This document shows positions 1 to 64,000 of a DNA stretch of 64,000 nt, in pieces (the first letter of the stretch is position 1; the number at the start of each line of letters is the position of its first letter). Source of the stretch: Acidimicrobiaceae bacterium (lineage in GTDB: Bacteria; Actinomycetota; Acidimicrobiia; Acidimicrobiales; RAAP-2). The stretch lies in contig PMLJ01000048.1 of NCBI GenBank assembly GCA_003158855.1, positions 101,835-165,834 on the forward strand, given 5' to 3'. Both the position numbers and the translations under genes were made by a program. The notes under the pieces were generated by a model. That model was not told where the DNA came from. It made no database searches and worked only from the letters and a program-made list of their open reading frames with translations.

Positions 1-178
1 CGCTCGCGAACTCCTCGAGACTGCGCACGAGCGCTACGAGCTCAGGTGACTTCAAGAAGACGAGACGTCGGTTGCCGTGGTGATAGGCGAGCGCACCAAA
101 GGCCTCGTCGCGCAGCGAGACCTGATTACTCAACCTCCAGGGACTCGACGCGTCAAAGACGTGCACCGCCGAAGGCAT
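1..178 (-). CDS. mftB: MftB, mycofactocin peptide chaperone (partial, 3' end outside window)
   Basis: Read on the minus strand from ATG at 178, this frame stays open to the window edge and encodes the first 59 residues. The segment FGALAYHHGNRRLVFLKSP matches the conserved N-terminal part of MftB, the small PqqD-like RRE protein that presents MftA to the radical SAM enzyme MftC. It starts 6 nt after the mftA stop, the usual mftA-mftB order, so the two are surely co-transcribed. The family is about 90-100 residues, so roughly 40 residues lie outside. mftC and mftD would be expected further out on the same strand. The assignment rests on this motif plus the adjacent mftA. Confidence 0.85.
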   Translation of the reverse strand, partial: MPSAVHVFDASSPWRLSNQVSLRDEAFGALAYHHGNRRLVFLKSPELVALVRSLEEFAS

Positions 179-184
179 CACGAT

Positions 185-292
185 CTAGTAGACGCCGCAG
201 AGTCCGTCAATGGAGACTTCCTCGACGAGCAACTCCTCACTCTCCCCGATCTCGACTACCTCTTCATCAGCAATGAGTGTTTCTGTTGGCAC
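185..292 (-). CDS. mftA: MftA, mycofactocin precursor peptide
   Basis: A 35-residue acidic peptide that ends IDGLCGVY, the diagnostic C-terminus of MftA. In the known pathway MftC decarboxylates and crosslinks the terminal Val-Tyr, MftE releases the core, MftD deaminates it, and MftF adds glucose units to give the redox cofactor mycofactocin. The start is a GTG at 292, chosen because AGGAGG (complement of 297-302) sits 4 nt upstream and gives the usual length of about 30-35 residues. The body is rich in Glu and Val (ADEEVVEIGESEELLVEEV), as in other precursors. The penultimate motif has Leu where many mycobacterial homologues have Met (IDGMCGVY). The gene is followed at once by mftB and is divergent from mftF. 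Confidence 0.93.
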   Translation of the reverse strand: MPTETLIADEEVVEIGESEELLVEEVSIDGLCGVY

Positions 293-365
293 GTACCCTC
301 CTGGTCTCCTCCTATTCTGCCGTGTCCGAACACCCCGCGCGACCACGCCATGGCAAACTGCCTGC
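293..365. promoter_or_regulatory. Divergent intergenic region between mftA and mftF
   Basis: This 73-bp gap must hold the leader and at least part of the promoter of mftA (leftward) and of mftF (rightward). The only element I can place with confidence is the mftA ribosome binding site at 297-302 on the minus strand. I see no clear -10/-35 pair or palindromic operator. Part of the mftA promoter may lie inside the 5' end of mftF if mftF starts at 366. Confidence 0.45.
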
Positions 366-1808
366 GTGGCCGACCTCATCCCCTCCGCTCGCGCGCCCGT
401 CGCCGCGCCGGTGCCCGCCGGGACGCTGGTAATCCTTGATGAGCAGGCGCAGTTCCTTGATCGCGACTACGTCGCGGGCGGATCGCCGTGGCGCCTCCTT
501 CGCCTTCCCGGTGGATCGAGATCGGTGGCGGATCGTTGGAGGGGCGGCGCCGCGGTGCGCGCCGGCGAGGAGCGGTTTGCGAGGACGCTCGTGCAACAGG
601 GGCTGCTTCACCCCCTCTACCGTGGAGCGCTCAATGTCGAGAGCATCGACGTGGTCATTCCGGTTCGCGACGACGTCGCCTCGCTGCGGCCACTGCTGAG
701 CCAGCTTCGGGGCCTGCACGTCACCGTGGTCGATGATGCCTCGCTCAATCCGATCCTCGTCGCGCAATGCGCCCGTCAGTTCGAGGTCGCGCTCATCCGC
801 CTGGAAGCGAACAGGGGGCCGGGCGGAGCCCGCAACGCCGGCGCCGATGCCACGACCAGGCCGCTGCTCTGCTTCCTCGATGCCGACGTTTCCCTCGATG
901 ACGCCGCTGACGTCCTCGGGCGACTCAGTGCCCAGTTCCAGGATCCACTCCTCGCGGCCTGCGCTCCACGGATTCGCGGCGGGACGGGCGCCTCGGCGCG
1001 CGCGAGGTTCGAGCGAAAGTTCAGCCCTCTCGACATGGGGGCGAGGAATGCCCTCGTCGTTCCCGGTGGGCCGGTCAGCTACGTCCCGAGTGCCTGCCTC
1101 GTGGTCCGCAGGAGCGCATTCGGATCAGGATTCGACGAGCAGTTGCGAACCGGAGAGGATGTCGATCTGGTCTGGCGCCTGCACGACCGGGGCTGGCTCG
1201 TTCGCTACGTCGCGAGCGTGGTCGTGACCCATGAGGCCAGGGGTACGTGGCGCCACTGGTTCTACCAGCGGATTGCGTACGGGGCGTCGTCGGGCGAGCT
1301 CGCGCAACGCCACGGGGATCGCCTGGCGCCGGTTCGCTCCGACCCCTGGACCCTCGCCGCATGGTCATCGGTCCTGCTCGGACAACCCATGCTCGGTGCG
1401 CGAGTCGTCCGCGTCACGCGCGATCACCTTCGAGCGCGCATCGCCAACGAGGGCGGCGACGTTGGCGAGGTCGCGAACAAGGTCGTCAACAAGGCGATGG
1501 TCGGAGCCGGCGGGCCCTTGGCCCGGGCCCTGGTTCGAACGTTCGGGCTGGGGATCCTGGCCTGCGCCCTGCACCCGAGGCTGCGACGCCGGGCCCTCAT
1601 CGTGTTGGGCGTCGGCACCGCGTGGCGCTGGCGCCATGAACGGTTTCACCCGGGCGACGTTCCCCTGGCGCTCGCCGATGACGCCGCCTACGGCGTCGGC
1701 GTCATCAAGGGCGCGTGGCGCACCAAGTCCCTCGCCTCGCTCACTCCGCGCATCACCAAGTCATCGGTGCGCGTGCGCGACGTGCTCGGCCTCTCGAAGG
1801 CGAAGTAG
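366..1808 (+). CDS. mftF: MftF, mycofactocin glycosyltransferase
   Basis: A family 2 glycosyltransferase of 480 residues. In characterised systems MftF adds an oligoglucose chain to premycofactocin. The N-terminal segment ending GGSPWRLLRLPG matches the family's leader. The GT-A domain shows VIPVRDD, VVDDAS (about 119-124), the metal-binding DAD at 172-174, and EDVDLVWR from 264. The C-terminal third is a hydrophobic, basic membrane-associated region. Length and motifs agree with mycobacterial MftF of about 470 residues. The frame is open further upstream, but earlier ATGs would overlap mftA on the other strand, so I chose GTG at 366; GTG at 411 is the alternative. It diverges from mftAB instead of closing a single mftABCDEF operon. 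Confidence 0.92.
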   Translation: MADLIPSARAPVAAPVPAGTLVILDEQAQFLDRDYVAGGSPWRLLRLPGGSRSVADRWRGGAAVRAGEERFARTLVQQGLLHPLYRGALNVESIDVVIPVRDDVASLRPLLSQLRGLHVTVVDDASLNPILVAQCARQFEVALIRLEANRGPGGARNAGADATTRPLLCFLDADVSLDDAADVLGRLSAQFQDPLLAACAPRIRGGTGASARARFERKFSPLDMGARNALVVPGGPVSYVPSACLVVRRSAFGSGFDEQLRTGEDVDLVWRLHDRGWLVRYVASVVVTHEARGTWRHWFYQRIAYGASSGELAQRHGDRLAPVRSDPWTLAAWSSVLLGQPMLGARVVRVTRDHLRARIANEGGDVGEVANKVVNKAMVGAGGPLARALVRTFGLGILACALHPRLRRRALIVLGVGTAWRWRHERFHPGDVPLALADDAAYGVGVIKGAWRTKSLASLTPRITKSSVRVRDVLGLSKAK

Positions 1809-1819
1809 ATCCCGCTCCT

Positions 1820-2971
1820 CTAGAAGCGGATGACTCCTCGGAGGTTCTCGCCCGAGGCGAGGTCGTCCGCGGCGTCCTGCACCTGGTCGATCGTGTACTC
1901 CTTGGTGACCAGTTCGTCGATGAAGAACTTTCCCTCGTGGTGCAGGCGAAGCAGGCGCGGAACTTGGATCCGGGGGTTCTCCGAACCGAAGACCGTGCCG
2001 CGAAGCTCCTGGTTGGACATCGAGAACATCATCATGTTGATCTCGACGCTCGTGAGGGTGTTCGCCGCCAGCGATGTCGCGACGATGACGCCGCCCTTCG
2101 CGGTGATCGACCTGGCCTGCTCGAGCAGTTCCGAGGTGAGGTTGTCCACGGTGATGATCACGACGTCGCAGTTCTTTCCCCACGTGAGTTCAGGCAAGAT
2201 GTTGAACGCGGCGTCGAGGGTCGTCGCGCAGCCGTGCGTGGCCCCGATCTTCAAGGCCCGGTCGATCTTCGACTGGTTGGTGTCGATCGCGATAACGGCC
2301 CGCGCGCCCGCGAGGGCCGCCCCCTGGACCGCACCCGACCCGACGCCGCCGCAGCCAATCACGGCCACCGTGTCGCCGGGCTTCACGTCGCCGCGGTTCA
2401 CGGCCGAGCCGAAGCCCGTCGAGATGCCGCACGAGATCAGCGCCGCCGCGCGAAGGTCGTACCAGGGCTCGATGCGGATGAGCGAAGCCTCGTGCACGAC
2501 GATGTACTCGGAGAATGAACCGATCTGGCACATCCGGTTCAGCACCTCGTCGCCCAGGTGGTGGCGCCACGTGGCGTCAGAGATCATCGGGCCCGCGAGG
2601 ATGGTCGAGCCCATGTCGCAGATGTACTGACGACCCGACAGGCAGTATTCGCACGTGCCGCACGACGGCACGAACGAGACCGCGACGTGGTCGCCGGGCT
2701 TCAGCGACGTGACGTCGGGACCGACGGATTCGACGACTCCCGAACCCTCGTGCCCACCAATCGCCGGGAACATCGACTCTCGCCCGGAGATCATCGCCAT
2801 CACTTCGGGGGCCATGCCGATGTCGCCGTGGCGCAGGTGCTCGTCCGAGAAGCACAGACCCGAAAACGCCATCTTGACTTTGACCTCATTGGCGTGCGGC
2901 TCGTCGATTTCGATGAGCTCGGTGTGCCATGGTCCGTGTGCTTCAGTAACAATCGCGGCCTTAACCTGCAT
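1820..2971 (-). CDS. NDMA-dependent (mycofactocin-type) zinc alcohol dehydrogenase
   Basis: A 383-residue medium-chain zinc alcohol dehydrogenase. Visible features are the catalytic zinc start [27 protein letters not shown], the structural zinc-type cysteines in [17 protein letters not shown], and the Rossmann motif [13 protein letters not shown]. The pattern and length fit the NDMA-dependent subfamily, whose NAD stays bound and whose electrons are handed to mycofactocin. It converges on mftF with an 11-nt gap, which supports that link. The ATG at 2971 is preceded by GGGGGAA. The substrate cannot be read from the sequence; primary alcohols or aldehydes are usual for the family. Confidence 0.9.
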
Positions 2972-3056
2972 GATTCCCCCCGGGTGCCTTTGTCGCGCTC
3001 CGCGCCACGGTTCGTACTCTACAGACCAGGCGCCGTGGCCCGCGAACGTGAAGCGA

Positions 3057-4775
3057 CTACATCTGATCCGGGGCTTCGATGCCGAGGAGCGAGAGCCCGA
3101 GGCTGAGCGCGCGGGCGCTCAGCTCGCACAGCGCGAGACGCTCGTCGCGCAGCGCGCCCTCGGCGGACAGCACCGGGCAGGCGTCGTAGAAGGAGGTGAA
3201 TCGCTGGGCCAGATCGAAGAGGTACACGCAGAGCCGGTGCGGCTGCAGCGGCGCGAGCGCCAGCTCGAACGCCTCGGGGAAGGCCAGCAGACCCAAGGCG
3301 AGTTCGCGCTCCGCGGGCGCTTCGAGCGCGAAGCTCGCGGCGCTCGGGTCCCAGAGCGTGCCGAGCCGGCGAAAGATCGAGCGAACCCGGGCGTGCGCGT
3401 ACTGCAGGTAGGGACCGGTGTCGCCTTCGAAGGCGATCATGCGGTCGAGGTCGAAGATGTAGTCGCGCTGACGCTCGGTCGAGAGGTCGGCGTACTTGAC
3501 CGCGGCCCGGGCGATCTGCGTGGCCAGGTGGAGCTTCTCGGGCTCGGAGAGGCCACTGCGGCGCCCCTCGAGCGCGGCGTGGGCGCGCTCGGTCGCCTCA
3601 TCGAGCAGGCCAATGAGCTTCACCGTCTCGCCGCTGCGGGTCTTGAACATCTTGCGGTCGGGACCGAGCACGTTGCCGAAGGCCACGTGCTCGCAGCGCA
3701 CGTTCTCGGGCAGCCAGCCCGCGAGGCGGGCCACCGCGTAGATCATCTCGAAGTGCTGGCCCTGGGGGGCGCCCACGACGTACAGCAGTTCGTCGGCGTG
3801 CAGGTTCCTCACCCGGTCGCGAACCGCGGCCAGGTCCGTGGCGGCGTAGCCGAAGCCCTCGTCGCGCTTGCGCACGATCAGGGGAAGCGGCTCGTTGTCG
3901 CGATTGGTGAACCCGGGCGGAAAGACGCAGAGCGCCCCGTCGCTTTCGACGAGGAGGCCCGCCCGGTCAAGATCGCGCACGACGTCCTCGAGCATGTCGT
4001 TGTAGTAGGACTCGCCGACCACGTCCTCGGGCGCCAGCGTGATGTCGAGCTTCGCGTAGACCTCGGCGAAGTACGCGACCGACTCGTTGACGAGGATGCC
4101 CCACAGCCGACGGGTTTCGCCGTCGCCCGCCTGCAGCGCCACCACGCGGGCCCGGCTGCGCTCCTTGAACGCGTCGTCGGCGTCGAACTTCTCGCGCGCC
4201 GCGCGATAGAACGAGTCGAGGTCGCCAATCGAGAGCGACGCCATGGCCTCGTCCTCGCCCAGGTCCACCAGGTGCTCGATCAGCATGCCGAAGGGCGTTC
4301 CCCAGTCGCCAACGTGGTTGCGCGCGATGACGTGATGCCCCGCGAACCGGTTCATCCGGGCCAACGCGTCGCCGATCACGGTCGAGCGCAGGTGGCCCAC
4401 GTGCATCTCCTTCGCGACGTTCGGAGCCGAGTAGTCAATGACCACATTCTTCGCCGGGCTGGCGACGGCGACCCCCAGGCGGGCATCGCCGAGCATCGTG
4501 CGCAGTTGGGTGTTGAGGAATGGCGGGCTGATCGTGAGGTTCAAGAATCCGGGGCCCGCGATCTCCACGGTCGCCACCTCGTCGAGGTTGACCAAGCCCA
4601 CTATCTCCTCGGCGACGTCACGGGGTGGGCGTCCAACCTGCTTGGCGAGCGACATCACGCCGTTCGCCTGGTAGTCGCCGCGCTCGGACTGTCGCAGAAC
4701 GGGGTCGGCGCCCGGGGCCACGCGATCAAAGGCCGCCTGCAGGCGTTCGAGCAATACGTCGTACGTCGAGGTCAT
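3057..4775 (-). CDS. argS: Arginyl-tRNA synthetase
   Basis: A class I synthetase of 572 residues that charges tRNA-Arg. The N-terminal additional domain (residues 1 to about 110) is followed by [20 protein letters not shown], which holds the HIGH-type signature HVGH. The central GYAATDLAA block and the C-terminal DALR anticodon-binding domain ([26 protein letters not shown]) are present. As in many ArgS proteins no canonical KMSKS is evident; [12 protein letters not shown] is the matching loop. It is divergent from acnA, with about 80 bp between the starts. Length is normal and nothing seems broken. Confidence 0.96.
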
Positions 4776-4856
4776 GGCGCCAGTCTCCCACTCGGGCCGG
4801 GCGCGAAGGAATCGGGGGCCGTAACGCGGCCCGCGTCGACACGGCAGACTAGGGGG

Positions 4857-7541
4857 ATGACCACTTCCTCCCTCAACTCATTTGGCTCAAAGGACACCCT
4901 CGAGGTTGGGGGCCGTTCGCTCGTCTACTACTCGCTCCAGGCGAGTGCCCTTCGCGACCTCGGCGTCGACCGGTTGCCGTACTCCATCAAGGTACTGCTG
5001 GAGAATCTCCTTCGCCACGAGGACGGCGTGAAGGTCCGAGCCGCCGACATCGAAGCCCTCGCGCGCTGGGGCGAGACCCCCACGCGCCACGGCGAAGCGG
5101 CGGGCGACGACGCCCAGGAGATCGCCTTCACCCCCGAGCGCGTCCTGATGCAGGACCTCACCGGGGTGCCGGCGGTCGTCGACCTCGCGTCCATGCGCGA
5201 CGCCATCATCGCCCTCGGCGGCGACCCCAACAAGATCAACCCCCTCGTGCCGGTCGAACTGGTCATCGACCACTCGGTGATCCTCGAGCGCACCGGGACG
5301 CCGGAGAGCTACGAGGAGAACGTCGCGATCGAATACGACCGCAACGTCGAGCGCTACACCTTCTTGAAGTGGGCCCAGAGCTCGTTCAAGCTGTTCCGAG
5401 TGGTTCCCCCGGGGATGGGCATCTGCCACCAGGTGAACCTCGAGCACCTGGCGCGGGTGGTCTTCGAGCACGAGGGCGTGGCGTACCTCGACACCGTCGT
5501 GGGCACGGACTCGCACACCACGATGGTGAACGGACTCGGCGTCCTCGGTTGGGGCGTCGGCGGCATCGAGGCCGAAGCCGGCATGCTCGGCCAGCCAACG
5601 TCGATGCTGATTCCGCCCGTCGTGGGACTACGCCTCTCGGGCGCCACCCGTGAAGGCGTGACCGCCACCGACGTCGTGCTCACCATCACTGAACTGCTGC
5701 GCCGCCACGGCGTCGTGGGCAAGTTCCTCGAGGCCTACGGTCCCGGCGTCGCCTCGCTCTCGCTCGAGACCCGCGCGACGATCGGCAACATGTCGCCCGA
5801 GTACGGGGCCACCTGCGCCATCTTTCCCATCGACCAGGTCACGCTCGACTACCTGGCGTTCACGGGCCGCCCGAAGGCGCAGCTCGAGCTCGTCGAGGCC
5901 TACGCCAAGGCCCAGGGCATCTGGCACGACGCCCACGCCGTCGAGCCCATCTACTCCGAGTACGTCGAGCTCGACCTCGCGACCGTCGAGCCGAGCCTCG
6001 CCGGACCGAAGCGTCCCCAGGACCGCGTCTCGCTCTCGGGCGCCCGGGCTGCGTTTCGCAACGCGCTCGGCCGCGAGCCCATCGAGGTTCGCGGGCTCGA
6101 CAATGCCGACCACCTGCGCGACGGTGACGTCACCGTCGCGGCGATCACGTCGTGCACGAACACGTCGAATCCCGCCGTGCTCGTCGCCGCCGGCCTCGTG
6201 GCCAAGCGCGCCGTCGAGCGCGGCCTCGAGTCCAAGCCCTGGGTGAAGACGTCGCTCGCCCCGGGAAGCCGCGTGGTCATGGACTACCTCGAGCGGGCGA
6301 ACCTCGTCGACTCGCTCGACCAGCTGGGCTTCTACCTCGCTGGCTACGGCTGCACCACCTGCATTGGCAACACTGGACCGCTCCTCAACGGCGTGTCCGA
6401 CGCCGTCATCGAGCACGACCTGTCGGTCGTCTCGGTGCTCTCGGGAAACCGCAACTTCGAGGGGCGCATCCACCCCGACGTGAAGCAGAACTTCCTCGCG
6501 AGCCCGCCGCTGGTCGTCGCCTACGCCTTGGCGGGAACGATCGACATCGACCTCAGCTCCGAACCGCTCGGCACCGACAAGGACGGGAAGTCCGTCTTCT
6601 TGTCCGACCTCTGGCCGAGCGACGCCGAGGTCGCTGACGCCGTTCGCGCGTCGCTCAGCCCCGAGATGTTCGAGGAGCGCTACGCCAGCGCCTTCAGCGG
6701 CGACGAGCGTTGGCAGGGCGTGCCCACGACCAACGCCGTGACCTACGCCTGGGACTCGAAGTCCACCTACGTGAAACTGCCTCCGTACTTCGAGGGCCTC
6801 ACGATGGGGCTCGACGCCGTGAAGGACATCGAAGGCGCGCGCGTGCTCGCCAAGCTGGGTGATTCGGTGACGACCGACCACATCTCACCGGCGGGCAACA
6901 TCCGCCCCAACGTTCCCGCGGGTCGCTACCTCACCGACGGGGGCGTCGAACAGGGCGACTTCAACAGCTACGGCACCCGGCGAGGGAACCACGAGATCAT
7001 GGTCCGCGGAACGTTCGCCAACGTGCGCCTGCGCAACCAGCTGGCCCCCGGCACCGAGGGCGGCGTCACGATCAAGTTTCCCGAGGGGATCCAGATGTCG
7101 ATCTTCGACGCGGCGATGGCCTACGCCGACGAGGGCACGCCGCTCGTGATCCTCGGCGGCAAGGAGTACGGCAGCGGCTCGAGTCGCGATTGGGCGGCCA
7201 AGGGCACCAAGCTGCTCGGCGTGAAGGCCGTGCTCGTCGAGAGCTTCGAGCGCATTCACCGTTCGAACCTGGTCGGCATGGGCGTCTTGCCCCTGCAGTA
7301 CGCGGCCGGGCAGTCGGCGCAGACCTACGGCCTCGAGGGCACCGAGATCTTCTCGATCACCGGCCTCGAACCGCTCAACCGTGGCGAGACGGTTCCGCTC
7401 GTCACCGTCACGGCGACGCGAGAGAACGGTGAGGCGGTCACCTTCGAGGCGCGACTTCGCATCGACACCCCGACCGAGGCGGACTACTACCGTCACGGCG
7501 GCGTGCTCAACTTCGTGCTGCGCCAGTTGGCGTCGAGCTAG
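4857..7541 (+). CDS. acnA: Aconitate hydratase A
   Basis: An 894-residue aconitase of the AcnA/IRP1 type that isomerises citrate to isocitrate in the TCA cycle. The [4Fe-4S] ligands are Cys433 (TSCTNTSNP) and Cys499/Cys502 ([11 protein letters not shown]). Substrate-binding blocks include [20 protein letters not shown] and, in the swivel domain, [17 protein letters not shown]. The frame is open more than 2 kb upstream without being coding; ATG at 4857 gives [15 protein letters not shown], the normal N-terminus, and lies in the argS-acnA divergent gap. Its stop shares CTAG at 7538-7541 with the stop of the convergent transporter gene. Confidence 0.97.
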
Positions 7542-9250
7542 TTCTTCGAACCATCCAGCGCGTCGGTCGCCGCGGCGTCGACACTGTCGAAGAGCTTGAT
7601 GTGGCGGATGGCCTTGTCGGTCGACTTCGCCAGCTTCGACTTCACGTTCTCGTTCGCGCGGGCCATCGACACCGACACGTGGTCGTTCGTGAGGTCGTCG
7701 ACGATCCGGCTCAAGGCCACGAGCGCCGTGTAGTCGATATCCGACATCGCGACGGCGTCGATGATCAGGTGCTTGGTCTGCGGGTTCTTCTTGATGTGAT
7801 CGTGCAGGTCCCGGCGAAAGACCCCGGCGTTCGCGTAGAAGAGGTCCTCGTCGAAGAAGAGGGCGAGGATGTGGTCGACGTGTTCGACGGCGTGCGCGTC
7901 GTAGGACTCCCAGCTGGTGGTGCCCTTGCGGCGTCCGATCTCGACCATGCGCGGCCGGGCCGCGTGCCAGGTCTGCTCGAGGATCGCGAGTCCGACCGCC
8001 AGGGCGAGGCCGAGTTCCACCCCGAGGAATACCACGCCGAGTCCCGCGATCGCCGCGAGGGCGAACTCCGCCCGGCTCGTTCGAAGGACTTCCTTCAGCT
8101 GGCCGATCTTTACGAGTCGACCGGCGACGAAGAGCAGCACCCCCGCGAGAGCGGCCAGCGGGATGGCGTGGGCGTAGGTGGCGAGTGGGGAAAGCAGCAG
8201 CGCGAGAATGCCGGCGGCGAAGCCCACCATCTTGGTGCGCCCACCCGCCAAGCGAGAGATGGTGGTGCGCGCCGGACTGGCGTTGACCGGAAACGAACCG
8301 AGCACCCCCGTCGCGATGTTCGCGAGCCCGATGCCCACGAAGTCCCGGCTGAGGTTGTCGGCCACGCCGATCTCGTCCGCCGAGGTGCGCGCGGTCGCCG
8401 CGCTTTGGCTCATGATGACGACGAGCAGCGTGAGCGAGGTCGTGACGACGACGCTCCAGTCGTGGGTGCTGAACAGACGAAGGCGCCACGTCGGTGACCC
8501 GACGATCACCGTGCCGAGCTGCTCGACGCCGTGGGCCGAGAGCGACAGCACCGAGGTGAGCACCGTCGCGACCAGCACTGCGGCGAGGGCCCACGGCAGC
8601 TGGGCGTTCACCTTCTCGCCGATCAGCATAACCGCGAGCGTCCCGAGCGAGATGATCACCGACCACGCGCTGATGTGACCGAGATGGCGGGCGAGCGAGT
8701 CGAGCCTCTGCATCACCGAATCCCCGCCGGAAGTGACGCCGAAGACCCGTGGGAGCTGGTGGACGATGATGATAATCCCGATGCCGCTCAAGAAGCCCGC
8801 CACGATGGGCGCGGAGAGGAAGTCCGCCAGCCAACCGAGCTTCAGCACGCCGACGGCCATGACCAGGATCCCCGTCACCACTGCCGTCGCGGCGACGAGC
8901 GCGTAGTACTGCGACGAGGCCGGCAGGGCGAGCTTCAGCAGAGCCACTGCGAACAGGGGCGCGATCGTCGAGTCGGCGCCCACCGAGAGAATCGGGTTCG
9001 AGCCAGCGAAGGAGAAGACGAGCGTCGCCGCGATGAAGGCGATCATCGCCGCGAATGCGGGCACGCCCGCGAGTTGCGCGGTCGCCAACTGCTCGGGGAT
9101 TGCGATGGCGAGCAGCGTGACGCCGGCGAGAAGTTGGCTCGGGAAGTTCTCCCGGGTCAGGCCGACGAATGTCTCGTTGATCCCCCGCGCGACGACCCGG
9201 CGTTCAATTGGCGTGCGCTCGATCTCGTGCCTCTTGGAGCCATGACCCAT
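7538..9250 (-). CDS. SulP (SLC26) family anion transporter with STAS domain
   Basis: A 570-residue membrane protein with 10-14 predicted hydrophobic segments followed by a cytosolic STAS domain from about 440 ([20 protein letters not shown] ... [19 protein letters not shown]). N-terminal blocks fit the sulfate permease domain: [26 protein letters not shown] and the conserved central segment [20 protein letters not shown]. SulP proteins move sulfate, bicarbonate or other anions, often with Na+ or H+; the sequence does not settle which. No carbonic anhydrase or sulfate assimilation gene is adjacent. It reads in the same direction as the PIG-L gene, 35 bp away. Confidence 0.92.
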
Positions 9251-9285
9251 AGCGACACCCTACGACGCCGAGATTTGAGGTCGCG

Positions 9286-10029
9286 CTAGTTCGTCGAGAT
9301 GACTTTGTAGCCTTCGGCCAATCGGCCCTTGCCGAGCCCGGCGTCCTTGGCCGTCTTGCGGGCCCAGAGTCTCAGCATCGCCTTGAGGTCCTTGCGATGG
9401 CCGACCTGGCTCTTGTGCCTGGCGAGTGCCTTGTACTTGCGCTTGAACACCTTGGTGATGTCCACGACCATCGTTGGCTGCGCGCTCGACACCCAGACCA
9501 CCCACACCGCATGGGGTTCGAGGCCTTCTCGAAGCAGTTCGGGAAACGCGTGGGGATTGCGGGCGTCGGGATAGACCGCGCGCATCGTCGCTTCCCCCGT
9601 CGCCAGGTGGTCGGGGTGGCTCGCAAAGATGCGCTCCCAGTTGCGCTCGGGGTTCTGCGTGATGACGAGGTCGGGCCTCTGGATGCGGATGACGCGCGCG
9701 ATCTCGCGGCGAAGGAGCAACGTCGGCTCCACCTGTCCGTCGGGCCAGTGCAGAAACGTGAGCTTCGTGACCCCAACGACCGCGGCCGCCTCGGTCTGCT
9801 CGGCCTCTCGGATCGCGACCCGCTCTTCCTTGGTGTGCTCCGAGTCATCGCCGCCGGCGTCACCCGAGGTGACGAGGCAGTAGGAAACCTCGACGCCTTT
9901 CTTGGTCAGCGTCGCGACAGCCCCTGCGGTGCCGAATTCGATGTCGTCGGGGTGCGCCACCACCACGAGCGCCCGCTTGATCGACTTGTGATATTTGAAG
10001 ACGGGCAAGGGCGTCTTGGACTTGCTCAC
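9286..10029 (-). CDS. PIG-L family deacetylase (LmbE-like)
   Basis: A 247-residue zinc-dependent N-deacetylase. Metal-binding and catalytic motifs are AHPDDIEFG (about residues 28-36) and SHPDHLATG near 134. The family includes MshB and Mca of mycothiol metabolism and N-acetylglucosaminyl-PI deacetylase, but this protein is shorter than MshB (about 300) and has a basic C-terminal tail (KVFKRKYKALARHKSQVGHRKDLK written in two parts: KVFKRKYKAL and HKSQVGHRKD). The start ATG overlaps the helicase stop by 4 nt (ATGA at 10026-10029), so the two are translationally coupled. The substrate is unknown. Confidence 0.88.
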   Translation of the reverse strand: MSKSKTPLPVFKYHKSIKRALVVVAHPDDIEFGTAGAVATLTKKGVEVSYCLVTSGDAGGDDSEHTKEERVAIREAEQTEAAAVVGVTKLTFLHWPDGQVEPTLLLRREIARVIRIQRPDLVITQNPERNWERIFASHPDHLATGEATMRAVYPDARNPHAFPELLREGLEPHAVWVVWVSSAQPTMVVDITKVFKRKYKALARHKSQVGHRKDLKAMLRLWARKTAKDAGLGKGRLAEGYKVISTN

Positions 10030-11276
10030 AGTACGGACTCCTCCTTGGTCGGGTCCCAGCTGGCCAGGTCCTTCAGGCGCGGGTCATTCGAGAATACCTC
10101 GATGATCGGCCGCTTCAGTGCCAAGCGACGCATGATTATCTCTGCTTCGATCGTCTGATTCCAGAGCAGCAGCGACACGACGACGCCGGTGGACCCGGCG
10201 CGCGCGGTGCGCCCCGAGCGGTGGATGTACGCCTTGTGGTCTTCTGGCGGATCGAAGTGCATGACGCAGTCGACGCCGTCGATGTGCAGACCGCGCGCGG
10301 CGACGTCGGTCGCCACCAGCACCGCGAGCTTGTCCGCGCCGAAGTCGGCGAGCGCCTTCTCGCGCTGGCTCTGGCGCAGGTCGCCGTGGATCGCGGCGGC
10401 GTCAACGCCTTCCTTCTGGAGCTGTTCGACTAGGCGGTCGGCCCCGCGCTTGGTGCGACAGAAGATGATGGTCTTGTCGAACGACTTGCAGATCGTGGCG
10501 GCGACCTTGATGCGGTCCATCTGATGGACGTTGAAGAAGTGGTGCACCATCAGCGACACGGTCTGGGTGTCGCTCGCGACTTCGTGGAAGACCGGGTCGG
10601 TGAGGTAACGCTTCACCAGGCGGTCGACCGCCCCGTCGAGGGTCGCCGAGAACAGCAGCGTCTGATGCGGGTGCTCGGCGATGCGCCGAAGGACCCATTC
10701 GACCTGGGGCATGAAACCCATGTCGGCCATGCGGTCCGCTTCGTCGAGCACGAGGACGTCGAGGTTCTCGACGTTCAGCTCGCCGCGGTCGCCGAGGTCG
10801 ATCAGTCGACCGGGCGTAGCGATGATGACGTCACAGCCCCTTCGAAGCGACTTCACCTGGCGCTCGATGTCGGCGCCGCCGTAGACGGCGTTCACGTGCA
10901 GACCGAGCGCCTTTCCGAGGGGTTCGAGCACTTCGTGGACCTGGACGGCGAGTTCGCGGGTCGGCAGCAGCACCAGCCCGCGCGGGCGCGCGGGCCCGCC
11001 TTCGCCAGTTGAGAAGGACTTCCCGGCGGCGATGCGCTGAAGCATCGGGAGCCCGAAGCCCAGGGTCTTGCCTGATCCGGTCTTGGCCTTTCCACAGATG
11101 TCGCGTCCGGCCAGGGCGTCGTGGATGGTCATGGCCTGGATCGGGAAGGCGGTCGTTATGCCCTGCTTCTCGAGGACGGCGCAGAGTTCTGCTTGGACGC
11201 CGAGGCCGGCGAAGGTCATATTGGTTGCGTATGAGTCCTGTGAGGACGTCACAGGCTCGAGGGTTTCACTACTCAC
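10026..11276 (-). CDS. DEAD-box RNA helicase
   Basis: A 416-residue DEAD-box ATP-dependent RNA helicase. The Q-motif region is followed by Walker A AKTGSGKT (64-71), then PTRELAVQV (Ia), TPGRLIDLG (Ib), VLDEADRMADMGF (II), FSATLD (III), IIFCRTKRGADRL (IV), VATDVAARGLHIDGV (V) and HRSGRTARAG (VI). It fits the RhlE/CsdA-type class without a long C-terminal extension and probably acts in RNA unwinding or ribosome assembly. The start used is GTG at 11276; the in-frame ATG about 19 codons later (NMTFAGLG) is an alternative. It heads a two-gene unit with the PIG-L gene. Confidence 0.95.
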   Translation of the reverse strand: MSSETLEPVTSSQDSYATNMTFAGLGVQAELCAVLEKQGITTAFPIQAMTIHDALAGRDICGKAKTGSGKTLGFGLPMLQRIAAGKSFSTGEGGPARPRGLVLLPTRELAVQVHEVLEPLGKALGLHVNAVYGGADIERQVKSLRRGCDVIIATPGRLIDLGDRGELNVENLDVLVLDEADRMADMGFMPQVEWVLRRIAEHPHQTLLFSATLDGAVDRLVKRYLTDPVFHEVASDTQTVSLMVHHFFNVHQMDRIKVAATICKSFDKTIIFCRTKRGADRLVEQLQKEGVDAAAIHGDLRQSQREKALADFGADKLAVLVATDVAARGLHIDGVDCVMHFDPPEDHKAYIHRSGRTARAGSTGVVVSLLLWNQTIEAEIIMRRLALKRPIIEVFSNDPRLKDLASWDPTKEESVL

Positions 11277-11407
11277 GGGACAAACGGTCTTTTCTCGGTT
11301 GGACCCGGAACCGGCGTTCGAAAGTGTGGGCCCAAGCTCAATTCGTAGAGCTTCCCCTCTAGTCTACGTGAGAGATTCCCTTGTTCACCAGAAACTTAAG
11401 GAGCACC

Positions 11408-11872
11408 ATGGCACGACTCGAAGCGGGCGCGAAGGCCCCCGCCTTCACCCTGGAGGACCAGAACGGCAAGAAGGTCGCGCTGAAGGACCTCGCGGGCGAG
11501 CGTTTCGTCCTCTACTTCTACCCCGCCGACGACACTCCGGGTTGCACGAAGGAGGCGTGCCAGTTCAACGACGAGACCACCCGGTTCAAGAAGCTCGGCG
11601 TCACGGTGCTCGGCGTGTCACCCGACGGGGCGGAGAAGCACATCGCCTTTCGAAAGAAGTACGGGCTCGGCTTCGACCTGCTCAGCGATCCCGGCAAGAA
11701 GGTCATGGAGAAGTACGGGGCGTTCGGCGAGAAGATGATGTACGGCAAGAAGGTGCTCGGCGTGATCCGCTCGACGTTCGTCATCGGGCCGACCGGAAAG
11801 ATCGAGCACGCCTGGTACGCGGTGCGAGCCGACGGCCACGCCGCCAAGGTGCTCAGCTCGCTCGAGGGCTAA
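11408..11872 (+). CDS. bcp: Thioredoxin-dependent thiol peroxidase (Bcp/PrxQ)
   Basis: A 154-residue atypical 2-Cys peroxiredoxin that reduces hydroperoxides at the expense of thioredoxin. The active site PADDTPGCTKEACQFND carries the peroxidatic Cys46 and a resolving Cys51, the alpha2-type PrxQ arrangement. ATG at 11408 is chosen over an earlier in-frame start because AAGGAG lies 5-6 nt upstream and the resulting N-terminus (MARLEAGAKAPAF) is standard. It is divergent from the helicase gene, and its stop directly abuts the stop of the convergent dedA. Confidence 0.95.
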   Translation: MARLEAGAKAPAFTLEDQNGKKVALKDLAGERFVLYFYPADDTPGCTKEACQFNDETTRFKKLGVTVLGVSPDGAEKHIAFRKKYGLGFDLLSDPGKKVMEKYGAFGEKMMYGKKVLGVIRSTFVIGPTGKIEHAWYAVRADGHAAKVLSSLEG

Positions 11873-12499
11873 CTAACTCGCGTTGTGGCGACGCACCGTG
11901 CGGATGCGGTGCCAGAGGCCCGCGACCAGCACCAGCACGATCAGGATGATGATCGGGTACTGCGCGTAGTGGAAGTCCTTGCTCACGCGGTCCCAGTTAC
12001 TTCCCGCCGCGTAGCCGAGGCCCGCGAGCAACGCGACCCACGCGGCTGAACCAATCGTGGTGAGGATCGCGAAGGGTCCGCGCTTCATCTCGGCGAGTCC
12101 CGCCGGCACCGAAATGAAGCTTCGCACCACCGGCAGCACCCTTCCGACCAGCACCGAGATCGCGCCGTACTTCTCGAACCAACGCTCGGCCGAGTCGAGG
12201 TCCTTGTGCGTGAGGAGCAACCACTTGCCCCAGCGGTCGACGATGGTGCGTCCCGCGCTGCGCCCGACCTCGTAAGCGATGATCGCGCCGACCAGCGAGC
12301 CAATGGTGCCGTCGACGATCACTGCCCATACCGAGAACTGCGCATGGCCCGTCAGCGCCGTGGTGCACAGGGCCCCCGCGAACCCGTAGGCGACCTCGGA
12401 GGGTATGGGAAGGCAGGCCGAGGAGAGCACCGAGAGCACGAAGATGGCGAAGTAGCCGTAATGAGTTATGAATGACTGCATTCGTCCATTCTGACTCAT
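11873..12499 (-). CDS. DedA family membrane protein
   Basis: A 208-residue DedA/SNARE-associated (VTT domain) integral membrane protein. Characteristic segments are SSACLPIPSEVAYGFAGAL at the N-terminus and the re-entrant motif around VGRVLPVVRSFISVPAGLAEM, followed by GSAAWVALLAGLGYAAG and a C-terminal helix (IIILIVLVLVAGL). DedA proteins act in envelope lipid or undecaprenyl-phosphate recycling and proton-motive-force-dependent drug tolerance; which applies here is unknown. The frame is open far upstream, and I chose ATG at 12499 (MSQNGRMQSF). ATG at 12481 (MQSFITHYGY) is equally possible. Confidence 0.9.
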   Translation of the reverse strand: MSQNGRMQSFITHYGYFAIFVLSVLSSACLPIPSEVAYGFAGALCTTALTGHAQFSVWAVIVDGTIGSLVGAIIAYEVGRSAGRTIVDRWGKWLLLTHKDLDSAERWFEKYGAISVLVGRVLPVVRSFISVPAGLAEMKRGPFAILTTIGSAAWVALLAGLGYAAGSNWDRVSKDFHYAQYPIIILIVLVLVAGLWHRIRTVRRHNAS

Positions 12500-12553
12500 G
12501 GCCGAGTCCGCCGCGGGCCCGCCGTTTCGGGCAGACTTCAGGCGGGGGGTGTC

Positions 12554-13612
12554 ATGAACAAGGTTCCACAGATCGCCGACGTCGAGGCCTCGTGGCTCGC
12601 GGCCCGACTCGGTCTCGAAGGCGAGTTCGAGCTCGACGTTGAGCCGGTGGGATCGGGCCAGGTCGCCAACTGCTACCGGCTCACCCTCACGGACCGCGAC
12701 GGTGCGGCGACGAGCGTCATCGCCAAGGCTCCTTCGTTGGACGAGACGAGCCGGTCCACGGCGTCGATGCAGCATCTGTACCTGCGCGAGACATCCTTCT
12801 ACCACGTGCTCGCCCAGAACGTCGCGACGCGCACCCCGAAGTGCTTTTTCGTGCAACACGACGAGGACGACAACTTCCTGCTCCTGCTCGAGGACATGTC
12901 CCCCGCGCGGATCGTTGACCAGTTCGACAGTCTCGACCTCGAAACCGCGAAGAACGGACTCGAGCATCTGGCGGGGCTGCACGGACCCACCACAGGGCTC
13001 GACGAACTGCACGGCGCCACCTGGCTCGGCGGGGTCGCCACGTCCCTGAAGCCACTCTACGAAGCCGTGCTGCCCGCGCTCTTCCAGGAGTTCCTCGAGC
13101 GCTACGTGAACGAGATCGACGACGAGACGGCGGCGTTCATCCGTCGTCTGGGCGAGAACCTCTCGGCGTTCAGCGACTACGACGCCTACGCGCCGTGCGT
13201 CGTCCACGGGGACTTTCGCACCGACAACCTGCTCTTCGACGCCCGCGACGCCGAGGTCGCGCTCTGCGTCGTCGACTGGCAGACCATCGGGGTCGCCAGT
13301 CCCATGCTCGACGTGGCGTACTTCCTCACGACGAGCTTGAGTGTGGCGGACCGCGAAGCCCACGAGGAGGAGCTCCTCGCCTTCTACCTGGAGCAACTCG
13401 CCGTCTTCGGCGTGGATCTGCCCCTCGACGTCGCTCGAAGCGAATTCGCCCGCTACACGCTGCAGCCGGTCGTGATGCTGGTCTGCGCCGCGGGGCTCGT
13501 CGAGCGCACCGAGCGCGGCGACCGGATGTTCCTGTCGATGATCGATCGAGGCATCCGCGCCGCGCGCGCGTGGGACGCGTTCGGCGAGTTGGAGCGACAT
13601 GCTTCTGCCTGA
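12554..13612 (+). CDS. Phosphotransferase (APH/ecdysteroid-kinase-like)
   Basis: A 352-residue protein kinase-like-fold phosphotransferase. The catalytic loop is VVHGDFRTDN (His218, Asp220), and the metal-binding Asp241 lies in VVDWQTIG. The N-lobe has VGSGQVANCYRLTL with the expected lysine in VIAKAP. Homologues in actinobacteria phosphorylate small hydroxylated molecules, but the substrate is not known. The 3' end overlaps the next gene by 14 nt, so the pair is an operon and likely acts in one pathway, possibly catabolism of a lipid or sterol-like compound (inference from the partner's lipocalin-like fold). Confidence 0.85.
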   Translation: MNKVPQIADVEASWLAARLGLEGEFELDVEPVGSGQVANCYRLTLTDRDGAATSVIAKAPSLDETSRSTASMQHLYLRETSFYHVLAQNVATRTPKCFFVQHDEDDNFLLLLEDMSPARIVDQFDSLDLETAKNGLEHLAGLHGPTTGLDELHGATWLGGVATSLKPLYEAVLPALFQEFLERYVNEIDDETAAFIRRLGENLSAFSDYDAYAPCVVHGDFRTDNLLFDARDAEVALCVVDWQTIGVASPMLDVAYFLTTSLSVADREAHEEELLAFYLEQLAVFGVDLPLDVARSEFARYTLQPVVMLVCAAGLVERTERGDRMFLSMIDRGIRAARAWDAFGELERHASA

Positions 13613-14657
13613 AGACGACTATCCGCTGCACCAGAGCGCGCGGCCACTCGCCCACGCCATGGACGGCCACCCGAACGCCTACGACCGCTTCTGGTTCAAC
13701 GGCTACAACGAGGAGTTCTACTTCGCGCTCGCGCTCGGCCTCTACCCGAACCGTGGGGTCATTGACGCGGCGTTCTCCGTCGTGCTCGCCAACCACCAGT
13801 ATTCGGTCTTCGCGAGCGACGCGCTCGTCGGGCGCCCGACCGCCGTGGGTCCCGTCAGCATCGAGATCATCGAGCCGCTGCGCGTGAACCGTATTCGAGT
13901 CGACGCGCCCGAGCAGGCGATATTCGCCGACTTGGTCTACCGACAGCGCTCCGCCACGTGCGAAGAGCCCCGCCAGACCATGTACGACGGACCGAGGATC
14001 TTCATGGACGTGACTCGCGCGACCCAGCTCGGCACGTGGTCGGGATGGATCGAGACTCCCGAGGGACGCTTCGAGCTACCCGGCGACGTGGTCGGCACGA
14101 AGGACCGCTCGTGGGGAGTGCGCCCGGTCGGCGAACCGCTCCCCGGGGCGCCGAGCACCCGGGCGCCCCAGCTCTGCTTCTTGTGGGCGCCGCTCAACTT
14201 CGCCGACCGTGGCCTCCACTTCATGACGTTCAATGATTCGAGCGGCAACGCGCTCAGCCGCTCGGCGTCGCTCCTGCCGTTGCGTGACGACGGGGAAGCG
14301 GTCGCGACGTCGGGATCGCTCGAGCTCCGTCTGCAGCCGGGAACGCGCTGGCTCAGAAGCGCGCTGCTCACCATGGGCGCGGACGAGATCGAACTGACGC
14401 CGATCCTGCGCTTCCAAATGCGCGGCGCGGGCTATTCGCATCCGGAGTTCGCCCACGGCCGTTGGCACGGCGGGCCGGTGCGGGCGGGCGAGGTCCTCGC
14501 CCTCGATGAGCTCGACCCGCTCGACTACGCGAACATCCACGTGCAGCACGTGGTGCGCGCGACGTCGTCGCGAGGCACCGGCCTCGGCGTGCTCGAACAG
14601 TTGATCATCGGGCCCTACGGGCCCTGCGGTCTCGAGGGCCTCCTCGACGGGGCCTAG
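13599..14657 (+). CDS. Conserved hypothetical protein, AttH/lipocalin-like (DUF7064/7065 type)
   Basis: A 352-residue soluble protein with no signal peptide or membrane segment. The N-terminus (FWFNGYNEEFYFALALGLYP) and the beta-rich remainder with repeated Trp-containing strands (GTWSGWIETPEGRF, KDRSWGVRPVG) resemble the paired lipocalin domains of AttH-like or tyrosine-protein phosphatase-like DUF proteins that often accompany APH-type kinases in actinobacteria. KDRSWGVR is the best conserved stretch by eye. It is translationally coupled to the upstream phosphotransferase (14-nt overlap) and converges on mutM through a shared CTAG. I cannot name a reaction. Confidence 0.7.
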   Translation: MLLPEDDYPLHQSARPLAHAMDGHPNAYDRFWFNGYNEEFYFALALGLYPNRGVIDAAFSVVLANHQYSVFASDALVGRPTAVGPVSIEIIEPLRVNRIRVDAPEQAIFADLVYRQRSATCEEPRQTMYDGPRIFMDVTRATQLGTWSGWIETPEGRFELPGDVVGTKDRSWGVRPVGEPLPGAPSTRAPQLCFLWAPLNFADRGLHFMTFNDSSGNALSRSASLLPLRDDGEAVATSGSLELRLQPGTRWLRSALLTMGADEIELTPILRFQMRGAGYSHPEFAHGRWHGGPVRAGEVLALDELDPLDYANIHVQHVVRATSSRGTGLGVLEQLIIGPYGPCGLEGLLDGA

Positions 14658-15439
14658 GGCTGGTGGACCGAGCACCAGTAGGTGGTTCGCCCACCCACCG
14701 TCGCCGACAACATGCTGCCCCCGTCGAGCGGGCAGTGCCCGCCGGGGAAACGCCCCTCCATGTGCTCGCCGGTGTGGGACCCGCCACGGCGTTGGAGGGT
14801 CCGCATGGTCTGGGTGAACGCCTTGTAGAGGCGATTTCGGTCGTCGGTCGATAACAGCGCCGTCGGCGTCCTCGGATCGATGCCCGCGCGAAAGAGGATC
14901 TCGTCGCCGAGCAGGTTGCCAACGCCCGCCACCACCGACTGGTCGAGGAGGCGCGCCTTGATCGCCGGCCCTTCGCCTCGCGCGATGCGCAGGACGCCCA
15001 CGAACTCCTTGCGGGTGAGCGAGAGCGCGTCGGGCCCCAGCTCGCTGAGGTCCGGGTCGATCTCGCACCTCGCGAGCCGACGCGGATCGTGCAGCACGAG
15101 CTTGCGGCCGTCGTCGAACTCGAGGCCGGCGCGCACCCAGTCGGACTTGTAGGTGTGGGGGCCGTAGAAGAGCCCGTCGATGGCGGCGTCATCGTCGATG
15201 AGGAGCACCCCGGTCATCCCGAAACGCATGCCGAGGGTGACCCCGGTGGTTTCGAGCAGCATCAGCTTGCCGCGCCGCGAGGTCCCGGTCACGGTGAGGC
15301 CCTTGACGGTACGCGCCCACGCCGACGGCGACGTCAGTTTCTTCGCGGCGAAGACGTCCGCCCAGCCCCGCACGACCGTGGCGCCCACCACGCGATCGGC
15401 GAGCATTCGATACGACTCCACTTCGAGGACTTCGGGCAC
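14654..15439 (-). CDS. mutM: Formamidopyrimidine-DNA glycosylase family protein (Fpg/Nei)
   Basis: A 261-residue base-excision repair glycosylase/AP lyase. GTG at 15439 is chosen as start because it places PEVLEVE directly after the initiator, so Pro2 and Glu3 become the catalytic N-terminus. The helix-two-turn-helix region (LLDQSVVAGVGNLLGDEILFRAGIDP written as VVAGVGNLLGDEILFRAGI) is intact. The C-terminal zinc finger is present but atypical in spacing (GGHCPLDGGSM ... TTYWCSVHQ, using Cys and His). The substrate, oxidised purines (Fpg) or pyrimidines (Nei), is not settled by sequence. It diverges from the FrhB-like gene, with 53 bp between starts. Confidence 0.88.
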   Translation of the reverse strand: MPEVLEVESYRMLADRVVGATVVRGWADVFAAKKLTSPSAWARTVKGLTVTGTSRRGKLMLLETTGVTLGMRFGMTGVLLIDDDAAIDGLFYGPHTYKSDWVRAGLEFDDGRKLVLHDPRRLARCEIDPDLSELGPDALSLTRKEFVGVLRIARGEGPAIKARLLDQSVVAGVGNLLGDEILFRAGIDPRTPTALLSTDDRNRLYKAFTQTMRTLQRRGGSHTGEHMEGRFPGGHCPLDGGSMLSATVGGRTTYWCSVHQP

Positions 15440-15492
15440 GGGCGCAGCGTACCCCCAACTCAACTTCGAGACGTCCTTACTAAGGTTGGACC

Positions 15493-16617
15493 ATGGCTTT
15501 AGAGAAACCGCAATGGAAAGAGCTCTTCAGTGAGGTCGTCACGTCCGGACTCTGCACGGGCTGCGCGGCCTGCGTGGTCGCGTGCCCCCACGACGTGCTC
15601 GACTACGAGTCGAACGACGGGATCTACAAGCCCTGGCACCTCGACATCGACGGCGGCCGCGAGGACTGCACCCACGGCGTGAAGGGCTGCACGATGTGCA
15701 CCAGGGCCTGCCCGCGCTTTCGCAACTGGGAAGGCGAGATTGACACGCACCGTTTCGCGCGCGAGCGCACCGACGACGAGGTCTGGGGCATCGGCGACGT
15801 GCTGCTCGCGCGCTCGAGCGACCCCTCGGTCCTCGAGAACGGGCAGGACGGGGGCTTCGTCTCGACGCTGCTGATCTACGCCCTCGAGCACGACGTCATC
15901 GACGCCGCGCTCGTGAGCGGGCTCGAGGGCGACGGCTCGACGTGGCGCGCCACGCCGCGCGTGGCGCGCAACCGCGACGAGGTGCTCGACACCGCGAAGT
16001 CGCGCTACACCTACAGCGCGAACCTGCTCGCCTACCCCGAAGCCGTCGAGGGCGGCGCCGAGCGCATCGCACTCGTCGGCATGGGCTGCATGGCGTCGGC
16101 GACCGGCGCGATGCAAACACGCAAGGCCGGCAAGATCGCGCGCCGACTCAGCCTCACGATCGGGCTGCTCTGCTCCAAGACCTTCGACGACGCGATCTTC
16201 GAGGAGCTCTTCGAGGCGAAGTACAACATCAAGCGCTCCGACATCAAGAAGATGAACATCAAGGGCGTCTTCCAGATCTGGACCCACGACGGCAACTTCC
16301 ACGAGGTCCCGCTGAAGGAGGCCCACGCGTACACCCGCGAGGGCTGCACGCAGTGCCCCGACTTCGCGGCCGAGCACGCCGATATCTCGACGGGGGGCAT
16401 CGGGGCCTTCGGCGACTGGACGCTCGTCATCGTGCGAACAGACCAGGGCCGGGCGCTGATGAGCGCGCTGGTCGAGCACGGCCTCATCGAGACCCGCCCC
16501 GGCGACGACGACCCCGGTGCGGTGGCCCTGCTGCACAAGCTCGCCCAGCTGTCGCGAAAGCGCTGGCCCGCGGACGCGAACCCCGGTCCGCGTCGCATCC
16601 CAGTGAAGATCAACTAG
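15493..16617 (+). CDS. Coenzyme F420 hydrogenase/dehydrogenase beta subunit family protein (FrhB-like)
   Basis: A 374-residue iron-sulfur flavoprotein. A ferredoxin-like cluster site lies at Cys21, 24, 27 and 31 (CTGCAACVVACP), and a second set occurs near 56-73 (CTHGVKGCTMCTRACPRF). The remainder matches the FrhB/FpoF N- and C-domains (DGGFVSTLLIYALEHDVIDAAL, CTQCPDFAAEHADISTGGIG). The family oxidises or reduces F420 or related deazaflavins, or acts as a ferredoxin-linked reductase. ATG at 15493 is preceded by TAAGG. It is 20 nt upstream of the histidine phosphatase gene and may be co-transcribed with it. Confidence 0.87.
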   Translation: MALEKPQWKELFSEVVTSGLCTGCAACVVACPHDVLDYESNDGIYKPWHLDIDGGREDCTHGVKGCTMCTRACPRFRNWEGEIDTHRFARERTDDEVWGIGDVLLARSSDPSVLENGQDGGFVSTLLIYALEHDVIDAALVSGLEGDGSTWRATPRVARNRDEVLDTAKSRYTYSANLLAYPEAVEGGAERIALVGMGCMASATGAMQTRKAGKIARRLSLTIGLLCSKTFDDAIFEELFEAKYNIKRSDIKKMNIKGVFQIWTHDGNFHEVPLKEAHAYTREGCTQCPDFAAEHADISTGGIGAFGDWTLVIVRTDQGRALMSALVEHGLIETRPGDDDPGAVALLHKLAQLSRKRWPADANPGPRRIPVKIN

Positions 16618-16637
16618 GCGAACGTTAAAGTCGTTCC

Positions 16638-17276
16638 ATGGCGTCATCCCCTTCGTTCACGACGATCCTCCTCGTACGCCACGGCGCGACCGCGACGACC
16701 GGCACCGTGCTGCCCGGAAGAGCGGCGGGTCTGCACCTCGCCGAGAAGGGAGTCGCCCAGGCGGAGGGCGTCGCCCGGCGAATCGCCGAGCTGGGAAAGA
16801 AGCCCGTCGCCGTGTACGTCTCGCCCCTGGAGCGCGCCCGCGAGACCGCGGCGCCCATCGCCCAAGCCCTGAAACTGCGTCCCGTCGCAGAACGCGGCCT
16901 CCTCGAGTGCGATTTCGGCTCCTGGACCGGGAAGAAGCTGGACCTGCTTCGCCGCAAACCCGAATGGAAGACCGTGCTCAACGCCCCGAGCACCTTCCGG
17001 TTCCCCGAGGGCGAGTCGTTCGCCGAGATGCAGCTTCGGATGTGGAGCACGCTCGAAAAACTGGCGCGCACGCACCGGAATCGGACCATCGTGGTCGTGA
17101 GCCACGCCGACACCATCAAGGCGGCCGTCACCTACGCCATGGGGGTCCCCCTCGACCTGTTCCAGCGCACCGTCATCTCGACCTGCTCGGTCAGCGCCAT
17201 CGCGTTCACCAACTCCACGCCGGTGGTCTTGTGCGTGAACAACACCGGTTCCCTGAAGGAGCTCGCACCGTCATGA
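16638..17276 (+). CDS. Histidine phosphatase family protein (MSMEG_4193 type)
   Basis: A 212-residue branch-1 histidine phosphatase. The catalytic RHG is at 14-16 (LLVRHGATAT), then VSPLERARETA, the acid LLECDFGSWTGKKL, and VVVSHADTIKAAV with the second catalytic His. It is the first gene of the conserved actinobacterial trio phosphatase - DUF3090 - SCO1664-like, which in other species sits near mshC. The DUF3090 gene starts 4 nt inside its 3' end (ATGA at 17273-17276). The substrate is unknown. Confidence 0.9.
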   Translation: MASSPSFTTILLVRHGATATTGTVLPGRAAGLHLAEKGVAQAEGVARRIAELGKKPVAVYVSPLERARETAAPIAQALKLRPVAERGLLECDFGSWTGKKLDLLRRKPEWKTVLNAPSTFRFPEGESFAEMQLRMWSTLEKLARTHRNRTIVVVSHADTIKAAVTYAMGVPLDLFQRTVISTCSVSAIAFTNSTPVVLCVNNTGSLKELAPS

Positions 17277-17752
17277 ACTACGTCTTTGACGCCCCCGACA
17301 AGGTGATGGTGGGCGTGCTCGGCGAGGTCGGCAACCGGCTCTTTCTGTTGCAGGCCCGCCAGGGCCGCCGCCTGGTCATCGTGAAGTGCGAGAAGCTGCA
17401 GCTGAGTGCCCTCGCCGAGTGGCTGGCCCAGGTCGTCGGCACCCTGGGCCGCCCGGGACACCTCCCCAGCGACTTCGTCCTCGAGCCCGAGTACGAGGAG
17501 GACTTCGTGGTCGGTGACATCGCGATCGCCGTCGACGAGGAGAACGAGACCGTCGAGGTCTCGCTCGAATCGATCGAGGAGGACGACGCCCTCGAGCTGA
17601 CCCTCTCGAAGGAGTGGGCCGGCGGGCTCGCCATCGCCATCACCCGTCTCGTCGAGGCCGGACGTCCCCCGTGCCCCCTCTGCGGCGGACCCCTCGACCC
17701 CCAGGGCCACGACTGTCCCCGCACCAACGGACACCGGCCACCGATCCGCTAG
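17273..17752 (+). CDS. DUF3090 family protein
   Basis: A 159-residue conserved actinobacterial protein. It begins MNYVFDAPDKVMVGVLGEVG, continues with RLFLLQARQGRRLVIVKCEKLQ, and ends with a short treble-clef-like zinc motif CPLCGGPLDPQGHDCPRTNGH. That C-terminal CxxC...HxC is typical of DUF3090. Its function is unknown. ATG at 17273 lies 4 nt inside the upstream phosphatase gene, giving translational coupling, and the SCO1664-type gene follows after 6 nt. The pattern suggests a three-protein complex or pathway, which is inference. Confidence 0.92.
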   Translation: MNYVFDAPDKVMVGVLGEVGNRLFLLQARQGRRLVIVKCEKLQLSALAEWLAQVVGTLGRPGHLPSDFVLEPEYEEDFVVGDIAIAVDEENETVEVSLESIEEDDALELTLSKEWAGGLAIAITRLVEAGRPPCPLCGGPLDPQGHDCPRTNGHRPPIR

Positions 17753-17758
17753 GGCCGG

Positions 17759-18466
17759 ATGAACCGCGACGAACAGCGAACACTCCTGAGCGAGGGTTCC
17801 ATCGCGGTCGAAGGTCGCGTGGCGGGGTCGTCGAACCAGGCGCTGCTCGTGACCGTCTCGCTCGGCGGGTCATCGGCGCTGGCCTGCTACAAGCCCGAAG
17901 CCGGTGAGCGCCCGCTCTGGGACTTCCCCGACGGCCTGTGGCGCCGCGAGGTCGCCGCCTACGAGCTCGACGTCGTGCTCGAGACCGACCTCGTGCCCAC
18001 GACCGTCGTTCGAGAGGACGCGCCCTTCGGAATCGGCTCGCTGCAGTGGTGGGTCCAGGACAACCTCGAGGACCACTACTTCACGCTTCGCGAACGCCCC
18101 GAACTCTACGACTGGTTCGCGTCGTTGGCGGCCTTCGACGTGGTGGCGAACAACGCGGACCGCAAGGCCGGCCACGTCCTCTTCGACGGGGTGCGCTGCT
18201 GGGCCATCGACAACGGGCTGTGCTTCCACGAGGAGGAGAAGCTGCGAACCGTCATCTGGGAGTACGCCGGGCTGCAGATCAACCCCCACCTGCTCGAGCG
18301 CATCGACCGGTTCGCCCAAGGTGACGTCGGCGCTCTCGCCAACTTCTTGAACGCCCACGAGCTCGCCTTCGCCCAGATGCGCGCGCACAACCTCGTCGAG
18401 AGCTCGCAGTACCCGACGCCCGACGACGATCGCGACTGGCCGCCCTATCCCTGGCCGCTCATCTAG
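17759..18466 (+). CDS. SCO1664 family protein (HipA/PI3K-like kinase fold)
   Basis: A 235-residue protein of the SCO1664 family, third gene of the conserved trio. Kinase-like features are ALACYKPEAGERPLWDFPDG (a glycine/lysine-rich N-lobe segment), the catalytic-loop-like NNADRKAGHVL, and the metal-binding-like AIDNGLCFH, resembling HipA and phosphatidylinositol kinase-type folds. Activity has not been shown as far as I know. Its stop shares CTAG at 18463-18466 with the stop of the opposing MFS gene. Here the trio is not followed by mshC as in some relatives. Confidence 0.88.
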   Translation: MNRDEQRTLLSEGSIAVEGRVAGSSNQALLVTVSLGGSSALACYKPEAGERPLWDFPDGLWRREVAAYELDVVLETDLVPTTVVREDAPFGIGSLQWWVQDNLEDHYFTLRERPELYDWFASLAAFDVVANNADRKAGHVLFDGVRCWAIDNGLCFHEEEKLRTVIWEYAGLQINPHLLERIDRFAQGDVGALANFLNAHELAFAQMRAHNLVESSQYPTPDDDRDWPPYPWPLI

Positions 18467-19935
18467 GTCAGGGGAACGAGCTCACCCTCGAACTCGGGCA
18501 CCCCTGACTCGAGCATCAGGAACGTGAGCACCGCCCCGACGCCGAAGAACGCCGCGGCCCACCAGAAGGCCACCGCGTAGCCGTGCAGCGTCGCCTCCGT
18601 GGCGTAGTTGCGCACCACCGTCGCATCGTTGGATCTGGGCAGCTTCGAAAGGGACCGCACCGTCGCCGACACGGCGATGGTGTTGAGCAGCGCGGTCCCC
18701 ATCGAGCCGCCCACCTGCTGGGTCGTGTTCACCAGTGCCGACGCGGCGCCGGCGTCGCGGTGCTCGATCGACGCGGTCGCGCTGGCGATCGCCGGGGCGA
18801 AGATCAGTCCGAGGCCGAGTCCGGTGACGACGAGTCCCGGCAGGACGTGGCCGAAGTAGTCCGAGTTGGGTGGCAACTTCGTGAAGAGCACCATCCCCAT
18901 GGTCGCGAGGACCATCCCGACCGGCACCAGGGGACGTGGACCGACCGTGTGGAGCAGGCGGGCGCTCGCGACGAAGGCCGAGAAGGCGATCGCCGCGACG
19001 AGGGGAAGAAAGGCGATGCCGGTGCGCATGGGGGAAAAGCCCAGCGTGTTCTGCAGGTAGTACGCGAGGAACAGCGAGGCGGCGAAGATGCCGATGTTGG
19101 TGATGAAGAGCGCGACCAGTGATCCGGCGCGGGTCCGATTGCTCAGCAGGCGAAGCGGCAGCAGCGGATGCGTCGAACGCTGCTGCCAGGAGACGAACAG
19201 GATCAGCAGCACGACGCCGAGGATCAGGCTCCCCCAGGTGAGGTGGTTCGACCAACTCGTCGTCACCGCGTGACCGAAACCGTAGACGACGAAGAACAGC
19301 CCGGCACTGGCGAGCACGGTGCCGAGCACGTCGAGACGCGTGCGCTGCTCGCCCTGGGCACTCCGCACGAACAGGGCGACGCCGATGATGGCCACGAGGG
19401 CGAAGAACACGTTGATGAAGAGGCACCAGCGCCACGACATCCACTGGGTCAACGCTCCTCCGAGCAAGAGCCCCACCGCGGCGCCCGATCCGCCGATGGC
19501 GCCGTAGATGGCGAACGCCTTGGCGCGCTCCTTGGGCTCGCCGAACGTGACCGTCAGAGCCGCGAGCGCCGCCGGGGCCAGGAGGGCACCGAAGAGACCC
19601 TGGACCGCTCTCGCGGTGACCAGCATGGAGAAGCTGTTCGCTGCGCCCCCGATCGCCGACGCGACCGCAAAGCCGACGAGGCCGGCGAGCAGGGCGTTGC
19701 GGCGACCCCACAGGTCACTGAGGCGCCCACCGAGCAACAAGAGCGATCCGAACGCCAGCGCGTACGCCGTGATGAGCCACTGCCTGTTCGCCGTCGAGAA
19801 GTGCAGGGCCAGCTGCGCACGAGGAAGCGCGATGTTGATCACCGTGGCGTCCAAGGTAACCATGAGCTGAGCGATGCTCAACACCGCCAACGTCCACCAT
19901 CGACGGGCGCGCGAAGAGACGTGGAAGTCAACCAT
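18463..19935 (-). CDS. MFS transporter, DHA2 (EmrB/QacA) family, 14 TM
   Basis: A 490-residue proton-coupled exporter of the 14-helix DHA2 group. Motif D1/A region: LDATVINIALPRAQ at TM1, GRLSDLWGRRNALL (motif A), and motif C-like GAIGGSGAAVGLLLGGALTQ in TM5. Hydrophobic segments continue to the C-terminus. Members export drugs, dyes or metabolites; the substrate cannot be inferred. No adjacent regulator is evident, and the nearest upstream gene on this strand is etfA, about 100 bp away. Start ATG at 19935 gives MVDFHVSSRARRWWTL. Confidence 0.92.
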   Translation of the reverse strand: MVDFHVSSRARRWWTLAVLSIAQLMVTLDATVINIALPRAQLALHFSTANRQWLITAYALAFGSLLLLGGRLSDLWGRRNALLAGLVGFAVASAIGGAANSFSMLVTARAVQGLFGALLAPAALAALTVTFGEPKERAKAFAIYGAIGGSGAAVGLLLGGALTQWMSWRWCLFINVFFALVAIIGVALFVRSAQGEQRTRLDVLGTVLASAGLFFVVYGFGHAVTTSWSNHLTWGSLILGVVLLILFVSWQQRSTHPLLPLRLLSNRTRAGSLVALFITNIGIFAASLFLAYYLQNTLGFSPMRTGIAFLPLVAAIAFSAFVASARLLHTVGPRPLVPVGMVLATMGMVLFTKLPPNSDYFGHVLPGLVVTGLGLGLIFAPAIASATASIEHRDAGAASALVNTTQQVGGSMGTALLNTIAVSATVRSLSKLPRSNDATVVRNYATEATLHGYAVAFWWAAAFFGVGAVLTFLMLESGVPEFEGELVPLT

Positions 19936-20033
19936 AACCTTCTGACCAGCCTAAAGAGCCCGGGCTCGCCAGCGGCGCATTCGACACAAGACCCTGGCCA
20001 ACGGCTGCGGTCTCCACGCGAACTTCCTGCGAA

Positions 20034-21002
20034 CTAGCCGCGCGCCTTCAATGCTTCGATCAACGCTGGCAGCACCTTGTGCACGTCGCCCACGATGCCG
20101 AAGTCGGCGATCTGGAAGATTGGCGCATCGGCGTCCTTGTTGATCGCGACGATGTTCTTCGAACCCTTCATTCCCACCATGTGCTGGGTGGCGCCCGAGA
20201 TGCCGCACGCGATGTAGACCGTGGGCTTCACGGTCTTGCCGGTCTGGCCCACCTGGTGCGAGTAGGGAACCCAACCGGCGTCGACGATCGCCCGGCTGGC
20301 GCCCGCGGCGCCGCCCAGGAGCTTCGCCGCTTCCTCGATGAGCGCGTACTTGCCGGCTTCACCGAGTCCGCGTCCGCCCGACACGACGACGGCGGCCTCC
20401 TCGAGCTTCGGGCCGGTGCGCTCCTCGACGTGGCTCGTCGTGATCGTGGCGGCACCGGCGGTGCCGGTGTCACCGGCGGGCGCGGCGACCACCGTCGCGG
20501 CGAGCCCCTCGGTCGGCTCGACGACGAACGACTTCGCGCGCACCACGATGATCCCGGGGCCCTCGCCCGTGAAGCGCGCCTTCACTGTTTGGCTGCCGCC
20601 GAAGCCCGGGTGCTCGGTGACGAGACCACCCTCGTCCGAAAGACCGGTCACGTTGGTGAGAACCGGACGGTCCAGACGAGCCGACAGGCGTCCGGCGACG
20701 TCGCGTCCGTCGTAGCTGGTGGGAATCAGGATTGCGTCCGGCGCTCCTTGACTCGCGATCAGCGCGGCGATCGCCGCCGCCACGGGAACCCCGGGCAACG
20801 CGCCATTGAGAGGTCCGACGTCGTACAGGGTTGTCGCGCCGAACTCGCCGGCTTCCTGGCTGAGCGCGGTGGCGTCGTCGCCCCACGTGATCGCCGACAC
20901 GGTGGCGGAAAAGTTGCGCGCGTGACTCAGCAGTTCGAGCGACGTGGTGGTGAGGGTTCCGTTGGATGGCTCGACGACCACCCAGATGTTTGACAGTGAC
21001 AT
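20034..21002 (-). CDS. etfA: Electron transfer flavoprotein, alpha subunit
   Basis: A 322-residue ETF alpha subunit that carries FAD and passes electrons from acyl-CoA dehydrogenases to ETF:quinone oxidoreductase. The C-terminal FAD domain is recognised by [36 protein letters not shown] and [23 protein letters not shown] at 21002 has GGAG about 8 nt upstream, and the gene starts 9 nt after etfB, the usual etfBA order. A likely partner in this window is the acyl-CoA dehydrogenase at 52-53.5 kb. Confidence 0.96.
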
Positions 21003-21011
21003 TTCGCTCTC

Positions 21012-21785
21012 CTACAGAACTTTGATTGACTCGAGGAACGCGACGATCTTCTCGGCGCCATCTCCTTCATCGACGTACTTCTCGCCCGCGGCGCGCGACT
21101 CCGAGGCAACGACCTCGGTGATCTGCTGGCGCGCGCCCGAAGGGCCCACGTCGCTGGCGAGCCCGAGGTCCGCGACGCTCAACACCTCGACGGGCTTGGA
21201 CTTGGCGGCCATGATGCCCTTGAACGACGCGTAGCGGGGCTCAACAACGCCGGCGGTGACGGTGACGACCGCGGGAATCGGTGCCGTGACCTCGTCGTAG
21301 CCGGACTCGGTCTGGCGGTCGACCTTCACGGTCGAGCCTTCGACGGTGACCGACTTGGCGAAGGTGATCGACGGCAGACCGAGCAGCTCGGCGAGCTGGA
21401 CCGGCGTGGTGCCGGTGTAGCCGTCGGACGATTCGGTGGCGCACAGGATCAGGTCCGGCATCGCGCGTCGAATGACGGCGGCGAGCACCTTGGCGGTCCC
21501 GAGCGAATCGGTGCCACGGATCGAGTCGTCACTCACGATGACGGCCTTCGCGGCACCCATGGCGAGCGCATTGCGAAGTCCCGCGACGTCAGCGGCGGAA
21601 CCCATCGAGACGACCGTGACCTCACCACCGCCAGCCTTGTCGACCAGTTGGAGAGCCATTTCGACACCGTAGGTGTCGGCCTCGTCAAGGATCAGCTTGC
21701 CCGAACGATCCAAGTTGTGCGACGCGTCAAACGACTGGGGCGCAGCGGGATCAGGAATTTGTTTTACACAGACGACAACGTTCAT
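21012..21785 (-). CDS. etfB: Electron transfer flavoprotein, beta subunit
   Basis: A 257-residue ETF beta subunit that forms the heterodimer with EtfA and binds AMP. Signatures are MNVVVCVKQIPDPAAPQSF at the N-terminus, NALAMGAAKAVIVSD, and the ETF beta pattern VKVDRQTESGYDEVTAPIPA. ATG at 21785 starts the etfBA operon. The upstream gap to the phosphodiesterase gene is 46 bp and contains the short inverted repeat GCCCT-N7-AGGGC, of unknown relevance. Confidence 0.96.
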   Translation of the reverse strand: MNVVVCVKQIPDPAAPQSFDASHNLDRSGKLILDEADTYGVEMALQLVDKAGGGEVTVVSMGSAADVAGLRNALAMGAAKAVIVSDDSIRGTDSLGTAKVLAAVIRRAMPDLILCATESSDGYTGTTPVQLAELLGLPSITFAKSVTVEGSTVKVDRQTESGYDEVTAPIPAVVTVTAGVVEPRYASFKGIMAAKSKPVEVLSVADLGLASDVGPSGARQQITEVVASESRAAGEKYVDEGDGAEKIVAFLESIKVL

Positions 21786-21831
21786 GCCCTTTAATCTAGG
21801 GCATTACCGACCAGTACAAATCAAATTCCGA

Positions 21832-22512
21832 TCAGCCCGCGAGCGCGAGAGCCGTGGCTGGATCGTCGGTGATGATGCTCTTCACGCCGAGTTCCGCCAT
21901 CTCCTTTATATCCAAGGGATTATTGACCGTCCAGACATTCAGGTCGAGCTCGAGCTCGTTGGCCAGCGCCATCGACTCGGGCCCGACGGTGCTGAAATGC
22001 GCGTTCACCGCGTCAAGGCCCAGCACGTGGGCCTGGGTCATGGCGCTCGCGAGCTCGACATCCCAGACGAGCCAGCCCACGGGCATGGCGTCGTCGAACG
22101 AGCGCACCACCGCGCACGTCGCGAGGTCGAAGCAGGAGATGAGCACCGAATCGGCCCGGTTGACGTCGTGCAGGAGGGTGACGACCTGGCGCGCGAGCTC
22201 CCCCGTTGGCTCGTAGGTCGGCTCACTCGAATGTTGAATGTTCTTGATCTCCACGTTGACCTGGATCCCCCGGCAGGCGTCCAGGGCCACTTGAAGGGTG
22301 GGGACGTAGGAGGGCAGATCGCGTCGCTCGCAGTACGCGATGACGAGGTCGCCAATGACCGGATCGTGGTGAACGACGAGCTCCCCGTCGCCAGTGCGGC
22401 GCACGTCGAGCTCGACGCCGTGGACCCCGATCCCCTTCGCGGCGACGAAAGCGCGAACCGTGTTTTCCCTCTCCACGACGTGCAGTCCCCGGTGGGCGTA
22501 GATCTCGGTCAC
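21832..22512 (-). CDS. Glycerophosphodiester phosphodiesterase
   Basis: A 226-residue GDPD-family TIM-barrel enzyme that releases sn-glycerol 3-phosphate from deacylated phospholipids. The conserved start is IYAHRGLHVVERENTVRAF, followed by GVELDVRRTGDGELVVHHDP (metal-binding Glu/Asp and catalytic His) and later NVEIKNIQ and LDLNVWTVNNP. There is no signal peptide, so it is predicted to be cytosolic. The start is GTG at 22512. It is divergent from whiB1. Confidence 0.92.
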   Translation of the reverse strand: MTEIYAHRGLHVVERENTVRAFVAAKGIGVHGVELDVRRTGDGELVVHHDPVIGDLVIAYCERRDLPSYVPTLQVALDACRGIQVNVEIKNIQHSSEPTYEPTGELARQVVTLLHDVNRADSVLISCFDLATCAVVRSFDDAMPVGWLVWDVELASAMTQAHVLGLDAVNAHFSTVGPESMALANELELDLNVWTVNNPLDIKEMAELGVKSIITDDPATALALAG

Positions 22513-22578
22513 GACCTCGAGTTTGGCAGGTGGGGCCCCAAACCCTCCGGTTAAGGGTAAGAAATGCCTAAAACACCC

Positions 22579-22607
22579 TTGTATTTCAACAGGGACTTAA
22601 GTAAAAT
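22579..22607 (+). promoter_or_regulatory. Predicted promoter of whiB1
   Basis: TTGTAT at 22579-22584 and TAAAAT at 22602-22607 are separated by exactly 17 nt, in AT-rich DNA that stands out from the surrounding sequence. The -10 matches TATAAT in five of six positions; the -35 is weak (TTG conserved). Initiation near 22614 would leave a leader of about 55 nt and places the upstream in-frame ATG at 22564 outside the transcript, which supports the downstream start. Confidence 0.55.
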
Positions 22608-22668
22608 TGAAACTCCCGCCCGCCAAAGCTTTCTGGGAAAGCCACGCGGATTTACCAAAGGATTTGTC

Positions 22669-22965
22669 ATGTCGTTGATCTGGAACCGTACCCACGCCTG
22701 GGATGACGCCGACTGGCGTGCGGCGGCCGCGTGCCGCGATACCGAGCCGGAGCTCTTCTTCCCGGTGGGCACCACCGGCATGGCGACCGACCAGATTGAG
22801 TCCGCCAAGCGGGTCTGTGACAACTGTGACGCCCAGAAGGCCTGCCTGGAGTTCGCCTTGGCGACCAACCAGGAATCGGGCGTCTGGGGCGGAACCACCG
22901 AGGACGAGCGCCGCAAACTGCGCAAGCAGTGGCTGGCCGCGCGTCGCCGCTCCGCCGCGAGTTAG
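22669..22965 (+). CDS. whiB1: WhiB-family iron-sulfur regulator (WhiB1-like)
   Basis: A 98-residue WhiB protein. The four [4Fe-4S] ligands are Cys22 (AACRDTEPELFFPVG), Cys50, Cys53 (VCDNC) and Cys59. They are followed by the G(V/I)WGG turn (SGVWGGTTEDERR) and a basic C-terminal tail. The PELFFPVG block is typical of WhiB1, an essential NO-sensitive regulator that binds the primary sigma factor. ATG at 22669 is chosen because AAAGGA lies 6 nt upstream and family length fits; an ATG at 22564 precedes the predicted promoter. It is tail-to-tail with pdtaS, the arrangement seen for Rv3219/Rv3220c in mycobacteria. Confidence 0.93.
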   Translation: MSLIWNRTHAWDDADWRAAAACRDTEPELFFPVGTTGMATDQIESAKRVCDNCDAQKACLEFALATNQESGVWGGTTEDERRKLRKQWLAARRRSAAS

Positions 22966-24449
22966 AGCCGAGCGGTCGTAGGAACGACCACGCGCACGAA
23001 CGTCCCCCCGCCCTGGGAGTACGGGACCGAGTTCATCTCAATGCTGCCGTGCAGCTGGGTGCGCACGAGGTCGCGCACAATCGAAAGCCCGAGGCTCGTC
23101 GGGACCTCGAGCGAGAAGTCGTCGCCGAGACCGCGGCCGTTATCGCGTATTTCGGCGACGGCGTTGCCGTCCTCTTGATAGAGGTTCAGCGTCACGACGC
23201 CGACGTGATCGTTGGCCGCGCCCCCGAAGTCAACGAAGGCGTGCTCCACGGCGTTGGTGAGCAGCTCCGCGAGCGCCACCGCGAGCGGCGTCGCGAGGTC
23301 GGTGGGCAACGTTCCGAGTTCGCCGTTCACGACAATCTCCACGGGATGCAGGGCCAAGACCGTGTCTTCCACCAGCAGGACGAGCGAACGAACGATTTCG
23401 TCGAAAACCACTTCCTCACCCGGTTCGCGAGAGAGCACCTCGTGCACCACGGCGATCGAGCGTACGCGGCGTTCGGCTTCCTGCAACGCGGTGCGCGTCT
23501 CGATCTCGTCACTGCGCCGGGCCTGCAGGCGCAGCAGCGATGAGATCGTCTGAAGGTTGTTCTTCACGCGGTGGTGGACTTCCCGCACCGCCGCTTCCTT
23601 GCTCAAGACCAGTCGGTTGAGTTGGCGAAGGTCCGAGACGTCTCGCACGAGGACGACAACCCCGGTGACGATGCCGTGGTCGAAGAGCGGGACGCAGTGA
23701 AAGAGGATCGCGACGTCCTGGCCGCGGTCGATCTCCTCCATGGCAGGAATCCCGAACTCGAGCGATCGCTCGACCACGCGCACTCGGAGCCCCAAGGCGC
23801 GAAGGGTGTGGCCCTCCACCGAGGCGTAGATCCCCAACCGGTGCAGCGCGTTCGTCGCGTTGGGCGTCGAGAACTCGACTTCGCCGCGCTCGTCGAGCAG
23901 GAGGATGCCGTCACCCACCCGCGGCATGCCCGGTCCGGCGACGTCATCCTCGCGGTACGGGAACGTCGCGTCGGCGACCATCGAGCACAGGCGCTCGAAG
24001 ATTGAGAGGTACACCTGCTCGTAGAGCGACGCCGGTCCGTGCAGCGGACCCTGCAGGCGCACGAGCACGGCCACGATCTTGCCGTCGAAGCTCACGGGCA
24101 CGCACCAGACCGGCACCGCACCTTCGATCTTGTCGATCTTCAACTCTCCGACGACGCGCGCGCCGCTCTCGATCGCCAGGCCCACGAGGGGCCAGGCGTC
24201 GGGCTCTTGGATGGTCCCGACCAGGTCGTCGTTCAGCAACGTCGATCGGTTGTTCGGCCGCATCTGGCCCAGGACGACGAAGTCCCCGGACCCGCGATCG
24301 GAGGGCTCATCGACCTTCGCCATCAGCAGCATGTCGGAGAACGAAAGGTCCGACAACAGCGACCACGACGCCGTGAGGCGAAGAAGGTGGTCGATCGCCG
24401 CGTCGTCGAGCTTCGTGCGCGATGAGGCGAGTTCGGCGAGGGTGGCCAT
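22962..24449 (-). CDS. pdtaS: Sensor histidine kinase, PdtaS-like
   Basis: A 495-residue cytosolic sensor kinase. An N-terminal GAF-like domain (residues about 1-150) is followed by a PAS-like domain (GDGILLLDERGEVEFSTPNA, about 180-290), a HisKA_2 dimerisation domain with the phosphoacceptor in REVHHRVKNNLQTISSLLRL, and an HATPase domain (LTNAVEHAF, EIRDNGRGLG, TSLGLSIVRDLV). PdtaS phosphorylates the ANTAR antiterminator PdtaR, which is not in this window. ATG at 24449 overlaps the stop of the upstream PHP gene (ATGA) and was preferred to the longer open frame. The 3' end overlaps whiB1 by 4 nt. Confidence 0.9.
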   Translation of the reverse strand: MATLAELASSRTKLDDAAIDHLLRLTASWSLLSDLSFSDMLLMAKVDEPSDRGSGDFVVLGQMRPNNRSTLLNDDLVGTIQEPDAWPLVGLAIESGARVVGELKIDKIEGAVPVWCVPVSFDGKIVAVLVRLQGPLHGPASLYEQVYLSIFERLCSMVADATFPYREDDVAGPGMPRVGDGILLLDERGEVEFSTPNATNALHRLGIYASVEGHTLRALGLRVRVVERSLEFGIPAMEEIDRGQDVAILFHCVPLFDHGIVTGVVVLVRDVSDLRQLNRLVLSKEAAVREVHHRVKNNLQTISSLLRLQARRSDEIETRTALQEAERRVRSIAVVHEVLSREPGEEVVFDEIVRSLVLLVEDTVLALHPVEIVVNGELGTLPTDLATPLAVALAELLTNAVEHAFVDFGGAANDHVGVVTLNLYQEDGNAVAEIRDNGRGLGDDFSLEVPTSLGLSIVRDLVRTQLHGSIEMNSVPYSQGGGTFVRVVVPTTARL

Positions 24450-25324
24450 CAGAGGGCCCGCAGGGGAACGAGCTGACGCTGGCGGTTCGTGTAAGTGGCG
24501 AGCTCGGTGACGCCTCGCGCCTCGAGAAGGTCTGCCAGGTCGCCCGCCCGCTCTCCGACGCGCTCGAGCCGGTGGGCGTCGCTCGCCGTCGTGAACGTGA
24601 GTCCACCGGCCACTAATCGGTCGAGGAAACCTTCGGCTGGGTACTGCTCGCCGACGGGCTTCACCCAACCCGCCGACGAGCACTCGATCGACACGTCGGC
24701 GGACGCGGCGGCGCCGGCCATGCGGTCCCAGTGCTCGGCGGGGTTCGGAGAGAAGAAACCGGCGACCTTGATGAGATCCGGGTGCGCCAGCACGTCGACC
24801 GAGTTCGACGCCGCGAGCTCCTCGAGGGCCTCCGCGTAGTCGGCCCAGCACCGGTCGACGTCGCGAACGCTCCACTCGTGCATCTGGACCTCGTTGTCGA
24901 TGTCGTCGAACTGCCACGTTCCGAGCCAGTGCACCGATCCGATCAGGACGTCGAACGGGTACTGCGCGAGCAGCGCGGAAACCTCGTCCATCTGTCCGCG
25001 GTAGTAGTCGACCTCCAGGCCGATCTTCACGGGCAGTCCCTGGTCCTTCGCGGCCTGGGCCAGGTTGACGTACTCCTCGAGGGAGTTTTTCGCGTGAAAG
25101 TTGAAATACTCGGCCATGATCGGGCTCGTCGGCTCGTGGCCGAAGCGCTCCCAGAACGGTCCGACGGTCGACATCACGTCGACGAAACGGTGGGCGTGCT
25201 CGGTGAGGGCGAGTTCGGTGACGCCGTGGATCGCGGCCTCGTCGCAGTACGTGGCGATCTGGTCGAGATCGAACCAGACCGATGACTTCGAATGCGGCCA
25301 GAGATGCAGGTGGTAGTCAATCAC
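24449..25324 (-). CDS. PHP-domain phosphoesterase, histidinol-phosphatase (HisJ)-like
   Basis: A 291-residue PHP-fold metallohydrolase. Metal ligands are visible in IDYHLHLWPHS, LALTEHAHRF, KIGLEVDYYRG, IGSVHWLG, LAHPDLIK and TASDAHRLERVG. The pattern matches HisJ-type histidinol phosphatases, but there is no his operon here, so phosphoesterase activity on another substrate is possible. The start is GTG at 25324, 18 nt after the DUF3107 stop; the stop is coupled to pdtaS by ATGA. The order DUF3107 - PHP - pdtaS looks like one operon. Confidence 0.85.
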   Translation of the reverse strand: MIDYHLHLWPHSKSSVWFDLDQIATYCDEAAIHGVTELALTEHAHRFVDVMSTVGPFWERFGHEPTSPIMAEYFNFHAKNSLEEYVNLAQAAKDQGLPVKIGLEVDYYRGQMDEVSALLAQYPFDVLIGSVHWLGTWQFDDIDNEVQMHEWSVRDVDRCWADYAEALEELAASNSVDVLAHPDLIKVAGFFSPNPAEHWDRMAGAAASADVSIECSSAGWVKPVGEQYPAEGFLDRLVAGGLTFTTASDAHRLERVGERAGDLADLLEARGVTELATYTNRQRQLVPLRAL

Positions 25325-25342
25325 GGCGGTCCCCTCAGGGGA

Positions 25343-25576
25343 TCAGGCGTTGCCGAAGCCGACGACGCGCTCGCTCGCCGACGTTGCGAACTCCACGTAG
25401 GAGATGCGCGAGGCGGGGACGCCGACCCGGCGGCCCTTTCGATCGGTGAGCCAGAGGATGTGGTCGCTCGCGAGGGCGGCCTCGACTTCCTTCATGATCT
25501 GCTCTCGATTGGCGTCCTCGGGAAGTTCGACCTCGAGTTCCTTCATCGACTGCACGATGCCAATACGAATATCCAT
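25343..25576 (-). CDS. DUF3107 family protein
   Basis: A 77-residue small conserved actinobacterial protein of the DUF3107 type (Rv3208A/TB9.4-like). It begins MDIRIGIVQSMKELEVELPE, with an ATP-synthase-epsilon-like beta/alpha pattern, and ends GRRVGVPASRISYVEF plus a short tail. Function is unknown. It is the first gene of the unit leading to the PHP phosphoesterase and pdtaS and is divergent from the dNTPase gene, with about 50 bp between them. Confidence 0.88.
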   Translation of the reverse strand: MDIRIGIVQSMKELEVELPEDANREQIMKEVEAALASDHILWLTDRKGRRVGVPASRISYVEFATSASERVVGFGNA

Positions 25577-25627
25577 TACGACTCCTCTGTCACGATGGCG
25601 ACTTTCCCCATGTTACGGCGTTGGGGC

Positions 25628-26794
25628 ATGATTGATTTCGTGAGCAGTGAATCGATCTCCGATCGCAACCGGCGCTGGGCCGCGACGATGGAGGGCTACG
25701 AAGGCGGAGCCGACGACGTCACCGTCGCCCACCAGGACTCGAAAGCGACGATCAACGTCGAGGGGGTGACGAGCGCCACCATCACCGGAACGCTTCGCGA
25801 GCGCGAGGCGCAGCTCGACGCGCAGCTCGTGAACGGCGCCACCCGCTCGCGTGGCGCGGGTGCGCGAGTGCGCGAGGAGGCGCCCGACGAGTACCGAACC
25901 TGCTTCGAACGCGACCGTGACCGGATCCTGCACTCGAGCGCGTTTCGCCGCCTCGCCGGAAAGACCCAGGTCTTCGTCTTTCCTGACGATCACATGCGCA
26001 CCCGGCTCACCCACGCCCTGGAAGTCGCCCAGGTGGCGACCGGCGTGGCGCGCGCGGTGGGTCTCAACGTGGCGCTGACCGAAGCGATCGCGCTCGGCCA
26101 CGACTGCGGCCACGGGCCCGGGGGCCACGCCAGCGAGGAGGCGCTCGAGCCGTACGTGCTCGGTGGATTCGATCACGCGACGTGGGGCGCCGACGTGTCG
26201 CTCCTGCCCCTCAATCTCTGCCTCGAGACCCTCGACGGCATTCGCAACCACTCCTGGTCGCGACCCGCTCCCGGCACCCCCGAAGGTGAGGTCGTCAGTT
26301 GGGCCGACCGCATTGCCTACGTCTGCCACGACTTCGAGGACGCGGTATCGGCCGGCATAGTGAGCGCGGACGATCTTCCCGCGCTCGTGCGCGATCGCTG
26401 CGGCGTGCGACGCGGCCAGCAACTCGGCGCCTTCATCAACACCATGATCCGAACGATTCGACTGACCGGCGTTATCGGGATGGACGCGCGCCACGCCGAG
26501 GCGCTCGCGGCGTTCCGGTCGTTCAACTACGAGTCGATCTACCTGCGCAGCGCTTCGCGCCAGCAGGCGTCGGCGGTCGTCGGGATGCTGCGGGCGCTCG
26601 TCGAGTACTACGCCGCCCATCCCCGGCTCATCCCCGACGTCGCCGAACAAGACAGCGACGTCGAAAGCCCGTCGCGTGCGCTCGCGGAGGCGGTGGCCTA
26701 CGTCGCGGGCATGACCGACCGGTTCGCGTGCCGCAGCGCGGTGTCGCTACTCGACTGGCCCATTGATCGACTGCCCAACGGGATTGACCGCTAG
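25628..26794 (+). CDS. dgt: Deoxyguanosinetriphosphate triphosphohydrolase-like protein
   Basis: A 388-residue HD-domain dNTP triphosphohydrolase that converts dNTPs to deoxynucleosides and triphosphate. Motifs are FERDRDRILHSSAFRRLAGK, RTRLTHALEVAQV (first His), LGHDCGHGPGGHASEEAL (HD pair) and RNHSWSRP. It matches the type-2 Dgt-like subfamily common in actinobacteria. Start choice is uncertain: ATG at 25628, ATG at 25610 and GTG at 25640 are in frame, none with a strong Shine-Dalgarno. Its stop shares CTAG at 26791-26794 with the SDR gene. Confidence 0.9.
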   Translation: MIDFVSSESISDRNRRWAATMEGYEGGADDVTVAHQDSKATINVEGVTSATITGTLREREAQLDAQLVNGATRSRGAGARVREEAPDEYRTCFERDRDRILHSSAFRRLAGKTQVFVFPDDHMRTRLTHALEVAQVATGVARAVGLNVALTEAIALGHDCGHGPGGHASEEALEPYVLGGFDHATWGADVSLLPLNLCLETLDGIRNHSWSRPAPGTPEGEVVSWADRIAYVCHDFEDAVSAGIVSADDLPALVRDRCGVRRGQQLGAFINTMIRTIRLTGVIGMDARHAEALAAFRSFNYESIYLRSASRQQASAVVGMLRALVEYYAAHPRLIPDVAEQDSDVESPSRALAEAVAYVAGMTDRFACRSAVSLLDWPIDRLPNGIDR

Positions 26795-27636
26795 GGCTTG
26801 GTCGCCTTTTCGAGGTTGATCCCCGGAGGCGGTCCGCCGTCCATCCAGGCGGCTCGCTGCTCGGTGGTGCGGATGGCGGCGTGCTCGTGGGTGAGGATCC
26901 AGAACAACTTGTTGCGGATCGCGGTCTCGACCGCGATGGCGACCTCCGACGCGTCGATGCCGGCGTTCACCGCAGCGGACGCGAAGTCCGTGGCGGCCTT
27001 GGTCGCCGGCTTCTCGGTGTAGTTCACGAGCTCGTCGGGCATGTTGCGGTGCGACTCGTGGATCCGGGTGCGGACGAATCCGGGACAGAGCGCCGACACG
27101 CCCACGTTCCTTCCGCTGAGCAGAAGCTCGTGAAACAGGCACTCGGAGATTCCCACCACCGCGAACTTGCTCGCGCAGTAGGCGCCCATCCCCGGAACGC
27201 CGCCAAGCCCCGCCAGCGAACCCGTGTTGACGACGTGGCCCTCGTTCTGTTCGAGGAAGATCGGAACGAAGGCGTTGATGCCGTTGATCACGCCGTCGAC
27301 GTTGACACCCATGACCCAGTCCCACACCTTCTTCGGCGTTCCAATGGCCGGGCCGCCTCCCACGCCCGCGTTGTTGAAGATCACGTGCGCGGTGCCGAAC
27401 TCGGCGAGTGCGGCGTCGCGAAGGGCCAGCACGTCGGCTTCCTTGCTCACGTCGCCCACGACCCCGATGGCGTTGGCGCCTTCGCTTCGCAGGTCCTCGA
27501 GAGCGGCGAACAGGGGCTCGGACTCGATGTCGCCGAGAACCAGGTTCATGCCCGACGACGCGAGCTGACGCGCGGTGGCGAGTCCGATGCCGCTCGCCCC
27601 ACCGGTTATTACCGCAGTCTTTCCTTGTAGCTCCAC
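26791..27636 (-). CDS. Short-chain dehydrogenase/reductase
   Basis: A 281-residue classical SDR. The NAD(P)-binding TGGASGIGLATA is at about 11-22, followed by NNAGVGGGPAIG, the catalytic Ser in NTGSLAGLGG and the YxxxK motif YCASKFAV. The acidic residue in LVLGDIESE suggests NAD rather than NADP. The C-terminal region has no further domain. Start is GTG at 27636. The substrate is unknown; many actinobacterial homologues act on sterol- or lipid-derived alcohols. Confidence 0.9.
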   Translation of the reverse strand: MELQGKTAVITGGASGIGLATARQLASSGMNLVLGDIESEPLFAALEDLRSEGANAIGVVGDVSKEADVLALRDAALAEFGTAHVIFNNAGVGGGPAIGTPKKVWDWVMGVNVDGVINGINAFVPIFLEQNEGHVVNTGSLAGLGGVPGMGAYCASKFAVVGISECLFHELLLSGRNVGVSALCPGFVRTRIHESHRNMPDELVNYTEKPATKAATDFASAAVNAGIDASEVAIAVETAIRNKLFWILTHEHAAIRTTEQRAAWMDGGPPPGINLEKATKP

Positions 27637-27659
27637 AACCGCCCCCTGTGTTTGATGGA

Positions 27660-28772
27660 TTAAAGCAGTCTGAGTTCCTGACGATAGACGCGCGCCGGGC
27701 CCTGGGACGCCACATTCTTCGCCAACGCCTCAAACGCCTTCGCCACGTCGCTCTCGGGCGCCGCCACCACCACGGGCTCACCGCTGTCGCCGCCGATGCG
27801 CAGTTGCGTCTCGAGGGGAATCTGTCCGAGCAGCGCCACGCCCAGGTCCTTGGCCAGCTTCTCGCCGCCACCGGAACCGAAGATCTCGTAGCGCTGGCCG
27901 TCGTCGCCGGTGAACCAGCTCATGTTCTCGATGACGCCGCGAACGGCGAGCTTCAACTTGCGCGCGGCGTAGGCCGAGCGCTGGGCGACGCGCTGGGCCG
28001 CGGCCTGCGGGGTCGTCACCACGTACATCTCTATCCGCGGCAGCACCTCGGAAAGGGTGAGCGCGACGTCGCCGGTGCCCGGCGGCATGTCGATGAGCAG
28101 GAAGTCGGGCTCGTCCCACCACGCCTCGGTCACGAGCTGCTCGATGGCCTTGTGCAGCATTGGTCCGCGCCAGATGACCGGCTGTTCGTCGGGCACGAAG
28201 TAGCCCATCGAGACGCAGCGCACCCCGTGCGCCAGCGTCGGGATGACCGTGTCACCGAGCACGATGGGGTCGTTCACCGCGCCGAGCATCTTGGGCAGCG
28301 AGAACCCGTAGACGTCGGCGTCGAGCACGCCGACCTGGTAGCCGGCCCGGGCGAGGGAGATCGCGAGATTGACCGTCACCGACGACTTCCCGACGCCGCC
28401 CTTGCCCGAGGAGATCCCGAGGATCCGGGTCTTCGAAAGCTTGTCCATGAAACGCGGCTGGGGGTCGCCGTGGTCGTGCTGACCGGGGCCCTTCTCGCCC
28501 GCCATAGCCCCGCGAAGAAAGTTGCGCAGTCCGAGTCGCTCATCGTCGTTCATCGCTCGCACCACCACACTGGCCCCGGGAGCCTTCTCGCCGATGGCCG
28601 CCTCGAGCACGGCCAAATTCGGCCAGCCGGTGACCGGAAGGACAAGCTCGACGCGCACCGAGCCGTTCACCTCGCCAATGGCGCCGAGGAAGCCCAGCTC
28701 GCCCAGGGTGCGTATTAACTGCGGTTCGACGATGCTTTCGAGTTCACTGCGGAGTTGGGGTTCAGTCGTCAC
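27660..28772 (-). CDS. mrp: Mrp/ApbC-type iron-sulfur cluster carrier ATPase
   Basis: A 370-residue Mrp/NBP35 family protein with an N-terminal MIP18 (DUF59) domain (residues about 1-85) and a SIMIBI ATPase domain. The deviant Walker A is SSGKGGVGKSSVTVNLA, followed by DADVYGFSLP and LIDMPPGTGDVALTL. The family binds and delivers Fe-S clusters to apoproteins. GTG at 28772 is chosen because GAAGGAAG lies just upstream and it gives the standard N-terminus. It is divergent (68 bp) from a Cys-containing HTH regulator. Confidence 0.92.
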   Translation of the reverse strand: MTTEPQLRSELESIVEPQLIRTLGELGFLGAIGEVNGSVRVELVLPVTGWPNLAVLEAAIGEKAPGASVVVRAMNDDERLGLRNFLRGAMAGEKGPGQHDHGDPQPRFMDKLSKTRILGISSGKGGVGKSSVTVNLAISLARAGYQVGVLDADVYGFSLPKMLGAVNDPIVLGDTVIPTLAHGVRCVSMGYFVPDEQPVIWRGPMLHKAIEQLVTEAWWDEPDFLLIDMPPGTGDVALTLSEVLPRIEMYVVTTPQAAAQRVAQRSAYAARKLKLAVRGVIENMSWFTGDDGQRYEIFGSGGGEKLAKDLGVALLGQIPLETQLRIGGDSGEPVVVAAPESDVAKAFEALAKNVASQGPARVYRQELRLL

Positions 28773-28840
28773 GGGCTTCCTTCGTTGCGGTGCTTCGAGG
28801 TTACCGGCGCGCCGAGCGCTTTCACTCCTAGACTTTGAGC

Positions 28841-29554
28841 GTGTCAACTACGTCCAACGAGAACGAGCTTGATCCGGCTCTCTTCACCGCGACGGTCACG
28901 AGCCTGACCCACTCCTTTGGCGACAACACCCGACGAAAGATCTACTTCTACCTGCGCGACAACCCCGGGGCCACCGCCACCGAGTTGAGCCGCCACTGCC
29001 AGGTGCACGCCAACGTCGTGCGCCACCACCTCGAGCGACTCACCGAGGGCGGCTACGTCACCTTCGACAACGTGCGAAAGACCACCGTCGGACGGCCCGC
29101 CAAGGGATACCGCGTCGTCGACGAAAGCCTCGTGATGGACGGCTCCATGCGCCGCGACGCACTGCTCGTGGCGTTGCTGGAGATGGCCCTCGAGCGACTG
29201 GGCCCCGAAGCTTCCGAGGCCATGGCGCACGACGTCGGGGTCGAGTACGGACGCACGCTCGGCGCGGCCGTCACCCCCACCGAATCCAACCGCTCGGTGA
29301 AGAACGCCATGACCTCGATCGCCGGGCTGCTCACCGCGCACGGCTTCGCGGCCCGGGCCGAGGAGCGCGACTCGGAACAGTCCGTCGTGTCGGAGAACTG
29401 CCCCTTCGGCTCCGCCGCGACCCATCATCCCGTGCTATGCGCCGTCGACCGCGGTCTGATCGCTGGAATGCTCGAAGGACTCGGCGCGAAGGGCACGACC
29501 GTCACCTTGACGTCGCGGGCCCGCGGCGACGACACCTGTCGGGTCACCGCTTAA
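28841..29554 (+). CDS. HTH regulator with C-terminal cysteines (SufR-like)
   Basis: A 237-residue winged-helix regulator. The N-terminal HTH (residues about 25-90) reads DNPGATATELSRHCQVHANV followed by GRPAKGYRV, like ArsR/SufR-type proteins. The C-terminal half resembles the metal- or cluster-sensing domain of SufR and contains Cys187 and Cys200 (spacing C-x12-C, in ENCPFG and VLCAVD) and Cys233 near the end. SufR binds an Fe-S cluster and represses Fe-S assembly genes. The divergent neighbour mrp is an Fe-S carrier, which makes that a likely target. Start GTG at 28841; TTG two codons earlier is possible. Confidence 0.78.
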   Translation: MSTTSNENELDPALFTATVTSLTHSFGDNTRRKIYFYLRDNPGATATELSRHCQVHANVVRHHLERLTEGGYVTFDNVRKTTVGRPAKGYRVVDESLVMDGSMRRDALLVALLEMALERLGPEASEAMAHDVGVEYGRTLGAAVTPTESNRSVKNAMTSIAGLLTAHGFAARAEERDSEQSVVSENCPFGSAATHHPVLCAVDRGLIAGMLEGLGAKGTTVTLTSRARGDDTCRVTA

Positions 29555-29564
29555 GGGACTCCCG

Positions 29565-30752
29565 ATCAATCGCTGCGCCGGACCAGGTGGCGCGAGCGAC
29601 GCGCGTGACGTCTCGCTCGCAGCCATCGCACGCGAGTGGACAAGACTGGGCTGCATTGGATTCGGCGGTCCACCGGCGCACATTGGCCTGCTTCGACGGC
29701 TCTGCGTCGAGAAGAACCACTGGATCGATGCCGAAGAGTTCGAGCACGCGGTCACGACCACGAACCTGCTGCCCGGACCCGCATCGACCCAGCTCGCGAT
29801 CTACTGCGGGTGGCGCCTGCGAGGAGTGCGCGGAGGGCTCATCGCGGGACTCGGCTTCATCTTGCCCGGTCTCGTCCTCATCCTCGCGCTCTCGGCGCTG
29901 TTCTTGAGCCATCATCCGCCGCTGTGGATGAAGGGAGCCGCCATGGGGGCCGGGGCGGCGATCCCCGCGGTCGCGCTTCGCACCGCCCGACAGCTCTCGG
30001 TTCCGAGCCTGCGCCGGGTTCACCGCCAACGAATCGCCACCGTTCGCTGGGTGCTCTACGCGGTGGCGGGCGGGTTCGCCGCGGCGCTGTTCGCCCCCTT
30101 CATGGTGCTGGTCATCCTCGCGACCGGCTTCGTCGAGGCTTCGATCAGCTTGAGACACGACTCCTCTGGGAGGACGTTGGGCTTCGCCGGGCCTTCGCCG
30201 ATCGCGCACGTCGGGGCGATCGGCGGCCTCGGGGGACTCGCGTGGGTGGCCTTCAAGGTGGGCGCCCTCTCCTACGGCGGAGGCTTCGTCATCGTCCCCC
30301 TGATGCAGCACGACGTCGTGACGACCTACCACTGGATGACCGGGGCGCAGTTCTTGAACGCGGTGGTGCTCGGACAGGTCACCCCCGGTCCGGTGGTGCT
30401 GACGGTCTCGGCGGTGGGCTACGCCGCGAAGGGCATCGTCGGAGGACTGCTCGGTGCGGCGGTCGCCTTCTCGCCGTCGTTCCTCTTCGTCCTCGCCGGG
30501 GCGCCGAGGTTCGAGAGGATTCGCGCCAACGCGAAGGCGACCGCCTTCCTCGCCGGGGCCGGACCGTGCGTGATCGGAGCGATCGCGGGATCGGCCATCC
30601 CGCTGGGTCTGCTGCTTCAGCGGTTCTGGCAGGTTCCAGTGCTCGCAGCCGCTATGATCTGGCTCTTCGTGGTTCGAAGAAGCGCCCTCGGCGCGTTGCT
30701 CTTGAGCGCGGCGGCGGGCGTCGTCATCGTGCTCGCCAGGATGCACGCCTAG
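29565..30752 (+). CDS. chrA: Chromate transporter (CHR family), start codon non-canonical
   Basis: A two-domain CHR-family transporter of about 395 residues. First-half signature: GCIGFGGPPAHIGLLRR and LLPGPASTQLAIYCGWRLRG; second-half repeat: FKVGALSYGGGFVIVPLMQ and LGQVTPGPVVLTVSAVGY. The family exports chromate by proton antiport, though other substrates are likely in many hosts. Between the in-frame TGA near 29508 and the conserved core there is no ATG, GTG or TTG. ATC at 29565 has AAGGGA 6 nt upstream and gives normal length, so I used it provisionally; a base error or a recent start-codon loss is the alternative. It starts 10 nt after the upstream regulator and shares CTAG with ccmI. 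Confidence 0.75.
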   Translation: MNRCAGPGGASDARDVSLAAIAREWTRLGCIGFGGPPAHIGLLRRLCVEKNHWIDAEEFEHAVTTTNLLPGPASTQLAIYCGWRLRGVRGGLIAGLGFILPGLVLILALSALFLSHHPPLWMKGAAMGAGAAIPAVALRTARQLSVPSLRRVHRQRIATVRWVLYAVAGGFAAALFAPFMVLVILATGFVEASISLRHDSSGRTLGFAGPSPIAHVGAIGGLGGLAWVAFKVGALSYGGGFVIVPLMQHDVVTTYHWMTGAQFLNAVVLGQVTPGPVVLTVSAVGYAAKGIVGGLLGAAVAFSPSFLFVLAGAPRFERIRANAKATAFLAGAGPCVIGAIAGSAIPLGLLLQRFWQVPVLAAAMIWLFVVRRSALGALLLSAAAGVVIVLARMHA

Positions 30753-31477
30753 GAAGTCGCCAGGCCCAGTCTCGCGAGGAACGGCCGCGCGATGGCCAGT
30801 TGACCCTTGGACGGCTTGAGCGACAAGAACACCCTGAACTGGGCCCTCGCGAGCGCCTGATTGCCCGGTGTCGAGTCGGCGACGATGGCGTAGTAGAGCC
30901 TCGGCGCGGCCTGGCGCGGCGCCAGCGCGATGGCTTTGCGCAGGTCGCTGACGCCGACCCGCATGATCTTCAGGTCCTGATCCGAGCTTCCCGCGGAGAA
31001 GTCCAGCCAGCCCACCTGGGTGAGCGCCGCCACGTTCTTCTCGTCGAGCACGAGCACGTCCTGATAGGCGGCGAGGGCCGCCACGACGTTGCCGTTGGCG
31101 ACGTCGGCCTCGGCCTCGGTGAGGAACTGCTGGATCTTCTGGGCCTTGCTGAGCGCGATCGAGCCGGTGATCGAATTGCCGGCCTGGCGCGGCGCCAGCG
31201 CGGACCACAGGACGACGCCCAGCGCCACCGCCAGGCACGTCAGCCCGACGACGAGATACCGGGTACGCCGCACGCGCGGGGCCAGCGGCGTGGTGACTTG
31301 CTCGCCCAGCTCTCGAAGGGCGTCCCTCGCGCGAGCGATCGCCTCGGACTCGCGGGCCGCAATGGCGACGTACTCCGGTTCGGAGAGCTCGCCGGCGTCC
31401 TTCTCACGCGAGGCGTCGCTGAGCGACGCCTCGCGCAGTTCGATCTCGTCGAGCAGCTGGCGCTCGGCGCGGCTCAC
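30749..31477 (-). CDS. ccmI: CcmI-like cytochrome c biogenesis TPR protein
   Basis: A 242-residue last gene of the ccm operon. The N-terminus has a coiled-coil-like stretch (LLDEIELREASLSDASREKD), then one membrane helix around 75-95 (YLVVGLTCLAVALGVVLW) and a periplasmic TPR region (AEADVANGNVVAALAAYQDV, DLRKAIALAP). CcmI binds apocytochrome c and presents it to CcmF/H. The protein is shorter than proteobacterial CcmI. GTG at 31477 overlaps the ccmH stop (GTGA), and its stop shares CTAG with chrA. Confidence 0.8.
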   Translation of the reverse strand: MSRAERQLLDEIELREASLSDASREKDAGELSEPEYVAIAARESEAIARARDALRELGEQVTTPLAPRVRRTRYLVVGLTCLAVALGVVLWSALAPRQAGNSITGSIALSKAQKIQQFLTEAEADVANGNVVAALAAYQDVLVLDEKNVAALTQVGWLDFSAGSSDQDLKIMRVGVSDLRKAIALAPRQAAPRLYYAIVADSTPGNQALARAQFRVFLSLKPSKGQLAIARPFLARLGLATS

Positions 31478-31860
31478 CGGCGCCTCCTCACGAGACGAAC
31501 GCCGATCGCGACGATGGCCACGAGCACCGCCAAGGGGCCCGCCCACAGCAGCGAACCGATCCCCGACGTCGAGGGGCTCAGCAGTATCGAAGGGCCGTAG
31601 GCGTCCTCCAACGAGGTGAGGATCTGATTGTCGGACTTGCCTTCTCGCACCTTGGCCGTGATCTCGTTGCGCACCGCCACCGCGGAGGTCGCGTTGCTCG
31701 CCGCGACCGAGATGTCCTCGCACGCGGGGCACTTCACGAGCGACTCGAGGCGCGCAATGCGCGACGTCTGGGTCGGGGTGCTCGGCGCGGTGGCGAGGGC
31801 GAGCGCCAGCACCGCGAGCAGCGCCACGCACCAGAGCCGGAACGAACGAAGGACCCTCAC
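31474..31860 (-). CDS. ccmH: CcmH, cytochrome c maturation thiol-reductase subunit
   Basis: A 128-residue protein with an N-terminal signal-anchor, the CcmH/NrfF signature LVKCPACEDIS (Cys44 and Cys47), and a C-terminal membrane helix (LLWAGPLAVLVAIVAIGVRL). It reduces the haem-binding cysteines of apocytochrome c outside the membrane. The start, GTG at 31860, overlaps the end of ccmG by 4 nt and the stop overlaps ccmI by 4 nt. The length matches the short single-domain CcmH. Confidence 0.93.
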   Translation of the reverse strand: MRVLRSFRLWCVALLAVLALALATAPSTPTQTSRIARLESLVKCPACEDISVAASNATSAVAVRNEITAKVREGKSDNQILTSLEDAYGPSILLSPSTSGIGSLLWAGPLAVLVAIVAIGVRLVRRRR

Positions 31861-32387
31861 CCCCGCACCCGCTTCACGGCGTCGGTGAGCTGGGCGACAC
31901 TGGCGGCGCCGAGCAGCGTGGCGTCGACCTTCCCCTTCGCGTCGATGACGAACGTCGTCGGCGGCGAGGTGACCCCGTAGTCGTTGGCGATGGCCCCGCC
32001 GGGGTCGACGATCGACGGGTAGAGCGATCCGTAGTGCTTCGCGAACGCCTCGGCCGCCGACACGGGGTCGTTGAAGACCACGCCGATGACCTCGACGTTG
32101 CTGTGTCGCTCGCGCCACGCGAACGTCGAGAGGTTCGGCGCTTCGACGACGCACGGCTCGCACCACGACGCCCAGAAGTTCACGACGACGATGTGGCCAC
32201 GTTCCTTCTTCAGCGAGAAACTTCCTCCCCCAAGCTCGTGGCCCGCGAACGTCGGGGCCGCCCTTCCGAGCAGCGGGCTCTGCGCGAACGTCGCGTCGGT
32301 GACCGGCTGGCGTGTTGCGAGGAAGATCGAGAAGACAACGATGACCACGAGCGCCGCCAGCGAGGAGATCATGATCGTGCGCTTCAC
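31857..32387 (-). CDS. ccmG: CcmG/DsbE/TlpA-type thioredoxin-like protein
   Basis: A 176-residue membrane-anchored thioredoxin-fold protein. The signal anchor covers residues about 6-24, and the active site is NFWASWCEPC with Cys76 and Cys79. The cis-Pro loop is SPPTTFVIDAKG. It passes reductant to CcmH for haem attachment to apocytochrome c. The start GTG at 32387 overlaps the ccmF stop by 4 nt. It is in the expected place between ccmF and ccmH. Confidence 0.93.
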   Translation of the reverse strand: MKRTIMISSLAALVVIVVFSIFLATRQPVTDATFAQSPLLGRAAPTFAGHELGGGSFSLKKERGHIVVVNFWASWCEPCVVEAPNLSTFAWRERHSNVEVIGVVFNDPVSAAEAFAKHYGSLYPSIVDPGGAIANDYGVTSPPTTFVIDAKGKVDATLLGAASVAQLTDAVKRVRG

Positions 32388-34342
32388 GCCGACGCCTCGT
32401 CGTTGTGGCGCCGGCGCATGAACGACACGGCGCTACCGAACCCGACGATGAGCCCGCCGATCCAGAGCCACGCGAGCAGCGGCTCTACCGTGACCCCGAG
32501 CACCACCTGGCGCGGCGACAGATTGCTCTGGACCTGGGCGCCGGACGCGGCGCCGCTGGCCCCGTCGGCGTCGAAGGTGACGTAGACGTCGCGCAGGAGG
32601 TTGGAGTCAATGGCGGGGGTACCGACGGTGCTGGAGCGGCCGTTGTAGGTGGTGACGGCCGGAAGCAGGGCGTGGCCGTCCACCTTCACCTCGAGCTGCA
32701 GCGACGACTCGAGCGGGTCCTTCACCTCGTTGAAGTGCGAGAACGACACGTACTGGCCGTCGACGACGGTGCTCTGGCCCTCGGCGAGGGTGACCTCGGA
32801 CCTCGTCGTATAGGACGTGGAGACGACGATGCCGACGGCGAGGATGACGATGCCGAGGTGCACGATCATGCCCCCGGTGCTCGGGGCTCGAAGCGCGCTC
32901 AGGTACGAACCGCGCCGCTTCGCGGCCAGCAGCGCCCCTCGAAGCGTCCGCAGCGCCGCACCGGCGGCGCAGGTCGCGAGGAACGCGGCGCCGAGCACGG
33001 CGAGGTGACGCACGCCGAAGGCCACGAGCGCGGCGACGAGCGCGAGCGACGACCACGCGCTGAACCGCAACCGGCTCCAGAGCACGTTGCGGTCGAGCGT
33101 TCGCCAGCTGACCAGCGGGGCTATCGCCATCAGCGCCAGCAGCACGACGCTGAGCGGCACCGCGATCGTGGCGAAGTAGGGCGTCCCGACCGTGACCTGC
33201 GTGCCGTTCACCGCCTCGTAGAGCAGCGGGAACACCGTGCCGAGCAGCACCACGATGGCGAAGCCCACGAACAGGATGTTGTTCGCGACGAAGAGCCCCT
33301 CGCGCGAGAGCGGATGGTCGACGCCGACCGGCGATCGAAGCGAGTCGCCGCGCCACGCGAGCAGCGCCACCCCGAGGGCCACGGTGAAGAAGAAGAGTCC
33401 GATGAGGAGGGGTCCGAGCGTGCTCGAGGAGAACGAGTGCACGCTCTGGAGCACCCCCGAGCGCGTGAAGAACGTCCCGAGCACCGTGAGCGCGAAGGTC
33501 GCGATCGCGAGCGAGAGATTCCACACCCGAAACAGCCCACGACGGTCCTGGACGATGACCGAGTGGATGTACGCCGTCGCCGTCAACCAGGGCAGCAGCG
33601 CCGCGTTCTCGACGGGGTCCCAGCCCCAGAAGCCGCCCCAGCCGAGCACCTGGTAGCTCCACCACGCGCCGAGGATGATCCCGACCGAGAGCGCTCCCCA
33701 GGCCAGCACCGTCCAGCGCCGCTGCTCGAGGGGCCAGCGATCCTGTACGCGCCCGGTGATCAGCATGGCGATCGCAAAGGCGAAGGGCACCGTGAAGCCG
33801 ACGAAACCCGCGTACAGCAGCGGCGGGTGAACCGCGACCAGCGGATTATCCTGCAGCAGGGCGTTGGGGCCCGCCCCCTGGAGGACCCGCGCCGGGTTGT
33901 GGAGGAACGGGTCCGCGGGGCCCATCATCAAGAACGTGAAGAACGCCCCGATGGAGAACAGCACCGCCGTGGCCCAGCCCACGACCTCGTCGGACGACGA
34001 CGCGCGGTAGTAGGAGATGACGCCCACCGTCAGGGCCGCGAGCAGCAGCGCCCACAGGAGCAACGAGCCCTCGAGCGCCGACCACATCCCGGTGATCGAG
34101 TACAAGAGCGGCGTGAAGGTGGCGTTGTTCTGCGCGACGTACGCGAGCGAGAAGTCATGCGTCACGAGCGCGTACTGCATCACCCCGATGGCTCCCGCGA
34201 TCCCGAGCAGCGCGAGCACGGCCCACCGCAGGGCCCTCGCGGGCCTCTTCGATCGCAGCGCCGCCAGCTGGCTGACGAGGCCCCCGACGGCGCCGAGGAA
34301 CGCCACGTAGAGCGCGATGCGACCGAGCCACGTCAGGGTCAT
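32384..34342 (-). CDS. ccmF: CcmF, cytochrome c haem lyase subunit
   Basis: A 652-residue polytopic membrane protein with about 14-15 helices. The WWD-type haem-binding motif is WGGFWGWDPVENAALLPWL; the conserved segments NNATFTPLLYSITGMWSALEG (split: FTPLLYSITGMWSALEGS), NPLVAVHPPLLYAGFVGF and VFFTRSGVLQSVHSF are present. CcmF transfers haem from holo-CcmE to the apocytochrome. It is translationally coupled to both neighbours by 4-nt overlaps. Confidence 0.96.
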   Translation of the reverse strand: MTLTWLGRIALYVAFLGAVGGLVSQLAALRSKRPARALRWAVLALLGIAGAIGVMQYALVTHDFSLAYVAQNNATFTPLLYSITGMWSALEGSLLLWALLLAALTVGVISYYRASSSDEVVGWATAVLFSIGAFFTFLMMGPADPFLHNPARVLQGAGPNALLQDNPLVAVHPPLLYAGFVGFTVPFAFAIAMLITGRVQDRWPLEQRRWTVLAWGALSVGIILGAWWSYQVLGWGGFWGWDPVENAALLPWLTATAYIHSVIVQDRRGLFRVWNLSLAIATFALTVLGTFFTRSGVLQSVHSFSSSTLGPLLIGLFFFTVALGVALLAWRGDSLRSPVGVDHPLSREGLFVANNILFVGFAIVVLLGTVFPLLYEAVNGTQVTVGTPYFATIAVPLSVVLLALMAIAPLVSWRTLDRNVLWSRLRFSAWSSLALVAALVAFGVRHLAVLGAAFLATCAAGAALRTLRGALLAAKRRGSYLSALRAPSTGGMIVHLGIVILAVGIVVSTSYTTRSEVTLAEGQSTVVDGQYVSFSHFNEVKDPLESSLQLEVKVDGHALLPAVTTYNGRSSTVGTPAIDSNLLRDVYVTFDADGASGAASGAQVQSNLSPRQVVLGVTVEPLLAWLWIGGLIVGFGSAVSFMRRRHNDEASA

Positions 34343-34824
34343 CGCGTGGATCCGTTCGGCGCCTTCACCCGTTTCGGATGCGCCGCGATGTACGAAGACG
34401 AGTGCTTCACCATGATCTGGGTGCCGTCGAAGTCGAACGACGTCGCCGACGTGAAGTGGCCCACGACCACGACCGGGATGTTCGCCTGGAAGAGTTGGGG
34501 CGGCGAGCCGTGTGCGGCGACGTGGACCGCTTCGTTCTTCGGTCCCGTCAAGGTGAACGTGGCGCCGCTGCTCGTGCGCTGAATGGAGCCGGGCTTTACG
34601 ACGCCTTCGAGGCGGATGACCTTCGTGCCGACGCTGGCCCTGGTCGCGAAGACCTGGTTCACGGTCTCGAAGTAGTTGAGCGAGTGCAGGAGGCCCTGGC
34701 TCAGGAGGGCCAGGATCGCGAGCACCAGGACGATCAGCACGCCGATCGAGCGCCGGCGGCTGCGGCTCCTGGTCTTGGGAGGTGCTACGGGTGTCAGGTC
34801 GGCCAAGGCGCTAGTCGTGTCCAC
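34339..34824 (-). CDS. ccmE: CcmE, periplasmic haem chaperone
   Basis: A 161-residue protein with a basic cytosolic N-terminus, one membrane helix (residues about 26-44) and an OB-fold domain. The covalent haem-binding histidine appears to be His141 in MVKHSSSYIAAHP, with Tyr145 four residues on as in the HxxxY motif. It is therefore the classical His-type CcmE and not the Cys-type variant found in archaea and some Gram-positives. The first 14 nt overlap ccmD, and the stop overlaps ccmF by ATGA. Start GTG at 34824. Confidence 0.92.
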   Translation of the reverse strand: MDTTSALADLTPVAPPKTRSRSRRRSIGVLIVLVLAILALLSQGLLHSLNYFETVNQVFATRASVGTKVIRLEGVVKPGSIQRTSSGATFTLTGPKNEAVHVAAHGSPPQLFQANIPVVVVGHFTSATSFDFDGTQIMVKHSSSYIAAHPKRVKAPNGSTR

Positions 34825-34906
34825 GACGTCCTCGCCACCAGATCGACAGCGCGTAGAGCGCCAGCCCCCCGAAGGCGAACGCGTACCCCGCAGTGACGTA
34901 GCCCAT
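34811..34906 (-). CDS. ccmD: CcmD-like small membrane protein
   Basis: A 31-residue single-helix protein (MGYVTAGYAFAFGGLALYAL, then a short Trp/Arg-rich tail ending RRGHD). Its size, hydrophobic helix, cytosolic basic tail and position between ccmC and ccmE match CcmD, which helps release holo-CcmE from CcmABC. ATG at 34906 overlaps the ccmC stop (A of ATGA), and its end overlaps ccmE by 14 nt. Such genes are often missed because of their length. Confidence 0.82.
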   Translation of the reverse strand: MGYVTAGYAFAFGGLALYALSIWWRGRRGHD

Positions 34907-35628
34907 CAGAACGTGCCCTCGCTTCGACGAGACGCCAGTGCCTCGTCGAGCTGCGCCGACGAGGACGCCTCGCGCTTGACCTCGAGCCGGTAACGGGCGC
35001 GCAGAAGCCAGAAGAACAAGAGTGTGAATCCGACGAAGCTGAAGAGCAGCGTCCAGGCCATGCTCCCGTGCACCAGCACGGTGCGCGACGACGTGAAGAC
35101 CGTCGCCCCTTGGTGCAGGGTCTTCCACCACTGCACGGAGAAGTGGATGATCGGCACGTTGATCGCCGAGAGGATCGCGAAGACCGCGCTGCGGCGCGCG
35201 CGAAGCGCGGGATCCTCGTTGGCGCGACGCAGCGCCAGGTACCCGAGCGCCAGCACCCCGAGGATCGCCGTCGAGGTGAGCCGCGCGTCCCAGGCCCACC
35301 ACACGCCCCAGGTGGGGCGGCCCCAGATCGAACCGGTGATGAGGGTGAGCACGATGAACACGACGCTCACCTCCATGGCGCAGTACGCGATGCGGTCCAT
35401 GACGTAGGACCTCGTGCGCCTCCAGAGGTAGAGCGCGCTCGCGATCGTGGCGGTGCCGAAGGAGACGTAGAGCGCCACCCAGGCGATCGCCGGGTGCACG
35501 TAGAGCAGTCGCACCAGGTCTCCCTGCACCCGGTCCGGCGGCGTCACCCAGAGGCCCAGCCAGAACGTGAGGCCCAGGAGCACGAGCGTGGCCGGTCCGA
35601 GCAGGCGTTGGGAGAGCTGTTTCATCAT
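34906..35628 (-). CDS. ccmC: CcmC, haem delivery protein
   Basis: A 240-residue six-helix membrane protein. The WWD haem-binding motif is WGVWWAWDARLTSTAIL, flanked by conserved histidines (LLYVHPAIAWVALY and INVPIIHFSVQWWKTLHQGA split as NVPIIHFSVQWWKTLHQG). It loads haem onto CcmE. ATG at 35628 was chosen over upstream frames because GGAGG lies 5 nt away and ATGATGA overlaps the ccmB stop. Confidence 0.95.
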   Translation of the reverse strand: MMKQLSQRLLGPATLVLLGLTFWLGLWVTPPDRVQGDLVRLLYVHPAIAWVALYVSFGTATIASALYLWRRTRSYVMDRIAYCAMEVSVVFIVLTLITGSIWGRPTWGVWWAWDARLTSTAILGVLALGYLALRRANEDPALRARRSAVFAILSAINVPIIHFSVQWWKTLHQGATVFTSSRTVLVHGSMAWTLLFSFVGFTLLFFWLLRARYRLEVKREASSSAQLDEALASRRSEGTF

Positions 35629-36284
35629 GATTCCTCCAGAACACCGTAAAGGAGAACTCCGATGGCCAAATACACCACCAGCGCCACCGCAAGGATCACC
35701 CACCACTCCCACAGGGCCCCGCCGTGCAGCGCCGCGCTGAACGAGCGTTCTCCCGCTATCAGCAGCGGGGCGAACGCCGGCAGGGTCAGCACCGGCAGCA
35801 GCGTCGCCGCCCCGTCGCCTCCGGCCGTCAAGGCCCCGTAGAGGGTCCCCGCGGCGGCCATGGCGGCAAGGGTGACCCCGATGCTCGGCAGCGCCACCAA
35901 GGCCCCGTGAAGAGCCGTGTGCAGCACCAGGATCGCTCCCGCGAGCAGCACCAGTCCGGTCGCCCAGAGCTCCACGCAGAGCGCCAAGGACTTGCCGAGG
36001 AACACCCCCGCGGGATCGAGCCCCAGGGTGGCGACGGAGGCCCTGGTGCCCGGCGTGCTCTCGATCGCCTGGGACCGGTTGATCATCAAGAGGGCCACGA
36101 AGAGCGTGACCAGGTAGAAGAGTCCCGGGCCCGCCGACGAGCTGCCCGCGTGGGCCGGCCCGAGCGCCAGCCCGCTCAGGAGCAGGGCCATGACCCCGAA
36201 GGGGACCACCTGCCAGAGCAACACCCTCGAGCGCAGTTCGATGCGCAGGTCCTTCGCGGCGACGAGCAGCGCGGTTCGAATCAT
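35625..36284 (-). CDS. ccmB: CcmB, ABC transporter permease
   Basis: A 219-residue integral membrane protein with six predicted helices. It starts MIRTALLVAAKDLRIELRSR, the conserved CcmB N-terminus, and contains LFYLVTLFVALLMINRSQAI and FLGKSLALCVELW. With CcmA it forms the ATP-driven module that releases holo-CcmE. ATG at 36284 overlaps the ccmA stop by 4 nt, and the end overlaps ccmC. Confidence 0.93.
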   Translation of the reverse strand: MIRTALLVAAKDLRIELRSRVLLWQVVPFGVMALLLSGLALGPAHAGSSSAGPGLFYLVTLFVALLMINRSQAIESTPGTRASVATLGLDPAGVFLGKSLALCVELWATGLVLLAGAILVLHTALHGALVALPSIGVTLAAMAAAGTLYGALTAGGDGAATLLPVLTLPAFAPLLIAGERSFSAALHGGALWEWWVILAVALVVYLAIGVLLYGVLEES

Positions 36285-36937
36285 TGGCTGTCGTTTACGA
36301 CTCGCCCGCCCGCCAGCAGGATCGTCCGTGGACTCAGCGCGGCGCTGCGCAGCGGGTCGTGGGCGCTCACGACGACGGTGGCACCGCCCGCGACGACGTC
36401 GCCCAGGAGACCATCGAAGAACGTGCGGCCGTCGTCGTCGAGCGACGCGTAAGGCTCGTCGAGCAGCCACAGTTCGGGTCGGCGCAGCAGCAGCCACGCG
36501 AGCCCGAGACGCCGGCGCTGGCCGGCGCTCAATTGCCTCGTCGTCGTGTCGATGCGGTGGGTGAGCCCGACGCGCTCGACGACCGATCCGATCTCACCCG
36601 TTGGACGATCGAGGGCGCGAGCGGCGAACACCAAGTTCTCGCGCACGCTGAGATCGTCATAGAAGGACCCCTCGTGGCCGAGCCATCCGACGCGACGGCG
36701 CAGTTGACGTAGGTCGCCTTCGGCGAGGTCGATGCCCGCGACCGTCGCGACGCCCGAGGTTAGCGGGACGAGACCCGCGAGAAGCCGCAGGAGGCTGGTC
36801 TTGCCGGCCCCGTTCGCGCCGGTGACGACGCTCAGTGAACCAGAGGGGATTGCTAGGTCGACACCGCTCAGGAGGGGGAATCCATTGGAGAGGACCACCG
36901 CGTCACGAAGACGGACAACGTCGATATCTCCCGTCAC
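36281..36937 (-). CDS. ccmA: CcmA, ABC transporter ATP-binding protein
   Basis: A 218-residue ABC ATPase: Walker A GANGAGKTSLLRLL, Q-loop region WLGHEGSFYDDLSV, signature LSAGQRRRLGLAWLLLRRP and Walker B ELWLLDEPYASLD. It powers CcmBC-dependent release of holo-CcmE. GTG at 36937 is preferred, with TTG one codon upstream also possible. It begins only 9 nt after the gmd stop on the same strand, so read-through from gmd is likely unless a terminator acts in between. Confidence 0.93.
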   Translation of the reverse strand: MTGDIDVVRLRDAVVLSNGFPLLSGVDLAIPSGSLSVVTGANGAGKTSLLRLLAGLVPLTSGVATVAGIDLAEGDLRQLRRRVGWLGHEGSFYDDLSVRENLVFAARALDRPTGEIGSVVERVGLTHRIDTTTRQLSAGQRRRLGLAWLLLRRPELWLLDEPYASLDDDGRTFFDGLLGDVVAGGATVVVSAHDPLRSAALSPRTILLAGGRVVNDSQ

Positions 36938-36946
36938 CAATCTGGT

Positions 36947-39661
<2,715 letters not shown>

Positions 39662-39665
<4 letters not shown>

Positions 39666-40201
39666 AGGGGCTCTTCGCCCACGAGCGTGGCGAACACCTG
39701 GGCCAGCTCCCAGAGCTCATTCGCGCACGCGACGTACATCGCGTCGTCGCCTCCCGCCGGATCGACGACGTCGAGTGCGGGCTCCAGCGCCAGCGACGCC
39801 ACCACTTCCAACTGAACTCGCAACGGCTCGTCGAGTGGCGCGTACCTCACGAACTGGTGGAGCTGCACCGCTTTTTCTGCGCCCTGGGCGAAGTTGGCGC
39901 GCACGTAGTTGACGTGGTCGGCTTCGCTGGCGAGCACGACGTCGGCCCACGCAACGTCGGCCCCGCTGAGTTGATGGCTGCGGTGCGCGTTGTAGTGGTG
40001 CCCGCCGAGCTCTTCGATGCTGAGCAGCGCGCCGCGCGTTCGCGCGCTCAGGGCCTGTCCCTCGAGGACGAGGGTGCCCGCGGTGCGGACCTTCCAGTCG
40101 GCACCCGTCGCCTCAGCGATCGTCGTCAACATGTAACCGAACATCACCGAGCGCGCAACGTTGCCGGTACAGAGTGTGACGATCTTCAGCGGACGGGCCA
40201 T
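39662..40201 (-). CDS. Low-molecular-weight protein tyrosine phosphatase-like protein
   Basis: A 179-residue LMW-PTP fold protein. The P-loop is Cys11 to Arg17 (LCTGNVARS, C-x5-R), and the distal acidic motif is VDPAGGDDAMY, in the position of the usual DP general acid. LMW-PTPs act on tyrosine kinases of polysaccharide export, and related enzymes act as arsenate reductases. The neighbouring glycan genes favour the former, weakly. Upstream (to the right) begins the island boundary at about 40.29 kb. Confidence 0.85.
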
Positions 40202-40286
40202 GGATGATTGGAACCTACTCGCTCACACGACGAGCCGTTTCTGGCGACGGGCGGCCGCTCTTGGCCCGAGTCGGACGAACGTTCAC

Positions 40287-40365
40287 CTAGTGGATATGCA
40301 CGCCGGAGATCGCGCGCGCGATGATCAAACGCTGGATCTCGCTGGTGCCCTCGAAGATCGTGTAG
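40287..40365 (-). pseudogene. Detached 3' end of acyl-CoA dehydrogenase gene (fragment 1)
   Basis: On the minus strand this encodes [18 protein letters not shown] followed by ISGVHIH and a TAG stop. Apart from the last residue it is the same as the C-terminus of the intact acyl-CoA dehydrogenase at 52282-53496, including the catalytic Glu of the FEGT motif. At DNA level the aligned 69 positions differ from the intact gene at 18 sites, all synonymous. There is no start or upstream coding sequence. It is most simply the original host 3' end, displaced by an insertion. Confidence 0.85.
40297..40365. repeat. 69-bp direct repeat, left copy
   Basis: Identical at every base to 50397-50465 by eye, in the same orientation, and exactly 10,100 bp apart. 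It covers the last codons of an acyl-CoA dehydrogenase gene. Identity ends abruptly after TCGTGTAG on the right and one base before TGCACG on the left (a further AT matches beyond one mismatch). It is interpreted as an attachment site remnant. Confidence 0.85.
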
Positions 40366-40923
40366 GTGTTGGAGGCACATGCATTTTCGCAGGTCAGAGG
40401 CATCATTTTCAGATGATAGCCCCACAAACTGTGGGTCCGCAACGGTCCGACCCCACCAGGGAACCACCTCGCCCCACGTAGTTGGAGCTAGGTGTGCCAG
40501 ATCGCGGAACATCAGCGCGATCTCCGGCATGGCAAGCCCAAACCCCTCGGACCTGCCGCCGACCCGAGTCGACGCCACCTCTGGACCGAGAACGGCGGCA
40601 ACGTTCTTCAAAGAGTCGGACAGATAGGCGCACTTTTGACACCTGAAAACAGGTTCGACCATCGAACGAGTGTGCAGCGAGCGTCCGGTGAACCGATGAA
40701 TGGGGTCCGGCCAAATTACCGGGCGCTAGTTTATCGAAATTGATTCCTCGCCAACCATGATTCCGCGCAACCTTGACATTCGCCTTGGGCGCCATCTCGG
40801 AAGGCGCATTGGTCATCGACTTAGGTTTGGCAGTTTGAGGACGACGGCACGATGCCTATTCTCACTGTCGGAACAGTCGTAGTCACATTGGTTCGACATC
40901 TCATATGGGCCGCACGAGGAACT
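40366..40923. other. Gene-poor island start
   Basis: About 560 bp with no open frame that I can support. Short frames on both strands lack recognisable domains, plausible starts and ribosome binding sites. It looks like decayed or non-coding DNA next to the left attachment-like repeat. Confidence 0.5.
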
Positions 40924-41361
40924 TCAGCCCCGGACAACGAGCACTGAACACTGTGCACTCAACACGCATTCTCTGCTAACCGAGCCGAGAAGCAACTCCT
41001 GTATGCGGCTGAGTCCGCGCGATCCAACCACGAGTAACTCGGCACCGATACTCGCGTGAATCAGCGATTCGGCCGCTGGAGGTTCAACCGTGCGCGCTTC
41101 CACGGTGACTTCGGGGCAACGCAGACGAGCCCGCTCGACTGCGACTTGGATAACCGCGAACTCACTTCTAGCCTCATTCTCCAATAGGGGACTCTCGAGT
41201 ACATCGTGCTCTAACAAGTTCGCATGCACTACTCGCAATTTGGCAGATCGATATCGAGCTTCGTCCGCCGCCCAATCGACGGCGCGTGAGGACGCTTCGG
41301 AGCCATCGACCCCCACAACCACGAATTTCTCCGCCATCACCGCGAGGTCTGGGTTGCCCAT
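40924..41361 (-). CDS. Universal stress protein (UspA family)
   Basis: A 145-residue single-domain Usp. It has FVVVGVDGSEASSRAVDWA at the N-terminus and the ATP-binding pattern GSRGLSRIQELLLGSVS (G-2x-G-9x-G-S) near the C-terminus, followed by SVLVVRG. These proteins bind ATP and act in stress survival. ATG at 41361 gives MGNPDLAVMAEKF; an internal ATG eight codons later (MAEKFVVVG) is closer to the usual family start. It stands alone in the island. Confidence 0.88.
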   Translation of the reverse strand: MGNPDLAVMAEKFVVVGVDGSEASSRAVDWAADEARYRSAKLRVVHANLLEHDVLESPLLENEARSEFAVIQVAVERARLRCPEVTVEARTVEPPAAESLIHASIGAELLVVGSRGLSRIQELLLGSVSRECVLSAQCSVLVVRG

Positions 41362-41979
41362 TTCGCCTCCTAGTCAACTGCTCCTCACTATGTAGCCGAG
41401 AGCGCAGATCAGCCAGAGTCATAAGTCCCATCGATTACGGACGCTGACGCGAGTCAGCACAACATAATTCCGGGGGATGGTGCAGGCACGCGGGCGTCAG
41501 AAGTGGGACATGGTGAACCATGGCGCCTCTCGAGAAGCATTGCTGGGCTGTCCAGATTCTCGCACTCCAGCCTCGTGTCTTTCCACCGCTAAGCGGGTGA
41601 ACTTCCTAGGCGTTGGTATGACTTCTCTTGAGCACCGAGGCGACGACGGAATCGAAGTTCCACATGGGACCGGCTCCCAACTCGTCGCGACCCAACACCA
41701 GATTGGACGCCGGCGCCAGAACTTCGATCGCTCCAAGCATGTGCCCCGTCATTCACCAGTCGAATGGGGCTCCGCATGGCGTCTTCCGCCCCCCGATCGA
41801 GTGCCACTATTTCAACTGTGGACCTCATGACCGATGAGCCGAAGAAGGCCAACCATTTCCGCCGAACAGATCCTTCCTCCACAACTCCACGCTTGTCTAC
41901 GAACTCATAGGATCGGCCCGTCAGCACTTCCCAATTTGATAAGCGACCACTCCCCCTTCCGCCCGAGCTCGTCGACGTG
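41362..41979. other. Stretch without a supportable gene
   Basis: Roughly 620 bp between the Usp gene and the Gmad2 gene. Open frames exist on both strands but have no recognisable domain or convincing codon pattern, and no clear ribosome binding site. Confidence 0.45.
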
Positions 41980-42669
41980 TCACTTAAGGAAGGCAACTCG
42001 AATCACGCTGGCTTCAACCACGTGTCCATCCTTGGCGGAGTAAGTACGGAAGAGGAGCGCCCCACGTCGATACGACGGCGGAGCGAACGATACTGACTTA
42101 CTGAAAGGACCCATCTTCCCCAACGAGCCACCCATTACCGTCTCACTCTTCAACGGGGTGAGAGTCTCATCCTGAAGCACCTCAACATTCACGACAGCTT
42201 CATACGCGGTGCTGCGGCCCTTGAGCAAGACCGGTGATCCAATACTCTCCATCGCTGACGGAGTCGTCACCATGATGTCCGGGCACGATGCGCCGAGGAC
42301 CCACCATGAGTTCGCCGGTGTCAACTGGCGCAGAATTATGGTGGTCACGGGTCCAGTCGGCGTGGCCTTGACGGGAACTTCACCCGAGCGACTGTCGCCC
42401 TGTTGGAAGGATCCCACTAACGGACTGGTGAACCCGAGGTAGTCCGTGGCGAATGCCTCCGCCGCCAGAACTGGATCGCCGAAGCGTGTCACCGTTGAAG
42501 CGAAGGGCCATATAGCCGTTTCGGGTTGTGCGACCGAGCCAAGCGTGGTGGTGGATTGCGCTGACGTCGTTGACGTTGACTCCCGTCCCCATTGGCGCCC
42601 AACTGCAACACCCATTACCCCAACGACAATCAGTGCGCTCACCGCAACGGCGACCACTCGCTTGCTCAC
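41980..42669 (-). CDS. Membrane-anchored protein with Gmad2-like Ig domain
   Basis: A 229-residue protein: N-terminal hydrophobic anchor (VVAVAVSALIVVGVMGVAVG), a Ser/Thr-rich linker (TSTTSAQSTTTLGS), a middle domain, and a C-terminal region resembling Gmad2, the Ig-like domain first described in spore germination proteins (VTTPSAMESIGSPVLLKG ... TAYEAVVNVEVLQ ... GKMGPFSKSVSFAPP). It is predicted to be extracytoplasmic. Start GTG at 42669 puts the anchor at the N-terminus; the frame extends to a TTG at 42711. Role unknown. Confidence 0.65.
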   Translation of the reverse strand: MSKRVVAVAVSALIVVGVMGVAVGRQWGRESTSTTSAQSTTTLGSVAQPETAIWPFASTVTRFGDPVLAAEAFATDYLGFTSPLVGSFQQGDSRSGEVPVKATPTGPVTTIILRQLTPANSWWVLGASCPDIMVTTPSAMESIGSPVLLKGRSTAYEAVVNVEVLQDETLTPLKSETVMGGSLGKMGPFSKSVSFAPPSYRRGALLFRTYSAKDGHVVEASVIRVAFLK

Positions 42670-43005
42670 GCTCTCATCGTTACCAGTTGTCGTTGAAGTG
42701 AACAGGGGCAAACGTCACATGATGCTGAAGCCTGGGGTGCCCGCGCGGCACGTCCCGTGCGGGGAGGTCAAACTGCTTTCAGCGAGGATTGGCGGATTCG
42801 AGGGCCCGACGCGACGGTTCTGCCACCTTGCGCTGGCTGTGAGAAGAATGCCGATGACTGTTACATTCGCTACAGAGCGGCCGAACGCGAGGCCACGTCC
42901 CTCGTCGTAAGCGCGAAATGGAGGCGATTCGGTGACCTACGTCCAAACGATGGATGACGCGCCCGCCCAGGGCATGTCTGGGTACTTCCTGTTTCGCACG
43001 GTGAC

Positions 43006-45408
43006 ATGAAGGACGATCGCGCCCAGAGCCCCTTGACCGATGCTGCTGGCAGCGGCGCCATCGTGCAGACCAAGCCCACGGGCCTGAGTGCCGACGAGGT
43101 CGCAGCGCGGGTCACCATGGGGCAGAACAATGAAGGCGGCGAACGCACGAGCCGAACAGTGGGCGAGATTCTCAGGGCCAACATCTTGACCCGGTTCAAC
43201 CTCCTTCTCGGCACGCTGTTCATCGCGATCGTCGCCGTTGGTCAATTGCAGGATGCACTCTTCGGCATCGTTCTGATCGCCAATGCCCTCATCGGGATCG
43301 TGCAAGAGTTACGGGCGAAACGCACCCTCGATCACCTCGCCGTGCTCAGCGCACCGTGCGCCAGCGTCGTTCGCGACGGCACCGAGCAGAAGGTCTCGAT
43401 CGACGCCGTCGTGCTCGATGATCTGGTCAGCCTGCACGCGGGTGACCAGATCGTGGCCGATGGGATCGTCCGAGTGGCCGCTGGGCTCCAGGTTGACGAA
43501 TCCCTGCTCACCGGTGAGGCCGAGCCGGTCGACAAGAGACTGGGTGAGCAGGTGCTCTCTGGGAGCTTCGTAGTTGCCGGAGCGGGTCGCTACCAGGCGA
43601 CCGCGGTGGGCGCTGACGCCTATGCCCGCAAGCTCGCAACCGACGCACGGCGCTTCACCCCGGCGCGCTCCGAGCTGATCGACGGAATCAACCGCATCCT
43701 GCGGTACGTGACCTGGGCGATTTTCCCGATCGGGGTGATATTGCTCGTCAGTCAGCTGCACGCAAAAGAGAGCGTCACTGACGCCGTCAGCGGTACCGTC
43801 GCCGGACTCGTCGGCATGGTGCCGCAAGGGCTCATCCTCCTGACGAGCATCGCCTTCGCGGTGGCGGCGGTGTCGCTTGCCCGGAGAAACGTGCTGGTCC
43901 AGGAGCTCTCTGCGATCGAGGCGCTCGCTCGCGTCGACGTCGTGTGCTTCGACAAGACCGGGACGCTCACCGACGGGTCCATCGTCTTGGACAGGATCGA
44001 GCTGGTCGGAGACTCGTTGCCCGTCGAGGCTGCTCTCGGGGCGCTGGCGCATGACGAGAACGCCAATGCGACCCTGGGGGCGATCGGGCAGGCCTTCCCG
44101 CCTGCAGATGGCTGGACCCGTGACAGTTCGGTCCCCTTCTCATCGGCGCGCAAGTGGAGTGCAGCGAGCTTCGGCGACTACGGCACCTGGGTTCTCGGTG
44201 CGCCGGAATTGGTGCTACTCGCTGGCGACGAGCCGACGCTCAAGCGGGCCGAAGAGCTTGCTGCGACCGGCCAGCGGGTCCTGGTGCTTGCCCACACCGA
44301 CGCCCGCCTTGAGGGCGATACTTTGCCCCCCGACGTGCACGCAGCCGCGCTCGTGCTCTTCGCCGAGCGGGTCCGCGACGACGCGGCATCGACGCTCGCC
44401 TACTTCGCAAGGCAGGGCGTCGCCACCAAGGTGATCTCAGGTGACAACCCCCTCACCGTCGCGGCAATCGCGACACGGGTGGGTTTGGCGGACGCGGGGC
44501 AGCCCGTGGACGCTCGCGACCTACCCGACGACACCGACGCTCTCGGGAGGATTCTCGAGGAGCGCTCAGTCTTTGGCCGAGTGACGCCCCGTCAGAAGCA
44601 GGCCATGGTCACCGCGCTGCAGGCGAGAGGCCACACCGTGGCCATGGCTGGCGACGGCGTTAATGACGCATTGGCCCTCAAGCTCGCCGATATTGGCATC
44701 GCCATGGGCTCCGGTGCACCTGCCACTAGGGCGGTCGCCCAGATTGTCCTGCTCGATGGGTGCTTTGAAACGATGCCCGAGGTCGTGGCTGCGGGTCGCA
44801 GGGTCACCGCCAACATCGAGCGAGTCGCGAACGTCTTCATCGCTAAAACGGCCTGGGCGACGACGCTGGCCGTGACGGTCAGCGTCCTCCTGTGGCCCTA
44901 CCCTTTTCTGCCTCGCCATCTCACCATCATCGATACCCTGACTATTGGCATTCCCACGTTCTTCCTGGCGCTCGCACCGAACCTGCGCCGCTACACGCCC
45001 GGATTCGTCGACCGGGTCCTTCGCTTTGCAATCCCGACCGGGCTCATCGTGGCTGCCTCGGTGTTCGCCGCTTACGCGCTGGCTCGATCCAAGAACCTCT
45101 CGCTAATAGAGCAGCGCACGGGCGCCACGCTCGTCGCACTCATGCTCAGCCTGACCGTGCTGGTGCTCGTCGCGCTGCCGTTAACCTGGCGTCGAGCACT
45201 GATTGTTGCAGCGGTGGCTGTGGGCTTCGTCCTGTTGTTTCCTATTGCCGCGGTTCGATCGTTCTACGCGCTGCGCCTGCCAACCGAAATTCTCGCAGCC
45301 ACCCTTCTCATCGGCATCGCCGGCATGGCGCTGATGATCACGGTGTGGATAGTCTCGCGACGCCTCGGCGGGGACCCCGACGCTGCTGTCTTGGCGGGTG
45401 GTGGCTGA
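43006..45408 (+). CDS. P-type cation ATPase, CtpE-like
   Basis: An 800-residue P-type ATPase. Order: actuator domain with VDESLLTGEAEPVDK, M4 with VGMVPQGLILLTSIAFAV, phosphorylation site CFDKTGTLTDGS (Asp316), a short nucleotide-binding domain (SSARKWSAASF), hinge MAGDGVNDALALKLADIGIA, then six C-terminal helices. The M4 sequence and lack of an N-terminal metal domain resemble mycobacterial CtpE, a calcium-uptake pump; the ion specificity here is inference. ATG at 43006 is in the island, preceded by gene-poor DNA. Confidence 0.87.
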   Translation: MKDDRAQSPLTDAAGSGAIVQTKPTGLSADEVAARVTMGQNNEGGERTSRTVGEILRANILTRFNLLLGTLFIAIVAVGQLQDALFGIVLIANALIGIVQELRAKRTLDHLAVLSAPCASVVRDGTEQKVSIDAVVLDDLVSLHAGDQIVADGIVRVAAGLQVDESLLTGEAEPVDKRLGEQVLSGSFVVAGAGRYQATAVGADAYARKLATDARRFTPARSELIDGINRILRYVTWAIFPIGVILLVSQLHAKESVTDAVSGTVAGLVGMVPQGLILLTSIAFAVAAVSLARRNVLVQELSAIEALARVDVVCFDKTGTLTDGSIVLDRIELVGDSLPVEAALGALAHDENANATLGAIGQAFPPADGWTRDSSVPFSSARKWSAASFGDYGTWVLGAPELVLLAGDEPTLKRAEELAATGQRVLVLAHTDARLEGDTLPPDVHAAALVLFAERVRDDAASTLAYFARQGVATKVISGDNPLTVAAIATRVGLADAGQPVDARDLPDDTDALGRILEERSVFGRVTPRQKQAMVTALQARGHTVAMAGDGVNDALALKLADIGIAMGSGAPATRAVAQIVLLDGCFETMPEVVAAGRRVTANIERVANVFIAKTAWATTLAVTVSVLLWPYPFLPRHLTIIDTLTIGIPTFFLALAPNLRRYTPGFVDRVLRFAIPTGLIVAASVFAAYALARSKNLSLIEQRTGATLVALMLSLTVLVLVALPLTWRRALIVAAVAVGFVLLFPIAAVRSFYALRLPTEILAATLLIGIAGMALMITVWIVSRRLGGDPDAAVLAGGG

Positions 45409-45881
45409 CCTCGCGACGGGGCTTCGTGACTGGAGGTCCCACTTAGGTCCAGATCTGATGGTTTGCCCTAACACCGAGTGTGTGCCAAGCGTCCGACCGC
45501 AGAGCACAGAGTCAACCAATCAGTTCGAACCACCGGACTCGTCGATCCGTCGATCGCTGGACGAAGGTGTCAGCCGAACCCTCGCCGCTAATCGGATGAA
45601 GGAACCGAAGTTTGCATGATTCGTCTGCATAAGCCCTCGGTTGGTTTTGAGGGTGCGCTCCCGATATCGCAGCTCTCGCAAACTGCGGGTGAGGAAAGGT
45701 GCTCGAGAAGAGCAGCGATTAGGCGGGTGTTGCTGACTCGGAACTCTTGTGGCATCGGAGGCCCGAAATCATTGTTCTGCTACCGGACAATGGCGCTTCG
45801 AACGCTGGATTGGGCCCAGTGTCTGAGATTTGATCTCTTTCCCCAATCGTGATTCATTACGCATTGTTGTACAACGAGTCT
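45409..45881. other. Non-coding island stretch
   Basis: About 470 bp after the CtpE-like gene. Two short frames are open but show no domain and no good start region. Composition is clearly more AT-rich than the flanking ATPase genes. Confidence 0.4.
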
Positions 45882-46058
45882 ATGTTTGACTTTCGGTCGA
45901 CTCTCGGCGTAGTTCGAACACTGACGGTCACGTCAGTGGTTTCTGCGTCTACCCTTCTCCTTGTTGCCGTCAGTCCTCCAGCCGCACATGCTACAAACGT
46001 CATCGTTCCGTCTTGTGATGGTTCGAGCCTAGGAAGTGCGTTCGTCAGCCACCAGTAG
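45882..46058 (+). pseudogene. 5' fragment of a secreted-protein gene
   Basis: A 58-residue frame from ATG at 45882 that is almost entirely a signal peptide: a short basic start (MFDFRSTLGVVRTL), a hydrophobic core (VVSASTLLLVAVS) and an AHA-type cleavage site (PPAAHATN), followed by only about 19 residues before a stop. It looks like the beginning of an exported protein, possibly a choice-of-anchor or repeat protein, truncated by decay. It could instead be a very small secreted peptide. The next 250 bp carry no supportable gene. Confidence 0.4.
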
Positions 46059-46307
46059 AGATGGGGCATATGGTCACCACCATCGCCATATCGAATATCC
46101 GAACCACGACCAGCGCACTTGGTGGTTACCCAGACCTTGTCGGTCTTCGCGGGAAAAGGAAAGCAAATTGCAGGTCACAGGTCACGGTACCTACGGCTGA
46201 AATCTTCGCCGCACGACCCTCGCGCGCGATCGACGCTTCACCACACTGGCAATACGAAATGACTTTGGACCCCACCCTTCGCATCTTGCACGCACGAAAA
46301 TAAAGGC

Positions 46308-48644
46308 ATGTCCCCTCTCACGTCGAAAGCGGCGACACACGCGGGCGCGCGCCTCCTACCCTTCGTGACCCTGGCGCTGGCGACTATTTGCCTGATCGTG
46401 GGCGCGGTCCTACACATCGCGTCACAATCCGGGCCGGGCGATGTTGCCTGGATGGTGTCAGCCGCCGTCGGCATCGCCTTCTCACTCGTGTCCACCGCGC
46501 GTAGCCTTCGTCGCGGCCAACTGGGCGTGGACATCATCGCCCTGCTCGCGCTGTCGGGCGCGCTATCGGTGCGTGAGTTCCTCGCCGCAGCCGTGGTCAG
46601 TGTCATGCTCTCCAGTGGCGGGGCCATCGAGATGTGGGCGGCGGGCCAAGCTCGACGTGACCTGCAGGCCCTACTCAAGCGAGCTCCTCACTTCGCTCAT
46701 CTGCACCGCGCTGATCAACTAGTGACCCTCGATTTGGCTGAGGTGATGCCCGGCGACCTGCTCATGGTCGCCACCGGAGAACTGGTGCCGGTGGACGGGA
46801 TGATCTCGTCGGGATCGGCGACTCTGGACGAGTCGGCCCTCACCGGCGAGTCACTGCCTATCGAGAGATTGCGTGGCGAGAACGTGCGAAGCGGCACGCT
46901 CAACGCCGGCGCGCCCTTCGACATGCGCGCGACCACCACCAGTGCCGACAGCACCTATTCGGGCATCGTGCGCCTGGTGAGCGAGGCCGAGTCGTCCCAG
47001 CCGCCTTTCGTCCGACTGGCCGATCGCTACGCTCTCGGCTTCCTCGCGCTGACCTTGGTGGGAGCCACGCTGGCGTGGATGCTTGGGGGAGCGGATCGCG
47101 CGGTCGCCCTGCTCGTGGTGGCCACACCGTGCCCCCTCATACTCGCGGCGCCCGCGGCATTCGTTTCAGGTCTCTCGCGCGCCGCACGACGGGGCATCGT
47201 GGTCAAGGGCGGCGCGGTTCTCGAACGCCTTGCCCAATGCACCACCGTGCTGATGGACAAGACCGGCACCTTGACCCAGGGCAGGCCGCGGATGGTGGAC
47301 ATCGTGACCGCGGGAGCCCTCGGTCCTGACGAGATCCTCAATGCGGCCGCGTCGCTGGACCAAGTGTCACCCCACGTGCTCGCGAGCGCAATTGTCCAGG
47401 CGGCTCTGGAGAAGAGGTTGGCCCTCGTCGTTCCTCGCGACGTGAGCGAGGTGCTCGGAGAAGGGATTTCCGGCACGGTGGCGGGCCGTCGGGTCTCAGT
47501 CGGGCACGCCCCGTGGACCGGCGTCCGCGGTACGCCGGCGTGGGCCAAGTCCACGCTGCGGCGCGCCCGCCTGGACGGCTCGCTCACCGTCTTAGTCTCC
47601 CTGGACGACGAGCCCGCCGGCGTCCTCGTTTTCGAGGATCCTCTGAGGCTCGAAGCGCCGCGAACCATACGCGCCCTGCGCCGCGACGGCGTGTCACGAA
47701 TTGTCATGGTCTCGGGAGATCGAGTCGAGGTCGCCGAGACCGTAGGAGCAGTCATCGGCGTGGACGACGTTCTAGCCGAGCGCACCCCGGCCGAGAAGCT
47801 CGACATCGTTCGCATCGAGTCGGCGTGCGCACCGACCATCATGATCGGCGACGGCATCAACGACGCACCCGCACTCGCCCTGGCCGACGTCGGCGTCGCG
47901 ATGGGCACCAGAGGCTCGACGGCAGCGACCGAAGCGGCGGACGTCGTGCTGACGATCGACACGATCGATCGCCTGGGCGAAGCGATCTCGCTCGCCAAGC
48001 GCACGGTGCGCATCGCGCGCCAGAGCGTCATTGCGGGTATGGCGATGTCGCTGGTGGCCATGACCGCTGCGGCGGCCGGGCTGCTGCCAGCAGTCGACGG
48101 TGCAGTGCTCCAGGAGATGATCGACGTAGCGGCGATCCTAAACGCGCTGAGAGCACTGCGCGACACACCGAATCGCGTCCGCCTGAGCGACGAGGATGCC
48201 GCGCTCACGAAGAGGTTCTGGGAGGAGCACGTCTCGATACGCGCAGACATCGCGGAGCTGCGCGAGGTAGCCGACCAGCTGAGCTCAATGGACGCCCGAT
48301 CGGCCCTCGCCGCGGTAGCTCACGAGTATGAAGTGCTTATCACCGAGGTCGTGCCCCACGAGCAGGCTGAAGAGCGCGAACTCTATCCGGAGCTGGGTCG
48401 AATCACGGGCCAGCGGAGCCTCGCCGCCGCGATGAGCCGGGCCCACGTTGAGATCAAGCACCAGGTCCGCAGGCTCGGCCAATTGCTCGAAGACATCGAA
48501 CCTGATGGGGTCGATGACGCGGATATTACCGAGCTTCGCGGCATACTGTACGGTCTCCACGCAATCTTGAAGCTGCATACTGCCCAGGAGGATGAGGACT
48601 TCCTCTCGCTTGTCGACGGCGTGACCGCCTCCCAGAGCCGCTAG
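46308..48644 (+). CDS. P1B-5-type metal ATPase with C-terminal hemerythrin domain
   Basis: A 778-residue heavy-metal ATPase. The transmembrane metal motif is TPCP (273-276, ATPCPLILAAP), the phosphorylation site DKTGTLTQGRP starts at Asp317, the actuator has DESALTGESLPIE, and the hinge is GDGINDAPALALADVG. There is no N-terminal metal-binding domain. After the last helices a hemerythrin-like helical bundle (about 640-775) follows, with His/Glu ligands in RFWEEHVSIRADI, VVPHEQAEERELYP, MSRAHVEIKHQV and LHTAQEDEDFL. TPC motif plus hemerythrin defines subgroup P1B-5, whose studied members are linked to Ni and Fe export. Confidence 0.9.
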   Translation: MSPLTSKAATHAGARLLPFVTLALATICLIVGAVLHIASQSGPGDVAWMVSAAVGIAFSLVSTARSLRRGQLGVDIIALLALSGALSVREFLAAAVVSVMLSSGGAIEMWAAGQARRDLQALLKRAPHFAHLHRADQLVTLDLAEVMPGDLLMVATGELVPVDGMISSGSATLDESALTGESLPIERLRGENVRSGTLNAGAPFDMRATTTSADSTYSGIVRLVSEAESSQPPFVRLADRYALGFLALTLVGATLAWMLGGADRAVALLVVATPCPLILAAPAAFVSGLSRAARRGIVVKGGAVLERLAQCTTVLMDKTGTLTQGRPRMVDIVTAGALGPDEILNAAASLDQVSPHVLASAIVQAALEKRLALVVPRDVSEVLGEGISGTVAGRRVSVGHAPWTGVRGTPAWAKSTLRRARLDGSLTVLVSLDDEPAGVLVFEDPLRLEAPRTIRALRRDGVSRIVMVSGDRVEVAETVGAVIGVDDVLAERTPAEKLDIVRIESACAPTIMIGDGINDAPALALADVGVAMGTRGSTAATEAADVVLTIDTIDRLGEAISLAKRTVRIARQSVIAGMAMSLVAMTAAAAGLLPAVDGAVLQEMIDVAAILNALRALRDTPNRVRLSDEDAALTKRFWEEHVSIRADIAELREVADQLSSMDARSALAAVAHEYEVLITEVVPHEQAEERELYPELGRITGQRSLAAAMSRAHVEIKHQVRRLGQLLEDIEPDGVDDADITELRGILYGLHAILKLHTAQEDEDFLSLVDGVTASQSR

Positions 48645-48840
48645 GTCACGATGGTCTAATTCTCGCCGCCGCGCCACAGGTCGAGGATTCCGCGCAAGAG
48701 CTGCGTAGACGCGACGACGATCTCCTCGTTGAATCTCAAGGAGGGCAAGCTCCTCGACCCTCATTACTCAGAAGAGACTGGACGGGACGCCGTCACCGAC
48801 GAGACCCGTCGCATCACGACGCTTCGAACGACGCCCCAAA
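48645..48840. other. Short island gap
   Basis: No complete gene. On the minus strand a frame ending near 48658 reads EEIVVASTQLLRGILDLW, which looks protein-like but is cut off, and may be debris of a lost gene. Confidence 0.25.
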
Positions 48841-49209
48841 GTGAGATCAATGAAATGGAGCGAAAGCATTAAGCGATCGAACGGACCGTCGAGAGGTTCG
48901 ATCACGTTGCGCCACTGCTCACCGAACGGATCTCGAGTCCCTCTGGGACGAGCCGAGCGTCGATTCCTCGTCGAGGATCTGGTCGATTCGGTTCGTTTCT
49001 ACCCCGACCGATTGACCGTTCAGGTAGCAAGTGCACTACCATTTCTGGTCACCCTTGAAGAGGTCGGCTTGCCCGCTGGTAGCGAACCTTTGGTGTCGGA
49101 GGCCCGACGTGACAGTACTCGACGGGCCTTCGGGTTCCACAACGTGAACGCCCTCATCGCACTGGCTCGACTCACGCTCAGTGGTCAACGTCCAAAACTA
49201 CCCACTTGA
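48841..49209 (+). pseudogene. Possible C-terminal remnant of a large serine recombinase
   Basis: A 122-residue frame without a convincing start or ribosome binding site. The segment RRFLVEDLVDSVRFYPDRL followed by TVQVASALPFLVTLEEVGL resembles the C-terminal end of actinobacterial serine recombinases, where an L-V-x-x-V-V-YPDR-hydrophobic pattern and a final EVGL are common. No catalytic N-terminal domain precedes it. If correct it is the decayed tail of the island's integrase. The match is from memory of the family and not tested. Confidence 0.35.
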
Positions 49210-49411
49210 ATAGCAGGAGAGCCCAGAAATACAACCTCGCAACGACAGCTAAACCACTAAGGCGTCCGGATCTCACGATTTGGGGCACCATCCAATTCAC
49301 AACCAGATGAGTTCGCAAGTCGCGGCTTTTCGGCGTGATCGAATTTGTGACCTTCGCCCCTTCGTTTTGGTGGGTGTTCCACCGTACTTTGCTTAAAGAG
49401 ACCCTTCATCG

Positions 49412-50143
49412 ATGGGAGTGTTCAGCGTGAGTGATTCTCCTTATACGGATTTGACGGATAACGGGCAACTTCGATATCCCTCCCGGTCGGTACACCGTGA
49501 TTCGAATACGATCTTTCGATTTGGCCTGACCGTGCGCCTGTTGCATTGGTGGATCGTCGCAACTTTTGCCACGGCCCTACTGACGGGACTCGCCATGGGA
49601 TCAGAAATGGAAAACGGCAATCTGTTTCACATGCATGTGGCTGCGGTGATCGCGATGGGTAGCGGTTTCGTGGTCGCGCTGATCTTCGGCAACACAATGG
49701 CGGTATTCCGATTCGTGCGAGACGCATTCCTTCCGGAACGAAGTGACTTTGAATTCGTGGCTCGAATCGTTTCTCGACCATTTCACCGAACTGGAATCAG
49801 GTGGGGAAAGTTCAATCTTGGGCAGAAAGGGCTTGCTTGGATGATGTTGGCATCACTTACGGCAATCATCATTACCGGCATCAACTCTTGGCATACGGAT
49901 GGAGACGCTGCGGGTCCGCACACGACCGCCGTGATCATCGCACTGATCCTGCTGGGTGTGCACGTCTTCATGGCCGTGGTGAATCCGGTTACACGTCCGG
50001 CGCTGCCTGGAATGGTCTTCGGAAGAGTGAAGCGGTCATGGGCGCTCCACCACCACGCAAAATGGGTTGAAGATCAAGATCGTCGCTCTGCTCGATCGGC
50101 TGTTCAATCTCAGTCACGAACGTCAGAGCACGATCATGACTAG
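49412..50143 (+). CDS. Cytochrome b561-type membrane protein
   Basis: A 243-residue protein with four predicted helices of the cytochrome b561/formate dehydrogenase gamma type. Candidate haem ligands are His in VRLLHWWIVATF, HMHVAAVIAMG and LILLGVHVFMAVVNP. Helices run from about 40 to 60, 70 to 95, 140 to 160 and 170 to 195, followed by a polar His/Arg tail. It probably carries b haems and passes electrons between quinone and a partner; no partner dehydrogenase is adjacent. ATG at 49412 gives MGVFSVSDSP; ribosome binding site weak. Confidence 0.78.
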   Translation: MGVFSVSDSPYTDLTDNGQLRYPSRSVHRDSNTIFRFGLTVRLLHWWIVATFATALLTGLAMGSEMENGNLFHMHVAAVIAMGSGFVVALIFGNTMAVFRFVRDAFLPERSDFEFVARIVSRPFHRTGIRWGKFNLGQKGLAWMMLASLTAIIITGINSWHTDGDAAGPHTTAVIIALILLGVHVFMAVVNPVTRPALPGMVFGRVKRSWALHHHAKWVEDQDRRSARSAVQSQSRTSEHDHD

Positions 50144-50386
50144 GCAACGGCCAAAGAGTGCATGATTCGAGCCGCGAGAGTATTTCGTTCACACATTCGT
50201 TGATCCAATGGACAATTCGGTGGCCCGACGTCAACCCGCACGCGGATCGTGGCGATTCGTGCTAGGAGGCAATCGACCAAGGCGTGCAAATTGCTACGGC
50301 CTGCCGCGCTTGGTGCTACGCCCCTAATCCGATCGTGTTTGGGGCAATCGATGGGTCTACTCGCCGAGAATCCATCGCTCTATTCT

Positions 50387-50465
50387 TCAACGAATGTGCA
50401 CGCCGGAGATCGCGCGCGCGATGATCAAACGCTGGATCTCGCTGGTGCCCTCGAAGATCGTGTAG
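50387..50465 (-). pseudogene. Detached 3' end of acyl-CoA dehydrogenase gene (fragment 2)
   Basis: The minus strand encodes [18 protein letters not shown] followed by ISGVHIR and a TGA stop. The protein sequence equals the C-terminus of the intact gene at 52282-53496; DNA is identical to fragment 1 over 69 bp and differs from the intact gene at 18 synonymous sites. The codon just before the stop (Arg) and the stop itself differ from fragment 1. No upstream coding part is present. Confidence 0.85.
50397..50465. repeat. 69-bp direct repeat, internal copy
   Basis: Identical to 40297-40365 in the same orientation. The corresponding stretch at 52292-52360, inside the intact acyl-CoA dehydrogenase gene, is a diverged third copy. 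The three copies divide the island into two segments. Confidence 0.85.
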
Positions 50466-50621
50466 TTCCTATAGGTGCGACCAGAAGTACTGGTCGCGAC
50501 ACCTTTCGAAGAGAGATGGACCCACAAATAAATGGGAAGACCAGTTTTAGACCCGATTTGGTCCGATCCCGGTCCCCGTTAATGGCTCTCGCGCGAGCGC
50601 CATTGCGAGTCGCGGTCTGCA

Positions 50622-51047
50622 TCACTTCGGAGTGACGATTTCCCACGCTAGAAGTTCGCCATCGAGAACAGCCGGCAAGACTCCGTTCGCTGCCTCTGGT
50701 GACAGCCAGATCGTGGCGGCCAGAGCGCGGGCCGCAGCCACCGCCTCAAGGTTGAGTAGGTTCAACTTAGGGTGGCGCCCGGCAATCTCAACCATGAGCG
50801 GTACGAGTTGTCGTGTGTCAGGAAGGCCAATGTCATTCGGTAATTGAAGCATTGCGCTAATCGCGCGCTCCTGATCTTGTGGTTCCAATTCCCGGAATGG
50901 TCCAGAAAGATGCCCGCCGGCGCCAAGTACAGCGGCCCGACATGCGCGGTAGTACCAGTAGGCAGTGGTGTGCAGTTGCACTCCCGGTCTACGACTGCCA
51001 ACGAGAAGCTCCTCGATCAAGAGGCGGTCGTCGAGGACGACGTTCAC
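50622..51047 (-). CDS. Putative toxin of a toxin-antitoxin pair (PIN-like)
   Basis: A 141-residue protein that starts NVVLDDRLLIEELLVG, with an early Asp in the place of the first PIN-domain acidic residue, and ends LDGELLAWEIVTPK. Domain assignment is uncertain; the case for a toxin rests mainly on the directly upstream AbrB-type antitoxin, the 1-nt overlap of start GTG with the antitoxin stop, and the typical size. If PIN-like, it would be a VapC-type ribonuclease. Confidence 0.5.
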   Translation of the reverse strand: MNVVLDDRLLIEELLVGSRRPGVQLHTTAYWYYRACRAAVLGAGGHLSGPFRELEPQDQERAISAMLQLPNDIGLPDTRQLVPLMVEIAGRHPKLNLLNLEAVAAARALAATIWLSPEAANGVLPAVLDGELLAWEIVTPK

Positions 51048-51289
51048 TACTGATCGGCGAGGTCGGGGTCGCCGATTGCTGCTAACCCAGCGTTGTAGCG
51101 CGCGGTGAGGACGCTTTTCAGTTCAGCCTTGGCTCGAGCCATTCCTCCGGGCAGTACCAATGCTGCGTCGCCGAGGTCAACGAAGGCGATCTCGCCACCG
51201 TCCTCGATACCCCAACGATGCCTTAGTTCTGCCGGAAGACTGGTTTGACCACGCTGAGACACACGGGCTTGACTGACAGGAGTTGACAT
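51047..51289 (-). CDS. AbrB/MazE-type antitoxin
   Basis: An 80-residue protein with an N-terminal swapped-hairpin AbrB domain: VSQRGQTSLPAELRHRWGIE and GGEIAFVDLGDAALVLPGG. The C-terminal part (RAKAELKSVLTARYNAGL) is helical and probably wraps the toxin. It is the upstream gene of the pair and ends 1 nt inside the toxin gene. Autoregulation is expected, but I saw no obvious operator between it and the MarR gene. Confidence 0.75.
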   Translation of the reverse strand: MSTPVSQARVSQRGQTSLPAELRHRWGIEDGGEIAFVDLGDAALVLPGGMARAKAELKSVLTARYNAGLAAIGDPDLADQ

Positions 51290-51420
51290 GAATGCATTGT
51301 ACCGTGCTCATCTCTACAAAGCGACGTTTTCGGGGCATCTTTGGGAAATGATGGACAGCATGTTGTCGAGCACCGGGTGGCGGCAGTTTTACCCACTGAC
51401 GTGATGACACTCCTGATCGT

Positions 51421-51879
51421 CTAGGTCACGTCGCCGGGTCTCCGCTGTTCACGAGAAGAGACAGCACTCATTGACTGTTGAAGTTTCCACAAGAGTTCTG
51501 TCAGGCGCCGAACATCCTCCGACTCCCAATCGCGGACAAAAAGCGAAAATCGCTTCAGGCCAAAACTCTCCAACCGACGATGTTCGACAGTTCCGTTGTC
51601 CGTCAACGTGACCAAATTCGATCGTCCATCCGTTGGGTCAGCCTTGACCTCTACGTAACCAGCAATTTCAAGTTCTCGAATTTGTCTGGTGACGAGTGAG
51701 GGATGAACTCCCTGAAGACCGGCAATATCGGAGGGCCGCGCTCCGTCATGATTAGCGATGGTTTGCAACAGACTTAATGTGGCGGCTCCCTTCCGCTGAC
51801 GTCTCGCTCGTTCGAGACCGGCATTCATCGTGAACAGAGCTGCAACCATCAACTTCACGTCGCGCTTATTCGGGGGCAC
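51421..51879 (-). CDS. MarR family transcriptional regulator
   Basis: A 152-residue winged-helix regulator. The recognition helix region is GARPSDIAGLQGVHPSLVTR followed by QIRELEIAGYVEVKADPTDG and RSNLVTLTDNG (the wing). Start GTG at 51879. It is divergent from a small membrane protein gene, with two perfect palindromes in the 82-bp gap, so it most likely represses both genes. The ligand is unknown. Confidence 0.88.
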   Translation of the reverse strand: MPPNKRDVKLMVAALFTMNAGLERARRQRKGAATLSLLQTIANHDGARPSDIAGLQGVHPSLVTRQIRELEIAGYVEVKADPTDGRSNLVTLTDNGTVEHRRLESFGLKRFSLFVRDWESEDVRRLTELLWKLQQSMSAVSSREQRRPGDVT

Positions 51880-51894
51880 GCCAAACCATACCAG

Positions 51895-51915
51895 TTAGTT
51901 GACAAAGTCAACTAA
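51895..51915. promoter_or_regulatory. MarR operator palindrome 1
   Basis: Perfect inverted repeat with half-sites TTAGTTGAC and GTCAACTAA and a 3-nt spacer (AAA). It lies 15 bp upstream of the marR start. It shares the core GTTGAC-N3-GTCAAC with the second site, centre-to-centre 37 bp away. Confidence 0.75.
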
Positions 51916-51930
51916 ACACATTACGGTATT

Positions 51931-51953
51931 AATCGTTGACTAAGTCAACGATT
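51931..51953. promoter_or_regulatory. MarR operator palindrome 2
   Basis: Perfect inverted repeat with half-sites AATCGTTGAC and GTCAACGATT around a 3-nt spacer (TAA). It ends 8 bp before the ATG of the small membrane protein gene, so bound protein would block initiation or elongation. Core identical to palindrome 1. Confidence 0.75.
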
Positions 51954-51961
51954 ATCAGGAG

Positions 51962-52153
51962 ATGCACGTGAGCAAATATTTTGGATTTTTACTAAACCGT
52001 AACTTGTTGTTCGCTTTCGGCGTCTTACCGCCCGCCATATACACATTCAACGGACACGCGTGGCTGGGGCTCCTTTTCATTGCATGCGTTGTGGCCGGTC
52101 GCTTTTCTGTCGGTCCGATTATTGGTCGGAAGTTCGAAGATTCACGCTCCTGA
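51962..52153 (+). CDS. Small hydrophobic membrane protein under MarR control
   Basis: A 63-residue protein, ATG at 51962, with two predicted hydrophobic segments (FLLNRNLLFAFGVLPPAIY and AWLGLLFIACVVAGRF) and a short charged tail. TCAGGAG sits about 3-5 nt upstream. I do not recognise the family. Its position right behind two palindromes and divergent from marR suggests it is the regulator's main target, perhaps a small efflux or membrane-stress protein. Confidence 0.6.
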   Translation: MHVSKYFGFLLNRNLLFAFGVLPPAIYTFNGHAWLGLLFIACVVAGRFSVGPIIGRKFEDSRS

Positions 52154-52281
52154 AGAACGAGGCCGTTACGGCCGGCCGACTTGTTCGCGGATGCCAATTA
52201 ACCGGTTTGCGCGTCGGTCGCAACCGGCGGTCCTTGATCGTGTCCGCGGCAAACGGAAAGTACCCGAGTCGCTTCTCAGGA

Positions 52282-53496
52282 CTATCTGATGTGCACGCCC
52301 GAAATGGCCCTTGCAATGATCAGGCGCTGTATTTCCGAAGTCCCTTCGAAAATCGTGTAGATCTTCGAGTCACGGTGCCAGCGCTCGACCGGGTAGTCGC
52401 GCACGTAGCCGTAGCCGCCCAGGATTTGGATCGCTTCCTCGGTGACCTTGACGGCAGTCTCTCCCGCGTAGAGCTTGGACATCGAGCCCTCGCCGTTGAG
52501 GAAGGGCTTGCGCGTGGCGGCCATCCACGACGCGCGCCATACCAGGAGACGCGCAGCGTCTATGTGCATCTTCATGTCGGCGAGCTTGAAGGCGATCGCC
52601 TGGTTCTCGATAATGGCCCGGCCGAACTGCTTGCGCTCTTTGGCGTACTCGAGCGAGTACTCGTACGCGGCGCGCGCGGTGCCGAGCGCCTGGGCGCCCA
52701 CGGCGGGCCGGGTCGATTCGAAGGTCGCCATCGCGGCCTGGCTCGAGGCCCTCTTCCCCTCGCGCACCCTCGCGAGCTGCTCGTCGAGCTTGTCCTTGCC
52801 GCCGAGCAGGCAGCTCCCCGGCACACGGCAGTCCTCGAGGACGACCTCGGCGGTGTGCGAGGCCCGGATGCCCATCTTCTGGAACTTCTGGCCCATGCGA
52901 ATGCCCTTGGTGCCTTCGGGCACGACGAAGGAGGCCTGGCCCCGGCTGCCGAGCTCGGGATCGACCGACGCCACGATAACGTGCACGTTGGCGATTCCGC
53001 CGTTGGTGATCCAAGTCTTGGTGCCGTTGAGGACCCATTCGTCGGTGGCGGCGTCGTAGACGGCGCGGGTACGCAGCGACGACACGTCGCTTCCGGCGTC
53101 GGGCTCGGTGACACCGAACGCGGCGATCTTGATGTCGTCGGGGGTCCCGAAGCACTGGGGGATCCACTCCATCTGCTGCTCGGGGGTGCCGTTGGCCATG
53201 ATGGCGGCGACGCCGAGCGTCGTTCCCATGAGGGCCATGCAGATCCCCGCGTCGCCCCACGCAAGCTCCTCGAGGGCGATCATCATGGAGAGCCCGGTGG
53301 GGTCGGCGACGGCGTTGGCCATGAAGTCGAGGCTGTAGATCCCGATCTTCGCGGCCTCTTCAATGATTGGCCACGGCGTCTCTTCGCGTTCGTCCCATTC
53401 GTGGGCGGCCGGCCGGATGACATTCTCGGAGAAACCGTGGACCCAGTCCTGCAACGTCGTTTGGTCCTCGTTCAGTTCCATTGAAAAATCGGTCAT
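52282..53496 (-). CDS. Acyl-CoA dehydrogenase
   Basis: A 404-residue flavoprotein of the acyl-CoA dehydrogenase family. Motifs: ACAD N-domain [19 protein letters not shown], substrate/FAD region [12 protein letters not shown], and the catalytic base Glu384 in [11 protein letters not shown]. Electrons would go to the EtfAB at 20-21.8 kb. The last 23 codons (52292-52360) use codons unlike the rest of the gene and correspond, synonymously, to the detached fragments at 40.29 and 50.39 kb; this tail is likely supplied by the integrated element. ATG at 53496. Confidence 0.95.
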
Positions 53497-53518
53497 GTCG
53501 TCGCCTCATGGATTAGGG

Positions 53519-53536
53519 TGTTACTCGTCAGTAACA
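53519..53536. promoter_or_regulatory. Palindromic operator candidate upstream of acyl-CoA dehydrogenase
   Basis: TGTTACT and AGTAACA half-sites around a 4-nt spacer (CGTC), 23 bp before the start codon. A -10-like TAGAAT on the minus strand (complement of 53540-53545) lies just upstream, so transcription would start within the palindrome. This fits a TetR-type repressor of fatty-acid catabolism; the regulator is not identified. Confidence 0.55.
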
Positions 53537-53576
53537 AGAATTCTACAGTATGACGAAAACGGGCCCCGAAAAAGAA

Positions 53577-53602
53577 CAACCGCCGCCCGAAGGCGGCGGT
53601 TG
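53577..53602 (-). terminator. Rho-independent terminator of the cold-shock gene
   Basis: A perfect 11-bp GC-rich stem (CAACCGCCGCC with GGCGGCGGTTG). On the minus strand the loop is TTCG and the stem is followed by TTCTTTTTC. It begins 21 nt after the csp stop codon, in the right orientation to end that transcript and shield the acyl-CoA dehydrogenase promoter. Confidence 0.88.
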
Positions 53603-53622
53603 ACTACTACCAGATGATTTGG

Positions 53623-53823
53623 TTAGTTCAGGATTACGCGCTTGGCGAGTGGGCCTCTATCGCCCGGCTCGATGTCAAACTCGACGGTCTGACCCTCAAC
53701 GAGGGTCTTGCGACCCTCACCCTGAATCTCCGAGTAGTGAACAAAGACGTCTGGCTGGCCATCGACAGCGATGAAACCCCAGCCCTTCTCGTCATTGAAC
53801 CACTTAACGGTTCCTACAGCCAC
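53623..53823 (-). CDS. csp: Cold-shock protein (CspA family)
   Basis: A 66-residue OB-fold RNA/DNA chaperone. The RNP motifs are KGWGFIAV (RNP1) and VFVHYSEI (RNP2). Start is GTG at 53823, with an excellent AAGGAGG (complement of 53830-53836) 6 nt upstream. It is a single-gene unit ended by a strong hairpin. Length and sequence are typical for actinobacterial Csp. Confidence 0.97.
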
Positions 53824-53906
53824 TGTGGGCCTCCTTGTTTCTTTTAAAACCGACTTGCGTCGGGTCCGGAGGGAACCACAACGGCAACCTCAAGTGAATA
53901 GGCTAC

Positions 53907-53937
53907 TTGGTCAAGGGACTAAAGACCAAATTTTTTT
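53907..53937 (+). terminator. Hairpin followed by T7 on the plus strand
   Basis: TTGGTC (53907-53912) and GACCAA (53924-53929) form a 6-bp stem with an 11-nt loop, followed by A and seven T. It looks like a rightward terminator, but no rightward gene precedes it; it lies between the csp start and the cysS stop, both leftward. It may end antisense transcripts or be chance. Confidence 0.3.
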
Positions 53938-55327
53938 AGGGCCGCCGAATCTGGGTCCCCGAAGGCGAGTCCTCGACCACCCACCCGAGGGCCACGAGTT
54001 CGCCGCGCAGCCGGTCCGCCTCGGCCCAGTTCTTCAGGGATCTGGCTTCGTCGCGTTCGGCGACGAGGGTCCCGCTCGTCTCGTCGACCAGATGGCTGGT
54101 GCTCAACAAGGCCAGCCCGAGGGCTCCGAAGAGGGCATTCACCGCCCGGGCCAGCTCCTGGGCCAGGGCGTCGTCACCTTGGTCGGCCGCGGAATTGGCG
54201 CCGCTGACGGCCTCGAAGAGCGCGGCGACGGCGCTCGGGGTGTCGAGGTCGTTGTCGAGGAACCCGCCGACTTTCTCGAAGAGGGCCTTACCCCCCTCGC
54301 CCCAGGTGAACTCCGACGCCACCTCGAGCGACGGGCCCGCGAGGGCGCTTAGGTCGAACCTGCGCGCCAGGGTGTCGAGTCGCCCGAGGGCGCGCTGGGC
54401 GTCGCCGATGGTCGCGGGGGTCACCTCGATGGGCGAACGGTAGTGCGAGCGCAGGACCAACAAACGATAGGCCCGGGGGTCGGTCTTTTCGACGAGATCG
54501 GTCAGCGACGTGAAGTTCCCGAGGGACTTGCTCATCTTCTCGGACCCGACCATCACCCAGCCGCTGTGGGACCAGTGCCTCGCGAACGTGTGGCCGGCCG
54601 CGACCGCTTGGGCCCGTTCGTTCTCGTGGTGGGGGAACTTCAGGTCGAATCCCCCCACGTGCAGGTCGAACCCGTCGCCGAGGAGGCCGAGCGACATCAC
54701 GACGCACTCGGTGTGCCACCCGGGGCGGCCGTCGCCGAAGGGCGCCGGCCACGAGGGTTCGCCGGGCTTCGCGAACTTCCAGAGCGCGAAGTCGAGGGGC
54801 GAACGCTTCTCGTCGTTCGCTTCGACGCGCGCGCCGGCTCGAAGCGAGTCGAGCGGCTGACCGGCGAGCAGGCCGTAGTCGCTCACCCGGCTCACGTCGA
54901 AGTAGATCCCGTCGCTCGTCGCGTAGCCCACGCCATCGTCGAGGAACGAGCTGATCAGCTCCACCATCTGGACGACGTACTGGGTCGCGCGAGGGACCTG
55001 CGAGGGACGAGCCACCCCGATGAGGTCCATGGCCTCCCACCACTTCTGCTCGTAGGTGGCGGCGACGACGGGTTCGCTGGTGTGGTCGCGCAGGGCCCGG
55101 CTGATGATGTTGTCGTCGATGTCGGTGATATTCGAGACGAAGCGGACCTCGAGACCCCGGAAGGTGAACCAGCGCCGGGCCACGTCCCAGATCAGGGTGT
55201 AGCGCCCGTGGCCGAGGTGGGGCAGGTCGTACACGGTGGGGCCGCAGACGTACATCGAGACCTCGCCAGCGTCTCGAAGCTGGAGCTCACTAATCTCACC
55301 GCGGACTGAATCAAAGAGGCGAATCAC
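53936..55327 (-). CDS. cysS: Cysteinyl-tRNA synthetase
   Basis: A 463-residue class I synthetase. HIGH-type motif HLGH at 37-40, zinc ligands Cys28, Cys208, His233/His234 region and Glu238 (FPHHENE), and KMSKS at 264-268. The DALR and C-terminal tail (NWAEADRLRGELVALGWVVEDSP in two parts: NWAEADRLRGELVAL and GWVVEDSPSGT) are present, which separates it from the shorter mycothiol ligase MshC. GTG at 55327, divergent from valS with 20 bp between starts. Confidence 0.94.
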   Translation of the reverse strand: MIRLFDSVRGEISELQLRDAGEVSMYVCGPTVYDLPHLGHGRYTLIWDVARRWFTFRGLEVRFVSNITDIDDNIISRALRDHTSEPVVAATYEQKWWEAMDLIGVARPSQVPRATQYVVQMVELISSFLDDGVGYATSDGIYFDVSRVSDYGLLAGQPLDSLRAGARVEANDEKRSPLDFALWKFAKPGEPSWPAPFGDGRPGWHTECVVMSLGLLGDGFDLHVGGFDLKFPHHENERAQAVAAGHTFARHWSHSGWVMVGSEKMSKSLGNFTSLTDLVEKTDPRAYRLLVLRSHYRSPIEVTPATIGDAQRALGRLDTLARRFDLSALAGPSLEVASEFTWGEGGKALFEKVGGFLDNDLDTPSAVAALFEAVSGANSAADQGDDALAQELARAVNALFGALGLALLSTSHLVDETSGTLVAERDEARSLKNWAEADRLRGELVALGWVVEDSPSGTQIRRP

Positions 55328-55347
55328 TGTTCTAAACTACGCCAACC

Positions 55348-57915
55348 ATGCCCGACGCCCTCACTCCCGCCCCCCGGGCGATTCCCGAAAAGCCCACCAT
55401 CGACGGGCTGGAAGCCGCCTGGATCGACCGCTGGGACGACGAGGAGACCTACCGTTTCGACCGAAGCGCCACGCGAGAGCACGTCTACTCCATCGATACC
55501 CCGCCGCCCACCGTGTCGGGCTCCTTGCACATTGGCCACGTCTTCAGCTACACCCAGGCCGACGTCATCGCGCGCTACCGGCGAATGACGGGCAAGAGCG
55601 TCTTCTACCCCATGGGCTGGGACGACAACGGGCTGCCCACCGAACGGCGGGTCGAGAACTTCTACGGGGTGCGCTGCGATCCGTCGCTCCCCTACGACCC
55701 CGACTTCCAGCCGCCCGAGAAGCCGGGCGAAAAGAAACTGTCGATCTCGAGGAAGAACTTCGTCGAGCTGTGCCACTACCTCACCGCCGCCGACGAGGAG
55801 GTCTTCAAGAACCTCTGGCGCCACCTCGGCATCAGCATCGACTGGAGTCTCGAGTACTCGACGATCTCGGCTCGAGCGCAGGGAATCTCCCAGCGAGCCT
55901 TCCTCGAGATGCAGAGGCGCGGCGAGGTGTACTCGAGCGAGGCCCCGACGCTCTGGGACGTGGACTACCAAACCGCCGTTTCCCAGGCCGAACTCGAGGA
56001 CCGTGAACGCCCCGGCAACTACCACCGCATCGCGTTCGCCAAGGCCGACGCCAGCGGCACCGTCGAGATCGAAACGACGCGCCCCGAGATGCTCGCCAGT
56101 TGCGTCGCGCTCGTGGCGCACCCCGACGACGCGCGCTACCAGCCGCTCTTTGGCACCAACGTCGTGACGCCGCTCTTCCACGTGGAGGTCCCGATCGTCG
56201 CCCACGAGCTCGCCGACCCCGAGAAGGGCTCGGGCATCGCCATGATCTGCACGTTCGGCGACGTCACCGACGTCCTCTGGTGGCGCGAGCTCTCGCTGCC
56301 CACGCGCGCGCTCATTGGCCGCGACGGCCGGTTCCTGCCGTGCGAGTTCGGCTCGCAGAACTACCCGTCGCGCGACGCCCAGTCCGCGAATGGCTTCTAC
56401 GCCGGGCTCGAGGGCCGGACGGTCAATCAGGTGAGGGCCACCGTCGTCGAGGCGCTGCGCGAAAGCGGCGAGCTCGTGGGCGACGTGCGCCCGATCACCC
56501 ATCCCGTCAAGTTCTACGAGAGGGGCGAGCGTCCGCTCGAGATCGTGACGTCGCGCCAGTGGTTCGTCTCGACGCTCGCGCGGCGCGACGAGCTCCTCCA
56601 GCGCGGCGAGCAGCTGCACTGGCACCCCGACTTCATGAAACACCGCTACAAGTCGTGGGTCGAGGGACTCAACGTCGACTGGAACATCTCGCGCCAGCGT
56701 TTCTTCGGGGTCCCCTTCCCGGTCTGGTATCCAACCGACGCCAACGCGGAGATCGACTTCGACTCGCCGCTCTTGCCCGAGCCCGCCGAACTGCCGGTCG
56801 ATCCTTCGAGCGACGTGCCCCGGGGCTTCGTCGAGGCGCAGCGCAACCAACCGGACGGTTTCGTGGGCGACCCCGACGTGATGGACACCTGGGCCACGAG
56901 CTCGCTCTCGCCCCAGATAGCGGGCCACTGGGGCACCGAGATGTTCGACCACATCTTCCCCATGGACCTGCGTCCCCAGGCCCACGAGATCATCCGCACG
57001 TGGCTGTTCTCGACGGTGGTGCGCAGCCACCTCGAGCACCAGAGCCTCCCCTTCACCAACGCCCTGATCTCGGGCTGGGTTCTCGACCCGGACCGCAAGA
57101 AGATGAGCAAGTCGGTGGGCAACGTCGTCACCCCGATGCCGCTCCTCGAGAACCACGGCGCCGACGCCCTTCGCTACTGGGCGGCGTCGGGGCGACCCGG
57201 CACGGATACCGCCATCGACGAGGCGCAGATGAAGATCGGCCGGCGCCTCGCCATCAAGGTCCTGAACGCCTCGAAGTTCGTCCTCGGCCGCCTCGAGGGG
57301 GGGCCGCTCCCGGGACCGTCCGACGTCACCGAAGCGCTCGACCAGGACCTGCTGGCGCTGCTCAGCGAGCTGATCGGCGAGGCGACCAAGGCCTTCGAGG
57401 GCTACGACTACGCCCGTGCGCTCGAGCGCACCGAGGCGTTCTTCTGGTCCTTCTGCGACAACTACGTCGAGCTCGTGAAGGTCCGCGCCTACGGCGACGC
57501 CGACAGCGCCGCGACCCGTTCGGCGAGGGCCACGCTCGCGACCGCGCTCTCGGTGCTCCAGCGCCTCCTCGCGCCGTTCCTGCCCTTCGTGAGCGAGGAG
57601 GTCTGGCGTTGGTGGCACGCCGGATCGGTGCACTTGGCCCCGTGGCCGACCCCGGAGGAGTTCGTCGCGACGCCGGTGCCCGGCGAGGTCTTCGCGACCC
57701 TGTGCGACGTGCTCGAAGCGGTGCGCCGAGAGAAGAGCACCGCCAAGGTCTCCCAGCGCGCCGAGGTGGAGCTGCTCGCCCTGAGCGGTCCGGCGGAGTG
57801 GCTCGATGACGTGCGGGCCGGGCAGGGTGACTTGCGGGCGGCCGGCGGCGTACGAGAGTTCGAACTCACCGAGGCGGCCGACGTGGCGATCATCGTCTCG
57901 CTCGCCCAGGCCTGA
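55348..57915 (+). CDS. valS: Valyl-tRNA synthetase
   Basis: An 855-residue class I synthetase. HIGH motif HIGH at 61-64 (SGSLHIGHVFSYTQADVIAR), editing domain with IETTRPEMLASCVALVAHPD, KKMSKS at 584-589 and an anticodon-binding domain ending in NYVELVKVRAYGDAD and SEEVWRWW. It lacks the long C-terminal coiled coil of many bacterial ValRS and has the GWDDNGLPTERRVENFYGVR-type insert of the shorter class. It converges with the esterase gene, 6 nt between stops. Confidence 0.95.
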   Translation: MPDALTPAPRAIPEKPTIDGLEAAWIDRWDDEETYRFDRSATREHVYSIDTPPPTVSGSLHIGHVFSYTQADVIARYRRMTGKSVFYPMGWDDNGLPTERRVENFYGVRCDPSLPYDPDFQPPEKPGEKKLSISRKNFVELCHYLTAADEEVFKNLWRHLGISIDWSLEYSTISARAQGISQRAFLEMQRRGEVYSSEAPTLWDVDYQTAVSQAELEDRERPGNYHRIAFAKADASGTVEIETTRPEMLASCVALVAHPDDARYQPLFGTNVVTPLFHVEVPIVAHELADPEKGSGIAMICTFGDVTDVLWWRELSLPTRALIGRDGRFLPCEFGSQNYPSRDAQSANGFYAGLEGRTVNQVRATVVEALRESGELVGDVRPITHPVKFYERGERPLEIVTSRQWFVSTLARRDELLQRGEQLHWHPDFMKHRYKSWVEGLNVDWNISRQRFFGVPFPVWYPTDANAEIDFDSPLLPEPAELPVDPSSDVPRGFVEAQRNQPDGFVGDPDVMDTWATSSLSPQIAGHWGTEMFDHIFPMDLRPQAHEIIRTWLFSTVVRSHLEHQSLPFTNALISGWVLDPDRKKMSKSVGNVVTPMPLLENHGADALRYWAASGRPGTDTAIDEAQMKIGRRLAIKVLNASKFVLGRLEGGPLPGPSDVTEALDQDLLALLSELIGEATKAFEGYDYARALERTEAFFWSFCDNYVELVKVRAYGDADSAATRSARATLATALSVLQRLLAPFLPFVSEEVWRWWHAGSVHLAPWPTPEEFVATPVPGEVFATLCDVLEAVRREKSTAKVSQRAEVELLALSGPAEWLDDVRAGQGDLRAAGGVREFELTEAADVAIIVSLAQA

Positions 57916-57921
57916 GGCGCC

Positions 57922-59553
57922 CTACACGAGCACGCTGCCGTCGGCGCTCTTTCGTACGAGCACGCCGTCCTCGCTGACGTCGTAGTACGCAAACTGGTCG
58001 AAGGACCTCGCGAGGACCCTCACGAACTCCGGCGTCTCTGCGAGCACGGCGAATCCCTCCTCGTCGGGCCAGCGGCGTGACGGGTCGCGCGCCACGGTCG
58101 AGTACGTCTTGACCCCGCGCTCGGACAAGAGGTCGCTGAGCTCACGGCGCCGCATGTCATTGCTCGACGCTTCGACGAGTTGCGAGAATGGATTGTCCGA
58201 GGTCACCACGGCGAAATCACCCAGCTCGCTCTGCGCGTCGAGCGCCTCCACGAACTCTCCCGTCGGGAGCTGAACCAGCAGTCTCGTGGGCGGCGACTTG
58301 TAGCTCGCCACGAGCGACGGGTTGAGGGCCGGTCGCGGCGTGGCGACGGACTCGGCGAACACGACCGCGGCCCTGGTCGTCGCGGACGTGCGCGGGCTCG
58401 CGGTCACGTCAAAGGCGTGCTGGGTGAAGGGCAGCTCCACGTAGTAGATCCGCGCGAGCGCCACGCGCCGGAACTCCTCCACGAAATCGCGCGCCACGTT
58501 CACGTCGACGAGCGTGTCGTTGCCGCCCTGGACGACGAGGAACGGCGGCGCGTCGAGCGGGATCCGGTGATGCGGCGACATCCGCTCGTAGAGCTCGGGG
58601 TCCTCCATGTACGCACGACGCACCACCCGGTGCTCGAGCAGGATGCGCAGCCCGTTGCCGAGTCCGTGCCAGTGCGTCTCGTCGCCGGTCATCTCGAGCA
58701 CGCCGTAGAAGGGGATGCAGGCCCGCACGGACCAGTCGGTGATCCCCTCGACGTCCTTGGGACGCCAGGTCGGGTCCTCGGCGCTGAGAGCCAGCAACGC
58801 GGCGAGGTGCCCGCCCGCCGAACCTCCCGCCACCACGATCCGCTCGGGGTCGCCCCCGTAGTTCGCGATGTACTTCTTGATCCACGCCAAGGTGCGCGTG
58901 ACGTCCTCGATCTGCGCGGGCCAGGTGTGGCGCGGGGCGAGGCGGTAGTTGCACGCGACCGCGACCCAGCCCCGGCCCACGAACTCGTGGAGCATGGGCC
59001 GCCCCTGCTCGCGCTTGTCGCCGAAAGTCCAGGCGCCTCCGTGGATGTAGAAGATCACCGGAGCGTCCTTCGGCGTCGTCGAGGTGCGCCAGACGTCGAG
59101 CCGGTGGCGCTGCTCGGGCCCGTAGGCGACGTTGCGGATGATCTGCATGTCGCGTGGGTGAAACGGGATTTGCAGCACCGTGCGCCACCACGATCCAAAG
59201 ACGTCGTCGCGCGGGCGGGGCAGTTGGAGGGGCTCGCGCGGACTGGTGGCGAGCGCGCGCCGTACGATTCCCCGAGCGTAGAACTGGATAAAGAGCAGCG
59301 CGAGGTTCTCCGCAACGACGACGCACGCCAACACCAGGATCAACAGGCTCAGCCAGTTGGTAGTTGGCCAGCCCCACCACGAGAGGAGTCCCAGCAGAAC
59401 CCCTTCGCCAACGATGGCCTGCGCGGGAAGCTCCCCCGCGGCCCAGCCCACCGGGTACGCCAGCGCGGCGAAGACTCCGCGCCGACCGGGCCGCAACGCC
59501 GTCGACGCCGAGAGCAGCAACCATGCGGAGATTGCCGCAATCAAATAGGCCAT
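57922..59553 (-). CDS. Membrane-anchored alpha/beta hydrolase fused to DUF3293
   Basis: A 543-residue protein. Residues 1 to about 100 hold three hydrophobic segments (MAYLIAAISAWLLLSAS, WLSLLILVLACVVVAENLAL). An esterase/lipase domain follows, with oxyanion motif IHGGAWTFGD, nucleophile elbow GGSAGGHLAA and catalytic Asp/His in GGNDTLVDV and FTQHAFD. The last 130 residues match DUF3293 by pattern: FAVVTSDNPFSQ, RDPSRRWPDEEGFAVL and LARSFDQFAYY. ATG at 59553 is favoured by GGAGGAT upstream. It is divergent from the LLM oxidoreductase gene. Confidence 0.82.
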   Translation of the reverse strand: MAYLIAAISAWLLLSASTALRPGRRGVFAALAYPVGWAAGELPAQAIVGEGVLLGLLSWWGWPTTNWLSLLILVLACVVVAENLALLFIQFYARGIVRRALATSPREPLQLPRPRDDVFGSWWRTVLQIPFHPRDMQIIRNVAYGPEQRHRLDVWRTSTTPKDAPVIFYIHGGAWTFGDKREQGRPMLHEFVGRGWVAVACNYRLAPRHTWPAQIEDVTRTLAWIKKYIANYGGDPERIVVAGGSAGGHLAALLALSAEDPTWRPKDVEGITDWSVRACIPFYGVLEMTGDETHWHGLGNGLRILLEHRVVRRAYMEDPELYERMSPHHRIPLDAPPFLVVQGGNDTLVDVNVARDFVEEFRRVALARIYYVELPFTQHAFDVTASPRTSATTRAAVVFAESVATPRPALNPSLVASYKSPPTRLLVQLPTGEFVEALDAQSELGDFAVVTSDNPFSQLVEASSNDMRRRELSDLLSERGVKTYSTVARDPSRRWPDEEGFAVLAETPEFVRVLARSFDQFAYYDVSEDGVLVRKSADGSVLV

Positions 59554-59603
59554 CCTCCATTGTGGTCGCAACGACGAAGGGCAGGCAAACTCTCTCTAGG
59601 CTG

Positions 59604-60515
59604 ATGGGCATGTCGACATCGCCATCATCGCTAGTGCATCTTCGCGGGACCGTCGGAATCTGGACGAGCACGCACGAGACCCTTCCCGCTGGCCAGAGCG
59701 GCGAGATCGCGTCGGAACTCGAAGCGCTCGGGTACGCCGCCATGTGGATCCCCGAAGCGTGGGGACGCGAGGCCTTTACGAGTTCGAGCCTCCTGCTCTC
59801 CGCGACCTCACGAATCGCCATCGCCACCGGTATCGCCAATATCTGGGGCCGCGACGCCGTGAACGCCGCGAACGCCGCCAAGACCTTGAACGCGGCCTTC
59901 GGCGACCGTTTCGTACTCGGCCTCGGCGTGAGTCACCAACCGCTCGTCGAGCGCCTGCGCGGGCACAACTACCAGTCGCCCCTCGAGGCGATGCGCGAGT
60001 TCCTCACCGCCATGGACGCGGCTCCCATGTTCGCCCCCGAGGGCCAGCACGACTACGCGCGCGTCATCGCGGCGCTCGGTCCGAAGATGCTCGAACTGGG
60101 GGCCACGCTGGCGAACGGGGTGCACACCTACCTGGTTACCCCCGAGCACACCGCGGTCGCTCGAGACATCGTGGGCGAGCAGTTCATCGGCGTCGAACAG
60201 GCCGTGGTGCTCGGCCAGGATCGCGAGGAGTTCCTGCGCCGGGCTCACGCGTACCTCGAGATCTACACGGGGCTCGACAACTACCGCAACAGCTGGCGGC
60301 GCTACGGCTTCGGTGACGAGGATTTCGTGCGGGGTGGATCCGAACGGCTCTGCGACGCCATGGTCATCCACGGCAACGAATCCGCCGTCCTCACGAGCAT
60401 TGCTGAGCACCGCGACGCCGGAGCCAGCCACGTCTGCCTCCAGGTTCTCGGAGCCGACCTCGCTGCGCCACCGCTCGAGGAGTGGCGCAGGATCGCAGGC
60501 GCCCTCTACAGCTGA
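59604..60515 (+). CDS. F420-dependent LLM-class oxidoreductase (TIGR03620-like)
   Basis: A 303-residue luciferase-like TIM-barrel protein. Typical blocks are GTVGIWTSTHETLPAG, EALGYAAMWIPEAWGREAF, IATGIANIWGRDAVNAANAA and FVLGLGVSHQP. The pattern suits the actinobacterial TIGR03620 group, predicted to use F420. Substrate unknown. ATG at 59604 is used; ATG at 59610 is nearly equivalent. The stop overlaps the start of the SRPBCC gene by 1 nt (TGATG), so the two are coupled. Confidence 0.87.
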   Translation: MGMSTSPSSLVHLRGTVGIWTSTHETLPAGQSGEIASELEALGYAAMWIPEAWGREAFTSSSLLLSATSRIAIATGIANIWGRDAVNAANAAKTLNAAFGDRFVLGLGVSHQPLVERLRGHNYQSPLEAMREFLTAMDAAPMFAPEGQHDYARVIAALGPKMLELGATLANGVHTYLVTPEHTAVARDIVGEQFIGVEQAVVLGQDREEFLRRAHAYLEIYTGLDNYRNSWRRYGFGDEDFVRGGSERLCDAMVIHGNESAVLTSIAEHRDAGASHVCLQVLGADLAAPPLEEWRRIAGALYS

Positions 60516-60946
60516 TGGCGACCATCACGGTCTCGGCTTGGTATCCAGCCTCACCGCAAGAACTCTGGGAAGAGATCCGTCACATTGATCGTCACGTGAA
60601 GTGGATGACGGACGCCGTCTCCATCACCTTCGTGGGCGACCAGCGCGAGGGCGTGGGCACGTCGTTTCGCTGCACCACGAAGGTCGGACCCTTCGTGACC
60701 GAGGACCTCATGACGATCACCCGGTGGGAGGAAGCGTCGGCCATGGGGGTCGCTCATCGTGGTCTGATCACCGGCCACGGCACCTTCGATCTCAAGAAAC
60801 GACGTGATGGCGTCGAAATCACCTGGCGAGAACAGTTGGAATTCCCCTGGTGGATGCTCGGTCCCCTCGGTGCCTCTCTCGCCAAACCCGTGCTGCGCAG
60901 AATATGGGCCAGGAATCTGCGGACCCTGGGTCAAACTCTGGCCTAA
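60515..60946 (+). CDS. SRPBCC family protein
   Basis: A 143-residue START/Bet v1-like protein. It begins ATITVSAWYPASPQELWEEI, the usual first strand and helix, then DHRHVKWMTDAVS-type segment (HVKWMTDAV) and later GTSFRCTTKVGPFVTED and WREQLEFPWWML. Such proteins bind hydrophobic ligands or act as cyclases or aromatases. Coupling to the LLM oxidoreductase suggests a joint pathway. Start ATG at 60515. Confidence 0.85.
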   Translation: MATITVSAWYPASPQELWEEIRHIDRHVKWMTDAVSITFVGDQREGVGTSFRCTTKVGPFVTEDLMTITRWEEASAMGVAHRGLITGHGTFDLKKRRDGVEITWREQLEFPWWMLGPLGASLAKPVLRRIWARNLRTLGQTLA

Positions 60947-61013
60947 CGGAGCCCTGGCGTGTCTCTCGCAGTCGCGAGGGACACCGGGACGGTTTGTTGG
61001 ACGCAACGCCGGG

Positions 61014-61463
61014 CTACTGGTGGTCTCGCGGACTGAAGATCACCACGTCAGGCTCGTCGCGACTCGCCGGCCCACGAAAGAGGCGCGCGAGGAACGCCAT
61101 CGCGGTGAGCCATGCGAACTCTCCGAAGCCAATCGCGATCCAGCCGAAGGTGATGAAGAACAGCCCCCGCAAAAACCCGTTGACGACGCCATCGTGGATC
61201 ATCGCGGCCACCCAAAGTGGCAGCCATGCGAAGAGCCAACTCACGAACGGGGCAACGAAGACCGCGGCCGTGCGGCGGCGCCAGCCAAGATAGATGCCGA
61301 AGAGCCCAGTCACCCCGACGCCGACCCACATGGTGGCGGCGTGCGGTGCGAGACGAGACTCGATCAAGAACAGCACCACCGCCATTGCAGAAGACCAGAG
61401 GATCATAGGGGTCGTCACGTTGCCCCTCGCCCGCTCTCGGAACTGGAATACGACGTCGCCCAC
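61014..61463 (-). CDS. Small integral membrane protein of unknown function
   Basis: A 149-residue protein with four predicted helices: TTPMILWSSAMAVVLFLIES, MWVGVGVTGLFGIYLGW, VFVAPFVSWLFAWLPLWVAA and GLFFITFGWIAIGFGEFAWL. The C-terminus is polar (PASRDEPDVVIFSPRDHQ). No family was recognised. It converges with the SRPBCC gene (67-bp gap) and diverges from the S51-like gene, 59 bp away. Confidence 0.7.
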   Translation of the reverse strand: MGDVVFQFRERARGNVTTPMILWSSAMAVVLFLIESRLAPHAATMWVGVGVTGLFGIYLGWRRRTAAVFVAPFVSWLFAWLPLWVAAMIHDGVVNGFLRGLFFITFGWIAIGFGEFAWLTAMAFLARLFRGPASRDEPDVVIFSPRDHQ

Positions 61464-61522
61464 GGTTCCAACTTAGTCAGTGCCCCGTTCCTCCACTCCG
61501 ATCAGGCCGGTAACCTGCGTAC

Positions 61523-62629
61523 ATGACTAAGGGAGTGCTCGCACTGCTGGGATCGGGCGAGACCGCGCCGGGGATGACCAAGATCCATCGCTCGCTGCTC
61601 GCTCGCCTCGACGACGTTCGTGCCGTCAACCTCGATACCGCCTACGGCTTCCAGGAGAACGTCCCTCAGATGACCGCCAAGCTCGTCGAGTACTTCGCCA
61701 CCTCGCTCCACACGAGGCTCGAGCCGATCCACTTCACCTCCCTTGAGGGGTCGACCGACCTGGAGCGGACCATCGTCAAGCAGCAGGTGCGAAGCGCCAC
61801 CTACGTCTTCGCGGGTCCGGGCAGCCCCAGCTACGCACTCGCCCAATGGCTGCCACTCGGACTCGTCGACGACCTCGAGCAGGTGCTCGCCAATGGAGGA
61901 ATACTCTGCTTCTCGTCCGCCGCCGCCGAGACGCTCGGCGTGTTCAGCGCGCCGATCTACGAGATCTACAAGGTCGGTGCCGCTCCGTACTGGCTCGACG
62001 GCCTGAATCTCATGGCCGCGGTGGGGCTCAACTGTGTGGTCATCCCCCACTTCGACAACAAGGAGGGGGGCAACTACGACACCGGCTGCTGCTACCTCGG
62101 CGAGCGACGACTTGCAGTTCTGGAAAGCCAACTACCAGAAGGCGTTGCGACCTTGGGCGTCGACGAACACACGGCTCTCATCATCGACCTCGAAAGGGAC
62201 ACGCTGCACGTCCTTGGCAAGTCCCACGGCTACTGGCGGCTCAACGGTGAAGTGACAGTCTTCGAAAACGGGTCAACGACGCCGCTCGGTGAACTGCGCA
62301 GCACCGACTCGAAGAAAGCCCATCCAAAACCCCGCACCACCCAGGCCATCACTGGCGACCAACCACACGACCTCGCCCAGCGTGCGCTCCGAGGCGGCCC
62401 CGACGCCCTCGAGGCGCTGGCGCAACTGGTCCGACTGAGCGCTACCGGGGGCGCAGGCTTCATCGATCCCACGCCGCTCGTCGATGGCGTCCTCGCGGTA
62501 CGCCTCAGTGCGCGTGCCGCCGGTCAGTACCAACTCGCCGATCAGCTCCGAGACGCTCTCGTAGAGGCCGGCATCGACGTGCAGGACGGTCCCGAGGGCG
62601 CCCGCTGGTCGCTGCGAGACACCCGCTGA
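61523..62629 (+). CDS. S51/GATase1-like protein with CysS-like C-terminal tail
   Basis: A 368-residue protein. The first 250 residues match the peptidase S51/cyanophycinase-like fold: LALLGSGETAPGMTKIHRSL, FAGPGSPSYALAQWL and the nucleophile segment CFSSAAAETLGVFSAPIYEI. The last 50 residues (RLSARAAGQYQLADQLRDAL, VEAGIDVQDGPEGARWSLR) copy the pattern of the C-terminal tail of CysS (ADxxRdxL...Gv.v.D.p.G..W). Function is unknown; the tail could bind tRNA or mark a protein-protein contact. ATG at 61523. Confidence 0.75.
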   Translation: MTKGVLALLGSGETAPGMTKIHRSLLARLDDVRAVNLDTAYGFQENVPQMTAKLVEYFATSLHTRLEPIHFTSLEGSTDLERTIVKQQVRSATYVFAGPGSPSYALAQWLPLGLVDDLEQVLANGGILCFSSAAAETLGVFSAPIYEIYKVGAAPYWLDGLNLMAAVGLNCVVIPHFDNKEGGNYDTGCCYLGERRLAVLESQLPEGVATLGVDEHTALIIDLERDTLHVLGKSHGYWRLNGEVTVFENGSTTPLGELRSTDSKKAHPKPRTTQAITGDQPHDLAQRALRGGPDALEALAQLVRLSATGGAGFIDPTPLVDGVLAVRLSARAAGQYQLADQLRDALVEAGIDVQDGPEGARWSLRDTR

Positions 62630-62656
62630 AGAACCCTCATCGTCCAGACCAAGAGA

Positions 62657-62684
62657 AAGTCCCCCCTCGCAGGAGGGGGGACTT
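62657..62684. terminator. Terminator hairpin between convergent genes
   Basis: A perfect 12-bp stem (AAGTCCCCCCTC with GAGGGGGGACTT) and GCAG loop, 27 nt after the S51-like stop and 38 nt after the Ig-like gene stop. GC-rich with little T-tract on either side, but strong enough to act in both directions. Confidence 0.65.
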
Positions 62685-62701
62685 CCAGGAGGGGGGACTT
62701 C
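62670..62701. repeat. 16-bp tandem duplication of the terminator arm
   Basis: CAGGAGGGGGGACTTC occurs twice head to tail (62670-62685 and 62686-62701). Both copies can pair with the single AAGTCCCCCCTC arm at 62657-62668, giving two mutually exclusive hairpins. Confidence 0.85.
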
Positions 62702-62721
62702 TCACGAAACTTCTTGGAGCG

Positions 62722-64000
62722 CTAGGCCCTCTGGATATACCTCACCTTGCAGAACTTGTGATTGGCCAGGGTGATGGTGAAGGTGAAGACACCATTACGT
62801 GATCGCGCCTTGACCGAAACCGTGACGGTAAGCAGCTTCCCGCTGTCCTTCGTGACCCGGGCGGTCGTTCCCGCATGGCTGGTCACCGTTGGGCGCCCGT
62901 AGAAGCCCGAGCCGGTGATGGTAATCGTCTTGGTCTTGCCGGCGGTAACAAAGCCAACGACCCTGATGGCCTTAGGACCCGGCACAACGAACGTTACCGT
63001 TGTGGCCGAGGAACTGGCCACGAGGTAGTTGGCGTCCGCCGCCTTCTGCGCGGTCACGATGCACGTTCCCGCGCTAGTGACCGTGAGCGAACTTCCCGAA
63101 ACCGTGCAACCGGTCGCGGTGCCACCCACCACGCTGAAAGTCACCGCGCCCGTACCGGAGCCACCGCTCGTGGAAAGTACGAGGGCCTGCCCCCAAGTTC
63201 CCGATAGCGACGTGACGGCGAGCGTTGCCTGGGTGCCCACGGCTACGACGTAGGCGTACTTAGTGCTCGTGGACGTGATGTACGTGGCATCGCCCGAGTA
63301 CAACGCGTTGATGTACGCCGTACCCGCGGGCACGACGGTCGTGGTGCAGGTCGCGCTGTAGGTCGTAGTCGACAGCGGTTGGGCGGTACAACCAGAAAGA
63401 GCTGTCCAAGTGCTTCCGTTCGGCGAGGATTCGAAACTCACGGTGCCCGTGGCGCCAGTGGTCACCGTCGCGGTAATGGTGACCGAGGTGCCGTAGGTCT
63501 GAGGTGATGCTGGCGTGACGCTCGTCACCGTGGTGGTGCTCGCGCTTCGAATGAGATACGGGTAGGCGACGCTCGTGGATGAGACGTAGGTGGCGTTACC
63601 CGAGTACACCGAGTTGAGGTCCACCGTGCCAACGGGCAGCAACGTGGTGATGCAGGTCGCGGTAGTGCCCGAAATGCTCTGAGCGGAGCAGCCGGTCACG
63701 CTCGTGTAGGTGGTGCCGTTGGTCGAGTACTCGAAGTTCACGGTGCCCGTGGCGCCCGAAGTGACCGTCGAGGTAATGGTGACCGAGGTGCCAACGAGCT
63801 GGGGCGACGCGGGCGTGGCGCTGGTCACTGTGGTGCTCGCCGTTGCGCCGGTAGTGACAAGGTACGGGTAGGCGGCGCTGGTGGAGGCGGCGTACGTGCT
63901 GTTACCGGAGTAGATCGAATTGAGATCCACCGTGCCGATGGGCAGCGCTGTGGTGACACAGCTCGCAGTGGAGCTCGAGACGGCGACTGCCGCGCAGCCG
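62722..64000 (-). CDS. Ig-like repeat surface protein (partial, 5' end outside window)
   Basis: The frame is open from the right edge to TAG at 62722, giving 425 residues of the C-terminal part. Three tandem units of about 97 residues are visible (two whole, one partial at the edge), each with TPASPQ, TVTTGATGTVSFES-type strand, a Cys pair (GC...TC) and YSGNATY, as in bacterial Ig-like (Big_3/Ig-like_3) domains. The end has a different Ig-like domain (TWGQALVLSTSGGSGTGAVT), a linker, and a terminal domain (ITGSGFYGRPTVTSHAG) ending in Lys/Arg residues. It is a secreted or surface-anchored protein; the signal is outside. Confidence 0.88.
   Translation of the reverse strand, partial: GCAAVAVSSSTASCVTTALPIGTVDLNSIYSGNSTYAASTSAAYPYLVTTGATASTTVTSATPASPQLVGTSVTITSTVTSGATGTVNFEYSTNGTTYTSVTGCSAQSISGTTATCITTLLPVGTVDLNSVYSGNATYVSSTSVAYPYLIRSASTTTVTSVTPASPQTYGTSVTITATVTTGATGTVSFESSPNGSTWTALSGCTAQPLSTTTYSATCTTTVVPAGTAYINALYSGDATYITSTSTKYAYVVAVGTQATLAVTSLSGTWGQALVLSTSGGSGTGAVTFSVVGGTATGCTVSGSSLTVTSAGTCIVTAQKAADANYLVASSSATTVTFVVPGPKAIRVVGFVTAGKTKTITITGSGFYGRPTVTSHAGTTARVTKDSGKLLTVTVSVKARSRNGVFTFTITLANHKFCKVRYIQRA

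Follow-up and report, generated by a model that had tools for sequence, protein, structure and literature searches.

Two tandem integrase-less elements at the 3' end of an acyl-CoA dehydrogenase gene in Acidimicrobiaceae, likely inserted by a helper-supplied tyrosine integrase

Three copies of one gene tail

The window analyzed here is a 64,000-nt stretch of an Acidimicrobiaceae genome (its own genome, G000), and coordinates are positions within it; the contigs of the genomes compared are pieces of MAGs. An intact 404-aa gene for acyl-CoA dehydrogenase (ACAD), a fat-oxidising enzyme, lies on the minus strand at 52282..53496 and matches Pfam Acyl-CoA_dh_1/M/N. As the initial annotation had proposed, the tail of this gene occurs three times, as one repeat family of 72-bp copies (~24 codons), all on the minus strand: a recoded, element-derived tail within the gene (52289..52360), a middle copy (50394..50465), and a copy at 40294-40365 that belongs to a displaced host tail including the stop codon (40287..40365). 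All three start at the same core, CTACACG (52354-52360, 50459-50465 and 40359-40365, respectively), which is flanked by inverted arms (TCGAAGAT / ATCTTCGA) within the codons of the SKIYTIFE motif. The two detached copies, annotated as identical over 69 bp, agree at 71 of 72 positions (99%), and the in-gene copy is 74% identical to the one at 40294-40365; length and identity of the repeat exclude chance. The recoding had been thought to leave the residues unchanged, which holds for the in-gene and 50.4-kb copies (the same 25 residues) but not for the 40.3-kb copy, whose last residue is H for R. A peptide search found no further ACAD tail copy in the window's own genome, and a DNA search of that genome returned the two detached tails only.

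The detached copies differ in role, the 50.4-kb copy being the tail that starts a 10.1-kb element and the 40.3-kb copy the displaced host tail. After the core at the ACAD gene comes element sequence, and the tail native to the host is found at the opposite end, ahead of a phosphatase gene (39662..40201, minus strand) that is the downstream neighbour of the ACAD gene at empty sites of relatives. Direct repeats thus accompany a restored gene at one end and a displaced fragment at the other, and the reading frame is intact because the outer segment brings its own spelling of the last ACAD codons. When the gene body and the 40.3-kb copy were joined in a script, an open frame of 404 aa resulted that stops 85 bp short of the phosphatase gene; together with the empty sites, this supports the earlier proposal that the gene once ended beside the phosphatase gene. 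Duplication with flanking gene sequence, which had been named as the outcome that would overturn an insertion, is ruled out because no ACAD sequence was found upstream of the detached copies.

Content of the two elements and state of the site in relatives

The outer element measures 1,895 bp from core to core (50460..52354, minus strand). Profile matches identify a MarR-family regulator (51421..51879, minus) and, weakly, a MazE-like antitoxin (51047..51289, minus; 1.5e-05); directly behind the latter lies a gene for a 141-aa protein with no family matches (50622..51047, minus), which we would guess to be the toxin partner. The element is present in three genomes, G000, G005 (1892/1896 identical) and G015 (1888/1896), and was not found in plasmids. 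The in-gene tail is 72/72 identical in G005, and the ACAD gene bodies of G000 and G005 agree at only 973 of 1136 positions despite the near identity of the element. In G005 it stands alone, with the displaced tail directly before the phosphatase gene, while in G015 it is part of an array, directly beside an integrase-bearing element.

The inner element spans 10,100 bp from core to core (40360..50459, minus strand) and encodes, by profile matches, a universal stress protein (40924..41361, minus), a Gmad2-domain protein (41980..42711, minus), a P-type ATPase (43006..45408, plus), a heavy-metal P-type ATPase with a hemerythrin domain (46308..48644, plus) and a cytochrome b561-like protein (49412..50143, plus), as well as a remnant resembling the C-terminus of a large serine recombinase (48955..49092, plus; 43% over 45 aa). 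Over 8.5 kb, homologues in G008 and G029 share 92% and 94% identity with it, respectively. The suggested origin of this element in a close relative is not established: the tail of the G008 homologue matches the window's at 59 of 72 positions but the in-gene tail of G029 at 68 of 72. Because homologues of the element carry another tail, the near identity of the window's two detached tails may stem from later gene conversion.

The comparison with relatives called for in the initial annotation was run on the region downstream of the ACAD gene in 40 relatives. The site was empty in 10, where the ACAD gene is immediately followed by the phosphatase gene (7) or, with the phosphatase missing, by a TetR gene (3), and occupied in 11, whose contig also bears a detached tail; the other 19 could not be assigned, as the contig ended too soon or held other genes without a recognisable detached tail. 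Between G029 and the window, the gene body (1102/1136) and the displaced tail (69/72) are alike, in contrast to the in-gene tail (55/72). The central claim, that integrative elements restore the ACAD frame, is therefore largely right: the tails share a core, the host tail is displaced, and empty sites exist. Of the proposed succession of integrations, 10.1 kb and then 1.9 kb, the two tandem elements stand, the smaller occurring alone in G005, but the order is only plausible.

Detached tails and right ends across the genus

The window's locus exemplifies a system found across the genus. A search for other elements with this 3' end, also proposed at the outset, yielded 37 detached ACAD tails in 24 genomes of the genus (counts cover ACAD tails only). 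The first list held 39 in 25 genomes; G002:C105 and G028:C18 lie at a contig start, where they are indistinguishable from gene ends, and were therefore not counted. Tails shorter than 75 bases were left out of the tail comparison (G022:C117, G104:C1 and G115:C11, apparent gene ends mis-flagged by the pattern, and G035:C256, with a negative position). Residues unseen in other in-gene tails occurred in 22 of 37 detached tails, versus 2 of 50 in-gene tails. Both window elements end in a right-end sequence common to many other elements (50466..50605 and 40366..40505, both minus strand). Right ends numbered 37 for element delineation, of which 34 were distinct and 32 were aligned (alignment A1); G028:C2 and G113:C21, with different upstream sequence, were left out.

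A candidate integrase

No integrase was found encoded by either window element. Beside the end of other elements, however, lies a divergent 463-aa tyrosine integrase (G008), and an ACAD tail adjoins 7 of the 8 occurrences found (best four candidates per genome scored), two of which are in other families of the class. Tyrosine recombinases use the catalytic residues R, H-x-x-R, H and Y, and the set R274, H398, R401, H430 and Y440 was invariant in 17 homologues. The protein matches a PHROG integrase (1.7e-10), has tyrosine recombinases among its structure matches, and falls below the Pfam PF00589 cut-off (19.6 vs 27.1 bits), although most full-length homologues bear PF00589. G049 holds a whole element, with an intact ACAD paralogue end, the integrase and a displaced paralogue tail.

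The enzyme is rare, occurring in 6 of 99 genus genomes, four of them close relatives and two of those four incomplete. Its clade was not found in the window's own genome, nor was the integrase found in viral contigs, phages or plasmids; in G009 an integrase remnant has no ACAD tail within the 19 kb fetched. A PF00589 profile search of 16 genomes gave no match on any island contig, as the relevant integrase is too divergent. For the eight own-genome integrases, the longest ORF overlapping the match was used, so that L010 may be in the wrong frame. Also rejected as a candidate was a 385-aa tyrosine integrase (G000:C41) that is frequent in array genomes; where its relatives had a tRNA nearby, this was tRNA-Ala, -Val or -Lys. 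Right ends beside the 463-aa integrase are 52-54% identical to that of the 1.9-kb element and 40-45% to that of the 10.1-kb element, against 25% for shuffled right ends, a low estimate of chance because these were not realigned; at such likeness another integrase could serve the window's elements.

Among predicted viral contigs, 13 of 16 had a detached ACAD tail and 14 of 16 had a different tyrosine integrase within 201 bp. Apparent detached tails among sequenced phages were rejected: of 10 records, nine lay within annotated acyl-CoA dehydrogenase genes and one was unannotated. Since ACAD tails occur beside the 463-aa integrase and on viral contigs, ACAD 3' ends look, from these sequence comparisons, like a recurrent attachment site in Actinomycetota.

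Mode of insertion and alternatives

Judged from sequence, the two elements were likely inserted successively into the ACAD 3' end by a tyrosine integrase supplied by a helper and recombining at CTACACG. Crossover at this core would produce the arrangement of gene, element and displaced tail; the 463-aa integrase or a variant would act on both elements, either in trans or, from an adjacent element since departed, in cis; the repeated GTGGGTC motifs may be lambda-like arm sites; and selection for a working enzyme would keep the carried tails coding.

The strongest alternative, which we consider possible but clearly the less probable course, is that the elements are CIMEs, decayed remnants of elements that had their own integrase and now move only in cis, when a functional neighbour integrates next to them and takes them along on excision. 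Units that keep attL and attR and lack integrase and transfer genes (the latter judged from Pfam matches of nine island proteins) do form arrays here, the position of the 1.9-kb element in G015 is composite-like and compatible with such movement, and PMC7563491 describes CIMEs of 1.2-13 kb at the 3' ends of fda and further genes. The one possible trace of an ICE or IME ancestor is the serine-recombinase remnant in the 10.1-kb element. Yet none of the complete elements carries the 463-aa integrase or any remnant of it. Moreover, the 1.9-kb element is alone in G005, and its neighbours in G000 differ from those in G015; this agrees better with independent movement, although later loss of a helper could give the same picture.

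The serine-recombinase remnant, together with a large serine recombinase gene just behind the ACAD tail in G029, might suggest a serine recombinase as the mover, but this is very unlikely: relatives of this enzyme sit at the 3' end of tRNA-Leu (gag) (L094, L095, L097 and L107, with a fragment in L100), no ACAD tail lies beside any other such locus examined, nearly all other elements lack the gene, and with no attachment site of its own seen at the ACAD tail it was rejected as the agent. If the tails had been copied by gene conversion or homologous recombination, no site-specific integration would be needed. Some conversion is probable, given the 71/72 match of the detached tails, but as the whole explanation copying is hardly credible, because every copy starts at the same core, right-end conservation extends beyond the coding repeat in all but 2 of the 34 distinct ends, and integrase genes adjoin the same tail in several lineages. 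Least credible are integron-like cassettes with a folded attC-type site, which would share small cargo units in arrays and an absent local recombinase, but RNAalifold found no common structure in the 32 right ends, the attachment site is coding sequence and the associated enzyme is a phage-type integrase.

Relation to known systems and significance

Phages and elements at icd reconstitute the end of their target gene. PMC12884075 states generally that elements may reconstitute the protein gene they enter; the window's elements likewise supply a replacement 3' end with other codons, but differ in having ACAD as target and in forming many-element arrays. In Streptococcus salivarius, according to PMC7563491 and the review PMC5704250, CIMEs and tandem accretion occur at the 3' ends of fda, rpsI and rpmG. 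The likeness is close (att-flanked, integrase-less units of a few kb, in tandem at a protein gene 3' end), but here ACAD is targeted, neither conjugation genes nor the 463-aa integrase left a recognised remnant, and units lacking that integrase predominate, its candidate helper being rare within the genus. Insertions into ACAD genes have been described for M. abscessus prophiT49-3 (at about position 280 of 1140 bp, which probably inactivates the gene; PMC9934374) and a phiC31 pseudo-attB in S. rimosus (gene disrupted; PMC7890619); these share the target but involve serine integrases and no restored 3' end. Actinobacterial AICEs resemble the present system in their tyrosine integrases and gene 3' ends but use nearly always tRNA genes, according to PMC3218068; the exception, pSLS, may overlap with the ACAD target. 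Among the best matches listed from the open-access literature, none reported a restored ACAD 3' end. Integrative elements that restore a protein gene end, and CIME-like accretion, are already known; as far as these searches go, what is new is ACAD as the target, the repeated use made of it, and arrays in which integrase-less units predominate.

A broader proposal, which we hold only tentatively and at somewhat less than even confidence, is that the codons of the ACAD active-site end (ITQIYEGTNQIQR) serve Actinomycetota generally as an attachment site that was invented repeatedly, with unrelated lineages of tyrosine integrases targeting it in more than one paralogue of ACAD. Within Acidimicrobiaceae, this site would have turned into a chromosomal dock for cassettes: a rare helper integrase would swap, in trans, small integrase-less elements that carry toxin-antitoxin-like, defence-like and metal-pump genes and each bring a recoded gene end of their own. 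On fragmented contigs, a search for detached ACAD tails reveals where elements end, even if no integrase is present; the system also supplies a candidate integrase family whose coding attB is highly conserved and makes trans versus cis movement of integrase-less elements a directly testable question. If true, the proposal would add a new class of attachment site, one that hosts would retain because it encodes a conserved enzyme motif.

Results

A repeat search returned three 72-bp copies of the end of the acyl-CoA dehydrogenase (ACAD) gene on the minus strand of the window, one within the gene (52289-52360) and two detached (50394-50465 and 40294-40365), and a tail peptide search found no fourth copy in the same genome. 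The core CTACACG is common to all three tails. Read along the minus strand, the gene body leads through a first core into the recoded tail and the 1.9-kb element (50460..52354); a second core, a second tail and the 10.1-kb element (40360..50459) follow, then a third core, the original tail and the phosphatase gene. Inverted arms flank the core; they match at 8/8 positions in 23 of the 50 in-gene sites, and none of the 50 has fewer than 5 matches. The in-gene tail is 74% identical to the 40.3-kb tail. The initial annotation gave the tails the same residues over 23 codons; over 25 residues this holds for the 50.4-kb and in-gene copies, and the 40.3-kb copy differs in the last one. Plain duplication with flanking gene sequence is contradicted by the lack of ACAD sequence upstream of either detached copy. 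The two detached tails are equal at 71/72 positions, yet the tail is a different one in homologous elements, and gene conversion is suspected.

The GC content is 0.55 in the 1.9-kb and 0.61 in the 10.1-kb element versus 0.66-0.67 in the flanks. In the former, genes for a MarR regulator and a MazE-like protein are present, the MazE-like gene being followed by one for a 141-aa protein with no family match; the latter encodes two P-type ATPases, a cytochrome b561-like protein, a Gmad2 protein and a universal stress protein. Domain and ORF searches recognised an integrase on neither. Within the 10.1-kb element, 48955-49092 holds a remnant resembling the C-terminus of a serine recombinase.

In line with the proposal that the gene formerly ended beside the phosphatase gene, the reading frame stays open for 404 aa when the gene body is joined to the 40.3-kb tail. 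The ACAD gene was present at E ≤ 1e-100 in 81 of 100 relatives, and the expected empty site was found: among 40 relatives with the downstream region fetched, 10 were empty, 11 occupied (detached tail on the same contig) and 19 could not be told. Relative G005 has the 1.9-kb element alone, then the displaced tail and the phosphatase gene. This element matches that of the window at 1892/1896 positions, the two gene bodies at 973/1136; the copy in G015 (1888/1896) is part of an array, where the element immediately ahead of it bears an integrase. G029 shares 1102/1136 positions with the window in the gene body and 69/72 in the displaced tail, but only 55/72 in the in-gene tail. Thus, the displaced tail follows the host and the in-gene tail follows the element. 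Contigs of several relatives (L020, L023, L026, L144) stop within or just ahead of the ACAD tail, as repeats there would cause in assemblies.

The tail peptide was matched in 66 of 80 genus genomes, and fetched contigs from 24 genomes held 37 detached tails, leaving out two further tails at contig starts that could not be told. A residue unseen in other in-gene tails occurred in 22/37 detached tails, some of them copies of one event, versus 2/50 in-gene tails. Tail-to-tail stretches (n = 20) ranged from 1.56 to 16.2 kb. Judged by size and sequence, 17 are distinct, the rest being repeat occurrences of one 1.9-kb and one 1.6-kb element; another stretch, of 28.2 kb in G111, spans two adjoining ones. 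The 16.2-kb stretch of G029 has a serine recombinase. Thirty-two right ends (element sequence just before the core) could be aligned, and no common fold was found among them. GTGGGTC-like heptamers, read as putative arm sites, are densest in right ends (2.95 per 158 bp on average, against 1.25 for left ends and 0.54 for the interior). Other array elements carry as cargo an ATPase that hits PADLOC PDC-S27 (4.2e-16) and a pair of genes with weak similarity to AbiEi/AbiEii (L043:10047-11540; L045:1420-3268).

A PF00589 search of 16 genomes gave no integrase on island contigs. Among the ORFs of a G008 array, 455 bp from a core, lies a 463-aa protein that scores 19.6 bits against Pfam (under the 27.1 cut-off), has no NCBIfam match and is assigned to integrase by PHROGs (1.7e-10). 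Its R274, H398, R401, H430 and Y440 are unchanged across 17 homologues. Compared with the PDB, its AlphaFold model, which is moderate (pLDDT 70.9, pTM 0.47), gave 24 hits at E ≤ 0.001. These are tyrosine recombinases, and their TM-scores are low (0.19-0.28 of the query). The integrase occurs in 6 of 99 genus genomes, the same six by profile search: complete in G008 and G015, cut by a contig end in G112, a 63-residue remnant in G009, and as homologues in G115 (42%) and G049 (32%, partial). When the profile was run over 395 genomes of the class, two more occurrences came up in other families, G139 and G193, with 28% and 33% identity over the portion that aligns. An ACAD tail adjoins it in seven of these eight (G008, G015, G112, G115, G049, G139, G193), that in G115 and G049 belonging to another ACAD paralogue; none lies within the 19 kb fetched around the G009 remnant.

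Other recombinases also occupy ACAD ends. In G010 (L177: 11182, 15300-16499, 16636), a second ACAD paralogue has a ~5.5-kb element in its 3' end; this element brings its own, different tyrosine integrase, which stands directly behind the intact gene, and the displaced tail follows 5.5 kb further on. A degenerate tail pattern matched 16 predicted viral contigs (L187-L202), the tail being detached in 13; the sequence upstream of it is gene-like in two and too short in one, and a tyrosine integrase lies 87-201 bp away in 14. These integrases are mutually alike (53% or more among the pairs listed) and hardly like the 463-aa integrase (best E 0.019); several of the tail peptides are identical to a Streptomyces ACAD end. 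Separately, a large serine recombinase family lies at the 3' end of tRNA-Leu (gag) (L094, L095, L097, L107, L100), where some flanks hold extra tRNA-end-like fragments, as if this site also collected elements; one member is just behind an ACAD tail (L091, G029). Members of a tyrosine integrase family (~380-440 aa; L146-L158) lie beside tRNA-Ala, -Val and -Lys genes.

Discussion

The published ACAD insertions found, prophiT49-3 (PMC9934374) and the phiC31 pseudo-attB (PMC7890619), are, in the portions available, internal and disruptive, in contrast to the restored 3' end in the window. A restored ACAD 3' end was not found in the available text of the literature searched (including PMC12884075, PMC3218068, PMC10083194, PMC12924846, PMC7466150 and PMC6240043); satellites, accretion, tycheposons, pSLS and Acidimicrobiia were among the further topics looked up. 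PMC3218068 gives the AICE family pSLS as the exception to tRNA sites, and thus as a possible overlap.

From the shared core and right-end similarity, we infer that the 463-aa integrase or a variant moved the window elements. Right ends of integrase-bearing elements are 52-54% similar to that of the 1.9-kb element and 40-45% to that of the 10.1-kb element. Homology and profile searches found no member of this integrase clade in the window's own genome, and the integrase was matched in none of the 20 tail-to-tail stretches nor in the 28.2-kb G111 stretch. The window elements may have moved in trans, with the 463-aa integrase as candidate helper, or in cis by accretion, the route of att-flanked elements without an integrase (CIMEs).
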